64,000 bases of DNA from the NCBI GenBank assembly GCA_029204225.1, contig CM055112.1, forward strand, positions 28,359,746-28,423,745, read 5' to 3'. The DNA comes from Diphasiastrum complanatum. Its lineage: Eukaryota > Streptophyta > Lycopodiopsida > Lycopodiales > Lycopodiaceae. Each line of letters opens with the position of its first letter. The first letter of the stretch is position 1. The notes under the pieces were generated by a model that had not been told where the DNA came from, ran no database searches, and saw only the letters and a list, made by a program, of their open reading frames with translations. Positions 1 to 64,000 of this stretch are shown here, piece by piece. A program made the position numbers and the translations under genes.

Positions 1-196
1 TAATAGAAATGGATTCACTAACTCGTGGGTATACATAAAGGTAAAGTTGAGCTTCCATTGTTAGTATGGATCGAAATCAGGCTGTAGATGTACCAATTGA
101 CAAGCAGGGTACATCACCATTACATTGCAAACCATAGAGTTGAGAAGAGTAGCAGAGCCCTGTCAATTGTAGGCTGATAGGAACTTGTTATCATTG

Positions 197-1941
197 TCAG
201 TAGAACCAGTAGAAAAGTGTGTAGAGAGGATGAGCAAGCATGCGATAAGTTTCGACTTTCTTAAACAAGTAATTGATCTCCTCTGATGAGATAGGATGAT
301 CTGGAACTTGTGTTTGTAGGTATGTCTCTCGTTCAAGGGTGGTTGCATCTAATTCACCTTGAATTCTTTTTTGATCCAACACTGCCATGTCCAGTTGCCC
401 CTGAAGCAGCAATACTTGTTGTTTTGCATCCTAAACGGCTTGATCTAATTGATTTTGTGTAGTCGTCAGTGTATTCTGGAGAGTAGCCACATAGCCTTCC
501 AATGTTTCAACTAATTGTTGGGCCTTTTTCATCTCCACTTCAAACTTGGCTTCGTGTTATTTGGAGACCTTCAACTCTCGATTTAGTTGGATGACTTTTT
601 GGCTAACAGAGTTTTTTCTGATTCCAATTTGGAGATTCAGTTCTCCATTGTAGTTTTCTTGTCAATCATGCTCTGAATCACTCGCGTAAGGATATGGACT
701 AAACTAAGGGCGTCATCAGAATCCACAGGTGTTGTAGCAGCACCAGTAGCAAGAACAATTGATCCAGGTGCTGGTCTGGGTTGGCCTTGAGTTCTTGCTT
801 GTGGATCTTCTTTCTCAAAGAGATCTTCTCCTTCAAATCCTTCAAGCACGGTGGCATCGAACTGCTTTGAAGATACAACCGCATGAACAACCTTTATGGC
901 CTGGTCTGCTTGAACTTCTTGTTGATATGTCTAAAACGTGGAATCAAAAGTATTAGTGGTATCATGGAACTGTTCAAATCCTCTTATGGGGGATTGGAGG
1001 TCAAAGGGCAATGGGCTCTGAGGCATAACAAATATTTTATTTGTCCCTAGGGGGTCGGAATCATCAAACATATCCACGAACTTCTTCATGTGTGTGTGGG
1101 GGTGAGGCAGCTTGGGCAGCTGTGATTGGAATTGTATCTCCCATAGTCATAGACTATCCTTGTGAGGAAGCAGAGGCTAAGAAAGCATTAGAGGATGGGA
1201 GAACATGTAGTGCAGTGTGAGTAGCAACAAAGAATGGTATCATAGCTGAAGTTGGTTGCCGAGTTCGGCAACGAGACACGGGAGAGAGACGTAGGAGGTG
1301 AGTCAGGAATAATGATCTCGCTACGTACTCATCGGCGGCTCTGTGAGCTTGATGCCTGTCGGGAGAATTCGGTTGGTGCTACTTCTTCATAGATTGATAG
1401 CACAAAGTAGCCTGAATCCATGGATCTTATTATCTAGGTATGAAACGACAATGGAAGACAAAAGAGAACCAGCAATGAACTGCTATTTGGTATTATCCTC
1501 AATCACTCTCTTAAGTTTCACAAAGACCATTTTAAACAAGTTATAAGGCTCCAAAGGTGTCTTATCGAACTTGTAGTTGGATTCAACTATGCGGTGTAGG
1601 ATTTGAGAGAAAATTCTTTCCTTCTTGAGGTTGCCAACCATCAGGAAGTTATTCAAGAGTTGGGCAGCCACATGGATTGTAGGATCTCGGATGGCCTCTA
1701 GCAAATAATCATCATTAGTCCAGTAGAGCTCTATGGTCGTCTCAATAAATGGCTTGATCACATTCTTGGCATGCTTGTGGTTTGGTGAGGATTGAGCACC
1801 TGCCAATCTGGAGACCTGGTCCTCATGTATAAAACTAAGGCGATCAAGAGGAAGTTGAAATTCATTGGCGAAGGCCCGTACCATGTAAAGGAAATCCCGA
1901 CCATGGAGCTGTGAACCTCGAGCAGTTAGATGGGACGCCAT
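197..1941 (-). pseudogene. Decayed retroelement-type ORF with coiled-coil region
   Basis: The minus strand has three broken reading-frame pieces running from 1941 down to about 197. The first, 152 codons, begins MASHLTARGSQLHGRDF and is a helical domain with no family I recognise. The second (849-637) is Pro/Ala/Gly-rich and ends in a helix. The last (412-197) is charged and coiled-coil-like. Stops and frameshifts lie between them. The order helical domain, low-complexity Pro-rich linker, coiled coil resembles the relics at 1979-4690 and 59745-61683, so I infer a retroelement-encoded protein rather than a host gene. Its start lies only 37 bp from the divergent ORF at 1979, which suggests two element copies meet here. 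Confidence 0.35.
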
Positions 1942-1978
1942 TCGACATGCCCATCAATAGTAGCCGTTTGCACAAGTA

Positions 1979-4690
1979 TTGGCCACCTCAGTGAAGCAGA
2001 TCAAGGATGGTTATGACAAGTCCCAAATAGTTACATCTTCAGGGTCATCACAACCAGATCTAGAGAAATCTAATCAGATTAAACCAGATTTGGAATACCC
2101 TAACTCCTCCATCATACCTTATGACTGGTCCACCTTTGTTTTGAATGAACTAAGGCTGGTCCTTAAACAAAACTCGCGTGGCCGAATGGCCGCCAAGCCC
2201 CTGTTGTGTAACCTTGCCTGTATAGTTCTCGAACATAAGGTTCAAAACTTTCGACGCTCTTCCATCCTTTCGATTGACGTTCCTCACGTTAATCTCTACC
2301 CACCTTCCGGTGCTACTACCTCCACTCATTCCACTGCTACTAACACGCCAACTAGCAAAAGAATGTGTGGCGCTGCCTCCACCTCCGCTAGTCCTTCTAC
2401 AACTTGTCAACGCACCGTGCCATCTCAACCCTCCTTGGCTTCTTCCACAACCACTGCCTCTGCTTCTGCACAACCATCTACAGTTGCCACTACGTTTGTT
2501 CGCATCACTCCCACGACCACTCTCACTTCCTCTACACCTTCCATTGTCATTCATGTTTCGACTCCAGCCTCCATTACCATCACTTCTTCCATTTCCTTTG
2601 CTACTACCACTGCCACTGTTTCTACTCCACCTGCCACCATCAACCCTCTTGATTCCCAATTGTCCCTTGGCAGCATGGCTCAACCAAATCAACTTCACAC
2701 CTCCTACCTCTCCTACATCTCCATCCATCCTTAACACCACCCTCCAGTTCCCTTCCATTCCTCCCATTCACTCATTTGAAAATCCCATTCTTGCACCTCT
2801 TTCCACCACTTCTACTCCTCTCGCACCTCCCACTTCACCTCTGAAGGTTGTCGAGGGTGACAAACCGTTGCCCGATGCCCGATGAAGCATTTGTGCAGCA
2901 AACGTATGTCGCCTCCTCTTCTTGCTGATCCCACCGCACCTAAGGGAGGGCATGACGCAACCAGAAAAATTGATTGAAGATGATGATACGGGCATGTAGA
3001 TCACTCGGACGACACCACATCCAACCCCAGCGAGAACCACACTACCGGCTACTCCCACGGAAATCGCAACAGCCTACCAAGCCTTGGGCACCTTTATCCA
3101 AGACGCGGTGCAGCCAAAACCTCTTTGGACAGCCGAGTGTTGGAGTTGGCCACAAATAACACACAATTGCAAGACGATATCCTATAGCTCTAGCAAGACC
3201 TGCTAATTGCCCAACAACACGAACAAGCAGAGAAATCAGAAGTGTTGATGAAACTCAAGCAACACGAAGCCGATCTCCAAGGGTACATCATGACCCTTTC
3301 AAAGTCTACCACGGACGCTCAACTAAAGGTCTAGGAGATCCAGTAGCAGCTCACACAATGTTTTACTCCGCTCCAGGCACAAATCTCAGTGTTGGAAATC
3401 AAAAATCTACGTCTGGGAGTGGAAGTGACATCCCTGCAAACTGAAAAGACGGCCTGGCTAGCTCAACCAACACCTGCCAACAAACTACTCAGCCAAGTCG
3501 AGGTGGATCTTCTAATGTAACAGGTGAAGGTTTACAAAGACACATTTGACAAATACCAGACCGAATTTGACAATTATCGACGCGGGGCCATGCAGGTTAT
3601 AGCACAGGCAAAGAATGCCTTGAAGGTGTGCCAAAGGCACATGGAGCAGCAACCTCAACCGGCCCTTGTGATGACTCCACCGCCACCAATGAAAGATACT
3701 ATCTTGCCAAGCTCTAGCCAAGACAAGGGAAAATAGACAGAGGGACTGGATGTTCACGTTCAGGACTCAAATGTAGCTGATGCCAATGTCCAAGACTTGA
3801 GCCAACAATGAGATCCGAGCCAAATCCAAGGGGAGCACCAGGCCTCCACATCTCAAGGCTCGAGATCCATATCTGGCAGCTGAGCCTTCCGTCAACCAAA
3901 GTCCGTGGAGGATAAGGTAAACAAATTCTTAGCCAAACATCCCCACAAGTCCTCATGAGATGGCTGGCAGATATCTTTTTTTGCCCAAACCATTAAGGGC
4001 AACAAGCTGAAAGCTCTTCCAACGCTACACCCACAACCAGAATGGTGCCAACAACTCTTTGAGCGGGACCCTGCGGCCATCAGGGCATATGTGATGAGTC
4101 CACGACAATTGAGGGTTAATGCGCACTTCCTCCCCTGCACGAGACGATCCAAATGGGCAGAGTGCAACACTCCCTTGGACCAGATTATGCTCAATAACTA
4201 CAATTAGCCACGAATTCCTTCAAAGCACGGATGGAATACGGATGTAGATGCCAAAAGTGCTCTAATCTAGTTTTCCAAAAAATAATCCAATTGTCTTGAT
4301 CCAACAGTCCGCATGGCCGCCACTTATGCCTGGGACTTAGAATATCTGATGTGCATTGAGATTTTGATCTGAATAAAGCGCTAGCCTTCGAAAAAATTGA
4401 AGATCAATCACCCATGGTACGCATATACTATCGAGCGGCACTCCTTGGCGATCCATGGACACAAAGATTCCAAGCCTGGGTCGACCAACTTCGGTTAACA
4501 TGAGTTCACAAGTCACTTTTCACTCCGAAGGACTTGAAAAATATCTAAAGAATAACTTTTATCGAAGATGTCACCAACTACCTCATCCAACAAAGATGCA
4601 CAAAGAGGAGCCTCTACTAAACCGGCATAGTGCCGAGGGACTGGCACTACTTCAAGCCATGGGTCTTGTTGGGGGTATTCCCACCATGAT
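1979..4690 (+). pseudogene. Decayed retroelement-type ORF, Pro/Ser/Thr-rich plus coiled coil
   Basis: This begins as a 251-codon open frame that becomes very rich in Ser, Thr and Pro from about residue 110. It continues through interrupted frames carrying a long Gln/Lys/Glu-rich coiled coil (about 3165-3740) and ends in a helical domain. Near 4320-4480 that domain contains the motif ALAFEKIEDQSPMVRIYYRAAL. A related motif, ALQFEEDHEMMARLYYRAAF, is in the minus-strand relic at 59745-60055, so the two are homologous. Several in-frame stops interrupt it. The family is not one I recognise. Repetition within one window and the surrounding Gypsy gag pieces suggest a retroelement protein. Confidence 0.4.
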
Positions 4691-4852
4691 GTAAATAAAT
4701 AAAAAATCAAAATTAGTAGAAATAGTTGTGAGGGTCGTGGCATCCTGTGTGTATAAGCCCATGGCCCAATGAGCACTTGTAGATAAATAATTTTGGCAAT
4801 AAACTTGACTTTGGGCCACATAATTAAAATAATATTAGAAGGCCAAAGTTAA

Positions 4853-5819
4853 GCTGCTACATATTCAGCAGGTACTGGATCAACTGGAACTTCTTTCTGC
4901 TTCTAAGCTTTGGTAACAACCATCAAAGGTAAAATACAGTTGGTTCAGTAGGTTGAGCTGTTGGTCTTTGCTTGATCATAATCATATTTACTGGAGCAGT
5001 AACCAGTGGTGGTTTTGGTCTTACTAGACAATCCTTGTAACAATGTCCGTAATTGCATTTCCGACAGAATGGGACAAACTTTCCTTTGTTCGGACATACC
5101 GCAACTCTGTGGTTCTCTCCGCATGCAAAGCATCCAAGTGGTGCTCTGGCCCATTGTCTTGCTGCTTGTTGTTGTGCGGCAGCATAAATAGCACACTACT
5201 CTGAAGGACCAATTTCTTGATCATTATTGTAATTCCATTGCTCATTACCATTGTAAGGCTCTGGTTCCATTAGATTCGCAGGAGGAGCTTGTTGTGCTTG
5301 TGGAGCTGGCAAAGCTAGTCATTCAGGAAAACCCAAAGCCAAAGTTCTAAGCCTGGTTCTTCGATCAGGTCCCTTATACGTAGTAGGTTCCCGATATTGA
5401 AGCTTAGCATACCTTTGCTGGATAATCCAAGGATTAAACGAGGTAAAGGCTGTTTTGTGTCCCGTAGAATTGCACAGATGACAAATAGTATTCGTTATTC
5501 AATGTTTCAATGTTGGACATTCATTCATGGTGTGATTTTCTGCACAAATTGAACACCAGACATTTTCCCGACTAGGAAAGGTCTTAGCGAACTTTTCCGT
5601 TGTGTTGCGACTCTTAGCATGCACCTCTTCCAAAGCTTTCAACATTTCATCGAATTGAAACTGCATCTTATCCAGTTGCATCTGCTGCTTTTGACCAAGT
5701 TTCTTAAACTCATTCATCATCAATTTGTTGTATATGCCAGCATTCGGGTGTAGTTGCGTTTGGCATGGCATGTGAATTATGTCATTACTTCTCATGGTTG
5801 ACATGACGAGATTGACCAT
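4853..5819 (-). pseudogene. Gypsy-type gag remnant with zinc knuckles
   Basis: Reading down the minus strand from 5819, a Gln-rich helix (EFKKLGQKQQMQLDKMQFQ) leads to a zinc knuckle CSICAENHTMNEC. Next come a damaged knuckle beginning CHLCNSTGH, then CFACGENHRVAVC and CRKCNYGHCYKDC near 5180-5020. Three have three residues, not the usual four, between the second Cys and the His. The frame is broken by stops and frameshifts, and the gag core expected upstream of 5819 is absent. The same helix and first two knuckles recur at 63690-63960 on the plus strand, so this family occurs at both ends of the window. It would be a nucleocapsid-like RNA-binding protein if intact. Confidence 0.6.
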
Positions 5820-6169
5820 ATTTATGAGTTTGTGAATGGTCCAAGAGAAAAAAAAGAATATGATGTAATTAGATTTTCAAAGTAACTAACTAGGCATGAA
5901 TGATGAGTAATTTGAAATCAAAAGTCTTATTTGCAAGGATTGAGAATGAAATGCCCCTCCCAATCATGAATTGAATCACATAGAACATTACTTTACAAGA
6001 CAGTCTCTAGCAATTGTGAAAAAAATTAAGAGCTTTCAAATTAATGTAATTTGATGTGTTTGTAACCTAGAAAAACTCTTTGTTATCACTTGATTTACTT
6101 TTTCAATGGAATTCTTGAATGTAGTTCACATTGTATACAGACAAGGCATGTCAAAGCCCAAAGAGAGAA
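5820..6169. other. AT-rich intergenic DNA
   Basis: No gene, RNA or repeat structure is recognised here. It lies just outside the left arm of the inverted receptor-kinase duplication. Confidence 0.5.
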
Positions 6170-6537
6170 CGACATTCTGTATGGAAAGAATCACACCCCC
6201 ACATAGAACTCACATTACTTCACACTTAACTTTGAAGGCAATAATGCTTACTTAGAGCTTATCTAACTTTGGCCTTAAGCTTGAGTTTTGGCATCTCATA
6301 TGCAGATTCTATTGTTTTGCAAAATCCTATTGTTTTGCAAAATCCTTGAAAAAAAGCAAAGTGTCTAAATTGTCAGTTGCAACCTTGAGCAATATCATGA
6401 AAAGCACAAAGAGAGCCCATAATTCATATTTTTCCATAGTATGGCACAAAGCAAGCCCCTTGCTTGGAATTCCTCTTGGCTGCAATTTAAGGCATTGATA
6501 TATTCATAGGTAATTATAACATAAAAAATATGGACAA

Positions 6538-6981
6538 ATGTACATCTGTCTAAGACAGCCAGACAAAGGATACGTAATGGATTCTTTTTGCTGATTATGC
6601 CACTTTTTGGGCTTTTTAAAAAGTATAAAATGTCACTGAATTTTTAAAAATTTCAAAATTCTGAAGCCCATTCCAGTCCGGGTCAGGCTGCGTATCAGTC
6701 CGTGTTAGATTGTGCGCGTCAGACTGCCATGTGGCAGTTTCTCATTGGTCCAAAAAATCTCAAACTGCTGATTATGCTTTGTAAATGGCATGTGGAAAAG
6801 TCAAAGACTCCATTACGCAATGGAAGGAGCCGGGCACAGGCCATTCTGCCCGGTAAGGATTTCGAAAAAAATTTGGTTTTTGGAAATCCTTACCGGGTAG
6901 AATGGCCTGTGCCCGGCTCCTTCCATAATACATAAAATAAGACACATGTACATCTGTCTAAGACAGCCAGACAAAGGATAC
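6538..6981. repeat. 408-bp insertion bounded by 36-bp direct repeats
   Basis: An identical 36-bp sequence starting ATGTACATCTGTCTAAGACA is at 6538-6573 and 6946-6981. The paralogous flank on the right arm (about 20583-20625) has one diverged copy and no insert. The insert therefore arose in this arm after duplication or was lost cleanly from the other. It carries the hairpin at 6822-6924. The long direct repeat is unlike the short target duplications of most transposons. Confidence 0.7.
6822..6924. repeat. Near-perfect 41-bp inverted repeat (hairpin)
   Basis: Arms 6822-6862 and 6884-6924 are complementary over 41 bp with one mismatch, separated by a 21-bp A/T-rich loop. The arms start GGAAGGAGCCGGGCACAGGC and are GC-rich in an AT-rich setting. 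It could be a foldback/MITE core or a small-RNA precursor; the sequence alone does not decide. Confidence 0.85.
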
Positions 6982-6989
6982 ATAATTAA

Positions 6990-7666
6990 GACTGAAAGTT
7001 GGAGAGAGCCCCCATTTCAAATATCAGTTCAAAATGGGTCTGCATTAGCTATGTATCCTGAAGATCTAAATTTTGGGTCCTGAGTGAAATAGGTCCGAAG
7101 TTCAATTAGAAGTCCCCTGAGCAGGATTTCTAACACTCAAGCTCCAAAGGAAACATAATTCTTCCATCGTCTGGGCTCACCACGCAGGGTGCCTGAAAAT
7201 TCATGAAAGATTATAGATCGAATGAAAGATAACCTTTACATTAAAGGATGATTGCTCTCCTGAGAGTATTTTCTGGTTTTTTGGGATTTAGACTAATGTG
7301 GTTTTTGGGGATCCAGACTAACCACCGAGATGCCAACCGTCAGATCAAGCGTAGAGGGATAAGGGAATGTGGTCAACAAAAAATCACTGTTTCCAAGAGT
7401 TGGGTTAGGAGGCTCTAGGTTCCAAGGAAAGAAATCAAAAGTGCTTTTATATAAGTTCTCTCTGCAATGAAAACAGAGATGTCTAAAACTCTTATTATTT
7501 AATTCACATAAGGGCAGGTCGTAGTTTTGGACAAATAACCATTTGGGCAATGAGGATGATTCCTCATCACAGCTCACTAGCACTAGTTGGATTTGGGAAC
7601 AGCTGGATGCATTATGTTTGTTTTATCACAGGTATGTAGTGCACATTTTGAAAGGAGGATCTAGGT
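6990..7666 (-). other. 3' flank / probable 3' UTR of receptor kinase
   Basis: This is non-coding sequence downstream of the kinase stop codon. Much of it is shared with the right arm (about 19900-20580), for example the segment around the CTCCTGAGAGTATTTTCTGG/CTCGGGAGAGCAATC region. No clear poly(A) signal was assigned. Confidence 0.4.
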
Positions 7667-10600
7667 TTATTTAATACCTACGTATGTAGAGTAGTCTGAA
7701 TCATTGGTGCTTTTGGTGTGATTGAAACTAAGCTTGCTTCCTCTTGGCTTTGGATTTGCTTCCAGCAGCATTTGGACCACCTCCCTCATACAGGGACGCT
7801 CTACTGGAACCTCGGCAGTGCACAGAAGACCAACCCTCAATACGAGTAGCATCTCCTCAAGGAAAACGTTTCCCAGTCTTGCATCTAACAATTGTTGCGC
7901 TGCACTCTTGCTGTGAATGTTGGTGCGAACCCACTTCACAATGTCCACTCCGTCTACAAATTGAGACTCCATAGGTCTCTTTCCTGTCACCAGCTCCAAT
8001 AGCACCACTCCAAAGCTGTATATGTCACTCTTCTCATTCACCTTCAAGCTGTAGGCATACTCTGCATCCAAAATCAGCACATGCCTGAGAACAATCAGTC
8101 TAAAGATTTTTGAGGTAATATTACATGTTCTTCATTTGTAAAAAAGAGATTCATTTAACAAAACTGCGAATTTGCTTAGCAGATATAGAAAACTCTATGA
8201 ACTGACAGAGCAGGGAAGTATAAGAGACGGACTTCATGGCAGCTGCAGGATAGAATAGTTAGCAGATGCTAAAAACAGATAGGTCTGGTTTTGCAGGAAT
8301 TAAAAGAGCTCGTTAAGTGACAACTGCAGAGTCTACACTGCTAGTTTGATTAGCAGATGCAGAAAGGTAGAAGAAACACTGTGAAAAGACCGGAAGGTGT
8401 CAAGCTCTGACTCAAGTGGCAGCTGCTGGAAGGAATAGCAGCCAACTTGCAGGGAGATTAAGAAAGAATGTACATTTAAGATGCGTAAAAGTGGAAAAGG
8501 TATGATGATTATGCAAATAATGCCTATGAAGGTAGAGAAGATAGATTGAATGAAAGGTCAGCAGTAGTAGCACTGATCAATGACGTATTAGCAAAGGTAG
8601 AGTAGAGAGATCAGAAGACCCGTGAGTGACGGTAGAGATCGGCAAGAAAAGCTTTCCACCTGGAGCTATGTAGCCATAGGTGCCAGCAATGCTCGACATA
8701 GAGACAGCTTTCCCGCACGCTTGCAATATCTTTGCAAGCCCAAAATCTGCAACCCGAGCTTCGTAGTTGGCATCAAGCAGAATGTTATTGGATTTGACAT
8801 CGCCATGCAGGATAGGGGGATTGTAGTCATGGTGCAGATATGCCAAGCCTTCAGCTGCGCCAAGAGCGATGTTATACCGAGTGAGCCAGTCCAACACGCT
8901 CGCCTTGGGGGCGTGTAGTTGGTCTCCCAAGCTTCCGTTGGGCATGTATTCATATACCAGAAGCTTGGCGTCCTCGCTGCTGCAGCAACACAGGAGTTTG
9001 ACTATGTTTTTGTGGCGTAAGCAGCCGAGAGTCTCCACCTCCGCGCTGAAACCATAGTCGCGCTTTGCTTCGGTCTTTGAGCTTGTCCATAGCTTCTTCA
9101 CTGCCACTTCTTTGCCATTGCTCAGCGTTGCCTTGTACACCTTTCCAGCGCCACCTGTTCCGATCACCTGATCCTCATGCAAGCAGCCGAGCACCTCGTA
9201 CTCGCTGAATCCTAGCTTGTGAAAGGAGGTCAAGCTCCAGAACGCTTTGCTGTTCTTGTCTCTGTGATTGAAGTAGAGTCTATACCTCTTGAATAAGAGG
9301 ACGGATCCGACGAGGAGAAGTATTGCTACGGCAGCAAATATTACAGCGATCAGCCAATGAGACCGATGATTCGACGAGCCAGCTCTTCCGGAACAAGGAG
9401 CCAGATTCTGAAGGCCTCCACCGCAGAGGTGGGGATTACCTAGGAAGCTTGTGGTGAAAACACCATTGATTAAAGAAGCTGGAACAGGCCCTGAGAGGTC
9501 ATTGAATGAGACATTGAAGGATGTAAAGAGAAGCTTTCCCAGCTCGCTTGGGATTCCTCCGCTCAATTTGTTGTTTGAGAGGTCTAAGTAATTGAGGACA
9601 CTGAGGGAGCCTAAAGCCGAAGGGATCGGGCCCGTCAGACTGTTTCTGGGGAGATTGAGCTCAGAAATCTGATGGCATTTGCTGATTTCGGGCGGAATTT
9701 CACCGGATAACTGATTATCAGAGATGGACAACACGTTTAAGCTCGACAAATTTCCCACCTGCCGAGGGATTGACCCTGAGAACTGGTTCCGGTCTGCCAC
9801 AAACTTGTTCAGCTTGAAGAGTTTTCCGATCTCAGGAGGGAGCTCGCCAGTCAGGCGATTATTGGAAATATCTAGGATGGTCAGATTGGTGGTCATCCCG
9901 ATTGATGGGGAGATTCCTCCAGTGAAGGAATTGTGAGAGAGATCAACATGGTAAAGGTAAGGAGCTTTCCACAGTCCTTCAGGGATTTGTCCATTGAAAT
10001 TGTTCTGGTTCACCCGAAAGCGCTGCAGGCTGGAGCAGTTCCCATAAGTTTCAGGAATTACTCCCGAGAACTTGTTATTAAACAGCATAAATTCCTGCAG
10101 CTGCCCACCCTTGCACAAATCTGGAGGCACTGGCCCGCTCAATTCATTCCCCGAAACATCAAAGTACATGAAAGCAGTTCCCTGCTGCCCGAAATTCTGC
10201 GGAAGCTCTCCTGTTAGATTGTTGTTAAACAATCTCAACATGCTCAGATTAGGAATATTTCCAAGCCCTGGAGGTATTTCTCCCTTCAACCGATTACCCC
10301 AAAGATGCAACAGTTGTAGATTTCGAAGCTTAGCTATATCGTTCGGGATGGTTCCCGTCAAGCCATTCTCCGACAGATCCAAATCGGTGATCGAGAGGAG
10401 CTGAGTCATATTAGGAGGAATCTGCCCACTCAAATTATTGATGTATAGCTCCATCTTCTTCAGCTTTGGAAGGTTCATGATCCCAGCAGGAATGCTCCCC
10501 TCGAGATTATTGTGCGATAAATCAAGAAAATCAGTTAGCTCAGTGAGATTTCCAAAGGAGTCAGGGATCGGACCCACGAGATGTGCCATTGCAAGATTTA

Positions 10601-11288
10601 AGTTCACCAGGTGATTTAGGTTGCCCAGCTCATGTGGAATTTCTCCTGGTGCGAAGGGATTGAAAGCTAGGTCAAGCCATTTCAGGTTGTAGAGCTTTCC
10701 AAGATAGCCAGGAATTGTCTCGTTCAACAAATTGTTGGTGAGATTGAGGCTCTCAAGCAGCGGAAGTTCTCCAAAACCAGGCGGAATTGCACCCGTAAAA
10801 TTGTTGCAACACAGATCGAGGTTTCTCAAATTCTGCAGCTTAGATATGCCATTTGGAAGCATGCTGACAATCCAATTCTGGCTGAGGTTGAGATATTCCA
10901 ACTTGCTGCAATCCAGCAGCTTGTCAGGAAAATCACCTTCGAAGTTATTGTTGCCAACGTTGTAAGAAGTGAGGTTTTGCAGCTGACAAACCTGTGTAGG
11001 CACAAGCCCAACCAGGTTCATGTTAGAAAGATCAACGCCTGTCACCACCTGGGTGGTTTGATCGCAAGTAACTCCGGTCCATTGGCATGGCGCCGTTGGA
11101 TCACTGGCTACCCAATTGTCCAGGAGCCTATGTGGATCTTGAAGGCTCATTTTCACCTCCATCAGAACACTCACTTCTGAAGAACCTGTACCAGATCCAT
11201 GGCATGGAGCAATGAATTCGTGAAGGCACATCAAAGTAGCTGCGAGATGCAGCAGTGCAGGAAACACCTCCCAGCGACATCTTGACAT
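7667..11288 (-). CDS. LRR-XI receptor-like kinase, HAESA/HSL-like
   Basis: Two exons, 11288-8660 and 8061-7667, give a 1007-residue protein. The intron splits the Glu codon of the APE motif (GTYGYIAP-E), the position typical of LRR subfamily XI. Order: signal peptide (about 1-31), LRR N-cap with the CxW-type SVLMEVKMSLQDP segment, about 20 leucine-rich repeats, transmembrane helix about 646-666, kinase domain. Visible motifs are the P-loop GTGGAGKVYK (710-719), VAVKK with Lys731, HGD at 828-830, DFG at 848-850, APE at 875-877. The HRD Arg is Gly, so it is a non-RD kinase. By family it would sit in the plasma membrane and bind a small secreted peptide such as IDA-type ligands; the ligand is inference. 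No stop or frameshift was seen. Confidence 0.9.
8062..8659 (-). other. Single intron of the receptor kinase
   Basis: 598 bp with donor GTGGAA after GCTCCAG and acceptor TTGGATGCAG before AGTATGCC. Joining the exons restores GAG (Glu) of the APE motif and keeps the frame. The same donor is preserved in the paralogous pseudogene near 19170. Confidence 0.9.
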
Positions 11289-11479
11289 CGCTATTGTCCC
11301 TCCAGCTTTGATGCTAAGGCAGCTACCTCTACATCATACACACACTGTTTATGAACCTACATCCAAAACGCCATTCCTAGCACTTCTCTTTGCTATAAAT
11401 TTTTAGATCCCCTCTCCAAAAGAACATTATAAATCCTCACTCAGCCCACTCATGATCATGCAATTGGAGGAACATGATC

Positions 11480-11488
11480 ATATATATA
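11480..11488 (-). promoter_or_regulatory. Probable TATA box of the receptor kinase
   Basis: On the minus strand the sequence reads TCTATATATATGATC, about 190 bp upstream of the ATG at 11288. It is the best TATA match nearby. It would give a 5' leader of roughly 160 bases. Confidence 0.4.
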
Positions 11489-11537
11489 GACTCTAGAGTA
11501 GTGAAACAAATCCATTGGAGCTATAGGGTTGAAATCT

Positions 11538-11615
11538 GAAGATAGATCGATCAGATCAGAGACCCTTGTACGTTCGAAAGCTAGAAGATAGATCGATCAG
11601 ATCATATACCCTTGT
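11538..11615. repeat. Tandem duplication in the kinase promoter
   Basis: The 32-bp segment beginning GAAGATAGATCGATCAGATC is at 11538-11569 and again at 11584-11615, with two differences and a 46-bp pitch. It lies just upstream of the proposed TATA box. Confidence 0.8.
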
Positions 11616-11669
11616 GGGAATAGAGCCCACAAAAGAGATAGAGAGAGAGGGAGTGGGCGAGAGAGAGTC

Positions 11670-11671
<2 letters not shown>

Positions 11672-11725
<54 letters not shown>
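11672..11725. repeat. (GA)n microsatellite
   Basis: About 27 uninterrupted GA dinucleotides. On the kinase coding strand this is a CT tract about 385 bp upstream of the start codon, a common place for such tracts in plant promoters. Confidence 0.95.
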
Positions 11726-11727
<2 letters not shown>

Positions 11728-11729
11728 CT

Positions 11730-13500
11730 AGAACGCAAGGGTTTCTAGAAAGAAATGTGATGTTGCAATGCTATAACACATCACTTTGAGGGTTTTCACT
11801 TTTTCTTGAAGCAAAAGAAGCCACTTTTGAAATTCTGGCATTTGTTTTTTTCTTTTGGTTACATGTACCTTGGGGGCCCAAGGTGAGTGTAATGAAAAAG
11901 TTTATGCCAAAAAGTGGGGGAGAAGGACGCTCTCCGAGGATGGAGCCCCGAGGGTGGACGCCCTTCCCCGGGTGGAATGCCCTCAAAACCATCCTTGGCG
12001 TGAAATCAATTATATCTTTTTTTTTTCCTCTTTTTTCTTTTTTGCTATATATTTTTTTATGTTCACCTTTTGACGTTCGAAAGATGCCTATAAAAGAAAT
12101 TTGTTACAAAAAAATTTGCCCCATAAATTACATTTTGTGAGGATGCTCCATTTTCTTCATAAAAATGTCAAAAGTGATTTTATGGAGTGTAAGAAGAGTA
12201 AATGTAGGGGTGTTTTTGAAGAGGCTTAAATTTTGCAAAGACCATCCAACTCATCATAAGAGCTAAGCCATGACACAAATATTTTAGCATGCACAATTGG
12301 ACTTTCATAAAAGCTTTCAAAAAGTGTTTGACTTGAGATTACATTTATCTTTACATAAAGGAATGGGAGGGAATCTAATTTTCCACTAAACTCTCTCGCT
12401 TGGGTCATTGTTGCAGAGGCGCCTTAAAGGGCCTTAAAGGGTGCTGGGACTTGAGCAGTTTCCCCAAGACACACTTAAGTCTAACATTCATCCACATGAA
12501 CTTACTGAAAAGCCAACTTAAAAACGCAACAAGCCTAACCATTCAAACTTAGAAAAACATGAATCCCAACTAACCCGAGAGCCAATTAGAATCTGTCCCC
12601 AAAAGGTAACCAAAGGCAAAAACACAAGTCACTCGTGAAATCCCAAGGCAATATAGTGGTCGCCAAAGTTACCAGATGGCATAGCGGCGAGCCCCACATC
12701 AGTGACGTGGACCCTTAGGCGCCAGCGACACAAAAAGGTTGTAGTAAACGTCCTTCCACGTCTTGGACTAGTCCCAGAGGCGAAACTGAAATGATAAATA
12801 TTCCCAAGGATCAACTTTATTAAATTTGGAAGATGTTACATTCATACATATACTAACTGGCAACACGTGCTGGACATTGTGCCTGGCTCGCGTTCGTAGA
12901 GGGAGTTGAGACCTGGCGACTGGATTTCTAGCGCTAGTTGTGTTGTCCAAATTTCTGTCTACCAAACTCCCCACATAGTTATGTTGTGATTCGATGCGCC
13001 CCCTCTGTCATGGAATATAGTGTTGTATGGTAAAACACGTCTTTTTGGACTTGTTTTTATTTTACTGATTAAGCTTGGCAGAATCAGCCTAGGAAGGTTA
13101 GATCTGTCAGGATCATCCAAAAAGTCCATTTTAATCCTTGCCAAGCTACAAAAATCTTATTGTTCGTCAGAAAGAACCTTCGCCAGTTCTACCCTAGTTG
13201 AGGTTTCGACAATCTGCGAGTGAATTATCTGCGAGTTTTGTGAGTTTTTTTTTCTATTTAAACTTTCATGACACATGACATGCTATCAAATATAGGCTTT
13301 GCTATCTTTCATATATAATGTAGGGCTCATTAGAAAGGCATGGATATATCTTATTATCTTCCGTAGACCAGTCTCAACTTGTAGTCAAATAAAATACTAA
13401 TTTGATCACACTAATTGATTCAACATAAAAAATGGAATCTTTTTTCTTTTTGGATAATCTCAATTCGAGCTGTAATAAGAAAGTTACAACCGTTCAAAGT
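11730..13500. other. Intergenic DNA, nothing recognised
   Basis: There are no ORFs of recognisable family on either strand. Poly-T tracts lie near 12020-12060. It may include LTR or other repeat sequence belonging to the gag relic that follows. Confidence 0.4.
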
Positions 13501-13565
13501 CTTCAAGGCTAGAAAATAAAATTTGCCCTTGGCACCTAGAATTGAGAGCCAGCGTGCTACCAATT

Positions 13566-15345
13566 TCAACTGTAGGCCTTGCAACATTCCATCTGAGTAT
13601 CCCAAGATAAAACTTGCTGATATAGCTCCTCATAGATTGGCACAATTGGTCCCAATGTCGTAGACTCTCCCAATTCGTAATGTGGATACGACGACATTCT
13701 TGTTTGACTACTTTGTCTATTTAGGTATTCGTGGTATGCTTGAATTTGAATACTCTCCTCCGCAGTCAATCTAAAAAATTGAGCACAAGGTTTTGTTGTT
13801 GTGAGGGTTAGTGCTTGCTGGACTGGAGGCCTATTCGGGCTCGGATACCCTGGATTTGGCCTTTTGAGAATGGATATACACAGGTTTGGCTTTGATTTGG
13901 GGGTCTGTTGAATTGTGGTTAAATTAGACTTTGGTCGAATCTTGCTCGTTGAGGGGCAATCATCAACTTTAGTCTTCCCCTGGTCATTGTACTTCCCATC
14001 TGAAGGTTGCGTGACTGCGCTTTTCCTTGGATATCGTGCTGAACTATCTTCAATTTGCTCTTTTAACACTGGTCCCCTTTGTAATTCATCACGAAGAAAT
14101 CCTTGCAATGATTGCGCTAACAACCCTGATAGAACCTGCCGGAATTCCTCGGTAATTTCTTGACTTCCTCAGGCATCACTGGCTTTATGGATTCTACTAG
14201 CTCTTGCTTATGTGATGTTGTTGTTGGTTTGCTTGTGGGTGTGTCTGCATAACTTGGGACTTTTGTCAGAATGTCTTTTTCCTCACTAGTTTCATAACCT
14301 GGTGGCACTAGGATTTTTCTTTTATAGTGCGTTCGAGGTGGAAGGGTCACCACAGGTGCATGTCGATCATCTACATAGGCCAAATGCCTCCTTGCTGATT
14401 ATGAATTTCTCATCGGACGATCTTGGCATGGATGATTAACTCCGCATTGAGCACAACAGGGTTCGAATGTTAATGGATCCCCTTGATGTGGACATTCGGC
14501 TCGACGATGTTTTCCTCCTCATTCATAGCATCTTACCGAGTGCAATACACCATCGCCTCTAAGTTGATAGGCATACACTGGTAATAGATTTCCCTTAGGA
14601 TCTTCCACAAAATAGACTGGGTGGCTATTGTGGTCCTCCATTGAGTTCGGTGACATGCAAGAGAATATAACCAAAACTTCCACCTTGCCACTATTTGTTG
14701 AAGAAACTCATGATTTAGATGGATCAATTTGACATCCATCCTTTTAGTGAGCTCTTTGTTGGCTTGATTCTGCTTGCGACCTTTGAACTGCTGGATCTGG
14801 TTGTCGGGCCTTCTGCTCACCTTTGGTCCATGTCGAGGATTCTTGATTGGACATCTTGCACTTGGATGACCTCCAAAGCAGTATGTACATTCATCCTTTT
14901 CAAGAAAATTGACTGTGCGAGCATAAGCTTGAGGACAGCCTGAACTTGAAGTGCAAGGTTCTTGGTCTTCTGCTGCACTTGATCTGCTTGACTCTATTGC
15001 ACTTAGTTACCTTGTATAGGGTTCCATTCTTGCCGAATCATCACTCGTTGTTGACTCATGTTCCTCTGATTCTCCATCTGATGATTCATAGGGAAAATCC
15101 TTTAACCCATGTGAGATTTCCATCATGGCAGCATCCTTACAGAGCTATGCAAGTGACGCATAGAATGCTAATTCTACCATACCAGATCTGATCTTTTTGG
15201 GCAGTCCAGCATAGTATTTTGCCATGATGATCTGTTCAGGAATCGGACAATCCTTCACTAGATGGAAAATCCGATATGTGTAGTCTCGAATGGTTTCATC
15301 AGGGAACTTCTTTAGTTTAGATAATCCTGCAATGGCGGTCTCCAT
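13566..15345 (-). pseudogene. Gypsy-type gag remnant
   Basis: Read from 15345 downward, the first frame holds a gag-core-like segment (ETIRDYTYRIFHLVKDCPIP, then YAGLPKKIRSGM). Frameshifts follow, then two zinc-knuckle-like segments, CTYCFGGHPSARC near 14880 and CAQCGVNHPCQD near 14440, then Pro/Lys/Thr-rich linkers from 14383 to 13566. Both knuckles again have three residues between the second Cys and the His. No reverse transcriptase follows downstream, so this is a fragment. I infer a Gypsy (Metaviridae-type) gag. It is related in knuckle style to the 4853-5819 and 63345-64000 relics but not closely in sequence. Confidence 0.5.
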
Positions 15346-15349
15346 AGCT

Positions 15350-15940
15350 CAGCACTAAAATGTCGCAAAGCAGCCGGTTGGTGGATTGCTTCAAGGTCCT
15401 CACAATGATGCCAATGTTCCAACATTTTCTTTTTGCTCTTTTTTTTTTTCAAAAAGAAAAAGAGAAAAGAGTCGGTAAGCGGTGGATCAATATGGATGGG
15501 AACAGAAACATAATTGGATTTAACATATGAGCCTGATGAAAGTTACGTAATTAAGAGAAGATGGAAGATGTAATAGAGATGGAACATAAACGTGATGGAT
15601 GGATGGTGTGAATGGTAACAGACTGATTTTTCCTGGTACTGATCGTCTTGATCTACGGTTCATTCACTTGGTTCAGTCTAGGGATGTTGGATCTTGATGG
15701 ATTTCTGACTGCAACCTAGATTTGACAAGATCTGGTCAATTTCAATTGGCTAGTACTGTGATTTTAGCCCTCTTTTATGGCTTTTTTGAGTTTTCTTCAG
15801 ATCTGAGTGGATCTAATCTTTACCCTTCCTACAGTAGATGTATCTAGACCATATACAGATAACATAAGGTCTGCAAGAGTTCTTGATGGACAGATCTTGA
15901 AAAAACTCAATTTTTAGGCACTTTTCAGCATTTTTCATAG
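15350..15940. other. AT-rich DNA before tandem array
   Basis: A near-palindromic poly-T/A-G-rich stretch sits at 15425-15470. No coding sequence is recognised. If the gag relic is Gypsy, its LTR could lie here, but no LTR ends or primer site could be identified. Confidence 0.35.
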
Positions 15941-15949
15941 ATATTTCTA

Positions 15950-17290
15950 AATTTTTGTCAATTAAATCCTCACAAAACCTTCATAGTAGCCAGTCTAGGT
16001 TATATCTATCTATAAAATTCTTTGCAAAGGTTACTTCCCAGCAGATTTTAAAAAATCATGAAAAAAATGCATTTTTTGGGTGTTTTTTTTTTAAACTTTT
16101 GATATTTTCGGAGAAATAACCTTCTCAGATTGGTATGTAATTTTATCTAAGTTAGATCCACCGCCTTACCAAGCTGTGAGAGTTACTTCCCAAGTAAACT
16201 CAAAAAATCATGAAAAAAGTGCATTTTTTGGGGATTTTTTTTGCAAAATTTTAATATTTCCTGAGAAATAACCTTCACAGACTGGTATGCACTTGTATCT
16301 ATGTAAGATCCACCTTCTTACCAAGCTGCAAGAGCTACTTTCCAAGGAAACTCAAAAAATCATGAAAAAAGTGCATTTTGTTGCAGTTTTTTTGCAAACT
16401 TTTAATATTTTCTTGGAACTAACCTTTTCAGACTGGTATGCACTTGTATCGGAGTTAGATCCACCTCCTTTCCAAGCTGAAAGAGTTACTTCCCAAGAAA
16501 CTCAAAAAATCATTAAAAAAAGTGCATTTTTGGGGTCTTTTTGCAAAATTTGAAGATTTTCTAGGAACTAACCTTCACAGGCTTGTATGCACTTGTATTT
16601 GAGTTAGATCCAGCACCTAACAAGGCTATGAAAGTTACTTCCAAAAGAAACTCAAAAAATCTTAAAAAAAGTGCATTTTTTGGGTGTTTTTTGGCCAAAT
16701 TTTGAGATTTTCTGGGAACTAACCTTTGCAAGCTCTTCTGTGTCACTATCTCAAAGAGATGGAGTTGCAAAATTCTCTGCAAAGGTTACTTCCAACAAGA
16801 ACTCAAAATTTTGTTGTCTGAGAAGGTTATGTGCCACTTTTTGCTCTTGGAAACCTTCACAGGGGCACTTTTTTTTGGATCTAACGTTTGCAAACTTCTT
16901 TGTGTCCTTGTCTCAGTGAGATGGAACTTTAGAGAGCTCTGCAAAGGTTACTTACCATAGAAACTCAAAATTTTACTATCTGAGAAGGTTCTAGGCCACT
17001 TTTTGCTCTTGGGAACCTTCACAGGGGCACTTTTTTTTGGATCTAACGTTCGCAGACTTCTCTGTGTCCTTGTCTCAGTGAGATGGAACTTTAGAGAGCT
17101 CTGCGAAGGTTAGTTTTGAGTTTTGAAATTTTTTTCGATTTTTATAAAGGGTTTTTGAATTTTTTTGGGTTTTTCTCTGTTTATTCAAGATTTGCTAGGA
17201 ACTAAATTTCGTAGGCTTCTATGCAGGTCTATAACAGTGTCCTAGAGCTGTTGTCAGGCGAAGGTTACTTCCCACTGGTTTTGGAGAAAT
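15950..17290. repeat. Array of about nine ~150-bp degenerate tandem repeats
   Basis: A core GTTACTTCC recurs at about 16029, 16183, 16334, 16484, 16634, 16784, 16946, 17107 and 17263, a 150-162 bp pitch. Each unit also holds AACTCAAAAAATCATGAAAA, GTGCATTTTTTGG and AACCTTCACAGACTGGTATG in fixed order. The first units share one version and the last three another, with CTTGTCTCAGTGAGATGGAA. No ORF runs through it. It resembles a minisatellite of the kind found in plant LTRs or satellite DNA. Confidence 0.85.
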
Positions 17291-17517
17291 CAGATCTAAT
17301 GTGATTTTTAACCTGTTTTTTTCCCTCCAAAATACAAATTTGAGTGTATTTTCTGATTTTTTGGGTTTTTGGAATTAAAGGAAGGGATTGGGTGCTTGGA
17401 TCTGACCCTCCCTATAGTACATTTAAAACAAAAAAAACATGAAAAACGACAAATCTAACACTAAAACTCCCTAATCTAACCCACAAAATCCGAGTTTTAG
17501 TTGAAAATGAAGCGTAG

Positions 17518-17522
<5 letters not shown>

Positions 17523-17580
<58 letters not shown>

Positions 17581-17613
17581 AGAAGAAGAAGAAGAAGAAG
17601 AAGAAGAAGAAGA
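17523..17613. repeat. Compound (GA)n-(AGA)n microsatellite
   Basis: About 25 GA units are followed by about 11 AGA/GAA units. It is purely purine on the plus strand. Confidence 0.95.
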
Positions 17614-17876
17614 AGAGAGTGTAAAAAGAATGAAAAAAGCTATGCAGCAAGATGAGAGTGTGACGCTCCCCGGCAACGACGTCGCTGTTGTGTCGTCAAT
17701 GTAGAATAGAAGTCCGAACGCTGGGAGCGGCAACCTTGCCTTCACCTGCATAGCACGAAGAGAAAGGGAGAGGAGAGAGAAGAGAGAGAGAGTAGAGAGA
17801 GGGAGGGAGAGAATGCCTAGGTTGAAAAAAGCTTTGGAGGCTCGGGCGCTTACTCAAAGCTATTCGATCCCAACGT

Positions 17877-17877
<1 letters not shown>

Positions 17878-17924
<47 letters not shown>
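17878..17924. repeat. (GA)n microsatellite
   Basis: About 22 near-perfect GA units, about 65 bp before the tandem duplication that borders the kinase pseudogene. Confidence 0.95.
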
Positions 17925-17926
<2 letters not shown>

Positions 17927-17990
17927 AAAGTGAACCAGCATAGCTTTATTTAGAAGAAGATGAAAGATACAATAAAAAAAATGGCTCCCT

Positions 17991-18102
17991 CTTATAGATT
18001 TTAGAGGTGAGCCTATTTACTTTCATCGGCCACTTCATTGGGGCAACTTATAGATTTTAGAGGTGAGCCTATTTACTTTCATCTGCCACTTCATTGGGGC
18101 AA
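17991..18102. repeat. 56-bp tandem duplication at the pseudogene breakpoint
   Basis: Unit 17991-18046 is followed directly by 18047-18102, differing at one base (TTTCATCGGCC versus TTTCATCTGCC). Homology to the receptor kinase starts immediately after the second unit, so the duplication marks the truncation junction. Confidence 0.95.
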
Positions 18103-19895
18103 GGATTCTAATATCTGATAATGAGTTATTGATAGAAATTCCACTTGAAATCAGCAAATGCCATGAGCTTTCTCAGCTCAATCTTTCCATAAACAGTCTG
18201 ACGGGCACGATCCCTTCCGCATTAGGCGGCCTCAGCGTCCTCAATTACTTAGACCTCTCAGACAACAAATTGAGCGGAGAAATCCCAAGCGTGCTCGGAA
18301 AGCTTCTCTTCCTCTCCTTCAATGTCTCATACAATGATCTCTCAGGCCCTGTTCCAGCTGCTTTAATCAATGGCGCTTTCATCACGAGCTTCCTAGGCAA
18401 TCCCACCTCTGTGGGGAAGGGCTTCGGGGTCTGGCTCCTTGTTCCGGAGGAGCTGGATCGTCGAACAATCGGTCGCCTCGGTTTATCGCTTTAATATTTG
18501 CTGCAGCAGCAGTGCTTCTCCTCGTCGGATCGGTCCTCTTCTTCAATGTGTATAGACTCTACTTCAATCACAGAGACAAGAACAGCAAAGCTCTCTGGAG
18601 CTTGACCTCCTTTCACAAGCTAGGATTCAGCGAGTATGAGGTGCTTGGCTGTTTGGATGAGGATCACGTGATCGGAACAGGTGGCGCTGGAAAGGTGTAC
18701 AAGGCAACGCTGAGCAATGGCAAAGAAGTGGCAGTGAATAAGCTATGGACAAGCTCAAAGGCCGAAGCAAAACGCGACTTCAGCGCGGAGGTGGAGACTC
18801 TTGGCCGCTTACGCCACAAAAACATAGTGAAGCTCCTGTGTTGCTTCAGCAGCGAGGACGCCAAGCTTCTAGTTTATGAATACATGCCCAACGGAAGCTT
18901 GGGAGACCAGCTACACGGCCCCCAGGCGAGCGTGCTGGACTGGCCCACTCGCTATCACATCGCTCTTGGCGCAGCTCAAGGCTTGGCATATTTTCACCAT
19001 GACTACAATCCTCCTATGCTGCATTGCGATGTCAAATCCAATAACATTCTGCTTGATGCCAACTACGAAGCTCGGGTTGCAGATTTTGGGCTTGCAAAGG
19101 TACTGCAAGCGTGCGGGAAAGCTGTATCTATGTCGAACATTGCTGGCACCTATGGCTACATAGCTCCAGGTGGAAAGCTTTTCTTTCCGATCCTCTACCT
19201 TCACTTACACTTATTCTACCTTTACTAATCCGCCATTCAGTGTATCTTCTCTACCTTCACATAGGGCATATTTCCATAATCATCACACCTTTTCCACCTT
19301 TACGCATCTGAACGGTACATTCTTTCTCGATCTCCCAGCAAGCTGGCAGCAGCTGCCACGTCAGTCACAGCTTGACACCTTCCGGCCTCCTCACAGTCTT
19401 TCTTCTACCTGTCTGCGTCTGCTATTCAAACTAGCATTCTGCAGTTGTCACTTAACCAGCTCTTTTGATTCCTGCAATACGGCAAGATCTATGTGTATTT
19501 AGATTCTGCTAACATTATAACCTGCAGCTGCCATGAAATCAATCTCTTATATTTCGCTGCTCTGTCAGTTTATAAAAGAAAGAAACCTATGCAGCCTCAA
19601 TTTGTAGATGGAGTGGACATAGTGAAGTGGGTTCCCACCAACATTCAGCGCAAGAGTGAAGCGCAACAACTGTTGGATACAAGACTGGGAAACGTTTTCC
19701 TTGAGGAGATGCTAATGGTATTGAGGTGGGTCTCCTCTGCACCAATGAGCTTCCACTGGAGCGTCCCTCTATGAGGGAGGTGGTCCAAATGCTGCAGGAA
19801 GCGAATCCAAAGCAAATAGGAAGCAAACTTAGTCTCAATCACTCAAAGATCCAGACTACTCAACATACATATATATTAAGTAAATCTAGAGCCTC
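18103..19895 (+). pseudogene. Truncated receptor-like kinase pseudogene (paralogue of 7667-11288)
   Basis: Homology begins in the last leucine-rich repeats ([19 protein letters not shown]), so the signal peptide and most LRRs are missing. A one-base deletion near 18405 (after FLGNP) shifts the frame before the transmembrane helix. The kinase frame then reopens (18512-19175) with P-loop, DFG and GTYGYIAP. The invariant ATP-binding Lys is Asn (VAVNK for VAVKK), and the catalytic motif is HCD. The intron donor is kept, but a deletion joins the middle of the intron to exon 2 after its first ~30 codons, removing the acceptor, APE Glu and helix F region. A further frameshift follows near 19730. The product would be inactive. 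Confidence 0.9.
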
Positions 19896-20975
19896 CTTTC
19901 AAAACGTGCACTACATACCTGTGATAAAGCAAAGATAATATCCAGCTATTCACGAATCTAACTAGGGAGCTATTGAGCTTGATGAGGAAGGTTTCTCATT
20001 GCAACCAAATGGATATATTTGTCCAAAAATGTGACCTGCCCATAATCTTTATTAACTAATGAGCTTTCGGAGCTGCATCTCTGTAAAAAACTTATAGAAA
20101 AGCAATTTTGCTTTTTCCCTTGCAACCTAAACTTAAACCCTACTAACCCATCTCTTGAAAACAGTCATTGTGGTTGACACTTTCCCTTGTCCCTTTGGCC
20201 TTGATTTTCTGTAGCAAATCTCGATGGCTGTCCTCAGCGTGGTTAATCTGGATCCCAAGAAATAGGAAGGTATTCTCGGGAGAGCAATCATCCTTTAGTG
20301 TACGGTCTATTTTTCATTTGCCTCAAAGATATATAGAGTATCTATAAAAAAATTTATGAGAAATTTCAGCCACCCTACGTGGTGAGCCCATACGATGAAC
20401 AATTCTGTTCCTTTTGTACCTTGAGTGTTAAAATTTCTGCCCAGGGGGCTTCTACAGTACTAACTGAACTTCGGCCCTATTTTACTCAGGGCCCTCCTTT
20501 AGATCTTTAGGATATAGAGCTAATGCAGACCCATTTTGATGTGATGCTTGAAATGGGGTCTCTCTCCAACTTTCACTCTTATTTTATGTATTTTTGTGTG
20601 GCTGTCTAAAACAAATGTACATTTTTCCATATTTTTAAAAGTACAACTACCTATGATTATCTCAATGCATAAATTGCAGCCAAGAGAAACTCCAAGCAAG
20701 GGGATTTGATTTGTGCCATAATGTATGTAAAAAACCATAAATTATGGAACTTATCTTTGTCATTTTCATCATATCACTCAAGCTAACAACTAACATTTTT
20801 AGAAAGGATTTTACAACGCTTTTCTTTTCTTTCAACGATTTTGCAAAACAATAGAATGTGCTTATGAGATGCCAAAAGTTGGATTAAATGTCACAACCAC
20901 TATTGTCTTCACATGTTAAGTGTCAAATAATGTGAGTTCTATGTGGGGTGTGATTCCTTCCATATTGTATATGTG
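18103..20975 (+). repeat. Right arm of inverted paralogous duplication
   Basis: This arm contains the kinase pseudogene and about 1 kb of 3' flank homologous to 6170-7660 in reverse complement. Sequence identity fades near 20975. It lacks the 408-bp insertion seen in the left arm. Confidence 0.75.
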
Positions 20976-22080
20976 AGTTTTAAGACGATCTTAGCAGTGA
21001 ATTTACGGTAGCTCTCATACGACAATATCAAGGCTAAGGAAGTGTCTGACCAGAGTTTCATTCATAAGTACATTTGAAAAAGTGAGGCTTACCAACTGTC
21101 AGAAACAGAAGTACTCAGCAAACAGAAGGCTTATGAAAGCAGAGAGAAAAGAGAACTCGAAAGCTCAAACACTTTGTGATCTCCTGTCAACTCGGTAATT
21201 CTATTGAAGCGTAAGTGGAGTACATATAGAGAACAAGCTACTAGAGAACACGGCTCTCTAGTAACCGGTATGTGGCTTCTTATTTAATCAAATTAACTAA
21301 TTCCAACAAATAAGAAAATCACAAGTGTACATTTCCTAAGTGACATCCTTGTCACGTGGCTTTGCTCGAATGAAAAGCAAGCATGTGGAAGGTTACAACG
21401 TTTAGTTTGAGGCGTGACAGGTAAGGCTTTTGGAATGTTCTTCTCTTAGGGCTAGCCTTCTTATTAAGGTTTGTGTCGTTTCATATTCGCCCTTCGGAAT
21501 ATAGTCCTTCCTTTAGTCATATTTACTTAGGCCTCTTTGTCTTCAATATCTCTTTGTATAAATTGTCATTATCGGGTCCATTAGATATTTCTTCATACAT
21601 AGTGATTATCTTCATCACTTGAGTGGGTTAATTGGGATTTTGCATCATCAAATAGTACTTAAAAAAAAAAAAGGCATGTAATATGGTATTACAAAATCTA
21701 TTTACAACACCCTCATTTCTTTGTCAAAATAATTAAAATCAATGTATATTTATTGGCTACTAGAGGTAAAATTTGTTTTGGCTCAAAAAATTTGAGAGAG
21801 ATTATCTCAAAGCGATACCATTTCAAAAGATGCTAAGCTCCTTTGGCTTAAGGAACCTAATCTTTCCTTAGCTTTTCTTCTTCAAGAAGTTCAAAGGTAG
21901 AACTTAGTCTTTGATCAACTTGAATTGTTGATAGATCATGCCTTAGTCTCTAAACCTCTTTTACTATGCAAGGTGGCTACTACCTTCCTTGAGAATAATC
22001 TCTTGGTCCCTCCTAGATAACCCGATAAACTCTCAATCACATATTGCTTGAGCTCTAAGAAGTACACTCCTCATCTTTCT
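20976..22080. other. Intergenic or LTR-like DNA
   Basis: No coding sequence is recognised. The part at 21180-21540 has the base composition of plant LTRs, but no TG...CA ends or paired copy were found in the window. Confidence 0.3.
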
Positions 22081-22082
22081 AT

Positions 22083-22250
22083 GTATAGGACCTTTTGAAT
22101 GACCTTAACATCCTCCACAACAAGAAAACTCCAGATTCAGATGGGATGACCCTAGACTTCTTCCTTGCCCATCGAAATTTGAATATATTTGACATCCTCA
22201 AACTAGTCGATGTTACGGTATTTTTGTTGGGAAATGTGATGTAGCTCGAC
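22083..22250 (+). pseudogene. Possible LINE reverse-transcriptase remnant
   Basis: A short plus-strand frame reads DLNILHNKKTPDSDGMTLDF. This resembles the conserved N-K-(S/T)-P-G-P-D-G segment at the start of plant LINE reverse transcriptases. Only about 55 codons are readable and the flanks are broken. The call is tentative. Confidence 0.35.
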
Positions 22251-22779
22251 AGAGCTGAACTTGTCTCCCCAATCAAAAGAAAAACAATGCAACTATAAGG
22301 ATCGAATCGAATTATTGAGATTTAGACAATTGGTTAGAACATTCTTTTAACTTAGTAAAATATTTGGGTAGGTGTCATAGATGTGAAGGATTTCAGATCA
22401 TTGATGATCCAATCCACAAAAAGATCTTGGGTTACAAAAGAAAAAATCCTACCAATCTCACCAATGTAGAAAAATCAGCATCTACACACAAAATGAGATG
22501 CAAACTCTAATAGAACTTGATCAAACATGAATCAAATGATTATGTACTGTTGTTGTCCGTACAAAAACTAGCAAGCTACTATATTTCACACATGTGGATT
22601 CAAAAATAACAATTATAGATCATTCTACACGTAGAATTGCATGCAATCACAAGTATAGTGCACCAATGGATATTATAACCCAAGAGAACCATGTATAAGC
22701 ATGAAATGGGATAGAGAAGAGAGAAGATCTATTCCTCCATGAGTTACATCCTTTTTCACAGAAAGTGCAACATCGTGAC

Positions 22780-23805
22780 TCAGTATATACAATTTTTTGC
22801 TCTGTAAATAGAGAGGATTTCCTTTGAGTTCTCATCTAAAATAGTACATCGATTGGCAGTGAACAAAGTTCTATAGCCCTGATCTGTGATCTTGCTAATA
22901 GATAAAAGATTCTTTGTTAATTTGGGTACATAAAGTACTCCATTAAGTTGCCTAGTGATGCCATCAGAGAACTGAAGTTGAATAGACCCTTGGCCTTCAA
23001 CTTGGTGTGAACTGGAGTCACCAAAGAAAATGTACTTTGATTCTATAGCTGTGAGTGTAGAGAAGAGGTCCTTGCATGGCGTCATGTGCTGAGAAACACC
23101 TGAATTGAGATACCAATGATGGGCATCTCTACTGGATTGATCTTGTACCATCAGTGCCTTCTCTTCATCTTGAGATCCTTTGACTGTGTCAAAGTTGCCT
23201 TCTTGGTACTGTTGCATCTTCTTCTTTGCTTCATTGTGTTTGAGGATGCAACAGTCCTTGATTTCATGGTTGGTTCTTTTGAAATATCTGCAAAATAGCC
23301 TGGTCTTGGACGATGTGTAACTATACTATTGTTGTTGTTGTGGTTGTGATGTTGCTGGCTGTTCTGCCTTTGTCTTCTTATCCTTGAAGCCTTCCTTCTT
23401 CTTGGATTGTTGCTTGTTTGAATAGAGTGCCATGGATTTGGTACTCGTAGATGTGGACAAGCTTTTCCTCCTGACTTCTTCCTGCAACAAACTTGTTGTC
23501 AATTTTTGGAGAGACAGTTCAGGGGTATTGCTTAGAAGCAACACTAAATTATCGTAGGAGGATGAAAGACTGGCAAGAAGAGACATGGTAGAGTCTTCTT
23601 CTGATATAGGGAAACCTATTGCAACCAGTTGGCTCATCAATTATTGAACTCATTCAGATGGTCGCTGATTGAGGTGCTTTTACTCATTCTGAGTGTTAGT
23701 ACCTTCTTTCTCAAGAAGAGACAAGTCGAGACATCTGAGTCCTCCTAGATGCTAGTGAGTGTATCCCATGCTTCTTTGGAAGTAGTGCAGTTGGATACAT
23801 GAGAA
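22780..23805 (-). pseudogene. Copia gag and protease fragment
   Basis: From about 23805 downward there is a UBN2-type gag with stops (SKEAWDTL, then ISDHLNEF, then LASLSSSYDNLV at 23640-23326). The second frame, 23217-22780, holds the retropepsin region WYLNSGVSQHMT and the segment NGVLYVPKLTKNLLSISKI that precedes integrase in Ty1/copia elements. The catalytic D-S-G is changed to N-S-G. The 5' end is fused to reverse-transcriptase sequence at about 23805, out of normal element order. Confidence 0.75.
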
Positions 23806-24430
23806 TTTGAATGAGAGAACCTATGATAGACTGATAAGGGTAATTGCACATTTCTTGTTGATCTGCCTTTGTTCTGGGGCACATGTCTTTGGATAGCTTG
23901 CATCTTGGAGTGTCTATGGGCTTGCAATCCTCCATGTCGTATCTTCGAAGTACATTAATTAAGTAGGATTGTTGGCTTATGGTGATCCTTCTACTTGCGC
24001 AATCTCTGTGAATCTCCATTCCAAGTAGGTAATGGATTGGACCTAAATCATTTATCTCAAAATCTGATGAGAGTAAGGACTTAATTTTTTGCAGCAACTG
24101 ATTTGAATTGATGATGATTAGAAAATAATCAAAGTATAATGCTATTATAACATAGCTTGGCCCCTTTGGTTTTAGATACACATTTGAACCTGCGGTGCAG
24201 GAGGTAAAGTCGTGCTACAACAAGAAACAATTTATTCTATCATACCAGGCCGTTGGATCTTGCTTCAGACCGTATAATGCCTTATGCAATTTGCATAGTA
24301 GATGCTCCTTGCCTTGAGGGATGTAACCTTCTGGTTGATAGATGTAGACATCTTCTTGTATGTATCCATGTAGGAATATTGTTTGGATAGTTCCCTTGCA
24401 AATTGAGCCTCTTTTAGTTAATTATCGCCA
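23805..24430 (-). pseudogene. Copia reverse-transcriptase fragment
   Basis: The minus strand shows the Copia RT order: PEGYIPQGKEHLLCKLHKAL, then a broken stretch, then YFDYFLI where the catalytic YVDD should be, then INDLGPIHYLLGMEI and SIIGSL. The YFDY change and stops show it is dead. It breaks off at SIIGSL and runs straight into gag sequence, so it is a chimeric junction rather than one element. Confidence 0.7.
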
Positions 24431-24439
24431 TCTGGTGAA

Positions 24440-25329
24440 TATTCAGATCTTCTGCAGCAAATATAGCCTATAAGGTATGAATAGACTGAGAAGCTAGTTA
24501 CTTAAGACCTTTTGGTCGTTTGATCACTTTGTGCATCTACAGATTGTTCAACTCAACAACACCTATCACTCCTTCTCTTCATTCAGATACATATTTATAG
24601 TTGTCAGAGTCTTTTGATTTATTGTAATTACAATTTACAAGATGATTAACAGTCGTTTAAGCAAGATCCGTAGATGCATTATTGGAGCGTCGTGAAGGAG
24701 GAGAAGTACAAAGTAACATATCCTTCGTATGTGTTGTAGTGCAAGGATGTAGGCCGTGATGGCCGTAGTCTGTCCGCAATCGTTTGAACAACCACTAATT
24801 ATTCGATCAGTTGTTGATCGTTTGCTTTATAGGTGATCGTTTGCTTCCTTCGTTGATAACCGTAAGTGATAAATTACGAAGCTAAACGATGAGATGGGTC
24901 AACCGTTGTTAGTCGACTTTGTAGGAACTCGCAAATCGTTGTCGTTGGTTGACTTCGTTGATAACCATAAGTAGGTTGCTTATGTTTTCAAACGGTTGAG
25001 GAGAGTTGACTCTGGTCATAGCTTCCATCGTAGTAAGGAGGTCACTTGTGGTGGTCGACGGGATTTCGCAAGTGCTCGTAGATAGTAACCTACGGATTTT
25101 AACGACTCCCTTGTGATTTGTGGTTTCTTGCGGTTTGCAGTTTGAGTAGTGCTTCTCCGTAAACATTGATTTAACGGTTCCCTTCGGTCAGACCGTAATC
25201 TTGTGATGGCTTTGTGCTTTTGCCTGATTCAACTTTGCGTGTATTTTGTAGACTGATTCAGAGAGATAGAATTCTTGAGAGTCGAAGGAGGGCAAAGGGA
25301 TGAGTAGGAGAAGATTAGAATTCCAACAC
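24440..25329. other. Non-coding DNA between Copia fragments
   Basis: No ORF of recognisable family. Repeated words such as GATCGTTTGC and TTCGTTGATAACC(A/G)TAAG (24851, 24956) suggest LTR-like or tandemly repeated sequence. Confidence 0.35.
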
Positions 25330-26137
25330 CTTGTTCCTATCATCAAGAGTAATGTTGACATAGCATGTGCATCCAAAGGTTCTTAAAAAGTTGACACTCA
25401 GCCTCTCCTTGATTAGCATCTCAAAAGGTGTCCTTCCATCCAAAATAGCACTTGACCACTATTGCACAAGAAATTGGCACACAACAAAGCTTGATCCCAA
25501 CATGGTTTGTCAAGATTAGCACTTAACCTCATGGCTTTGGCACTTTCACATAAAGTCCTATTCTTCCTTTCAGCCACTCCATTTTGTTGTGGGGTCCTTG
25601 ATGTTGTATACTCCCTCTTGATCCCATGCTCATCACAAAAGGCCTTGAACTTGGTAGATATGTACTCACCACGATTGTCACTCCTTAAACACTTGATCCT
25701 TGTGGAAAATTGGTTCTCCCTTCATTCTCGAACTTGATAAAGGCCTCATACACTTCATCCTTGCTCTTTAGTAGATAGATACAACAAAAATTACTAAAAT
25801 CATCAATGAATGCTACATACATCTTAGCTCCACTATTGTTAATTGTAGTAAATCCATGAATATTCGAATGTACAAGTTGAAAAGGCTTTGAAGATCTAGA
25901 TGTAGATCTAGTACAAGGTTGTCTATGTGACTTAGACAAAGCACAAGACTCACAAACATGTTTGATGCCACTTAAGGAACTTGGAAGACCTATCACAACC
26001 TTCTTCCTAGCCATTACCTCCAATGACTTGAAGTTGAGGTGTCCCATCCTTTTATGCCAAACCTCTTGAATAGGTATTTGCTCCCTTGCAACACATCCAA
26101 CTTGGTTAGCAATAACACAAGCATCTAGTTTGAACAA
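25330..26137 (-). pseudogene. Copia integrase fragment
   Basis: This contains the HHCC zinc domain (VWHKRMGHLNFKSLEVM, CESCALSKSHRQP) and the start of the catalytic core with SNIHGF (Asp replaced) and FIDDFSNFCCIYLL. A frameshift near 25690 separates a further frame with the PQQNGVAERKNRTL segment that ends the core. The fragment stops near 25330. Its 5' side abuts a different integrase fragment at about 26145. Confidence 0.75.
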
Positions 26138-26150
26138 ATTCCCATGGTCC

Positions 26151-26390
26151 TCAAATGTCAGAGTGCACTAGCTCCAGAATCTTTGTCATTCTGTAGGAGT
26201 GTTTGATGAATGGTGTGCGTGACATCTTGCCCTTCAAACATGCATCACAGGTGGTCAAACTGGTTGCATTCGAGATGTTGACCCCTATTACTGCTCCATG
26301 ATGGCTTGCTTGGTAAAGTGCCATTGATTTCATGTGGCAGAGTCTTCTGTGCCACAGAGTGTCTGGCGAGTCGTCATGGGTCTGATGCAC
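26151..26390 (-). pseudogene. Second Copia integrase N-terminal fragment
   Basis: An HHCC domain of a different Copia lineage (LWHRRLCHMKSMALYQ, CDACLKGKMSRTPF) ends at LELVHSDI. It is directly followed by the N-terminus of the unrelated integrase at 26137, so the two pieces are joined by recombination or nested insertion. Confidence 0.7.
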
Positions 26391-26408
26391 CTGATCTGCA
26401 GGTAGGCG

Positions 26409-27498
26409 TTGTTGGATTTACTCCTCCTACTCTCCTAAATCCCAATTTTAATCTGCCTCCATTCATGCTGCATATTTTTCTAACATTGTCACGCAGTCTG
26501 TATTTTTACACGCAAATTCGCACAGACGAAAAAAAGGCGAATGAATCGCGACACTGTGTTCTTACACAGGTCATGGTGACAGGCGAAAAGGGGACACTAC
26601 TTACTGAATGCCAAAGGTGCCCTAACAGATAAGGCACCCTGTAAATCTTCTCCTAAGGCCATTTGTAAGAGTGACGCACTTTTGCGTCATCACCAACGTT
26701 TACTTCAGTACTGGTTGACGTCGCACCCTTTTCACCCTCACCCCATGCAGTTGCGCTAACAGATTGGACAACAATTGCAGCCATCCACGATCTCCTACAA
26801 ACAGCACATCCACTCTGTACTTTCGCATTTGCACACCTGTAATATTATGTATATATATATATTGGATACCATTTGCGTATTTGATGATGATGATGATTAT
26901 CAGATGATCAAGTGAGTGAAGAAGAGACTAAGAGAAGAGGTTTCATTTCTTATTACAGACAGAAATAAGTTTTGTAGGGCACGCGGTTTCGTCCGCTACA
27001 ATCTTGTGCTCTACCGCATAATTGACTTGTATACTTGATATACTTAATCTGACACAGTTCATTTGTTCTGCGTTTTAGATCTGTCAATATTGCTATGCTT
27101 ATTTCTCATTCTGTCTGATCTTTCTTGTTGCTCTTTCTGGTAATAGATGATCAACTTTTAGTCTTGTTCTTTGCGAGTAATTCGCGACTAATTATAAATC
27201 GAACACAATCTAGCTCTTCCCGAATCATTCGCGACAGATAATTTGTCTTGCAATTCGTGACAAATTATTCATCTAGCGCTTCATCCATTTATATGTTTGG
27301 CTACGTAATCTAGAATGACTGTGATTTCTATCACTAAAGTTCTGTTCATTCTGATAGGCGTAGTCATGCTTAGGGAGAGAGTCATTTAACTCATTTAGCT
27401 GCGCACAAACATTTTTTGTTTGAGATCGCTTCTCGTTCGTTTCTTGTTTGAGTTCGTTTCTCGTTCGTGTTCGTCATTTATTCTTTCTCCCTCTCTAC
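26409..27498 (+). mobile_element. Probable 5' LTR of a plus-strand Copia element
   Basis: The right end is defined by CTCTACCA, three bases before a primer-binding site at 27504. A TGTTGG start at 26409 lies where the minus-strand integrase relic stops. A TATA-rich stretch (ATGTATATATATATATTGG) is near 26850. The matching 3' LTR is absent because the element is truncated, so the left end is inferred. Confidence 0.45.
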
Positions 27499-27503
27499 CA
27501 ATA

Positions 27504-27515
27504 TGGTATCAGGGC
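27504..27515 (+). promoter_or_regulatory. tRNA-iMet primer-binding site
   Basis: TGGTATCAGGGC matches the plant initiator-Met tRNA primer site (TGGTATCAGAGC) with one change. It is placed between the LTR end and gag, as expected for Copia. Confidence 0.8.
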
Positions 27516-27683
27516 AATATTTATAGCTTGATTAGCTCCCACAGTACAAGACTCTACTAGCCGATAGAGTAATTGTTTTCTTGTTCTGTATTTTTCAGTA
27601 TCAGATTTTCATTCTTAAGTCACTGATAGTTTTTCCTATCACTTAGACTAATTCTTCCACACCAAGGGAAAGCCAGTCCTCTC

Positions 27684-30488
27684 ATGGACAAGCTTGATGG
27701 AGCCAATTACCATCTGTGGAAATTTAAGATGAAGACTGTACTAATGACAAAAGAATTGTACGACATTGTTACAGGTGCAAAAGAGAAACCCGAAGCGGAC
27801 GATGCGACAATCACCAGATGGAAGCTGAAGGATGGAAAAGCTTTTGCGCTGATCATCCTCAACATCACGGATACATAGATCGACCATGTATCTGAGGCTC
27901 AGACATCGAAAGAAGTTTGGGACATCTTGAGAACACTATACGAAGTGTGAATATAGCTTCCAAACTACATCTCAGGAAGAAATTCTACTCCCTCAAGATG
28001 ACGAATGGTGATTCTCTACAGAATCACATTGATCAATTCAAGAACCTGCTAGGGCAAATGGCCACTGTCGGATATGTCATAGACGATCAAGACGCATAAT
28101 GCAACTGCTTACAAGCTTGCCAAGTTCTTACGACAGCTGGGTGATGATTATCATGACTAATCCAGAATTGACTCTTTCGAGAGTCATCACTATGTTGTTG
28201 TAGGAAGACAAGCGAAGGAACAAAGCCTCAAGTTCCTCAGCTGATTCTCACGCCTTGTACACCAACAAGGGCACAACAAAGCAGAAGAAGAAGAAAAGCC
28301 CGAAGCTATCAAAGCCAGACCAGAAACCAGCTCAGCACAAGAAACAATTGAATCCGCAGACAAAGAAGAAGTTGTTCTGCAGATACTGCAAACAAAACAA
28401 CCACTAAATACAAGACTGCCGAATACTTCAAGCGAAGAACAACAACAAAGGGCAATCGAATCAAGTGGCAAATGTAGCTGCAGAAGCTCTACAGCCCATT
28501 CAAGAAGCGGATCATGATGCCTTCATGACCAACCATCAAGGAGCATCTGGCGACAGTTCTTGGTTCCTAGATTTTGGGGCCACTCAGCACATGACTAGCT
28601 TGATTGGCTGTTTCGAGTCCTATACACCTTACAGTACCCAAAAATTTGTTCACCTTGGCGGCAATAGCACACAAGCTATTAAAGGTGAAGGAACTGTAAG
28701 ATTATGCTTTGCAAATGATCAATCTAAGCTACTCTCCAAAGTTCTGTATGTACCTAAGTTATCCACGAATCTGCTCTCTGTAAGCAGAATCACAGATCTA
28801 GGACACAAAGTAGAATTCGAATGTGACCAATGTAAAGTAGTTGATAGGACAGGCAAGATCCTAGCACTCGAAAAGAGGCACAGATACTTGTATAAATTAA
28901 GTCATTCTTTTTTTGCCTCTAGTCAGGCTCTCAGTACTTCAATTCAGTCAAATAAAGGTTTACTTTGGCATTATAGACTTGGTCATCTAAATTATGCTGT
29001 TGTACAATGAATGTCTAGACAATCTATTGTTCTTGATCTCGACTATCCTCGTAAAACAATCGAGCTACCTGTCTGTCAAGACTGTCTAGTTGGAAAACAG
29101 ACTAGGAAGCCATTTAAGTCAAGCCATCAGCATGTTGCTAGAGGATTGCTAGATGTTGTACATTCAGATATTTGAGGCTCGATGAAAAATCCTTCGCTGA
29201 AGGAAGCCAAGTATTTTATAACCTTTATTGACGAATTCTCGAGAAAAATGATGGTGTACTTCATAAACAAGAAATCAGAAGCCTTCAACTACTTCAGAAT
29301 CTTCAAAGAGCGTGCAGAAAAGGAGACTGGAAGGACGATCAAGGCCCTAAGGTCAGATAACGATGGAAATATATCTCTGTCAAGTTCAATGAGTACTGCC
29401 AAAGACAAGGCATTGAACAACAATTCATCACTCCTTACAGTCCTCAATCTAATGGCTTAGCTGAGAGGAAGAACCGAACTCTGGTCGAATCTGCTAAGTG
29501 TATGCTAGCACATGCATCGTTGCCCAAGAGGTTCTGGACTGAAGTTGTTTCCACTGCAGCTTACATCCTGAACAGATGTTTGACCAAAGCCCTCTCAGAC
29601 AAGACACCCCATGAGGTGTGGACAGGCTCCAACCCTTTTTGAAGAACCTAAGAGTGTTTGGGTGCATTGCCTACGCGTAGATCCTAAAGGACACAAGGAA
29701 GAAATTGGACTTCCAAGGTCTAAAGACCATCCTGATCGGATATACTTCGTCTAATAACACCTACAAGCTGTACGATCTTGATACCCAACAAATCTTGTAT
29801 AGCCGGGATACAGTCTTTATCGAGGATTAAGTCGTCGACCTCAAAGGCAAGGATATTGCTCAAGAAGAACCTTCATCACCTGCCATTGACAAGACAATCC
29901 GAGCTTCTAGCTTAGGAATGTCTATCATCGACCCACTTCGAGACAACAAATCAGACGCAGATATTGCTGCTACTCAGCAACATATCCCAGGAGCGGTTCA
30001 TCAGTTGAATCCTCCCAAAAGATCAAGTTGAGTGCGCACACAGTTCACAAGGTATACTCCTGAGTCTGTCTGTCTTTTAATGCAGGAACCGACGACAGTC
30101 GAAGAGGCACTTAGCCAACCAAACTTTGATCTCTGGAGAGAAGCTATGGATAGAGAGTATTTCTCTCTGATCAAGAATCAAACATGGTCATTAGTCGAAG
30201 CTCCTATTGGTTGTAATATTATTGATTGCAAATAATTCTTTTAGATCAAATATAATGCCAACGGAGTGATTGATTGAAGAAAGTCTAGACTGGTAGCACG
30301 AGGATTCACCCAGATCCCAAATGTTGACTATCGTGAGACTTTTAGTCCAGTCGTCAAACATTCGTCGATCCGAATACTCCTGTCTTATGCTGCAGTTGCC
30401 GACCTCGAAGTACATCAACTCGATGTACAAACAGCCTATCTAAATGGAGTTATACAAGAAGATATCTACATGATCCAACCCGAAGGAG
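27684..30488 (+). pseudogene. Copia gag-pol pseudogene, truncated in RT
   Basis: In order: gag (MDKLDGANYHLWKFKMKT), a damaged zinc knuckle CRYCKQNNH near 28380, protease WFLDFGATQHMT (Ser replaced by Phe in D-S-G), pre-integrase LWHYRLGHLNYAVVQ, integrase core (HSDI, FIDEFSRKMMVYF, LRSDN), the C-terminal integrase region KTPHEVWTG, and the start of RT (LSQPNFDLWREAMDREYFSL, LVARGFTQ, LDVQTAYLNG). About ten stops or frameshifts interrupt it. RT ends abruptly at IYMIQPEGD, where the purine tract starts at about 30489. The RT catalytic YVDD, RNase H and 3' LTR are missing. Confidence 0.85.
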
Positions 30489-30975
30489 ACAGGGAGGTGC
30501 GAGTAGAGAGGTGGAGGAGCGGAAAGGAGTTAAAGGAGAGAGCAAAAGGGAGGAGCGGAAGGGACAGCAAGCGAGGGAGGGAGGAGGTGAGAAGAGAGCG
30601 AGAGAGCAGTAGGGAGGTGCGAGCAGAAGGAGTCGCAGAAGGAAGGAGCGGAGTAGCAGAGGAAGAGAGCGATGGGCGGGAGGAGGTGAAGGGAGGTGGA
30701 GCGAGCAGGGAGGGAGCGGAGGAGAGGGGGAAGAGAGTGAGAGAGAGAGCAGGGGAGAGAAGAGTGCAATGTGCAGTAGAGGGGAAGGGAGAGGGAGCGA
30801 AAGAGTAGGGAAGAGCAGGTAGTGAGAAGGGGGAGGGAGTGGAGCTATGGGAGGGAGCAACAACGTGCAGTAGAGGGGAAGGGAGAGAGATCAAGGAGTA
30901 GGGAGCGGGAGGGGGTGAGAAGAGGGAGGGAGTGGAGCTATGCCAGCGAGCAGGGAGGGAGCGGAGGCGGCTTAG
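30489..30975. repeat. Purine-rich tract, about 480 bp
   Basis: The plus strand is almost all A and G, with internally repeated words such as TGCAGTAGAGGGGAAGGGAG and GGGAGGGAGTGGAGCTATG. It directly replaces the rest of a Copia RT. Long ORFs on both strands come from base composition and are not taken as genes. Confidence 0.85.
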
Positions 30976-30989
30976 ATTATATTTGTATT

Positions 30990-31300
30990 TTATTTAAAGT
31001 TATTTTTTAAGGAGTTTTCACTAATGTTTCTCAATTCAGAACTTGATATATTCTCAACAATCTCGTTTTTAGCTGACGAAGTGGAAGACTTGTCTTCTTC
31101 ATCAGAATTAACTGGCATATCTTCCTCAGAATCTGTGTCCAATGTTGACAAGAAACCTTGTAAGTCAACTTTTCTATGTTGATGACGAGTGGAGGATGAT
31201 AGTTTTTTCATTAATCTAAGACGTTCTTTCAATATAGATATAGTCGACTTTCATAGATGATTGGTCATTGTCAACTCAAATTTTATTGGCAATATCTTAT
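30990..31300 (-). pseudogene. Acidic Ser/Glu-rich ORF fragment of unknown family
   Basis: The minus strand reads LQVDLKDKNKILPIKFEL, one stop, then a Lys/Arg-rich helix and an acidic tail (DTDSEEDMPVNSDEED), stopping at 30990. It lies about 700 bp downstream of the methyltransferase relic on the same strand. It could be a lost 3' exon of that gene or a separate element gene. No function can be assigned. Confidence 0.3.
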
Positions 31301-31309
31301 TCTTGTCCT

Positions 31310-32020
31310 TCAGATCTACTTGCAACATTTCAAATTCTTACCTTTCCAAAAAAGCATTTATTGAAGTGATGCACAACCAATAACACGAAATCTTATGAAA
31401 CGAGAAATAGCAAAAGACCCAATTTTTTTTTGTGAACTTACAATTTTCTAAAATTCAAGAATTTTTAAAATTCTAGATCTAGAAAATGAATTTATTATTT
31501 TGCAAGCTTGTATATTTTGCATTTAGTTAAAATTTAAACGAAGTATTGAAAAATATTTTTAAAATTGTGTATTAAATTAGCACAAAAAATAAAAATAACA
31601 CTTGTGTGCAATTTGTTATTACATAAAAAGTTGTTAGATTAAGCAAGTATAGCACAAAAAACAAAATATCATTTGTGTGCAATTTGTTATGATGTAAAAT
31701 AGTTGTTAGAAAAATCAAGTGATGGTAAAATTTTAAAAATTATTAGTTTTAGTAAAAAACAACAAAACAGAATTTAACATAAATTTTAGGACTTGTTTGA
31801 AATTTGATATTTGTAGTTTAAGAATTAAGTAAACTAAACAAATCTAATATTAAAAAAGAAATGCTAAATTTGTACCAAATATTACTTAACAATAAAATCA
31901 TTCACCAAAAAGATTATTAAAAACATTTAATAAATAAACATTTTGTACAAGAACCTTTGGAATAATAGAGATTTCATATAAAATAAAATAGTTTGAAATT
32001 ACATAGTCTCAAATTTTCAC
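31310..32020. other. AT-rich non-coding DNA
   Basis: Very AT-rich DNA with no recognisable coding sequence except the tandem duplication at 31578-31720. Confidence 0.5.
31578..31720. repeat. 72-bp tandem duplication
   Basis: Two diverged copies start TAGCACAAAAAA at 31578 and 31650, each containing CTTGTGTGCAATTTGTTAT or a close match and GTTGTTAGA. Confidence 0.8.
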
Positions 32021-32024
32021 AGAG

Positions 32025-32877
32025 TCAAAAATTCTCAACCAGATTATTTGCATCTGGAGTAGTAGCCCTTCCAACCCTTGTGTTTGTTGGAGCTGTTGTC
32101 CCGTCTTGAACAATTACTTCTTCAACTACTTCGTAGCTTTGCTCAGCCATTTCTGCCAGTTCTCCTTCATCACCAACAACACCACTTGTAGTTGGTTGAG
32201 GCTCCTTAACAAATGGAGCGATACCATCCTCAGAAGGGCCCAATTTGCCAACCTCTTGAAACTCATCGAGCAAAACTGTTACCAGCTAGTCTCATCTCAA
32301 CAAAACTTGCTAAACTCTCATCTAATTCTACGGCCACAACATGTCTGCTCTTTTGGACAACACATGCACTAGTGGTGCCACTACCACTAAATAAGTCCAA
32401 AATCCAGTCTGCGAGATGAGAAAACATTTCAATTAATTTATTTACAAGCTGTTGTGGCTTTTGATATAGACAAGCCACATAACTAGACATCGGATTTTTA
32501 AGTTTTTTGATCACTGTAGGAAAATCAAAATGATTTCCAAAATCGGTGTTTCCTATAGTGTTGTAGTGTAACATGGGTCTCTTTCCATAAGTGGAGAAGT
32601 AACAAATGCTGAGATATTCGATCTTGTTATAGAGACGTGCACCACCAGGATTGCGCACATTTGGTTTATACCTACAAACATCAAAAGCAAAAAGTCCAAA
32701 AATAGAACATGTTTAAAACAACAAATCGACTTGTGAATATAAATGTTTAATTACAATCAGTACTTACCAAATGATATTTTCCATCCCTATGTTGCAGACT
32801 TCCAATAGGGCCTTCTGAACACCTACTTGTTGCCAACTGGAGTGAAATATCACTATCCTCCAAAGCGGAGCAGTAGT
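32025..32877 (-). pseudogene. Beta-class DNA methyltransferase-like gene, 3' part
   Basis: This is the 3' half of a split gene; the 5' half is 38805-41274. The exon next to the Copia insertion (32877-32768) encodes APLWRIVIFHSSWQQ and ends at a perfect donor GTAAGT. After a 96-bp intron the last exon starts at 32671 (acceptor TTTGTAG) and restores a Trp codon. It carries NPGGARLYNKIEYL, then WILDLFSGSGTTSACVV at 32371-32391, the AdoMet-binding motif I (FxGxG), then VVAVELDE. A frameshift near 32270 leads to an acidic C-terminal tail ending at 32025. Motif I lies after the catalytic motif, the order of beta-class N6-adenine/N4-cytosine methyltransferases. It is not the MT-A70 family usual in plants. 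Confidence 0.75.
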
Positions 32878-33567
32878 TGTGAAAAGTACAATACTAAGGA
32901 CCATAAATGGATCTTTGAATGATCCACAAGGTGATTGTATGCTTGTTAAACAATCTATTAGAAACTAGTCATCAGAAAACAAGATCTAGTTTAGCAGCTT
33001 GATAGGAAACAAGTAGAGACAATCAAAACATTGATATATTAGTATAATCCAACTCCACAGGTGTGGAAATAGGCTGTAGTACGGCTTGTAGACAGTGTTT
33101 ACAAAGTACCAAAGCTGAGTTTCATTGGAAATCAAGAGTAATCACCATACAATGAGAAGAAACTCGAGTTTCTCCTTGAGGCTTCAAAAAGTTTGTATCT
33201 TCTTACTATGGAGAATGGGGATACATAGTAAAATACACTTCCTTTGCTAAGTTAGGTGAAAATCTAGCATGTAATAAGGAAGTAGGCTCCACTTTCTTGC
33301 CCTAATGTGAAAACCCTAGCCTAGATCCAAGAGTCATGCTTGGTAGGTGCATGGTAGATACAAATCTCATCATAAATCATGGTCTAGATCCTACAAAGTA
33401 GGAATCACTACCAAATGGACACAATCACTCCTCTTGACTCGTGGTAACCTACTTTAGGTCTGTATGTACAAGTGGCACTTTGGCCATTCAAGTAACCAAC
33501 AAACAATATTGACAAAATGTACAATATTCTACATGGCTAGATTTGCCAATGTAGGCAATTTTTCACA
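32878..33567 (-). repeat. 3' LTR of the nested Copia element
   Basis: 690 bp, TGTGAAAAGTAC...GGCAATTTTTCACA on the plus strand. It pairs with 38115-38804. Confidence 0.95.
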
Positions 33568-36500
33568 CTCCTCCTCAAATCTAGCCTTGGAGATCACAAT
33601 GCTTTTATCAATAACTCCAATTGAAGATCTAAGCTTGACAAATGAATCTTTAGATAAAGATTTAGTAAACAAATCAGCCAAGCAACTTGATGATGGCATG
33701 TGTTGGAGCTTGATCTCTTTAACTTGCACTTTTTCCCTCACAAAATGATGAGCAATTTCGATGTGTTTGCTCCTTGCATGGAATGTAGGATTAGTTGCAA
33801 TTGATTGGGTTGATTGGTTGTCACAATAGATGATAGGGATCTCCTCCTCCATGACATGAAGCTCCACCAATAGCCTTTTGAGCCACAAGACCTCCTTGCA
33901 TGTTGATGTCAAGGCCTTGTATTCGGATTCTGTGGAAGATAGGGAGATGGTATCTTACTTTTTGGAAAGCCATGATACTACTCCATCACATAAAAAGGTG
34001 GCAAAGGCACTTGTTGATCTTCTATCCACTTTGTCACCTGCAAAATCCAAGTCACTATAGGCTCTTAAGCCAAGATTAGTTCCTCTATACAAAATGACAA
34101 AATTCTTAGTGGATGAAATGTATCTAAGAACTCTTTTGGCCATGTTCCAATGTGAAACTAGAGGACTTTGCATGAATTGGCTTAACTTTCCAACACTATA
34201 ACTAAGATCAGGTCTAGTTATAGTTAAATAGATCAAGGAGCCAATAAGCCTTCTATATAATGTGATGCCTCAAAGGATGCTTCATCACAACCAATAGATG
34301 CTTTTACATGTTGCTCCATTGGTGTCTCAATGCCTTTACAATTCTTCATTCCAAATCTATCTAGGATGGATGTATCATATTTATATTGACAAATGAAGCT
34401 AAAATCACATCCTTTAATAACCTCTATTCCAAGAATGAAGCTCAATAGGCCGAGATCTACCATCTTAAACTCTTTTGCTAAAGCAATTTTTACATCTCTA
34501 ATTCCATCTAGATCATTACCGCTCAAGATAATGTCATCTACATACAAAACAAGAATAATGATCATGCCATCACGAAAACTTATATACAATGATGGATCAT
34601 AGGCACTCATTACAAAATTGATGGAAATGAGAAAAGAGTTTAGCCTAGAGTACCATGCTCTAGGTGCTTGCTTGAGCCAAAAACACACCTTTCCTTCATG
34701 CTTTGCCTTGATGAAGCCCTCGGGTTGCCTCATGTAGATCTCTTCCTCCAAATAACTATTGAGAAATGCATTTGTGAAGTCAAGTTGGAATAGCTCCCAA
34801 TTGAAGGTTGTAGCAAGACTAACGATCAACCTTATACTAATAAGCGTAGCCATAGGAGCAAAAGTCTCATCATAATCAATGCCTTTGGTTTGTAAAAAAC
34901 CTTTGGCAACAAGCCTAGTTTTATGCTTGCTTATTGATCCATCTTGATTATACTTCAATCTAAATACCCACTTGCAATCAAGAGGTTTCTTCCCTTGAGG
35001 AAGATCCACAAGATCCCAAGTGTGATTCTCAATAAGAGCATCATACTCTACTTGCATAGCATCCATCCAACTTTTAGACTTACAAGCATCTTCATAGCAT
35101 GTTGGCTCATCTAACATTGAAGTAAGAAAGGTGTAAGATGTGAGAGATGATGAGCCTTCCCTTTGATCACCTTGACCATCATAGGTGAGCCTCAATGGCT
35201 CGGATCTTGCCCTTGTAGATCTTCTCGAAGTTCTTGGAGTTCTTGGAGTTCTTGCATCTTGAGGTGGATCCTCAAGTTCTTCTTCACTTGGAAGCTCCTC
35301 CTCCATCCCAGCATGATCCGTGCAATCAAGATGACTAGTAGCATTATCATCCAAATCACAAGCATGTCCTTCATAAAAAATAACATCCCTACTCACTATC
35401 ACCTTGCTAGTAATGGGATTGAAGACTCTATAACCTTTGCTATTCTCACCATATCCCACAAAGATGCCTTTGATGGATGCTGCATCATCCTTCCTTCTCT
35501 TATCCAAGGATTGGTGTACATAGCAAGTGGATCCAAAAACTTTGAGATCCTTGAGAATTGGGCTTCTCTCCAAATAGATCTTCAAATGGTGTGATTCCTC
35601 CAATGGTTTGGTTTGGCAATCTATTGCACAAATAGTTAGCACAAGTTAGATAGAGAAGCATCTAGCCTTAAGGCCTTAGCACACTCACAAAGAGATCTAT
35701 TTCTTCTCTCACTCACTCCATTTTTTTGAGGGGTGTATGGACATGACAACTCCCACTTTATGCCATTAGAACCACAAAAGTCAATCAACTTATTGGAGAT
35801 ATATTCACCTCCATTATCACTCCTTAATACCTTAATCTTGGTACTAAGCTGATTTTCTACCAAAGTCTTGAACTTTACAAAAGAATCAAACACCATTGAT
35901 TTGCTAGACAAGAGGTACATCCAACAAAATCTAGAATAGTCATCAATGAAGATTACATAGTACTTGGCACCACCATTAGACTCATGTGAAAAACTATGAA
36001 CATCCGAATGGATGAGTTCAAGAGGAGAGTTTGATCTTGATGTAGATCTTGAGAAGGGTAGTTTGTGAGCCTTTGAGAGGCTGCATGCTTCACATCTCTT
36101 CCCACACTTTGACAAATGCTTGGGGAGTCCAACTGCAAGCTCCTTTGCAACCATAGATTCCATGGCTTTGTAGTTGGGGTGGCCCAACCTTTTGTGCCAC
36201 AGTTTCACCTTTTATAACTCCACCTTTTCCAAGTTAACACTCTCCACTGCAACATTAGCATCAAGCTTAAACAATCTACCTTGCTTAAAGCCTTTGGCTA
36301 TACATTCATCATTTCTAAGGATGGAACAAACTCCATGCTTAAATTGTACATCTAGGCCATTATCCATTAACTGGCCAACACTAAGCAAATTCTTGGTTAA
36401 CTTAGAAACATAAAGAACATTATCAAGATTCGTCCTTTTGGATGATCCCACATACAAGGGAATTGTTCCTATTCCACTTTTCTTACATTCTTGACTACTT

Positions 36501-37480
36501 GCAGTATAGATTGATCTATGTAAATCATTGTAAGAAAGTAAGGTGGAGAATATGTCCTTTTGATATGTCATGTGAGAACTTGCCCCACTATCAATCCACC
36601 AAGAATCATTGGTGTTGCTCTTGGATGATGGTGGTTTGTTGGAAACCATCAAGGATGACTCTTCATCCTCCTCCTCCTCCTGATGTGCAATGTTGCTTTG
36701 TTTGCTCTCTTGTGCCTCCTTCTTCTTGAGACATTATGATGCAAAATGTCCTTTCTTTCCACAAAAAACATTTGTACTTGGACTTGTCTTTGATCTTGCC
36801 CTTTGAGCTTGAAGCCTCATCCTCCTCCTTGGTCTCCTTGAAGTGCTTCTTCTTGCTTTTGAATGAGAAATTAGCTTTCTCATCACCATCCTACATAGAA
36901 ATAGCATTCATTCTTGCATTGGTATGCAACATCCTACACTCTTTAGCTACTAATACACTCTGTAGCTTTTCTATAGTAGGCAAAGTGTCTTGGATTGCAA
37001 AGCTTTGGACCAAATTTGTAAAGCCACTCCCTAGACCATTGAGGACAATCTGAACAAGCTCACTATCTTGAATCTTCTCTCCAATGGAAGCTAACTCCCT
37101 ATTAAGAGACTTGATTCTTAGCACATAATCTTGTGCACTCTCATCACTCCTCTTCATGCTTTGTAGAATCTGATTCCTAAGCATGAGAACCCTCAAAGTG
37201 TTACTAGACTCATAGATGGATTTTAAAGATTCCCAAGCCTCTTTAGCACTCTTACATGATGATACTTCCCTTAAAAGATCATTGCTTACATTCATCTTAA
37301 TACAGTGAAGTGCAAGCCTAGACCTCTTCTTGTATCTCACTAATTCCTGTGCACCTAGAGGTTCATCTTCATCATCTATTAGAAACTCATAAAGATCCTA
37401 GAGCACCATTAGTGACTCTATCCTCACTTTCCAAATAGAATAATTGGTAGAATTTAACCTCTCACTAGCTTCTAGAAGGT
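33529..37480 (-). pseudogene. gag-pol of the nested Copia element
   Basis: Reading downward: UBN2-type gag (37340-36891), zinc knuckle CFFCGKKGHFAS with a frameshift and stop near 36755, protease with WIDSGASSHMTY (36590), pre-integrase WHKRLGHPNYKAM and CEACSLSKAHKLP, integrase core (HSDVHSF, FIDDYSRFCWMYLL, LRSDNGGEY), RT with the intact LYVDDIILSG near 34535, and RNase H (ITRPDLSYSVGKLSQFMQSP to IIYCDNQSTQSIATNPTFHA). RT alone is open for 469 codons. Only a few stops and frameshifts break the polyprotein, so this is the youngest-looking element here, though not autonomous as written. Confidence 0.9.
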
Positions 37481-38101
37481 AGGCTCCCACTGATCCCATC
37501 TTACTGGCAAGATTCTACACACAAGATATAGATTTGTTTGGACCTGAAACTCACAAAGGTTTCACTCAAATGTTGACTTCTAATCCAACAGATGGATTTG
37601 TAATCACAGTTCTATCACTCCCTCACAAAGCTGGAATGAAGATAAGATGAGATGAAAACTACTCTTTAGCAAATCTTGCCAATCTTGGCTATTCTTGGAC
37701 AAAAACTGACTCTATCTCTCTCATTCACTTTGATGTACTTTCAAGACCTGGTTTCCACTTTAAGAAGGTCTGAAATCAGCATAGACTAATTAGTTTTCAT
37801 GAAACAAATTCAAAACTAATCAATGGCAAGTGATCTTGGTAGCTTATCCTAGGATTTGCACCAAAAATTACATCAAATTGACACTAGATAAATTTTCTAT
37901 GATCCAATGAATATGGGTTACTGAATGCTGGTTCAGAGATGCCCACACGTGTGAACAGTATGGATTTTGATCCTGAAAAATTCTGGGATCAAATCTCCTC
38001 ACCAAAACCTGGATACCAGCTCGCCCTTCCAATACAGCTTTTTGCACCAAAACCTGCTAAAACTGGATTAGATTCAAACACAGATCAACGGCCTTGTACT
38101 T

Positions 38102-38114
38102 GACTCTGATACCA
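38102..38114 (-). promoter_or_regulatory. tRNA-iMet primer-binding site of nested Copia
   Basis: The minus strand reads TGGTATCAGAGTC directly after the 5' LTR, matching the initiator-Met tRNA 3' end. Confidence 0.9.
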
Positions 38115-38804
38115 TGTGAAAAGTACAGTACTAATGACCATAAATGGATCTTTGAATGATCCACAAGGTGATTGTATGCTTGTTAAACAATCTATTAGAA
38201 ACTAGTCATTAGAAAACAAGATCTAGTTTAGCAGCTTGATAGGAAACAAGTAGAGACAATCAAAGCATTGATCAATTAGTATAATCCAACTCCACAGGTG
38301 TGGAAATAAGGCTGTAGTATGGCCTGTAGACAGTGTTTACAAAGTGCCAAATCTGGGTTTCATTGGAAATCAAGAGTAATCACCATACAATGAGAGGAAA
38401 CTCGAGTTTCTCCTTGAGGCTCCAAAAAGTTTCTATCTTCTCACTATGGAGAATGGGAATACATAGTAAAACACACTTCCTTTGCTAAGTTAGGTGAAAA
38501 TCCAGCATGTAATAAGAAATTAGATTCCACTTTCTTGCCCTAATGTGAAAACCCTAGCCTAGATCCAAGAGTCATGCTTGGTAGATGCATGGTAGGTACA
38601 AATCTCATCATAAATCATGGTCTAGATCCTACAAAGTAGGAATCACTACCAAATGGACACAACCACTCCTCTTGACTCGTGGTAACCTACTTTAGGTGTG
38701 TATGTACAAGTGGCACTTTGGCCATTCAAGTAACCAACAAACAATATTGACAAAATGTACAATATTCTACATGGCTAGATTTTCAATGCAGGCAATTTTT
38801 CACA
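38115..38804 (-). repeat. 5' LTR of the nested Copia element
   Basis: 690 bp, the same ends as the partner LTR at 32878-33567. It is followed by target duplication GTAGT. Confidence 0.95.
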
Positions 38805-41274
38805 GTAGTGACCTCCAAGAAACCAACAACGACCTCTTTCACTTCAGTGTACTTAAACGAGCGATCGTCATTGAATGACCCCATAGTTTAAACCCGTATG
38901 GAATATCCGCGATGTAGAGAGTGTAAGGTCTTCCTTTTACAAATTTGGTTATCTCTCTTGCATCACATTGTTGTATTGTATAAAAACATGGAAGACCCTC
39001 AACAGACTTGGGAATAAACGTTTCTTTGAGATCATCATCAATGTTTAAGTCTCCAATATGTTATAAATCTCTGCGTTTTTTCTCGGTTTTGAAGGTGAGT
39101 TCTAAATTGTTCTGGAAGCTGTCCACTCTTTTTATCTTCAAAACTCTGTGAAAAATAGAAGTACACTTATGCTAATCATGACATTCAAATGTGAAGTTTG
39201 TTACTAGTGACATGAACTTATGCTAAGCATGAATGTTAATAAGAAAAAACAATAATATCAAAGAAAATAAATGATAATAGAAATACACTTATGCTAAGCA
39301 TGAATTATAATCTTAAAACCATTTATCTACAGGAGATGTTAAGATATTAGAAATACACTTATGCTATGCATGGGTCTCTCAAATGCTCTCAAATGCTAAA
39401 CTTGTACTTAAAAGTTGAATAATGATGTCAAAAATAACAATTTAAAAAATAGTTAAGAATAAACACCCATGCTTAGCATAAACAATCTTTGCAAATCGGT
39501 AATTTAAAATTAAAATTTGTTAGAGAGCCTTATCATATCCTTGAATAAAATAAGAAATCTTTGGAGCTCCTCATCTTTTGAGTTGTTTGGGTACAGCCTA
39601 TGGCATTCCTCCCAATCCTTGCAGTTGAGGCTCTTTAGCATAGCCTCTTGCACTTTTATGAAAAGCTTGTGTTTGTGATAAAATACAATATTTAGATTTA
39701 AGATTTTGCACATGAGTCAATTTTTTTTAAAAAAAAACACATTTGAAATTCTTTTCCCATCTCAGCAAGACTGAGCTGTCCGTCAACAACCTTTGAAAAG
39801 ACACTCACAACAACATCCTTTGAGAGGATGCTTTGTATATTTTTCCATTCTGATATCCCCATATCCTGTGGTATCGGGACAAGTGGATTTTTTTTTTTGT
39901 GGACGACGACTCTTTTGGAAGCTGTCCTTTTATTTTAAATCTGTCCAACTTGTCAAAACTTTTATCGATAAGGTCCCAAATCTAGAACAAAAAAACATTT
40001 TTAAAAGAAATTTTTAATTTGATTTAAAAACAATGTCGAACAAAAGAACAATGCCACTAAGAAGAAACAAAACTTACCTGCCTCTTTCGGAAGGCCAACT
40101 GAAAAAAATTATCATATTTCGTCAAAGAGGAGCCTGGATTTTTTTCATTGAAGGGTAGCCCAGTCTCCTGTGCACAAATGCACTTCAATTGAATATTTGT
40201 TTTGTCCCCTTCTTTGTGAAGTCTCATGTACTCCTTATGAAAAAATCTGACTCGTTGAATAATGGTCATGTTCAATCTGTAGTCCTGGTTGATATTATGG
40301 TCCCAGACAAGGAGCTTGGCTTTCTCAACAGTCAGCTCGACAAATACTATAGCACTAACTTGTCTAAAAGATTGTACATAAGGATACTCAATAAAGAGCT
40401 CCTTTCTAGCTTGCAAGCTATGAATTTCGCCCAAAACAAAAAAATTGTAAGTATCTATACACTGAATATCAAAATCTGCCACTGTCGTACAGTCAACAAA
40501 GTCAACAAAGACAATAAAATGAGTAACAATGGCTTGGGTATGGTCCTTAAATTTTATTTTTAAATTATGTACATGGGAAGAATTGGGCTCCCTAACTTCC
40601 ATGGGCCTGTCACTGGTGGCTGGGTCAATGGGAGGCCTCTCACATTGTTCAATATCAAGAATGAAAGTGGTGGCTTGGATTTTTTTGGATTCATGAAGAT
40701 TCTTGCAACATCCCTACTGGTTGGCTCAAGATTGATTCTTGCCTCAGGTAGATTTAAGCTAGAAGCCTAGGGCTGGGGTTGGGGCTGGTGTTGGGGTTTC
40801 TTCTTGGAGATGGGATGTAAACCCCCGAGTCATGGATTTTAAGCCCTTAAGAGTCATGGATTCAAAGCCTCTTGATTTTGGAGGGGAGGAGGCATCTTGA
40901 GTTTTCTCCAAAGCACTTCTTTTTCTCTTTGGAGTAGACATTAGGCATGTTCCAGTAGTGGAATCAGGTGTCTCGGTGTCTTTTTGACTGGAGGAAGTCA
41001 AACTCTTGCGAGACGATAATGATCTCACAGATTTTTTAAGAGAAGGGTCCTCTTTTTTCTCAAGAATCACAATGTTAGTAAAACCATCATTCTCATATGC
41101 AACTGCTACCTTCCAAAGCACGTGTCCTTGTGCTTTGAAGGTAGACAGCCCTTTGCCAGAAGTATCAGCAGTCCAAAGGAAGAGGTCAGTGAGTTTTTGG
41201 CTCTCTCAACCCTTGGTAAAGTAAAATAGGTGCTTAGTCATGTCTACTTTTTCAAGATTCGAAGACTGAGCCAT
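38805..41274 (-). pseudogene. Beta-class DNA methyltransferase-like gene, 5' part
   Basis: Several exons read downward. A Ser/Lys-rich N-terminal exon starts at ATG 41274 (MAQSSNLEKVDMTKHLFYF) with a TGA at 41208. A globular exon ends at 40078 with donor GTAAGT (DHTQAIVTHFIVFVDF, LAFRKRQ). An exon from 39981 reads VPIPQDMGISEWKNIQSIL and SKVVDGQLSLAEMGKEF after an A11 homopolymer frameshift. An exon near 39660-39520 reads LNCKDWEECHRLYP. The exon 39138-38805 holds IADIPYG at 38893-38913, the place of catalytic motif IV (D/N/S-P-P-Y/W). It runs into the Copia insertion and continues in frame at 32877. The P-to-I change, stops and frameshifts argue it was dead or dying. Confidence 0.7.
39148..39480. 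repeat. Repeats of palindromic CTTATGCTAAGCAT in an intron
   Basis: The word TACACTTATGCT or ACTTATGCT followed by AAGCATG or a close variant is at about 39166, 39217, 39288 and 39358, with an inverted copy CATGCTTAGCATA at 39468. The pitch of the later copies is 70 bp. ATGCTNAGCAT is self-complementary. It lies in an intron of the methyltransferase relic. Confidence 0.85.
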
Positions 41275-41354
41275 TTGAATATCTGAAAAACAAAACAAGA
41301 AAATATGACAAAAGACACAAAACTTAAAACGACAAATCCTAACAAAAATATTCA

Positions 41355-41606
41355 CTCACATGCTGAGGACCTATGTTGAGCATAGGTTTGCTTTGGACTT
41401 ATGCTGAGCATCAGTCGAGAGCAAACCTATGCTCAACATAGGTTCCCACTCTTGACCTATGCTGAGCATAAGACAGGAGCGACAAACCTATGCTCAGCAT
41501 AGGTCCGCTCTCAACTTATTTTGAGCATAGGTTGAGAGTGGACTTATGTTGAGCATAGGTTTGCTCTCGACAAACATAAGTTGAGAGCAAACCTATGCTC
41601 AATACT
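41355..41606. repeat. Dense palindrome array upstream of methyltransferase relic
   Basis: At least eight copies of CTATG(C/T)T(C/G)A(A/G)CATAG lie within 250 bp in both orientations, many flanked by GAGAGCAAAC or its complement. Several full copies read ACCTATGCTCAGCATAGGT, a 19-base palindrome. The array starts about 80 bp upstream of the relic's ATG. Confidence 0.9.
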
Positions 41607-41609
41607 TCT

Positions 41610-42936
<1,327 letters not shown>

Positions 42937-43368
42937 CCCCAGAAGGTAGATATGCGAAGGGAAAAATTGTGAAAATTGTTAACTAGTTACATTGTTTTAT
43001 TTGGCAATATTGGCCTCCAAAGTGAAATTTCGACTTAGAGTTAGTTTCATAAATGTCAATAAGGCTCTAAATAGTGTTACTACTATTTTTAACAAGTAGC
43101 TAAGTGGATGAGGTCAATTTTGGACCCATTCTAAAGGAATTTTGGTACATTGCATTTGGACTAGTTTTTCTAGGTTGTTGGTTAAGTACCTAGAAGTTGC
43201 CATTTTAGGGCATACAGTGAAGAATAGGGCCAAATGATATTATGGTTGTTATAAATAGCTGTACTTGCATGGAGAACATTATCATTTGTTGATCATTCAT
43301 GTGGAGATCGTCCTCTCTCATGTCGAGCACATCCTTAATATCATTCAATGAAAAATATGGCAGGCTAT

Positions 43369-43984
43369 TCATATGGTATACAGGAATGCAAGCAGTGTCT
43401 TGCTTTTATCGTGTTCTTCTACACCTGATGTAGAAGATATTACCATCGACCGTGACAGAGCAGGGTCATACATCGAAGCCAGCCTAGCCTCTTCCTCATC
43501 ACCCAATACTTCGTCTTCTAAATTTTTGTCCACATCGACAATACATCTCTGAGTAGATGTTCTACTTGAAGAACCAACACCAATTGCTCTGGAAGATTGG
43601 CCTTCATCAGGTATTAAGACAGATATGAAGAAAACAAAAGCTATGCCCTCAGCTATAAACCTGCATGATCTCCTATGGGATTCACAATATTGTACCACTT
43701 TCAGGCTCTCGTCAAGCCTGGTAAACTTCCTATCATGCTTGTGCTTGGCTTCAGGCTGGCCAACTATCAGTTCATGGAAATGAATAAACTTCAGGCCATC
43801 AATAACAAGAGATAATTCTAGGATGCTAATCCAAAACTTTTCGAATAATTCCAATAGGTGAGACTTGTGCTCAAGCACAAATCTATCCACATCAAATTTA
43901 AGTCAAAAAAGAGACGAAAAGTACTCATCCCTGTCTAGAACACCAGCGTCAGAGAGGAACTTATGCAACTTGTCAGATTCCATA
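43369..43984 (-). pseudogene. Unknown ORF divergent from the H3-like ORF
   Basis: From an ATG near 43984 the minus strand reads MESDKLHKFLSDAGVLDRDE, meets one stop after SSLF, then continues open for 173 codons from 43890: helical and charged (DRFVLEHKSHLLELFEKFW), then Ser-rich, then an acidic stretch with DEEEARLASMYDPALSR, ending at 43369. I do not recognise the family. It is divergent from the H3-like ORF at 44805 with an ~820-bp shared upstream region, so the two could have been co-regulated or parts of one mobile element. Confidence 0.35.
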
Positions 43985-44357
43985 TCAGAAATGACAGAGA
44001 ACACTGGATACTAGACGATATCACAGGCACGCAACGGTTAGTTGGAAAAAAAAAAAAACAATAGCATCGCGTTGTAGTGATATTGGACAGTCGAAACAAA
44101 TATCCAATATCGCAGGCACGCGAGGGAGTGCTAGCAAATAAAATCAAAAGCGGTAGACTCGCGTGGTTGCGATATTGCCTTCAAGATTTCCGAATAGCAA
44201 AACGTTTTATGACAGTGTTTAGCCCTTATATAGATCCCGCAGATTCATCGCAGCCATTCGAAAATCACTGTTAGATACGCGACACTTCTAAGATACGTCA
44301 ATTTCTGTAATGTGTGTGAAGCATTTATGTGCAATGTCGGCCAAATCCCATAGGTGA

Positions 44358-44517
44358 CATGTGTGTGGTTGAAAATCGGACACGTGTATCTGCACGTATG
44401 GAGTAATCATTAATAAAACACACGAATCAGAAATTGGCATGTGTGTGGTTGAAAATCGGACACGTATATTTGCACATGTGGAGCAATCATTAATAGGACA
44501 CACCATTCAGAAATTGG
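44358..44517. repeat. 80-bp tandem duplication with ACGTG elements
   Basis: Two copies start CATGTGTGTGGTTGAAAATC at 44358 and 44438. They contain GACACGTGTAT or GACACGTATAT; an ACGTGG follows at 44519. ACGT-core motifs are plant bZIP-binding elements. They lie 50-200 bp upstream of the TATA box. Confidence 0.85.
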
Positions 44518-44561
44518 CACGTGGTGGCGTCTCTTCATTTAATGCATAAAAAATCTCTCTC

Positions 44562-44569
44562 TATATAAG
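44562..44569 (+). promoter_or_regulatory. TATA box of the H3-like ORF
   Basis: CTCTCTATATAAGCAGAG is a textbook plant TATA context, about 240 bp upstream of the ATG at 44805. Together with the ACGTG repeats it suggests the H3-like ORF had its own promoter. Confidence 0.6.
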
Positions 44570-44804
44570 CAGAGACCACGATTAAAAAACATTTGATTAT
44601 CAAATTTGTGAGTCGTTCCTTGCTCTCTGTCACCCAAACAAGATATCGGAGCCGCACAACCTTCTACATTGTTTCTGAGAGGCTTGGTCCCTGCTCGTGC
44701 CCCTGCGATATTGGAATCTCTTGGGCTGATATCGGAGCCACGCGAGGATCTACATACGATTAATTCATCTATGACCTAGTCGTGTGTCTACGATATCGGA
44801 AGGA

Positions 44805-45564
44805 ATGGAAAAGACTAAACAGACCGCGCGTCCAAAATCTACTGTCCCGTCTGTTGGTCAACCTACATCATCCTTGCATCTTGCAGCTGCTCGACCCGTG
44901 CTAGGGGGACTGGCAGAAAACCCCGCCCATGGCTCAGAGATATTAGGAGTTGTAGAAATCCACCAACCTTCTGATACGGAAAGCTCACTTCAACAGAATA
45001 GTGAGGGATGTGACGAGATCTTTATCCGTGGATGTGAGATGGTGTGTGACTGCCATTGAAGCTTTGCATGCAGCCTATGAAGATTATCAAATTAGGTTTT
45101 TTGAGGACACTATGCTTGTTGTTGTACATGCAAAGCGGGTGACTATTATGCCCAAAGATATGGAGCTTGTGTTCAGGCTGAGGAATTAGTACGAGCAGGT
45201 GTTCAAGGCACCTCCACCTCCCCGACCCGCTCCTAGGGTTAGACCCCCTTATCAGAGAAAAAGAAAGCAGTCAAGGCCAGTGAGGTCAGGAACCAGGGCC
45301 TAAAAAAGCCAAATCAAGCTAGTTGAAGACCAACCAACTCATGATCAAGCTGGGTTGTCTAGGGTGGAAGCTGAAAAATCCCCCTCTCCTCCACCTCCGC
45401 CTAAAAGAAGATTAGTACTATCAGATGAGACCGAGCAGATGATAGGCCAGACCCAATTGATTCTTGCTACACTGAAAGTTCAAGAGGGTCTTCCTGTCAC
45501 TCCTGGTCTAAATTTTTTACCTCCAGAATATAGACAAACACTGTTGATGTACGTTATAGATTAA
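44805..45564 (+). pseudogene. Histone H3-like ORF with Pro-rich C-terminal extension
   Basis: ATG at 44805 gives MEKTKQTARPKST, close to the H3 tail start ARTKQTARKST. After a frameshift near 44895 a short frame reads GRKPRPWLRDIR (H3: ...RPGTVALREIR). After another near 44955 the rest is in one frame: KSTNLLIRKAHFNRIVRDVT (H3 helix alpha-N), VDVRWCVTAIEALHAAYEDY (helix 2) and RFFEDTMLVVVHAKRVTIMP then KDMELVFRLRN (helix 3). A TAG follows at 45187, but the frame stays readable through a Pro/Arg-rich basic stretch, a TAA at 45301 and a terminal helix to TAA 45562. TNLLI, RW, AYEDY and KD-MEL recall CENH3; loop 1 has canonical H3 length. No intron. It is a decayed H3 variant of unknown type, not a canonical H3. 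Confidence 0.75.
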
Positions 45565-47185
45565 TACAACATTCAACAAGATTGAACCATTGTGCTACAA
45601 TATTATCTATTGATCCTCTTGATTTCAAGCATTGTGTGACAGATCCAAGCAATGCATTGGCGTGAGAGAAATACAATTCTCCCATGAATAGCGTCTCGCT
45701 TACTAGCGGACTTCTTGGATCTGCTGATCCTCTTACAAAATTGTCTCGCTCACAAGCGGACCTATATTCTGTATATTTTTTGTCTCTCTTTTTTATGCAT
45801 CAAGTAGAATGTATATTGTTCGCGAACTTTTTCGTGTCGCATTGAGTAACTTCCTTGATCAGACAAATTAAACATCTATAACTAATCATGGATTACAAGA
45901 GTGGCGGATTAGCCATGTCCTAAAGCACTTCTGCTGATGTCATTATATCGGATCAAATATTGATCTTGTTGGACCTTTGTGGAGCACGAATGATTTTGTG
46001 TTGCGAACAATTTCGTGTCTTGTGTTGCAAAATTGTTTGTGAACATTTTTGCTTCGTCTGTCTTTTCTGTCAAATTTAGGGTTGAAAGCTAGCAAAGCTT
46101 TGGCAATTGAAATGTTTTGTATCTTCAATATTTCCACATGGAAAACCGGGCTAATATTGAAGCTTAAGTTTGCAATAACTAAAAAACCGGCATGTAAAAC
46201 CATTTTTATTAGATAAAAATTGGCACAAATTTGCCTTAGAATTGGGTCCCAGCCCGTTCTAAATGAGGCTAGAGAAAAGTTTGCGGCCTTAGAAATGGCC
46301 TATGATAATGTTTTATGGCTTTGTTTTTGCCAGTTGTAAAAATAGTCGTGCTAAAATCTTACCATGTACAAAGTTGGTTTTACTAATATATGGTTACCTA
46401 GTGCATTTTTAGGCAAACCGTGTTGTCGTTGGAGCCCTAGTCATGAATGCCAAAATAGTCAACTTCAGTCAAAGAGCCATCAAAGAAAAATATTTATCGG
46501 GCAAAACCCAAGCTGTGAGTTATGGGCAATACTAAAAACTTGCAAAAACTCTAACGGGTAAAATTGGGCAAACTACAAGAAACTGGCAAAATACGCAAAT
46601 CAGTCGGTAATCCCAAAAAACCAAAAGCCAAGGGCCGACGGGCCGTACCTACTACAAAGAAAAGAAAAATCAAATCTTTATATACTAAAAGAATTTGATT
46701 TCCAAGCAGCTCACGCTGCGTGAGCCCCGCCCCCATCGCGATGCCCCATGCCCCCTCCCCCCCGTGCATCATGCTTTCCTGCCCCCCACTCCCCCTTCTC
46801 GTGCTTTCCTGGCAGCTCACGCTGTGACAGGCCCCACCCCTTCCTGCTCTCTGACATTCAAATTGCCCGCTTTGATGCTCTTGCTATTTCTGTGTGCTAC
46901 TACCACAGTTGGCATCGCTGCATAGTGTAAAGAGTGTGTGCTTCTTGCATCCGAAGACTACACTCTTGTGTTTCTTAAGCCATTTTGGTGTTAATATTCG
47001 AAGGCACCGGCTGGGTTTTGATCGAGTGCGTGAGAGGATCGGGTTGAAAGTAAAAACTTGGGTTGTGAAAGGAATGACCAGCGGGGTGTGTGGTGTGGGG
47101 GTTTCTTCATCGAAGATGTTATGTGAGCATGATGTAGCACTAGAAGCTAGGATCGAACATCGCACATCGGCAGGATAGTAGACAG
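45565..47185. other. Intergenic DNA; possible Helitron-like end at 46676
   Basis: No coding family is recognised. At 46676-46726 the sequence TCTTTATATACTAAAAGAAT followed by the hairpin GCTCACGCTGCGTGAGC resembles the 5' end of plant Helitrons; no 3' end was found. The part near 46730-46860 is unusually C-rich. Confidence 0.25.
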
Positions 47186-47269
47186 TGAGTGACTAAAGGG
47201 GAGGAAGAGTGGGGAAGTTTAAAATGTTTGCCTGCCCAACTGGGCGGCCACAATTCGCTAAACCTCCCA

Positions 47270-48890
<1,621 letters not shown>

Positions 48891-48899
48891 AATCTGGCC

Positions 48900-51767
48900 G
48901 ACTCCCAAATATTTCACGTTACCACATGCAAAACCTCTAAGGATGCATTAGATTTGTTATCAAATCTCTATAAGACTCATGATGTAACCACTAGATTACA
49001 TCTTAGAAGGAATTACTCTTAGCATGTCTAATTCCACTGCCATCACTTCTCACATCAACAGCTTCAAGTCTTTATTGGATCAGTTGTCAGTTGTAGGATG
49101 TTCTATTTAAGATGATAATGTTGTAATGACCTTGCTTTCTTCCCTTCCAAAGTCATATGAGCACTTTGTGGTGATGATTTCCACACAACCCGACCTCACT
49201 CTTCAAAAGGTGATTGGTCACCTACTTCAAGGAGAAATACGGAGAAAGACTAGCAGCCTATCCATCAAAGACAAATCAATGGTTCTATACACCAAGAAGA
49301 AAGACTATTCCAAGGGAAAGAATCAAGTGCAGCAGCAACAACAGAAGCCTCACACTCAAGTTGAACATGGTGGATCACTCAAGAAGCTTTTCTACAAATA
49401 TTGCAAGAGAGCCGATCACGACATCAAGGAGTGTCGTATTCGGATCTACAACGAGGCAAACAAACAATAGCAGCAGTAGCAGCCAGACTCCTCCAACGCG
49501 GCGAAATTCAAGAAGCAAGATACACTTGTTAATGGCTTAGAACAACAGCAACGAAGACTATGATAGTTGGTACCTGGACAATGGCGCTACCCAACACATA
49601 ACCTCTCGCAATGAATGGTTTATTGAGTATGCACCTTACAGCAGAGATCAATTCATCCGTTACGTGCAGAACAGATCCAGCACCAAAGTTGTCAACAACA
49701 AAACTCCTCATGAAGTTTGACATGGGCACAAGCCTAGTGTCAGCCATTTAAAAATCTTTGGTAGTATATGTTTTGTTCACATTTCTAAATAGCTTAGAAA
49801 GAAGCTGGATCATAGGACAAATAAATGTATTTTCATTGTTATCTTGATGAACATAAAGTTTATAAAGTTTATGATCCATCCACCAATGTAGTATTTGTCT
49901 CTAGGGATGTAATATTTCAAAAACCTACATACTATGATTTTAAACAGCCATCAATAAATGATGTTATGTCATTTCATCCTATTTTATGTAGCATGGATCT
50001 TCCAACAATGATGGTTTTTTTACAAAATCTACAATTACAACTACAGATGCCGAGCAACTAATATTACCTGTCATCAGACCAGACCAAGCTAGCTCGAACA
50101 GATCTGGAGAAATTCAAGAAAAAATATCATCGCATCCTGGTCAACCAAACATCCGCAGAACCTCACAGACTAAGACAGTTCTTGAGAGGTATACACCTCA
50201 ATCATTATGGACTTCATTAGAAGAACCATAGAGCCATCTTGAAGCAATTAACTCCAAGGATGTTGTGGGCAAGAAGCTATAGAAAGTGAGTACAACTCAC
50301 TTTTGATGAATAAGACCTGGACATTGGTCGACTTCCCCACTCACAAGAGAGTTATCGACAACAAGTGCATCTTCAAGAAGAAGATTTGATGGTTCCATTG
50401 CTAAATGGAAAGCATGGCTGGTGGCTAAAGGATTCACTCAAGTCTAAGGAGTGAATTATCAAGAAATCTTTAGTCATGTCATCAAGATACAATCAATCAG
50501 GACTTTGATTGCGTTAGTAGCCGCAGAAGATCTTGAAATGCACCAAATGGATGTCAAGACATCATTTCTCAATGACAATGTCGAAGATGAGCTGTATACC
50601 TTTCAACCGACGGCCAAGAGCACAAAGTGTGCAAGCTGCACAAAGCAATCTATGATCTGAAACAGGCTGCAAGAACATGGTTCGATAGAATCAACTCTTA
50701 TCTCATTCAATTAGGATTTTCAAACAATTCAGCTAATTGTAATATTTATTCGAAGCATATAGGCATCAATTCAGCTCATGTAGCTCTTTACGTAGATTAT
50801 GCATTTATTTCGTCTAAGGACACTTCTCTGCTGCACACTACTAAGAGTGATCTGTCAAAGGAATTTGACATGACTGATTTAGGATCTATCCATTCTTTGC
50901 TAGGAATTCACATTATTAGAAATAGGTTTCAGAAGAATATCTATCTTAGCCAACAGACATATCTAAAAGACATTTTAGAAAAGTTTCATATGTTTGATTG
51001 CAAACCAATTGATATTCCAATGGATCTAAGTATAGTATTGACTAAACCTACTAGTGCTGATTCTGATAGTGAAGTGCTCAACATAGCGAAGTACCCTTAT
51101 CATTCACTAATAGGATCTTTGATGTATGCAATGTTGTGTACTAGAGCAGATTTAGCATACACTGTTAGCACGTTAAGTCAATACATGTCTAATCCTAGGA
51201 TCTCTCATTGGAAAGCATTAAAGAGAGTGATGAGATATATTCAGGAAAGTCTAAATCACATTTTGTGTTATGATGGAAATGCTATTAATCCACTCGTCCT
51301 GCGAGGGTATTCCAACTCAGATTGGGGAGGAACAGTCTCTACCAGAAAATCTACCTTCGGGTTCTATTTCTATCTGGTAGGGGGATTTCGTGGAACTCAA
51401 AGAAGCAGAAATCAGTTGCACTTTCTTCGACAAAGGCAGAGTACATCGTAACATGCCAAGCTTCAAAAGAAACTGTATGGATTAGGTTATTACTTCATGA
51501 ATTACATCACACGCAGTTCAATGCTACTACCATTCTGTGTGACAACTTGAGTTGTATTTCACTGTCACTAAATTTTAGATTTCATGGCAAATCTAAGCAC
51601 ATAGAAAGCTTTCTCAGGGCAAGTGATCCTTCAATATTGCTCCACAACAGAAATGGCTACAGACATCTTCACCAAAACGCTTCCTAGGATCAAGCATCAG
51701 AAGTTCTTCAACATGCTGAACCTTACGAAGATACCAAGGCACCAACCGTGACCTTAAGGGAGACTGT
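48900..51767 (+). pseudogene. Copia element with internal deletion of integrase
   Basis: Gag starts mid-domain (TSKDALDLLSNLYKTHDVTT) and has the Lys/Gln-rich tail and a knuckle YKYCKRADHDIKECR at 49410. The protease begins (WYLDNGATQHIT at 49570), then after about 30 codons the sequence jumps to the integrase C-terminal region (NKTPHEV, LKIFGSICFVHIS). The rest of protease, the zinc domain and the DDE core, about 1.2 kb, are missing. RT-RNase H follow with many frameshifts; LYVDYAFIS (50790) replaces YVDD. The 274-codon frame 50627-51451 covers the later RT and RNase H start. A polypurine-like TTAAGGGAGAC precedes the 3' LTR. Confidence 0.85.
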
Positions 51768-52824
51768 TGGAAATTAAGACCACAGTTGTCTCCTTAGAAT
51801 CACAATTTCAGACAGCCAATTCATTTGAAGAACGTCTACAACGGGCTTCCGAATGATCTCCAGCAAAGGGTAACCAATCATGTCATAATTTCAAGTTCAG
51901 ATGTTAAGTTTAATAACTTGAAGTCATTGAAGACTTGGCCATCTTCAAAGACTTCCACAAACTTGCATTTAGAACAAGTATGTAGAAATACATTACTTTT
52001 TCGACAATCTACAGGAATACACTGTGTGTCGGAACAGTCTGCGGAAATGAACTATGTTTTCCACAGTGTCGTCTTTTTTGTATTTTTCCGAAATGCTAAA
52101 CTAGCATAGCTCAACAGTTTAAACTATTTTCAACAGTTCAAAAGTTTAATTGTTTTCAACACCTTCGGCTTTTTTGCATTTTCTCAAAAAATGCGAAGAC
52201 AGAAAATTCCTGAAGGTCATCTATTTTCATTAGTTAAAAAAGACACATTCGCCTTTTTGAAAGCACCTTCGCCTTTTTAAGAGCACCTTCACCTTTTTTG
52301 CAAAATCTCGAAGAGAGAGAAAAATGCTGAAGGTCGTCTACTTTGAACGAGGGACGTTCCCAGCCACTTCCCAAATTTACGAAGTGAGAGAAAGCCACTT
52401 CTCCTAAAAAGCGAAGTGAGAGAATTTGCGACGCCCTCGTCCACGTCAACATTTCTTATGTGGTGACAGTATACACTATGTATAGTTGTCACAGAAGCCA
52501 TATACTTCCAAGTACAATGACTTACCTAATTAGGTGACAATCATTTATTGCAGTTAATACATGGACGCAATCTATAAATAGATCATCCCAGCACAGATTA
52601 CATGAGACGTTTCGTCCATAAGACGTATTATTTGAGCCTCTCAGTTACGCCGTCATTCTATTTGTAACTGCCATTGTTGTGCTTTAGTGTAATATAGTAG
52701 CAATACGCTTTTTATCTATGTATAATGTAGATGAATGCTTATTGTGATTTGAATGTACTCTATCACTGTTTGATCGCGCTTGTTTACTCACTCTGATCAG
52801 AACACGGACGTCTACGACTCCTCA
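51768..52824 (+). repeat. 3' LTR of the deleted Copia element
   Basis: It starts TGTTGGAAATTAAGACCACA directly after a polypurine tract. It contains a TATA box (CAATCTATAAATAGATC near 52570) expected of the LTR promoter. A related piece in reverse orientation is at 62276-62845. The right end is uncertain because no 5' LTR was found here. Confidence 0.6.
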
Positions 52825-54655
52825 GTTTCTAATTAGACGATAGCTGTCTTTGATGCCTGAGGAACTCGCGATATCATACTACTCTTTCCATCTATTTCAG
52901 AACTAAACTTCTCATTGAATCCATTTTTTAGTAATACCACACACACCATCTCTAATTTCTTCGGTGGACTGTACTCTTGTTTTGAGTATGAATTAGTTTT
53001 TAAGATCATGTTGAGCAATTAAGAACACTTAAAGGAGTGATTGTATTTTGCATAAGCTTTCTATTAGATTGTTTTTGCACTTAGCAGCTGATTGTAATGG
53101 GAGAGCTGTTCCGCAATATTCATGCTCTCTTCTCCGTTCGCGTTCTTCCACCTCCCTTGTCCCATCATTAACTGGACTCGACCATTGTGAAACGCCAGAG
53201 TGGGTAGTCCGCTGGAAAAAGCTGAAATACGCTGTCATGGTTAAGTCGCAAAATATGCACACCACTTTCGGTACTGTCTAGCGAAATACCTAGATCCAAA
53301 ATCTGGGAAACACTACTATCCAATGAATAGGACAACACGCGTAATGTATGCACCATGTCTCAATCGACTTGTCCCACCTAAAAGTATAGTATCTAGGGTG
53401 TCTAGGAAACAACCGCACAATCTTAATAGATGTATCCTTAGCAGTTATAGGTTGGACTTTAGCGGACACATGACCTAATCTCAAAGACTAAAATAGGTGT
53501 CTAGAAGTGAGATAACACCAAAAATGAGTTGGACCTCCTATGATGGGGAAAGAGGATCAGTTCCAACCCGCATGTAGTGATGTTTGCCCGTTGAGGCAGA
53601 GAGGACCTCCCTGCTACCACTTTTTCACCCCAAAGCTATATCAATACCTATGCCCGGGAGACATTCTACGTAGAACGCAACATTATGGGGAGTATAGTTA
53701 CTTTGAGGCATATGTGCTCACCGAAGACAGATGTTGGCATCTAATAGAAGCCATTTTTGTAAAGTACGCAGATATAACCCACCTCTTTCTATCAAGAGAA
53801 TTAGCGGTATGATCACCTAGATTGGCCAGTAGTACCAACCGAGACTAGGAACAAGACTTAGGAGGAGAACCGATACACAATATACCCATGTGATTGTACC
53901 GCTACTAGTTCACAGTTAGAGATAAGAATGATTTAGAGGTTAGAAGGGAGAAATTAGGCCTGGCAGGTCTAAAATACCCACAAACCATCTAGGTAGTTGT
54001 ATTTCTAAGGCCCCAAAAAACTCTAAGCAAATGGGGACCTTAATACTCGTGTATGGTCCAAACACCAAAATGGTAGGGATGTGTCCCAATCTCCCTTTAA
54101 GACCTAACATACCATATACCAACACCTCATATTTGATCATTACTATCCTAACTTGGGTTGAAGATACACCATCGTCAAAGAATTATATCCATGTTCGCAA
54201 ACGGTTGGAAGAAATCCTTAGAGCACTAGAGCCCTGCATCTTACCAATGGTGGACCTTGCAAGGACTCAGAATGTCATACTTTTAATACTATTCTAGAAG
54301 AACCAGTCTTGATAGTAGTGCCACACCTTTTCTGTTCGAGAGGATGATCTTAGTATTGTACCAAGACCAAGTTGACTGAAACGAAACCTACCCTCTTTCT
54401 ACCATGCTTCTGGAAGCTTGAAAACTTCCATTGGCTGGAGGAGCACAGAGCAATCGAACGAGCCACCAGGGTTGGAAGCAGTTGTCCTCAGTCCCTACCG
54501 TAAGGGCATTGTGGGCCCTTTTCCTTTTATGGCTTTCTAAGGAAATCAACCCCACATCCAAAAAATCCCTAATAGTATTTCTGTAGACTGTGCGACAATG
54601 CGAGTAAAAATTCAGCAACATGTATGGAAACAGATTAACATAGGATTTAGGAGAG
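52825..54655. other. Region with short broken ORFs, nothing recognised
   Basis: Several short plus-strand frames (for example at 53048-53281 and 53540-53812) have protein-like composition but no family resemblance and are separated by stops. They could be a decayed gene or element. Confidence 0.3.
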
Positions 54656-54659
54656 TAGA

Positions 54660-55395
54660 GGAGATAAATCTAACACCGCTACTTAATGTGGATACGTGAA
54701 TGCCTTGATCTTAAGACTAAGCAATGCACAAAATTTGTTGTGTGCATTAACGCTTAATGCCTTTGTAAATACATCTGCAACCATATCATGTGTTCGGTAG
54801 TACGTTAAGCTTACCTCTCTGTCGAGAACCTTACTTCTCACATCGTGATATCGAATCTCGATGTGCTTATTCCTAGAGTGAAATCTAGGATTGGTCGATA
54901 AGGCAATGGCACTCTAATTATCACAAAACATAATTGTAGGAGTGTATTGATTCAGACTAATATTAGACAATAAATTTCTCAACCAAATTGCTTCTTTATA
55001 AGATTGAGAAGCAGCAATATACTCTACTTCTATAGATGAAAGAGCAATAGAGGTTTGCTTACGACTGTTCCAAGATATAGGACCATCGTCGAAGAAGAAT
55101 GTAAATCTAGATGTGGACTTACGATTATCTAGATCTCTTCTTCAGCTTGCATATGAATACCCACTCAGCTGATGAAGATTGTCACTATTGACTTCTCCAT
55201 AGCAAATGCACTAGTCCATGGTAGCTCGAATATACCTCATAACTCTCATGAGAGCTTTCCAATGGGTAATTTCAAGATTAGACATGACTTGGCTGACTGA
55301 GCTTGTTGCAAAAGCTATATCAGGTCTTGTGCAGACCATTGCATACATGAGAGATCCAAGTATCGATCGATAAAGATACTCTCTCATTTGCTAGT
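54660..55395 (-). pseudogene. Copia RT-RNase H remnant
   Basis: The minus strand from 55395 reads YAMVCTRPDIAFATSSVSQV, THWKALMRVMRYIRAT, STSRFTFFFDDGPISWNSRK, QTSIALSSIEVEYIAASQ, STNPRFHSRNKHIEIRYHDV and ADVFTKAL. This is the Copia RNase H domain and polyprotein end, with a few stops. RT, integrase and gag are absent upstream. Confidence 0.8.
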
Positions 55396-55439
55396 TAGAA
55401 TTAAAGTAGAAGTACTGTGTTACTATATTGTGGCTCCTA

Positions 55440-56648
55440 TCAGTGGATAAAAATCAGTTGGCCTCACCACGAGGCGAGTCGACGGGACACGCGTCCCGTC
55501 AACGACAACCTGGGCCATGCATGGGCTGCCATAATGAAGAACTATATGTACAGTGTATTTGGGTTTTGAGAAATATAGTTGCTACATGAGCTTGGTGTGG
55601 AGAGTGCTTTTTGTCTGTGTTATTGTGTAGCATGATCTGTAATCCTATTTGAAGCAAATTCTAAGTTGGTATCAGAGTCGTACAAGGAGTGTACACAATA
55701 CATCATCGCCATTGAACAGAGCTTTGGGAGAGAAGTCTTCGGAGAGTTCAGGCAAAAAGTGAAGCACTGGTGCACAACTTCTAGCATATAGAGGCTTGCC
55801 AAGCTTGGAACTGTGAGAGGATTCAGAGACAGGACTTGTCAGTTGAATCTAAAAAGTGGAGAGGCGGAATTTTGAAAATTTCGTAAAGAAGTTGCTTGGT
55901 GTTTTTGATTGGTGTGCATTCATTTGAACACCGTTTGACAAACGAATTGAAGCAGTACAGAGGTGAAGGATTGGCCTATCAAAGAGCTATAAACAGCCAG
56001 CCAAGTTCAATATTTCCAAGGAAAACTTTGGCCTAGGATTTGGAAGCACAAAAGCTTGGATTTTGAGCTGTAGGAGACCAATTCTGAAGCAAAAAGCATG
56101 CTGGTGGGTGCCTTGGTGCTAGCATAAGAATTTCCAAAGGCCATGACCACCCGTGAAGAGCTAAAGGAATTGGAATAGATCCAAGGTGGCAGCCATAGCT
56201 GGTGAGAAGAATCTTTTAAGGGAGGAGAGAGGTTGTGGAGGCCGTGAGGAAAGGTCGCGCGCCCTTACCCGAGTGGGTACTCAACATATAAAGGGGTGTA
56301 GTATCTGGAGGGCAGTCCATCAGCGTGCTAGACGAACTGAACCATCAAATTCGACTTCATGACAATCAACGGCCTTGATGAATAGCTCGGGGGCGATCTG
56401 GACCGTAGGATGTGAATGGCCATTGGATTGCCTTAAACCACCAAGAATTTCAATTGAAGGGGCCTGAAGAGCAAAAGGCATTTCAACTTCAGTAAAAATT
56501 TTCAAACTAAACACAATTAGACCAGATATATGCTATGTTGTTGGTATTGTTAGTTAGTTTATGGCAGCATTTTGATGGGCTACCACCAAGACCTTCATAG
56601 AATCATTAATCTCTCCAGTCTATCTCACTCTCAACTCTAAATATGTAA
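55440..56648 (+). mobile_element. LTR end, primer site and leader of another LTR element
   Basis: TGGTATCAGAGTCG at 55664 is a tRNA-iMet primer-binding site. The preceding ~220 bp, ending near GCAAATTCTAAG, would be the end of a 5' LTR. The following 900 bp has no readable gag but leads to the retropepsin remnant at 56649. The left LTR boundary is not identified. Confidence 0.5.
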
Positions 56649-56790
56649 AATGCTTGAGTCGAGGTCTCATTGACACTGGCACCACACATTCAGGTATTGT
56701 TTATTGCTTCATTCCTTACCAATCTGACTTTCCTTTATCAGACACCAATCTTGTCCCTTTTGTAATAGTAACGTTGAAAGCCATGCTTGA
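56649..56790 (+). pseudogene. Retropepsin-like remnant
   Basis: A short frame reads KCLSRGLIDTGTTHSGIVYC, matching the LIDTGA(T/S)HSF motif of the aspartic protease in Gypsy elements (active site D-T-G). Downstream residues (SDTNLVPF) are compatible, then stops follow. Confidence 0.55.
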
Positions 56791-56899
56791 ATGCATTTCC
56801 TCTTATTGAAATATTCTTAGAGTGTTAAATTTGCTCATATTAAAAAGACTTTCCTACTTGAAGACAATTCCTTAAATATGGTGGCATATATAATGATGA

Positions 56900-59440
56900 C
56901 CAATGCTTGGGAAAACTGACAAAGTATGGGAATGGAGTAGACATAATTTCTCAAAAATTGATACCATAAATATTTTATGTAAACATATAGACCTTTCTAT
57001 AAGTAATGGTCTTCAAAAAATTGAAAAGCTTTACATGTTTTTTAAGGATTACTTAAAAGAGGTTTTCCGAGCACTTGTGATGATCCACTTCTGCGGACTT
57101 AATGTAGGACATTTTTGTTTTGGGATTAATATAATGCATGAAACTTGATTATTTTATCTGGAGACAAGTTATGGATCTCAATCCTGAGATGCAATTTTGA
57201 TAACTAGATGCCTTCGTGTGAGAAGTGATTTTTTTTTTGTTGGGCTCAATCCCCTTGCTTTAGACATGATTTGGCATTGTTTTCACTTGATTGTATGTAA
57301 ACTTTTCTAAAATAAACTAGTATCGATATGAAAATTAAAACCAATTTGAAGAATTCTTTCTCAAGATAATGAATTTACAAAGTTCATCAACCAACCATGG
57401 GGTTTATAAAAAAGTAACCAATCAATTTTGTAAGGGGCACACAGCTAATTAGAAGTATTAGTCTCCAATTTAAAAATTTTTAACAAGGAGTTGTTTCCCT
57501 AAGAGGCGAAAGGGCCTTCGGACGAGGGCGGAGGTTGAGGACAAAGGTCCTTTCGAAGATAGAAGGGTCAGTAAGGGACGAAAAGTCCTAGGACACATAC
57601 CTCCTCTTTTATGAAAACAATTTTCATTAACTTTTCTTATAATTTTTTTTAGTACATCTTCCAATTTGTTTTCACCATGCACCTTCATACATTCAAAAGG
57701 GGCATATAAAAAGATTTTGCACACATGGGGACGGATGACTAAGTGTGTTTGCTTTTTGAAAAGAAATGGTTTTAACATGGACATCAAAGTGAAATACTGG
57801 CTGGCACAAAATGATTGGAAAAGAAGGGCCCACTCTTGTGGGTGGTGTTGGTCCATGTACAATCAATGTAAACCGGGCTTTCATGCGTGAAGCATGGACA
57901 TTTGCTCTCTGGTGGCGTATTTTTGGAAGTGCGTGAAATGAAAGCAGAGAGAACTATTCAATGCGCGTATTTAATGAGTTCAGATTGTTCAACGATGCAT
58001 TTCTCGAAGAAAGCGATCTAGCTTTTGAGCTTTTGAGGGATCCCGGAGTAGTCGTAGTTTGATTTCAGACGACTTACCTACCAAGACTTCAAGGAGTCTT
58101 AGGACAGAGACAGAAAGGGCAGGCCCCCCGCAGTATAAGTGCTTAGTCAGTCGCACCAGACAACAGATCACGTTCGGGGTTGTGCATAAAATAATGAAGC
58201 GCATATGAGTTTTTTGTTCTCACTTTCAGATTTCCATATCTGATTGATGGCAGTTGGAAAGAGAGTTTTTTTTTTTTGGGTAATTGGCATTCACATGAAT
58301 TTTAAGCATTTTTGAGATGAATATTATTTTACGTACTATAGGGCCTGAATCGTTTTCCGCTTTGAAAATATTTTATGCTTTGAAAAGTATTGCCCATTAA
58401 CCGGTCGAGGCAGGGCTCTAGAAAACTCCAAATGCAACAGTGTAGACCCAATGTTGTCCACAAACATCCAGTTCAACACTCCAAACCCCACGCGATAGAA
58501 TGCTGCAAATGTTGACACTCCATAACGCTCTACATCCAACGTGCTGACATAATTGATCCCCAAGCAGCTCATGGCCTCTACCACTTGTTGTTCGAGTCCT
58601 AGATTATTTGTGGTAATGGACCTCGCAATGGACATTACCTAGTATATATCACCCAATATCAAAATATTTGGTCTTTTTCTTATTATATTAGGTGACTCCA
58701 TAGTGTCAAAATATTTTCTATTTTAGATTCCAACCTTGTAACCATAAAACATGATGTATTTTGTGAAAAAAATCAGCATGATGTCAAATTGAAGTTAAAA
58801 AGAGACATGATGCGCTAGTTCCATGGCATTGTTCTAGAAAGATAACAAATTATAGGAATGGAACCATCATCATCAATCATAAAATTCGATATCATAGTAT
58901 TCCAAGGGTGATGGTCCCAACATTTCACCAAGTGTTGTGCCCAAAATATGATATCCAAGTAGCAATATGAACATATAGGCATGTCAAGATGAAAAGACGA
59001 TGTAAGTGTTGATAAAATGCAACTAAACTTAAGAAGTGATGATTAAGTAAATATAGCTAAATTTCAAACAAGTCCCATATCCATAGAAATTGCAACCCAA
59101 GTACTCGTTAGTTTGATGCACGTGTTAACAAAAGGTGCTTAGATTCAAATCAAATTTGAAACCAGCATGCCAACCGTGATATCAAATTTGATATAAAGAG
59201 ATGGATCTTAGTTTTTCGTAGTTCAATTAATGCATGGGTCGAAACCAACTTTGACCCGCCCAAGTTAAGTTTTGACCTAGGTACTAGGAGAGCCAAAATT
59301 GAAAGGTTAGATGGTCTTTCTAACAATTGATGATAGCTCCCCAAAATATGCTATTATCTAAAGATAGCAAAATATACATGAGGCACATATTCAAGGAAGG
59401 CCAATTGAGAAGAAAGCATTTTATCCAACATATTATATAT
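56900..59440. other. Intergenic DNA with unassigned ORFs
   Basis: No family is recognised. Two minus-strand frames stand out: 57862-57470 and 58635-58336. The latter (MSIARSITTNNLGLEQQVVE, then FYRVGFGVLNWMFVD) has gene-like composition and may be a single exon. A G/A-rich stretch near 57490-57560 is low complexity. From 58640 on the DNA is AT-rich. Confidence 0.3.
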
Positions 59441-59454
59441 CATCTATCTTAGTG

Positions 59455-59690
59455 AGATGGGTTGGGTAGAGTGGTTAATAGTAGCCAGGAAGGCACATGC
59501 TAGTTGTTAATAGTAGCCATGAAGGCACATGCTCAAATCCCACCTATTTGAGAATTCGGGGCATTGTGCTCCGAACTCTAGGGGACTTGGCTTGGCCTTA
59601 TTTGTAAACATTGTATATAAGCACCTATTGATATCCTTAATTGTACTAAGTAGCTCACATTTCAAATAAAAAAATTAAGATATCAAAATA
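59455..59690 (+). mobile_element. Probable tRNA-derived SINE
   Basis: TGGGTAGAGTGG at 59463-59474 fits the pol III A box and GCTCAAATCC at 59531-59540 fits the B box. A 32-bp tandem duplication (TTAATAGTAGCCA at 59475 and 59507) lies between them. Without it the boxes would be about 36 bp apart, as in tRNA genes. The element ends in an A-rich tail (AAATAAAAAAATTAAG). It lacks a cloverleaf-forming tRNA body. Confidence 0.6.
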
Positions 59691-59744
59691 TTTTTCAAAG
59701 AATTAGAACAATCTAAACGTATCTTTTCAATGAAGCCCATTTTT

Positions 59745-61683
59745 TGCTAGTCCTCTATCATGGTGACATACCGGGACGACATGAAGGCCGCCCTATAGTA
59801 AAGCCGAGCCATCATTTCATGGTCTTCTTCAAACTGGAGGGCCACGTTGGGATTGATCCTTATTGGATCCAAGCCGCGATCCCAAAAACATTCTTGATGC
59901 ATCAAAAAGGCCATAGATTGGCAATACTCGGCGCTTTCTCGTACACACAGATTAGCGTTGGTCTTATACTTGTGCCCAAAATCTAACAATTGTAATCTTA
60001 GGTTGTCCAAGTAGATATTTCTTGAGATTCCTGGAATCACCGTCCAGTTTACCATTTCGACCCGTGATTACTCTGCTGGCCAGGGATTTCTTCGTTTGAG
60101 CGGCATATAAAAAGGATCAATTCTCTTCCATGCCGGCGCCCTCTGGTATTCTTGCAAACGCCTGCCATCCCTTAGGATTTTGTTCCGCCACTCAGGTTGT
60201 GGTTGCAGTTTAGCTATGATCTCGGCCCTACTGGACTACCGACTTTGATCAATTTCTTCTTGGCCGCCCCTCCTATTGTGTAAATACTTCCTTTCGAACC
60301 TTTCGGATTCTTTGGTATCCGCCATATTACTCCTGGGCCTGGTAGGTGAGGCTGCCCTACGTTGCTGTGGTGGCCTTGCCAAGTAGTCATCCAGGGCCTT
60401 AGTGCCCGTATTGCTTTCTTTGGCTCGCTCGCTTGTGGATGGCTCAACTGCGCCCGTATTTGGCCTGGGCAAGAATCTTCTAGTTTCTGACGGATCTGCC
60501 AGGAAGTCATCATCACCACCAATGTCAGTGGAGAGTCAGGGATGGAGTGATCAGGGGAGAGAGGCACATGAATGACAGGTTTAGAAGGAGGCGGGTTTAA
60601 CAAGTTGTACGTCGCACTGGGGGAGCTCAACTATTGTAGAAACTCGTTCCGTCAGGCTTTGTATGTAGCAGCTGGACCTTTAGATGGGCCCAATAATTTG
60701 CTAGGAGGTGGTGGAGAGGGGGAGGGTGAAGAGACAGGGTAGGTGGGAATGAATGTTTCAGAAAAGTTAAATGCAGAATAAGAAGAGGGTACAAAGGTAG
60801 GAGGGGGAGGGAAAAAGCGTTTTCCTTGCCACCCGATCTCAAACTACCACCTAATGGTTGGGTTCGCCTTATTATAAGCTCCATCATCTCCATCATCGTT
60901 CCGTGGTTTTTTCATAGAAGCACCTGCTTGGGCCTTGCACGCCATGTCCCACAGTTGGTTCACCTTGTCCAAGACTTGCTGCAGGGCCTTTGTTATTTCT
61001 TCGAGTTGCTTCTAGGACTCAAGGATGATCTTTTCCTGTTTGGCCACAACATTTTCAAGATTCTTTTTCTCGGCTTCTCATTCCTGAATTAGCCACACAT
61101 ACTTTTCCATCCGGATGGCTGTGGCCTGTGGGGCCTGGAACTGTACATCCTTAGGCTTAACCAAAGGGGCATCAACTGTCATTGCACCTGACGATCTATC
61201 TCGCGCTTGGTCGATCTGGGCCATCTGGTGCTTCAGTTGTTGTTGGACCTCTTTCAATTTTATCTTCTGCCCGGCCATCACGGATCTTATTTCTTACGCC
61301 TCTTTCTCCTTTTCTTTGGCCAACTTTTGTTGATGTGCGATCTCTTGGTTCTGCTACTGGGCCTTATTTTCGAGCACGTGGTGTTGGCTTACCAACCAAT
61401 GCATATGGTAGCTCATTTCGGATAGGCTGGTCATTGAGCGCTTAGCTACTTCACAGAGATTTTTAGGGTCGGTGTTGGTTGGGTATTGATCGGGGGTATG
61501 AGTTGGTGATGTTAGTCCAAAGAATAGACGTTGTGGAGGGAATGAGGGTGGGAGTGGAGGGAGTGGAGGGAGTGGAGAGACAATGTTAGTAGAAATAGTG
61601 GTGGCAGTGGTGGTGGTTACTGGAGGGGTCAAACTTCCTCCTGACTGATCCGCTTCCTTGGTTTCATCATCATTGAATTTCAT
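59745..61683 (-). pseudogene. Decayed retroelement-type ORF, Pro-rich plus coiled coil
   Basis: Read downward from 61683: a Pro/Thr-rich N-terminus, a helical segment ending HHVLENKAQ, a coiled coil (AGQKIKLKEVQQQLKHQMAQ, 61260-61080, continuing after a stop in EKKNLENVVAKQEK), a second Pro/Ser-rich linker, and a C-terminal helical domain at 60055-59745. The motif ALQFEEDHEMMARLYYRAAF there is shared with 4400-4450. Stops and frameshifts interrupt it. Same domain order as the 1979-4690 relic, in opposite orientation. Function unknown; probably a retroelement protein. Confidence 0.45.
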
Positions 61684-61699
61684 CAGATTAGCAGCATCA

Positions 61700-62275
61700 A
61701 AGTATCGTGATGTGTCCTTGAGAGTATGGACTTGCTGGGCCTGTGGTTGTTGAGCCGCTCCCGTGTCTTGGGGAAATGATGGATGACTGTCACAATGGAT
61801 TGGACTTCATAGATGAATGCAACATCCATCAATTTCTTAATATCTTCATCGATCCGCTTGTGATAAACATGGTTACTTCTGTACGGCAGTTGGATTAACC
61901 CCAATCTTCTTCGTTGCTTCTCGAACAAGGCTTTACTTAGTGGATTTGTAAAGATATCAATTGTCATTTCCTCTATGGGTATGAAGACTGTCTTCAGTAT
62001 CTTCTTCTCGACTAAGGCTCGAATCACATGATACTTGATAGCTATATGCTTCATTTTCGAGTGAAATACAAGATCTTTCATAAGATAGATTGCTGAAGTG
62101 TTATCCATTAACAAGACATAAGGTTCAGAACTAGATTCATCAAATCTTTCCAATATTTGTTTAATCAAGACCAGCTCGGTTGCCATCTTGGCTGCTGCTA
62201 CATATTCCGCTTCACATGAAGATTGAGCTACTGTTGTTTGCTTTTTGTTCTTTCAGAGTATGGCTGCGCCATATA
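61700..62275 (-). pseudogene. Copia RNase H fragment fused to a Gypsy RT-like piece
   Basis: From 62275 the minus strand encodes the Copia RNase H end: QTTVAQSSCEAEYVAAAKMA, LLMDNTSAIYLMKDLVFHSK and IDIFTNPLSKALFEKQRRRL. After LGLIQL the frame continues as YRSNHVYHKRIDEDIKKLMD and VAFIYEVQ, which resembles the start of Gypsy reverse transcriptases (K-x2-(I/L)-D-K-L-L-x-x-G-F-I). The frame is open for 167 codons across the join at about 61870. The Copia part is firm; the Gypsy assignment is tentative. Confidence 0.65.
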
Positions 62276-62845
62276 GGTGACCTTCGGGAATTTCTCTCTC
62301 TTTGCATTTTTTGGAAAAATGCGAAAAAGCCGAAGGTTTTAAAAACAGTTAAACTTTTGAACTACACAAGTTAAACTTTTGAACTATGCAAGTGTCGCAT
62401 TTCGGGGAAATGTGAAAAAAAATTCAACCTGTTGAAAATATAGTTCATTTCTGCAGACTGTTGTGACACTTAGTGTATTTCTGCAAACTGTCAAAAAAGT
62501 AATGTATTTCTGCAGACTTGTTCTAAATGCTAATTCGTGGAAGTTGTTGAAGCTGGCCAAGTCTTCAATGACTTCAAGTTATTGAGCTTAACATCTGAAC
62601 TTGAAATTATGATAGGATTGGATACCCTTTGCTGGAGATCAGCCGGAAGCCCGTTGTAGATGTTCTTCAAATAAATTGGCTGTTTGAGTTTGTGATTCAT
62701 GCAGGTATCAGATGAGCAGACATAGAACCCAAGTTGGTTTCATCTGACCCTAGATCAATGATCAATAAACGTGCAGGAAGAATCATGAAATAGAAATTAG
62801 TCATTCACCAAGGAGACAACTGTGGGCTTAATTTCCATTAGGCTA
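62276..62845 (-). repeat. Partial Copia LTR, same family as 51768-52824
   Basis: On the minus strand it starts TGGAAATTAAGCCCACAGTT and follows the 51768 LTR through CTACAACGGGCTTCCG, AACTTGAAGTCATTGAAGAC and GAAATACATTACTTTTT, with an extra ~70 bp near its start. It breaks off at about 62276, directly next to the Copia RNase H fragment. Confidence 0.8.
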
Positions 62846-62849
62846 GAAG

Positions 62850-63340
62850 TCCATCGAGAGGGCTAGAAGCCAAATTTGAGAGAATCACCACAAGAGAGAC
62901 CTTTATGAGTTTCTAGGATCAAATCAAAACCAATTTATTGTGCATTTGTTTGTAGAATTCATTAGTGAAATGGGAACAATTGGTGCTTTCCTTCTAGAAT
63001 CTAGTGAAAGATTAAACAGCTAGATAAATTATTTTTATCCAAAATAGTAGTGAAAGAACCCTCGCCTGAGTCACCCTTTGTCAAAACTATTTTTGAGTTC
63101 TGATCTATCAGATCTAGCCACTGTCAAAATTTCTAGAACATTCTGTTACAGTTTTATATTGATTATGAAAAAATCTTATTTCTAGAAGTGTTGATTGCTT
63201 GATCGAGATCTTTTTTCGAAAATTAGAAATCTGATTATTGTCAAGTGATAGATTTTTACAAACCTGATCAGAGATAAAAGTTGATTGAAAAATCTAGATC
63301 CAGTCTCATTGTTTCTAGTAAATTGGAAAGATGTATGATA
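62850..63340. other. Non-coding DNA before gag
   Basis: No coding sequence recognised. It could be LTR or leader of the Gypsy element that follows. Confidence 0.35.
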
Positions 63341-63344
63341 CAAT

Positions 63345-64000
63345 GATCTTGAGCCACCTGAACCTCTATTGGTTGTTCCACAAGTTATTTTTAGAAGATC
63401 ACCTCGTCTAGAGTTACCAAAGTATAATGGGTTATCTGATCCTGTCATATTTCTCAAAATATTTCTTGAATCATGTGAGGTTTATGGTGAAGTTTTTCCA
63501 CGTGATAAACTTAAGATATTTCACATGGCCTTATCAGGAGCAGCACAAGATTGGTTTTACAACCAAGATGAGACTGAACGTGTGGATTGGGAAGTGGTTA
63601 AGGCTGGAGAATGATGCCATATATAGCGGGGCAAACCACTACAACATCCACCACTATTGCATCCACGAACGTCAATGCAACAGTTGAGTTGATGATCGAT
63701 GAGTTTGAAAAACTTGCCCAAAAGCAGCAGATGTAGCTAGAGAAGATGCAATCATAGTTCGATGTGAAGTTGGCATTGGAAGAGCGAAATGCCAAGATTG
63801 ACAAAGCAACTGACAAGATTGCTAAAACATTTCATATCAAGAAAATGTTTGGTGTGCGATTTGTGCTAGAAATCACACCATAAATGAGCAATACTAAAAT
63901 GACATGTGAAGGATACTTATTGCCGTCTATGCAATTCTCTTGAGCATAATACAAAATTTTGCTCATTTAATCCTCATATTATTCAGCATAGATATGCTAA
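63345..64000 (+). pseudogene. Gypsy gag, partial at window edge
   Basis: The gag core reads LELPKYNGLSDPVIFLKIFL, then ALSGAAQDWFYNQ and DWEVVKAGE, matching the Pfam retrotrans_gag pattern. A stop at 63612 and frameshifts follow, then the helix EFEKLAQKQQM, knuckle WCAICARNHTINE (last Cys lost) and a second knuckle CRLCNSLEHNTKFC at about 63915. It belongs to the same family as 4853-5819. The element continues beyond the window. Confidence 0.7.

Follow-up and report, generated by a model that had tools for sequence, protein, structure and literature searches.

The DNA described here is very probably a pseudogene derived, most likely in a plant, from a nuclear gene with introns whose product carried a C-terminal beta-class, AdoMet-dependent amino-methyltransferase domain preceded by more than 500 N-terminal codons. 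It lies within a stretch of 64,000 bases that was analyzed as a whole (the window), and its features are collected in Table 1. The original prediction of a multi-exon methyltransferase relic split by a Copia element proved to be real, in that a PF01555 match and two introns were found and the element could be bounded. An active enzyme is impossible from the present copy. We infer the exact exon frames and frameshifts, and the outer bounds (ATG at 41274, stop at 32025) are placed from open frames.

Table 1. Features of the methyltransferase gene relic and its surroundings, in window positions
Feature	Position	Strand	Basis
Entire gene relic from likely ATG to likely stop, Copia-interrupted	32025..41274	-	frame translations; probable bounds
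Possible C-terminal tail, acidic; another frame stays open for 86 codons up to a stop	32025..32285	-	presumed coding
C-terminal methyltransferase exon: motif X region, motif I, motif II/III	32266..32671	-	PF01555, fold match
Motif I, DLFSGSGTT	32371..32397	-	translation
Intron, TTTG/GTAAGT ... TTTGTAG/	32672..32767	-	splice sites
Continuation of interrupted exon (APLWRIVIFHSSW...MENIIW)	32768..32877	-	translations
Copia LTR retrotransposon, LTRs 32878-33567 and 38115-38804	32878..38804	-	RVT_2, LTR alignment, target duplication
Exon with catalytic motif IV, Copia-interrupted	38805..39145	-	translations, shuffle control
Motif IV, IADIPYG	38893..38913	-	translation, alignment A1, shuffle control
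Probable intron with five TATGCTNAGCATA copies (<=2 mismatches)	39146..39530	-	acceptor 39146, clear donor absent
Probable exon (VQEAMLK...FKDMI), weak splice sites	39531..39653	-	translations, splice sites
Exon, apparent frameshift in A/T run near 39890	39741..39981	-	translations
Intron, GCAG/GTAAGT ... TTCTAG/	39982..40077	-	splice sites
218-codon open frame (coding to ~40078), block upstream of methyltransferase domain	40060..40713	-	simulations
Charged N-terminal part of an exon; TGA in frame after 22 codons	40762..41274	-	translations
Upstream array, seven TATGCTNAGCATA copies (<=2 mismatches), 28-31 bp apart	41372..41557	.	pattern scan

Identity of the catalytic domain

The C-terminal half of the domain is identified directly. 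The Pfam check called for by the original prediction gave a match to PF01555 (N6_N4_Mtase) above its cut-off on the untouched translation of the window (frame 32263-32688, E 5.4e-12, 46.6 bits against a curated cut-off of 26.7). Against an HMM of 28 relatives this C-terminal frame scores 60.2 bits, a value reached by none of 2000 shuffles, and the next ORF in the window reaches 3.3 bits. The best NCBIfam matches, an adenine-specific DNA methyltransferase and CcrM, are both far below their cut-offs.

A structure model of the C-terminal frame was built with an alignment of 23 viral relatives, all of them methyltransferases. Searched against the PDB by fold, it retrieves DNA amino-methyltransferases at ranks 1-38, including M1.HpyAVI, RsrI, MboIIA, TTHA0409, M.BceJIV, CcrM, PvuII, and A. 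vaga N4CMT, and a protein of another kind at rank 39. Query TM-scores for these first 38 matches are 0.37-0.43 over 56-79 columns. The model as a whole is only partly confident (mean pLDDT 64.4, pTM 0.56), and its residues 81-140 have block-mean pLDDT values of 82 to 94. A PDB search by sequence was topped by an antibody fragment, with methyltransferases at E 0.0005 or worse; most of the 60 chains listed are antibody chains matched through the SGSGT stretch.

Motif IV had been placed upstream of motif I, which is the beta order, and both the coordinates and alignment A1 bear this out. IADIPYG reads at 38913-38893(-) and FSGSGTT at 32391-32371(-), just as claimed, and the full DLFSGSGTT extends over 32397-32371. 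Alignment A1, which sets the relic beside four phage enzymes and one plasmid enzyme at 20-26% identity, displays in beta order the segments taken to be motifs IV, X, I, and II/III.

The identity of motif IV is founded on a shuffle control and on read-through matches to PHROG families. Its untouched frame scores a weak 5.3 bits against the HMM of 28 relatives, which 2 of 2000 shuffles match, and the untouched piece finds no match of its own in Pfam, NCBIfam, or PHROG. When the exons are read through, two PHROG families of DNA methyltransferases match query residues 55-272 (phrog_498) and 74-264 (phrog_67). Because motif IV occupies residues 74-80, the first of these spans includes it and the second begins there; the Pfam match of the same query stops short of it. 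The original prediction had weighed whether FSGSGTT and DIPYG might belong to unrelated folds. FSGSGTT does lie in the expected fold; DIPYG is matched by a profile where motif IV should lie, but only weakly.

Set against the pattern (D/S)PP(Y/F), the relic reads DIPY. Both DIPY and DLPY also occur among the viral relatives, which were fetched by a scan that permitted I at this position; open viral methyltransferases carry DIPY (L016 and L077) or DLPY (L052). Among 165 domains taken from the matches listed, there are 139 with DPPY, 17 with SPPY, 2 with DLPY, 2 with DIPY, and 5 others, counts that are biased because the collection scans used motif patterns. An MT-A70 profile is absent among the matches listed up to E 10, and the motif is DIPY, not the DPPW that passages of PMC8885841 give for the MT-A70 family.

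Introns, decay, and the Copia insertion

Two introns with good splice sites support the view that this is a resident eukaryotic gene, as does a further acceptor, TTTTTCACAG, which ends at 39146 and is without a clear donor. That the sequence is a bacterial contaminant, or was recently inserted from a bacterium, is hardly credible: the domain is a typically bacterial and phage one, but spliceable introns, an in-frame stop, and a Copia element inside the gene all argue against such a source. In addition, a close relative was left unconfirmed by a scan of genome contigs, which is a weak test since exact short peptides were needed. The neighbors of the relic are an LRR receptor kinase and the Copia element, and it is from these that a plant origin is deduced.

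We call the gene a relic because of its stops and apparent frameshifts. The unbroken reading frame expected of a PF01555 enzyme is absent, being disrupted by a stop, by frame changes, and by the Copia element. The exon with motif IV has either a stop (39063-39061) or a frameshift near 39060, followed by a frameshift near 38885. The apparent frameshift near 39890 falls in a homopolymer run and may instead reflect an error of the assembly. One might extend this explanation to all of the frameshifts, and suppose that the gene still works, with the Copia insertion present on one allele or spliced out. The A/T run near 39890 suits this idea, yet the element interrupts a coding exon, a TGA in frame follows the probable ATG by 22 codons, further frame changes occur near 39060, 38885, and 32285, and several stops fall at 40762-40713. 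A working gene is thus very unlikely.

The Copia split with its GTAGT duplication was found as described, with both copies of the duplication located (32873-32877 and 38805-38809) along with the LTRs and RVT_2. The element is 5.9 kb in size, its reverse transcriptase matches RVT_2 with E 3.4e-67, and its LTRs are identical at 661 of 690 aligned positions (K2P 0.043). Exons on either side were originally said to read in one frame. This is true of the pieces adjoining the element (38878-38807 and 32871-32770), whose translations share a frame, but only of those, because motif IV is read in another frame (39051-38885).

The N-terminal block and a possible ParB likeness

Upstream of the methyltransferase domain, the 218-codon frame at 40713-40060 is longer than any obtained when its region was simulated 1000 times with a first-order Markov model, which gave at most 198 codons. 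Searches with this block of Pfam, NCBIfam, PHROGs, the PDB, phage records, and viral contigs gave nothing that reached a curated cut-off or E 0.001. Its best PDB match was a formin domain (E 0.039), its best match in phage records had E 9, and the viral-contig scan returned 86 pattern matches with none confirmed. AlphaFold modeled the block alone with a pLDDT of 37.6. A Pfam search of the preceding segment, 40762-41205, also gave no match.

A likeness of the block to ParB was first spotted by eye (GEIHSLQARKEL ... VSAIVFVELTVEKAKLLVWDHN). It did not stand up to its controls. A profile of 14 ParB sequences gave 2.3 bits, exceeded by 8 of 1000 shuffles and by one other ORF; a 23-sequence profile was equaled by 98 of 2000 shuffles or, with hhalign, by 36 of 200, and the block fell outside the 8 best of the 163 window ORFs.

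Trees were made of the methyltransferase domains, 165 of which came from 234 loci (69 loci yielded none by the pattern used). Of the 24 ParB fusions in this set, 14 had built the ParB profile that found those 24. In the first tree (165 others), the relic shares a node (0.927) with the 24 fusions and with L200, L166, and L205, which are without ParB; nearest to it are L200 and L166 (0.76), and the relic is the longest terminal branch. These three loci were removed before later trees. FastTree (162 others) then made the relic sister to 24 of 24 ParB fusions with a support of only 0.35, and IQ-TREE (64 others) made it sister to L006, which lacks ParB; the two fall within a node (support 93) that comprises L006 and 22 fusions.

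Phage ParB-N6_N4_Mtase fusions, as portrayed in passages of PMC12704722, would share the arrangement of their parts with the relic should its N-terminal block be like ParB, and the methyltransferase domain of the relic falls near them in weak trees. They differ in that the relic is eukaryotic and its ParB likeness is not significant. According to the same passages, the commonest eukaryotic holder of the ParB fold is sulfiredoxin. It is doubtful that the relic represents a plant family that joins a ParB-like part to a beta-class methyltransferase as a counterpart of the phage fusions, with the TATGCTNAGCATA arrays as its own binding or marking sites, through which the gene would have marked itself with 6mA and controlled itself.

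Palindromic arrays and the question of a mobile element

All 9 copies of TATGCTNAGCATA with <=1 mismatch in the window lie in the upstream array or the probable intron. Its absence elsewhere in the window is a partly circular observation because the pattern was chosen from the same locus. A less circular point is that the pattern taken from the upstream array recurs in the intron: five times (<=2 mismatches) in 385 bases, where about 0.02 are expected from a shuffle rate of 3.62 per 64000 bases.

Some DNA transposons have subterminal repeats that resemble these palindromic arrays. The position of the arrays beside and inside the gene, together with a repeat-rich setting, lends some plausibility to the idea that the methyltransferase was cargo of a DNA transposon or other mobile element, and that the relic is a dead copy multiplied in the genome. 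We consider this origin rather unlikely. Comparison of the flanks 29000-32030 and 41275-45500 speaks against it, since the best inverted match is 15 bp long (30.2 bits, reached by 1 of 30 shuffles, with the next shuffles at 28.2) and no convincing terminal inverted repeats occur between the flanks searched. Transposase, helicase, and recombinase profiles were absent from the 18 neighboring ORFs scanned of the 163 listed, where the only element matches were a Copia gag (above cut-off) and an integrase core (below cut-off). RNA families at gathering scores were likewise absent from the window.

Relation to known methyltransferases and proposed function

Bacterial and phage beta-class (permuted) PF01555 enzymes, such as RsrI, MboIIA, M1.HpyAVI, and CcrM, have in common with the relic the profile, the IV-to-I motif order, and the fold of the C-terminal half. 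Unlike them, the relic has introns, a eukaryotic setting, and more than 500 extra N-terminal codons, and is dead.

Few bacterial-type amino-methyltransferases kept by eukaryotes are described in passages of PMC8885841 and PMC8566409, namely bdelloid N4CMT and Marchantia DN4MT1. The original prediction linked the relic to these 4mC writers, and a shared Pfam family, bdelloid structures within the top 38 by fold (8s9o_B, rank 13), and the uptake of bacterial amino-methyltransferases by both bdelloids and Marchantia (PMC8885841; PMC8566409) could suggest one acquisition and a 4mC enzyme. Like the relic, bdelloid N4CMT is an amino-methyltransferase of bacterial type whose eukaryotic gene has introns (PMC8885841), and DN4MT1 is a land-plant enzyme (PMC8566409) of described bacterial origin (PMC8885841). 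However, passages of PMC8885841 give the bdelloid enzyme SPPY and a C-terminal chromodomain, whereas the relic has DIPY and a possible tail (32028-32285) without a Pfam match, chromodomain included. The Marchantia enzyme has no added N- or C-terminal domains in the same account, in contrast to the long N-terminal part of the relic. The proposed relation, compared by description for both enzymes, is not supported, and we judge such kinship unlikely.

For the preferred reading, a decayed gene of a resident methyltransferase, the ancestral enzyme, while it still worked, most likely held AdoMet by its SGSGTT loop and used the D-I-P-Y motif to methylate an exocyclic amino group in DNA. The target would more likely have been adenine N6 than cytosine N4, even though the choice of D or S in motif IV does not decide between the two bases, and the N-terminal part would have supplied targeting.

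Eukaryotic 6mA has been controversial (PMC12695648). PF01555 proteins in seed plants are unreported in the titles and abstract openings of the papers listed, from a literature that covers few subscription journals, which is no proof of absence. Intact relatives of the relic are worth seeking because descriptions of enzymes of this kind in eukaryotes are few. A resident enzyme of a probable plant, encoded with introns and having a D-type catalytic motif and a long N-terminal region, would broaden the range of candidate plant 6mA/4mC writers, and an intact relative, if found, would make the question of the writer directly testable.

Profile evidence for a methyltransferase domain

When the minus strand of the relic (41274-32025) was translated in three frames, both landmarks of the original prediction were recovered there, IADIPYG at 38913-38893 and FSGSGTT at 32391-32371; frame translation of this strand extends the latter, as DLFSGSGTT, to 32397. 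Membership in Pfam family PF01555 had been proposed as a check, and the C-terminal frame bears it out: its unaltered translation (141 residues of window:32263-32688:-, beginning with a few that derive from the intron) matches with an E value of 5.4e-12 and a score of 46.6 bits, the cut-off being 26.7. Other methyltransferase families in Pfam gave weaker matches, all under their cut-offs, and the top NCBIfam matches (adenine-specific DNA methyltransferase and CcrM) both fell far under cut-off. An HMM built from 28 relatives found in phages, viral contigs and plasmids scored the untouched C-terminal frame at 60.2 bits, a value equalled by 0 of 2000 shuffles; the next ORF in the window reached 3.3.

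Against the same HMM, the untouched motif IV frame scored 5.3 bits (equalled by 2 of 2000 shuffles) and aligned at the DPPYG position, and the motif IV piece alone had no match in Pfam, NCBIfam or PHROG. With the read-through query, in which motif IV occupies residues 74-80, the Pfam PF01555 match runs from position 76 to 216 of the 221 in the profile, stopping short of this motif. Two PHROG families, both DNA methyltransferases, reach it: phrog_498 matches residues 55-272 (E 1.3e-9) and phrog_67 residues 74-264 (E 9.4e-12), starting at the motif itself. The predicted beta-class order also holds when the relic is aligned with one enzyme from a plasmid and four from phages; we take the successive motifs to be IV, X, I and II/III.

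Searching the PDB by sequence alone gave poor results, with an antibody fragment on top and antibody chains making up most of the best 60, among which methyltransferases appeared only at E 0.0005 or worse. The C-terminal frame was also modelled with an alignment of 23 viral relatives, giving a model with a mean pLDDT of 64.4 and a pTM of 0.56, in which residues 81-140 are confident (block means of 82-94) and the remainder is poor. Among the best 50 of 1057 matches (E up to 10) in a PDB fold search, DNA amino-methyltransferases occupy ranks 1-38 (E 4e-5 to 3e-3, 56-79 columns aligned), including RsrI (labelled beta class in the match listing), MboIIA, M1.HpyAVI, CcrM, PvuII and bdelloid N4CMT. 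This agrees with the sequence result and is not independent of it, because the model's alignment consists of methyltransferases.

The DIPY of the relic need not reflect decay, since two open viral enzymes (loci L016 and L077) share DIPYG; a third (L052) carries DLPYG. Motif IV in 165 extracted domains, a sample biased by the motif-based scans, reads DPPY in 139, SPPY in 17, DLPY in two, DIPY in two and otherwise in five. The D-type motif argues, without proof, for adenine over cytosine as the predicted target base.

Gene structure and decay

The reading frames given here are inferred. As predicted, a Copia element flanked by GTAGT duplications (32878-38804) lies within the relic; it disrupts a coding exon, and its two LTRs agree at 661 of 690 positions (K2P 0.043). 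The exons had been said to read in one frame once the element is removed, which is true of the pieces adjoining it and not of motif IV, which lies in a different frame. A DNA repeat is common to exon segments 39110-39134 and 39913-39937 (80% over 25 nt), with similar peptides KGQLPKES and SGQLPEQF; it is perhaps an internal duplication, perhaps chance.

Features of the relic and its surroundings
Feature	Position	Strand	Basis or detail
Relic, probable start codon to stop	41274-32025	-	Inferred from open frames
In-frame TGA	22 codons past probable ATG (41274)	-	Frame translation
Several stops	40762-40713	-	Frame translation
Intron, good splice sites	40077-39982	-	Splice-site inspection
Apparent frameshift in A/T run	near 39890	-	Frame translation
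TATGCTNAGCATA copies in probable intron	39168-39480		
Third acceptor, without clear donor	ends 39146	-	Splice-site inspection
Stop in motif IV frame, or else frameshift	near 39060	-	Frame translation
Apparent frameshifts	near 38885 and near 32285	-	Frame translation
Intron, good splice sites	32767-32672	-	Splice-site inspection
LRR receptor kinase gene	7560-11333	-	918-codon open frame, stop to stop
Partial inverted copy of kinase gene	18111-19989	+	90.2% over 1103 bp, 84.7% over 426 bp
Copia-type remains	22780-26137		By eye alone, from ORFs
Copia-type remains	28465-29457		Weak integrase match at 29176
Copia-type remains	49111-51687		Profile matches to gag (49111) and reverse transcriptase (50591)

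The upstream block

At 218 codons, the frame at 40713-40060 exceeds every frame in 1000 simulations and has no significant match in Pfam, NCBIfam, PHROGs, the PDB, phage records or viral contigs. Visual inspection suggests a likeness to a ParB/sulfiredoxin-like domain, and PMC12704722 describes ParB-N6_N4_Mtase fusions in phages. Although an early control favoured this likeness (8 of 1000 shuffles above the block), larger controls were unfavourable, with 98 of 2000 and 36 of 200 shuffles as high. Trees put the relic methyltransferase domain near ParB fusions with low support and on a very long branch; this placement has support of 0.35 in one tree, and the sister in the other is L006, a locus without ParB.

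Repeats and genomic neighbourhood

With at most one mismatch, the palindrome TATGCTNAGCATA has nine copies in the window, all at the relic gene, where six stand upstream at 41372-41557 and the other three fall inside the probable intron 39146-39530. Allowing up to two mismatches gives 17 matches in the window, against 3.6 expected over its whole length; 12 of them belong to this locus, seven upstream and five intronic. Upstream copies are spaced 28-31 bp. The palindrome may mark where the encoded protein bound or acted, or it may be a minisatellite of no relation to it. Farther upstream of the relic, 41978-42318 holds four copies (76-100% alike) of the 21-bp repeat TGAATGGCATGGATTTGCCCA. Elsewhere in the window, 16050-16726 is a tandem array of ~152-bp units in 4.5 copies.

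The best inverted match between the searched flanks of the relic is 15 bp (30.2 bits), a result reached by 1 of 30 shuffles. A profile scan covered 20 of 163 listed ORFs, two of which are the relic's own N-terminal frames; among the 18 neighbours left, the sole match above its cut-off is a Copia gag, and an integrase core falls below its own. The LRR receptor kinase gene and the Copia elements suggest that the DNA is of plant origin.

Relatives of the relic

The matches listed from phages, plasmids, viral contigs and prokaryote genomes are all to distant relatives (segments of ~20-49% identity), and those from prokaryote genomes are scattered across many phyla; closer ones may exist. Single-protein scans requiring exact short peptides confirmed no closer relative. 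The interest of the relic hinges on the existence of intact copies.
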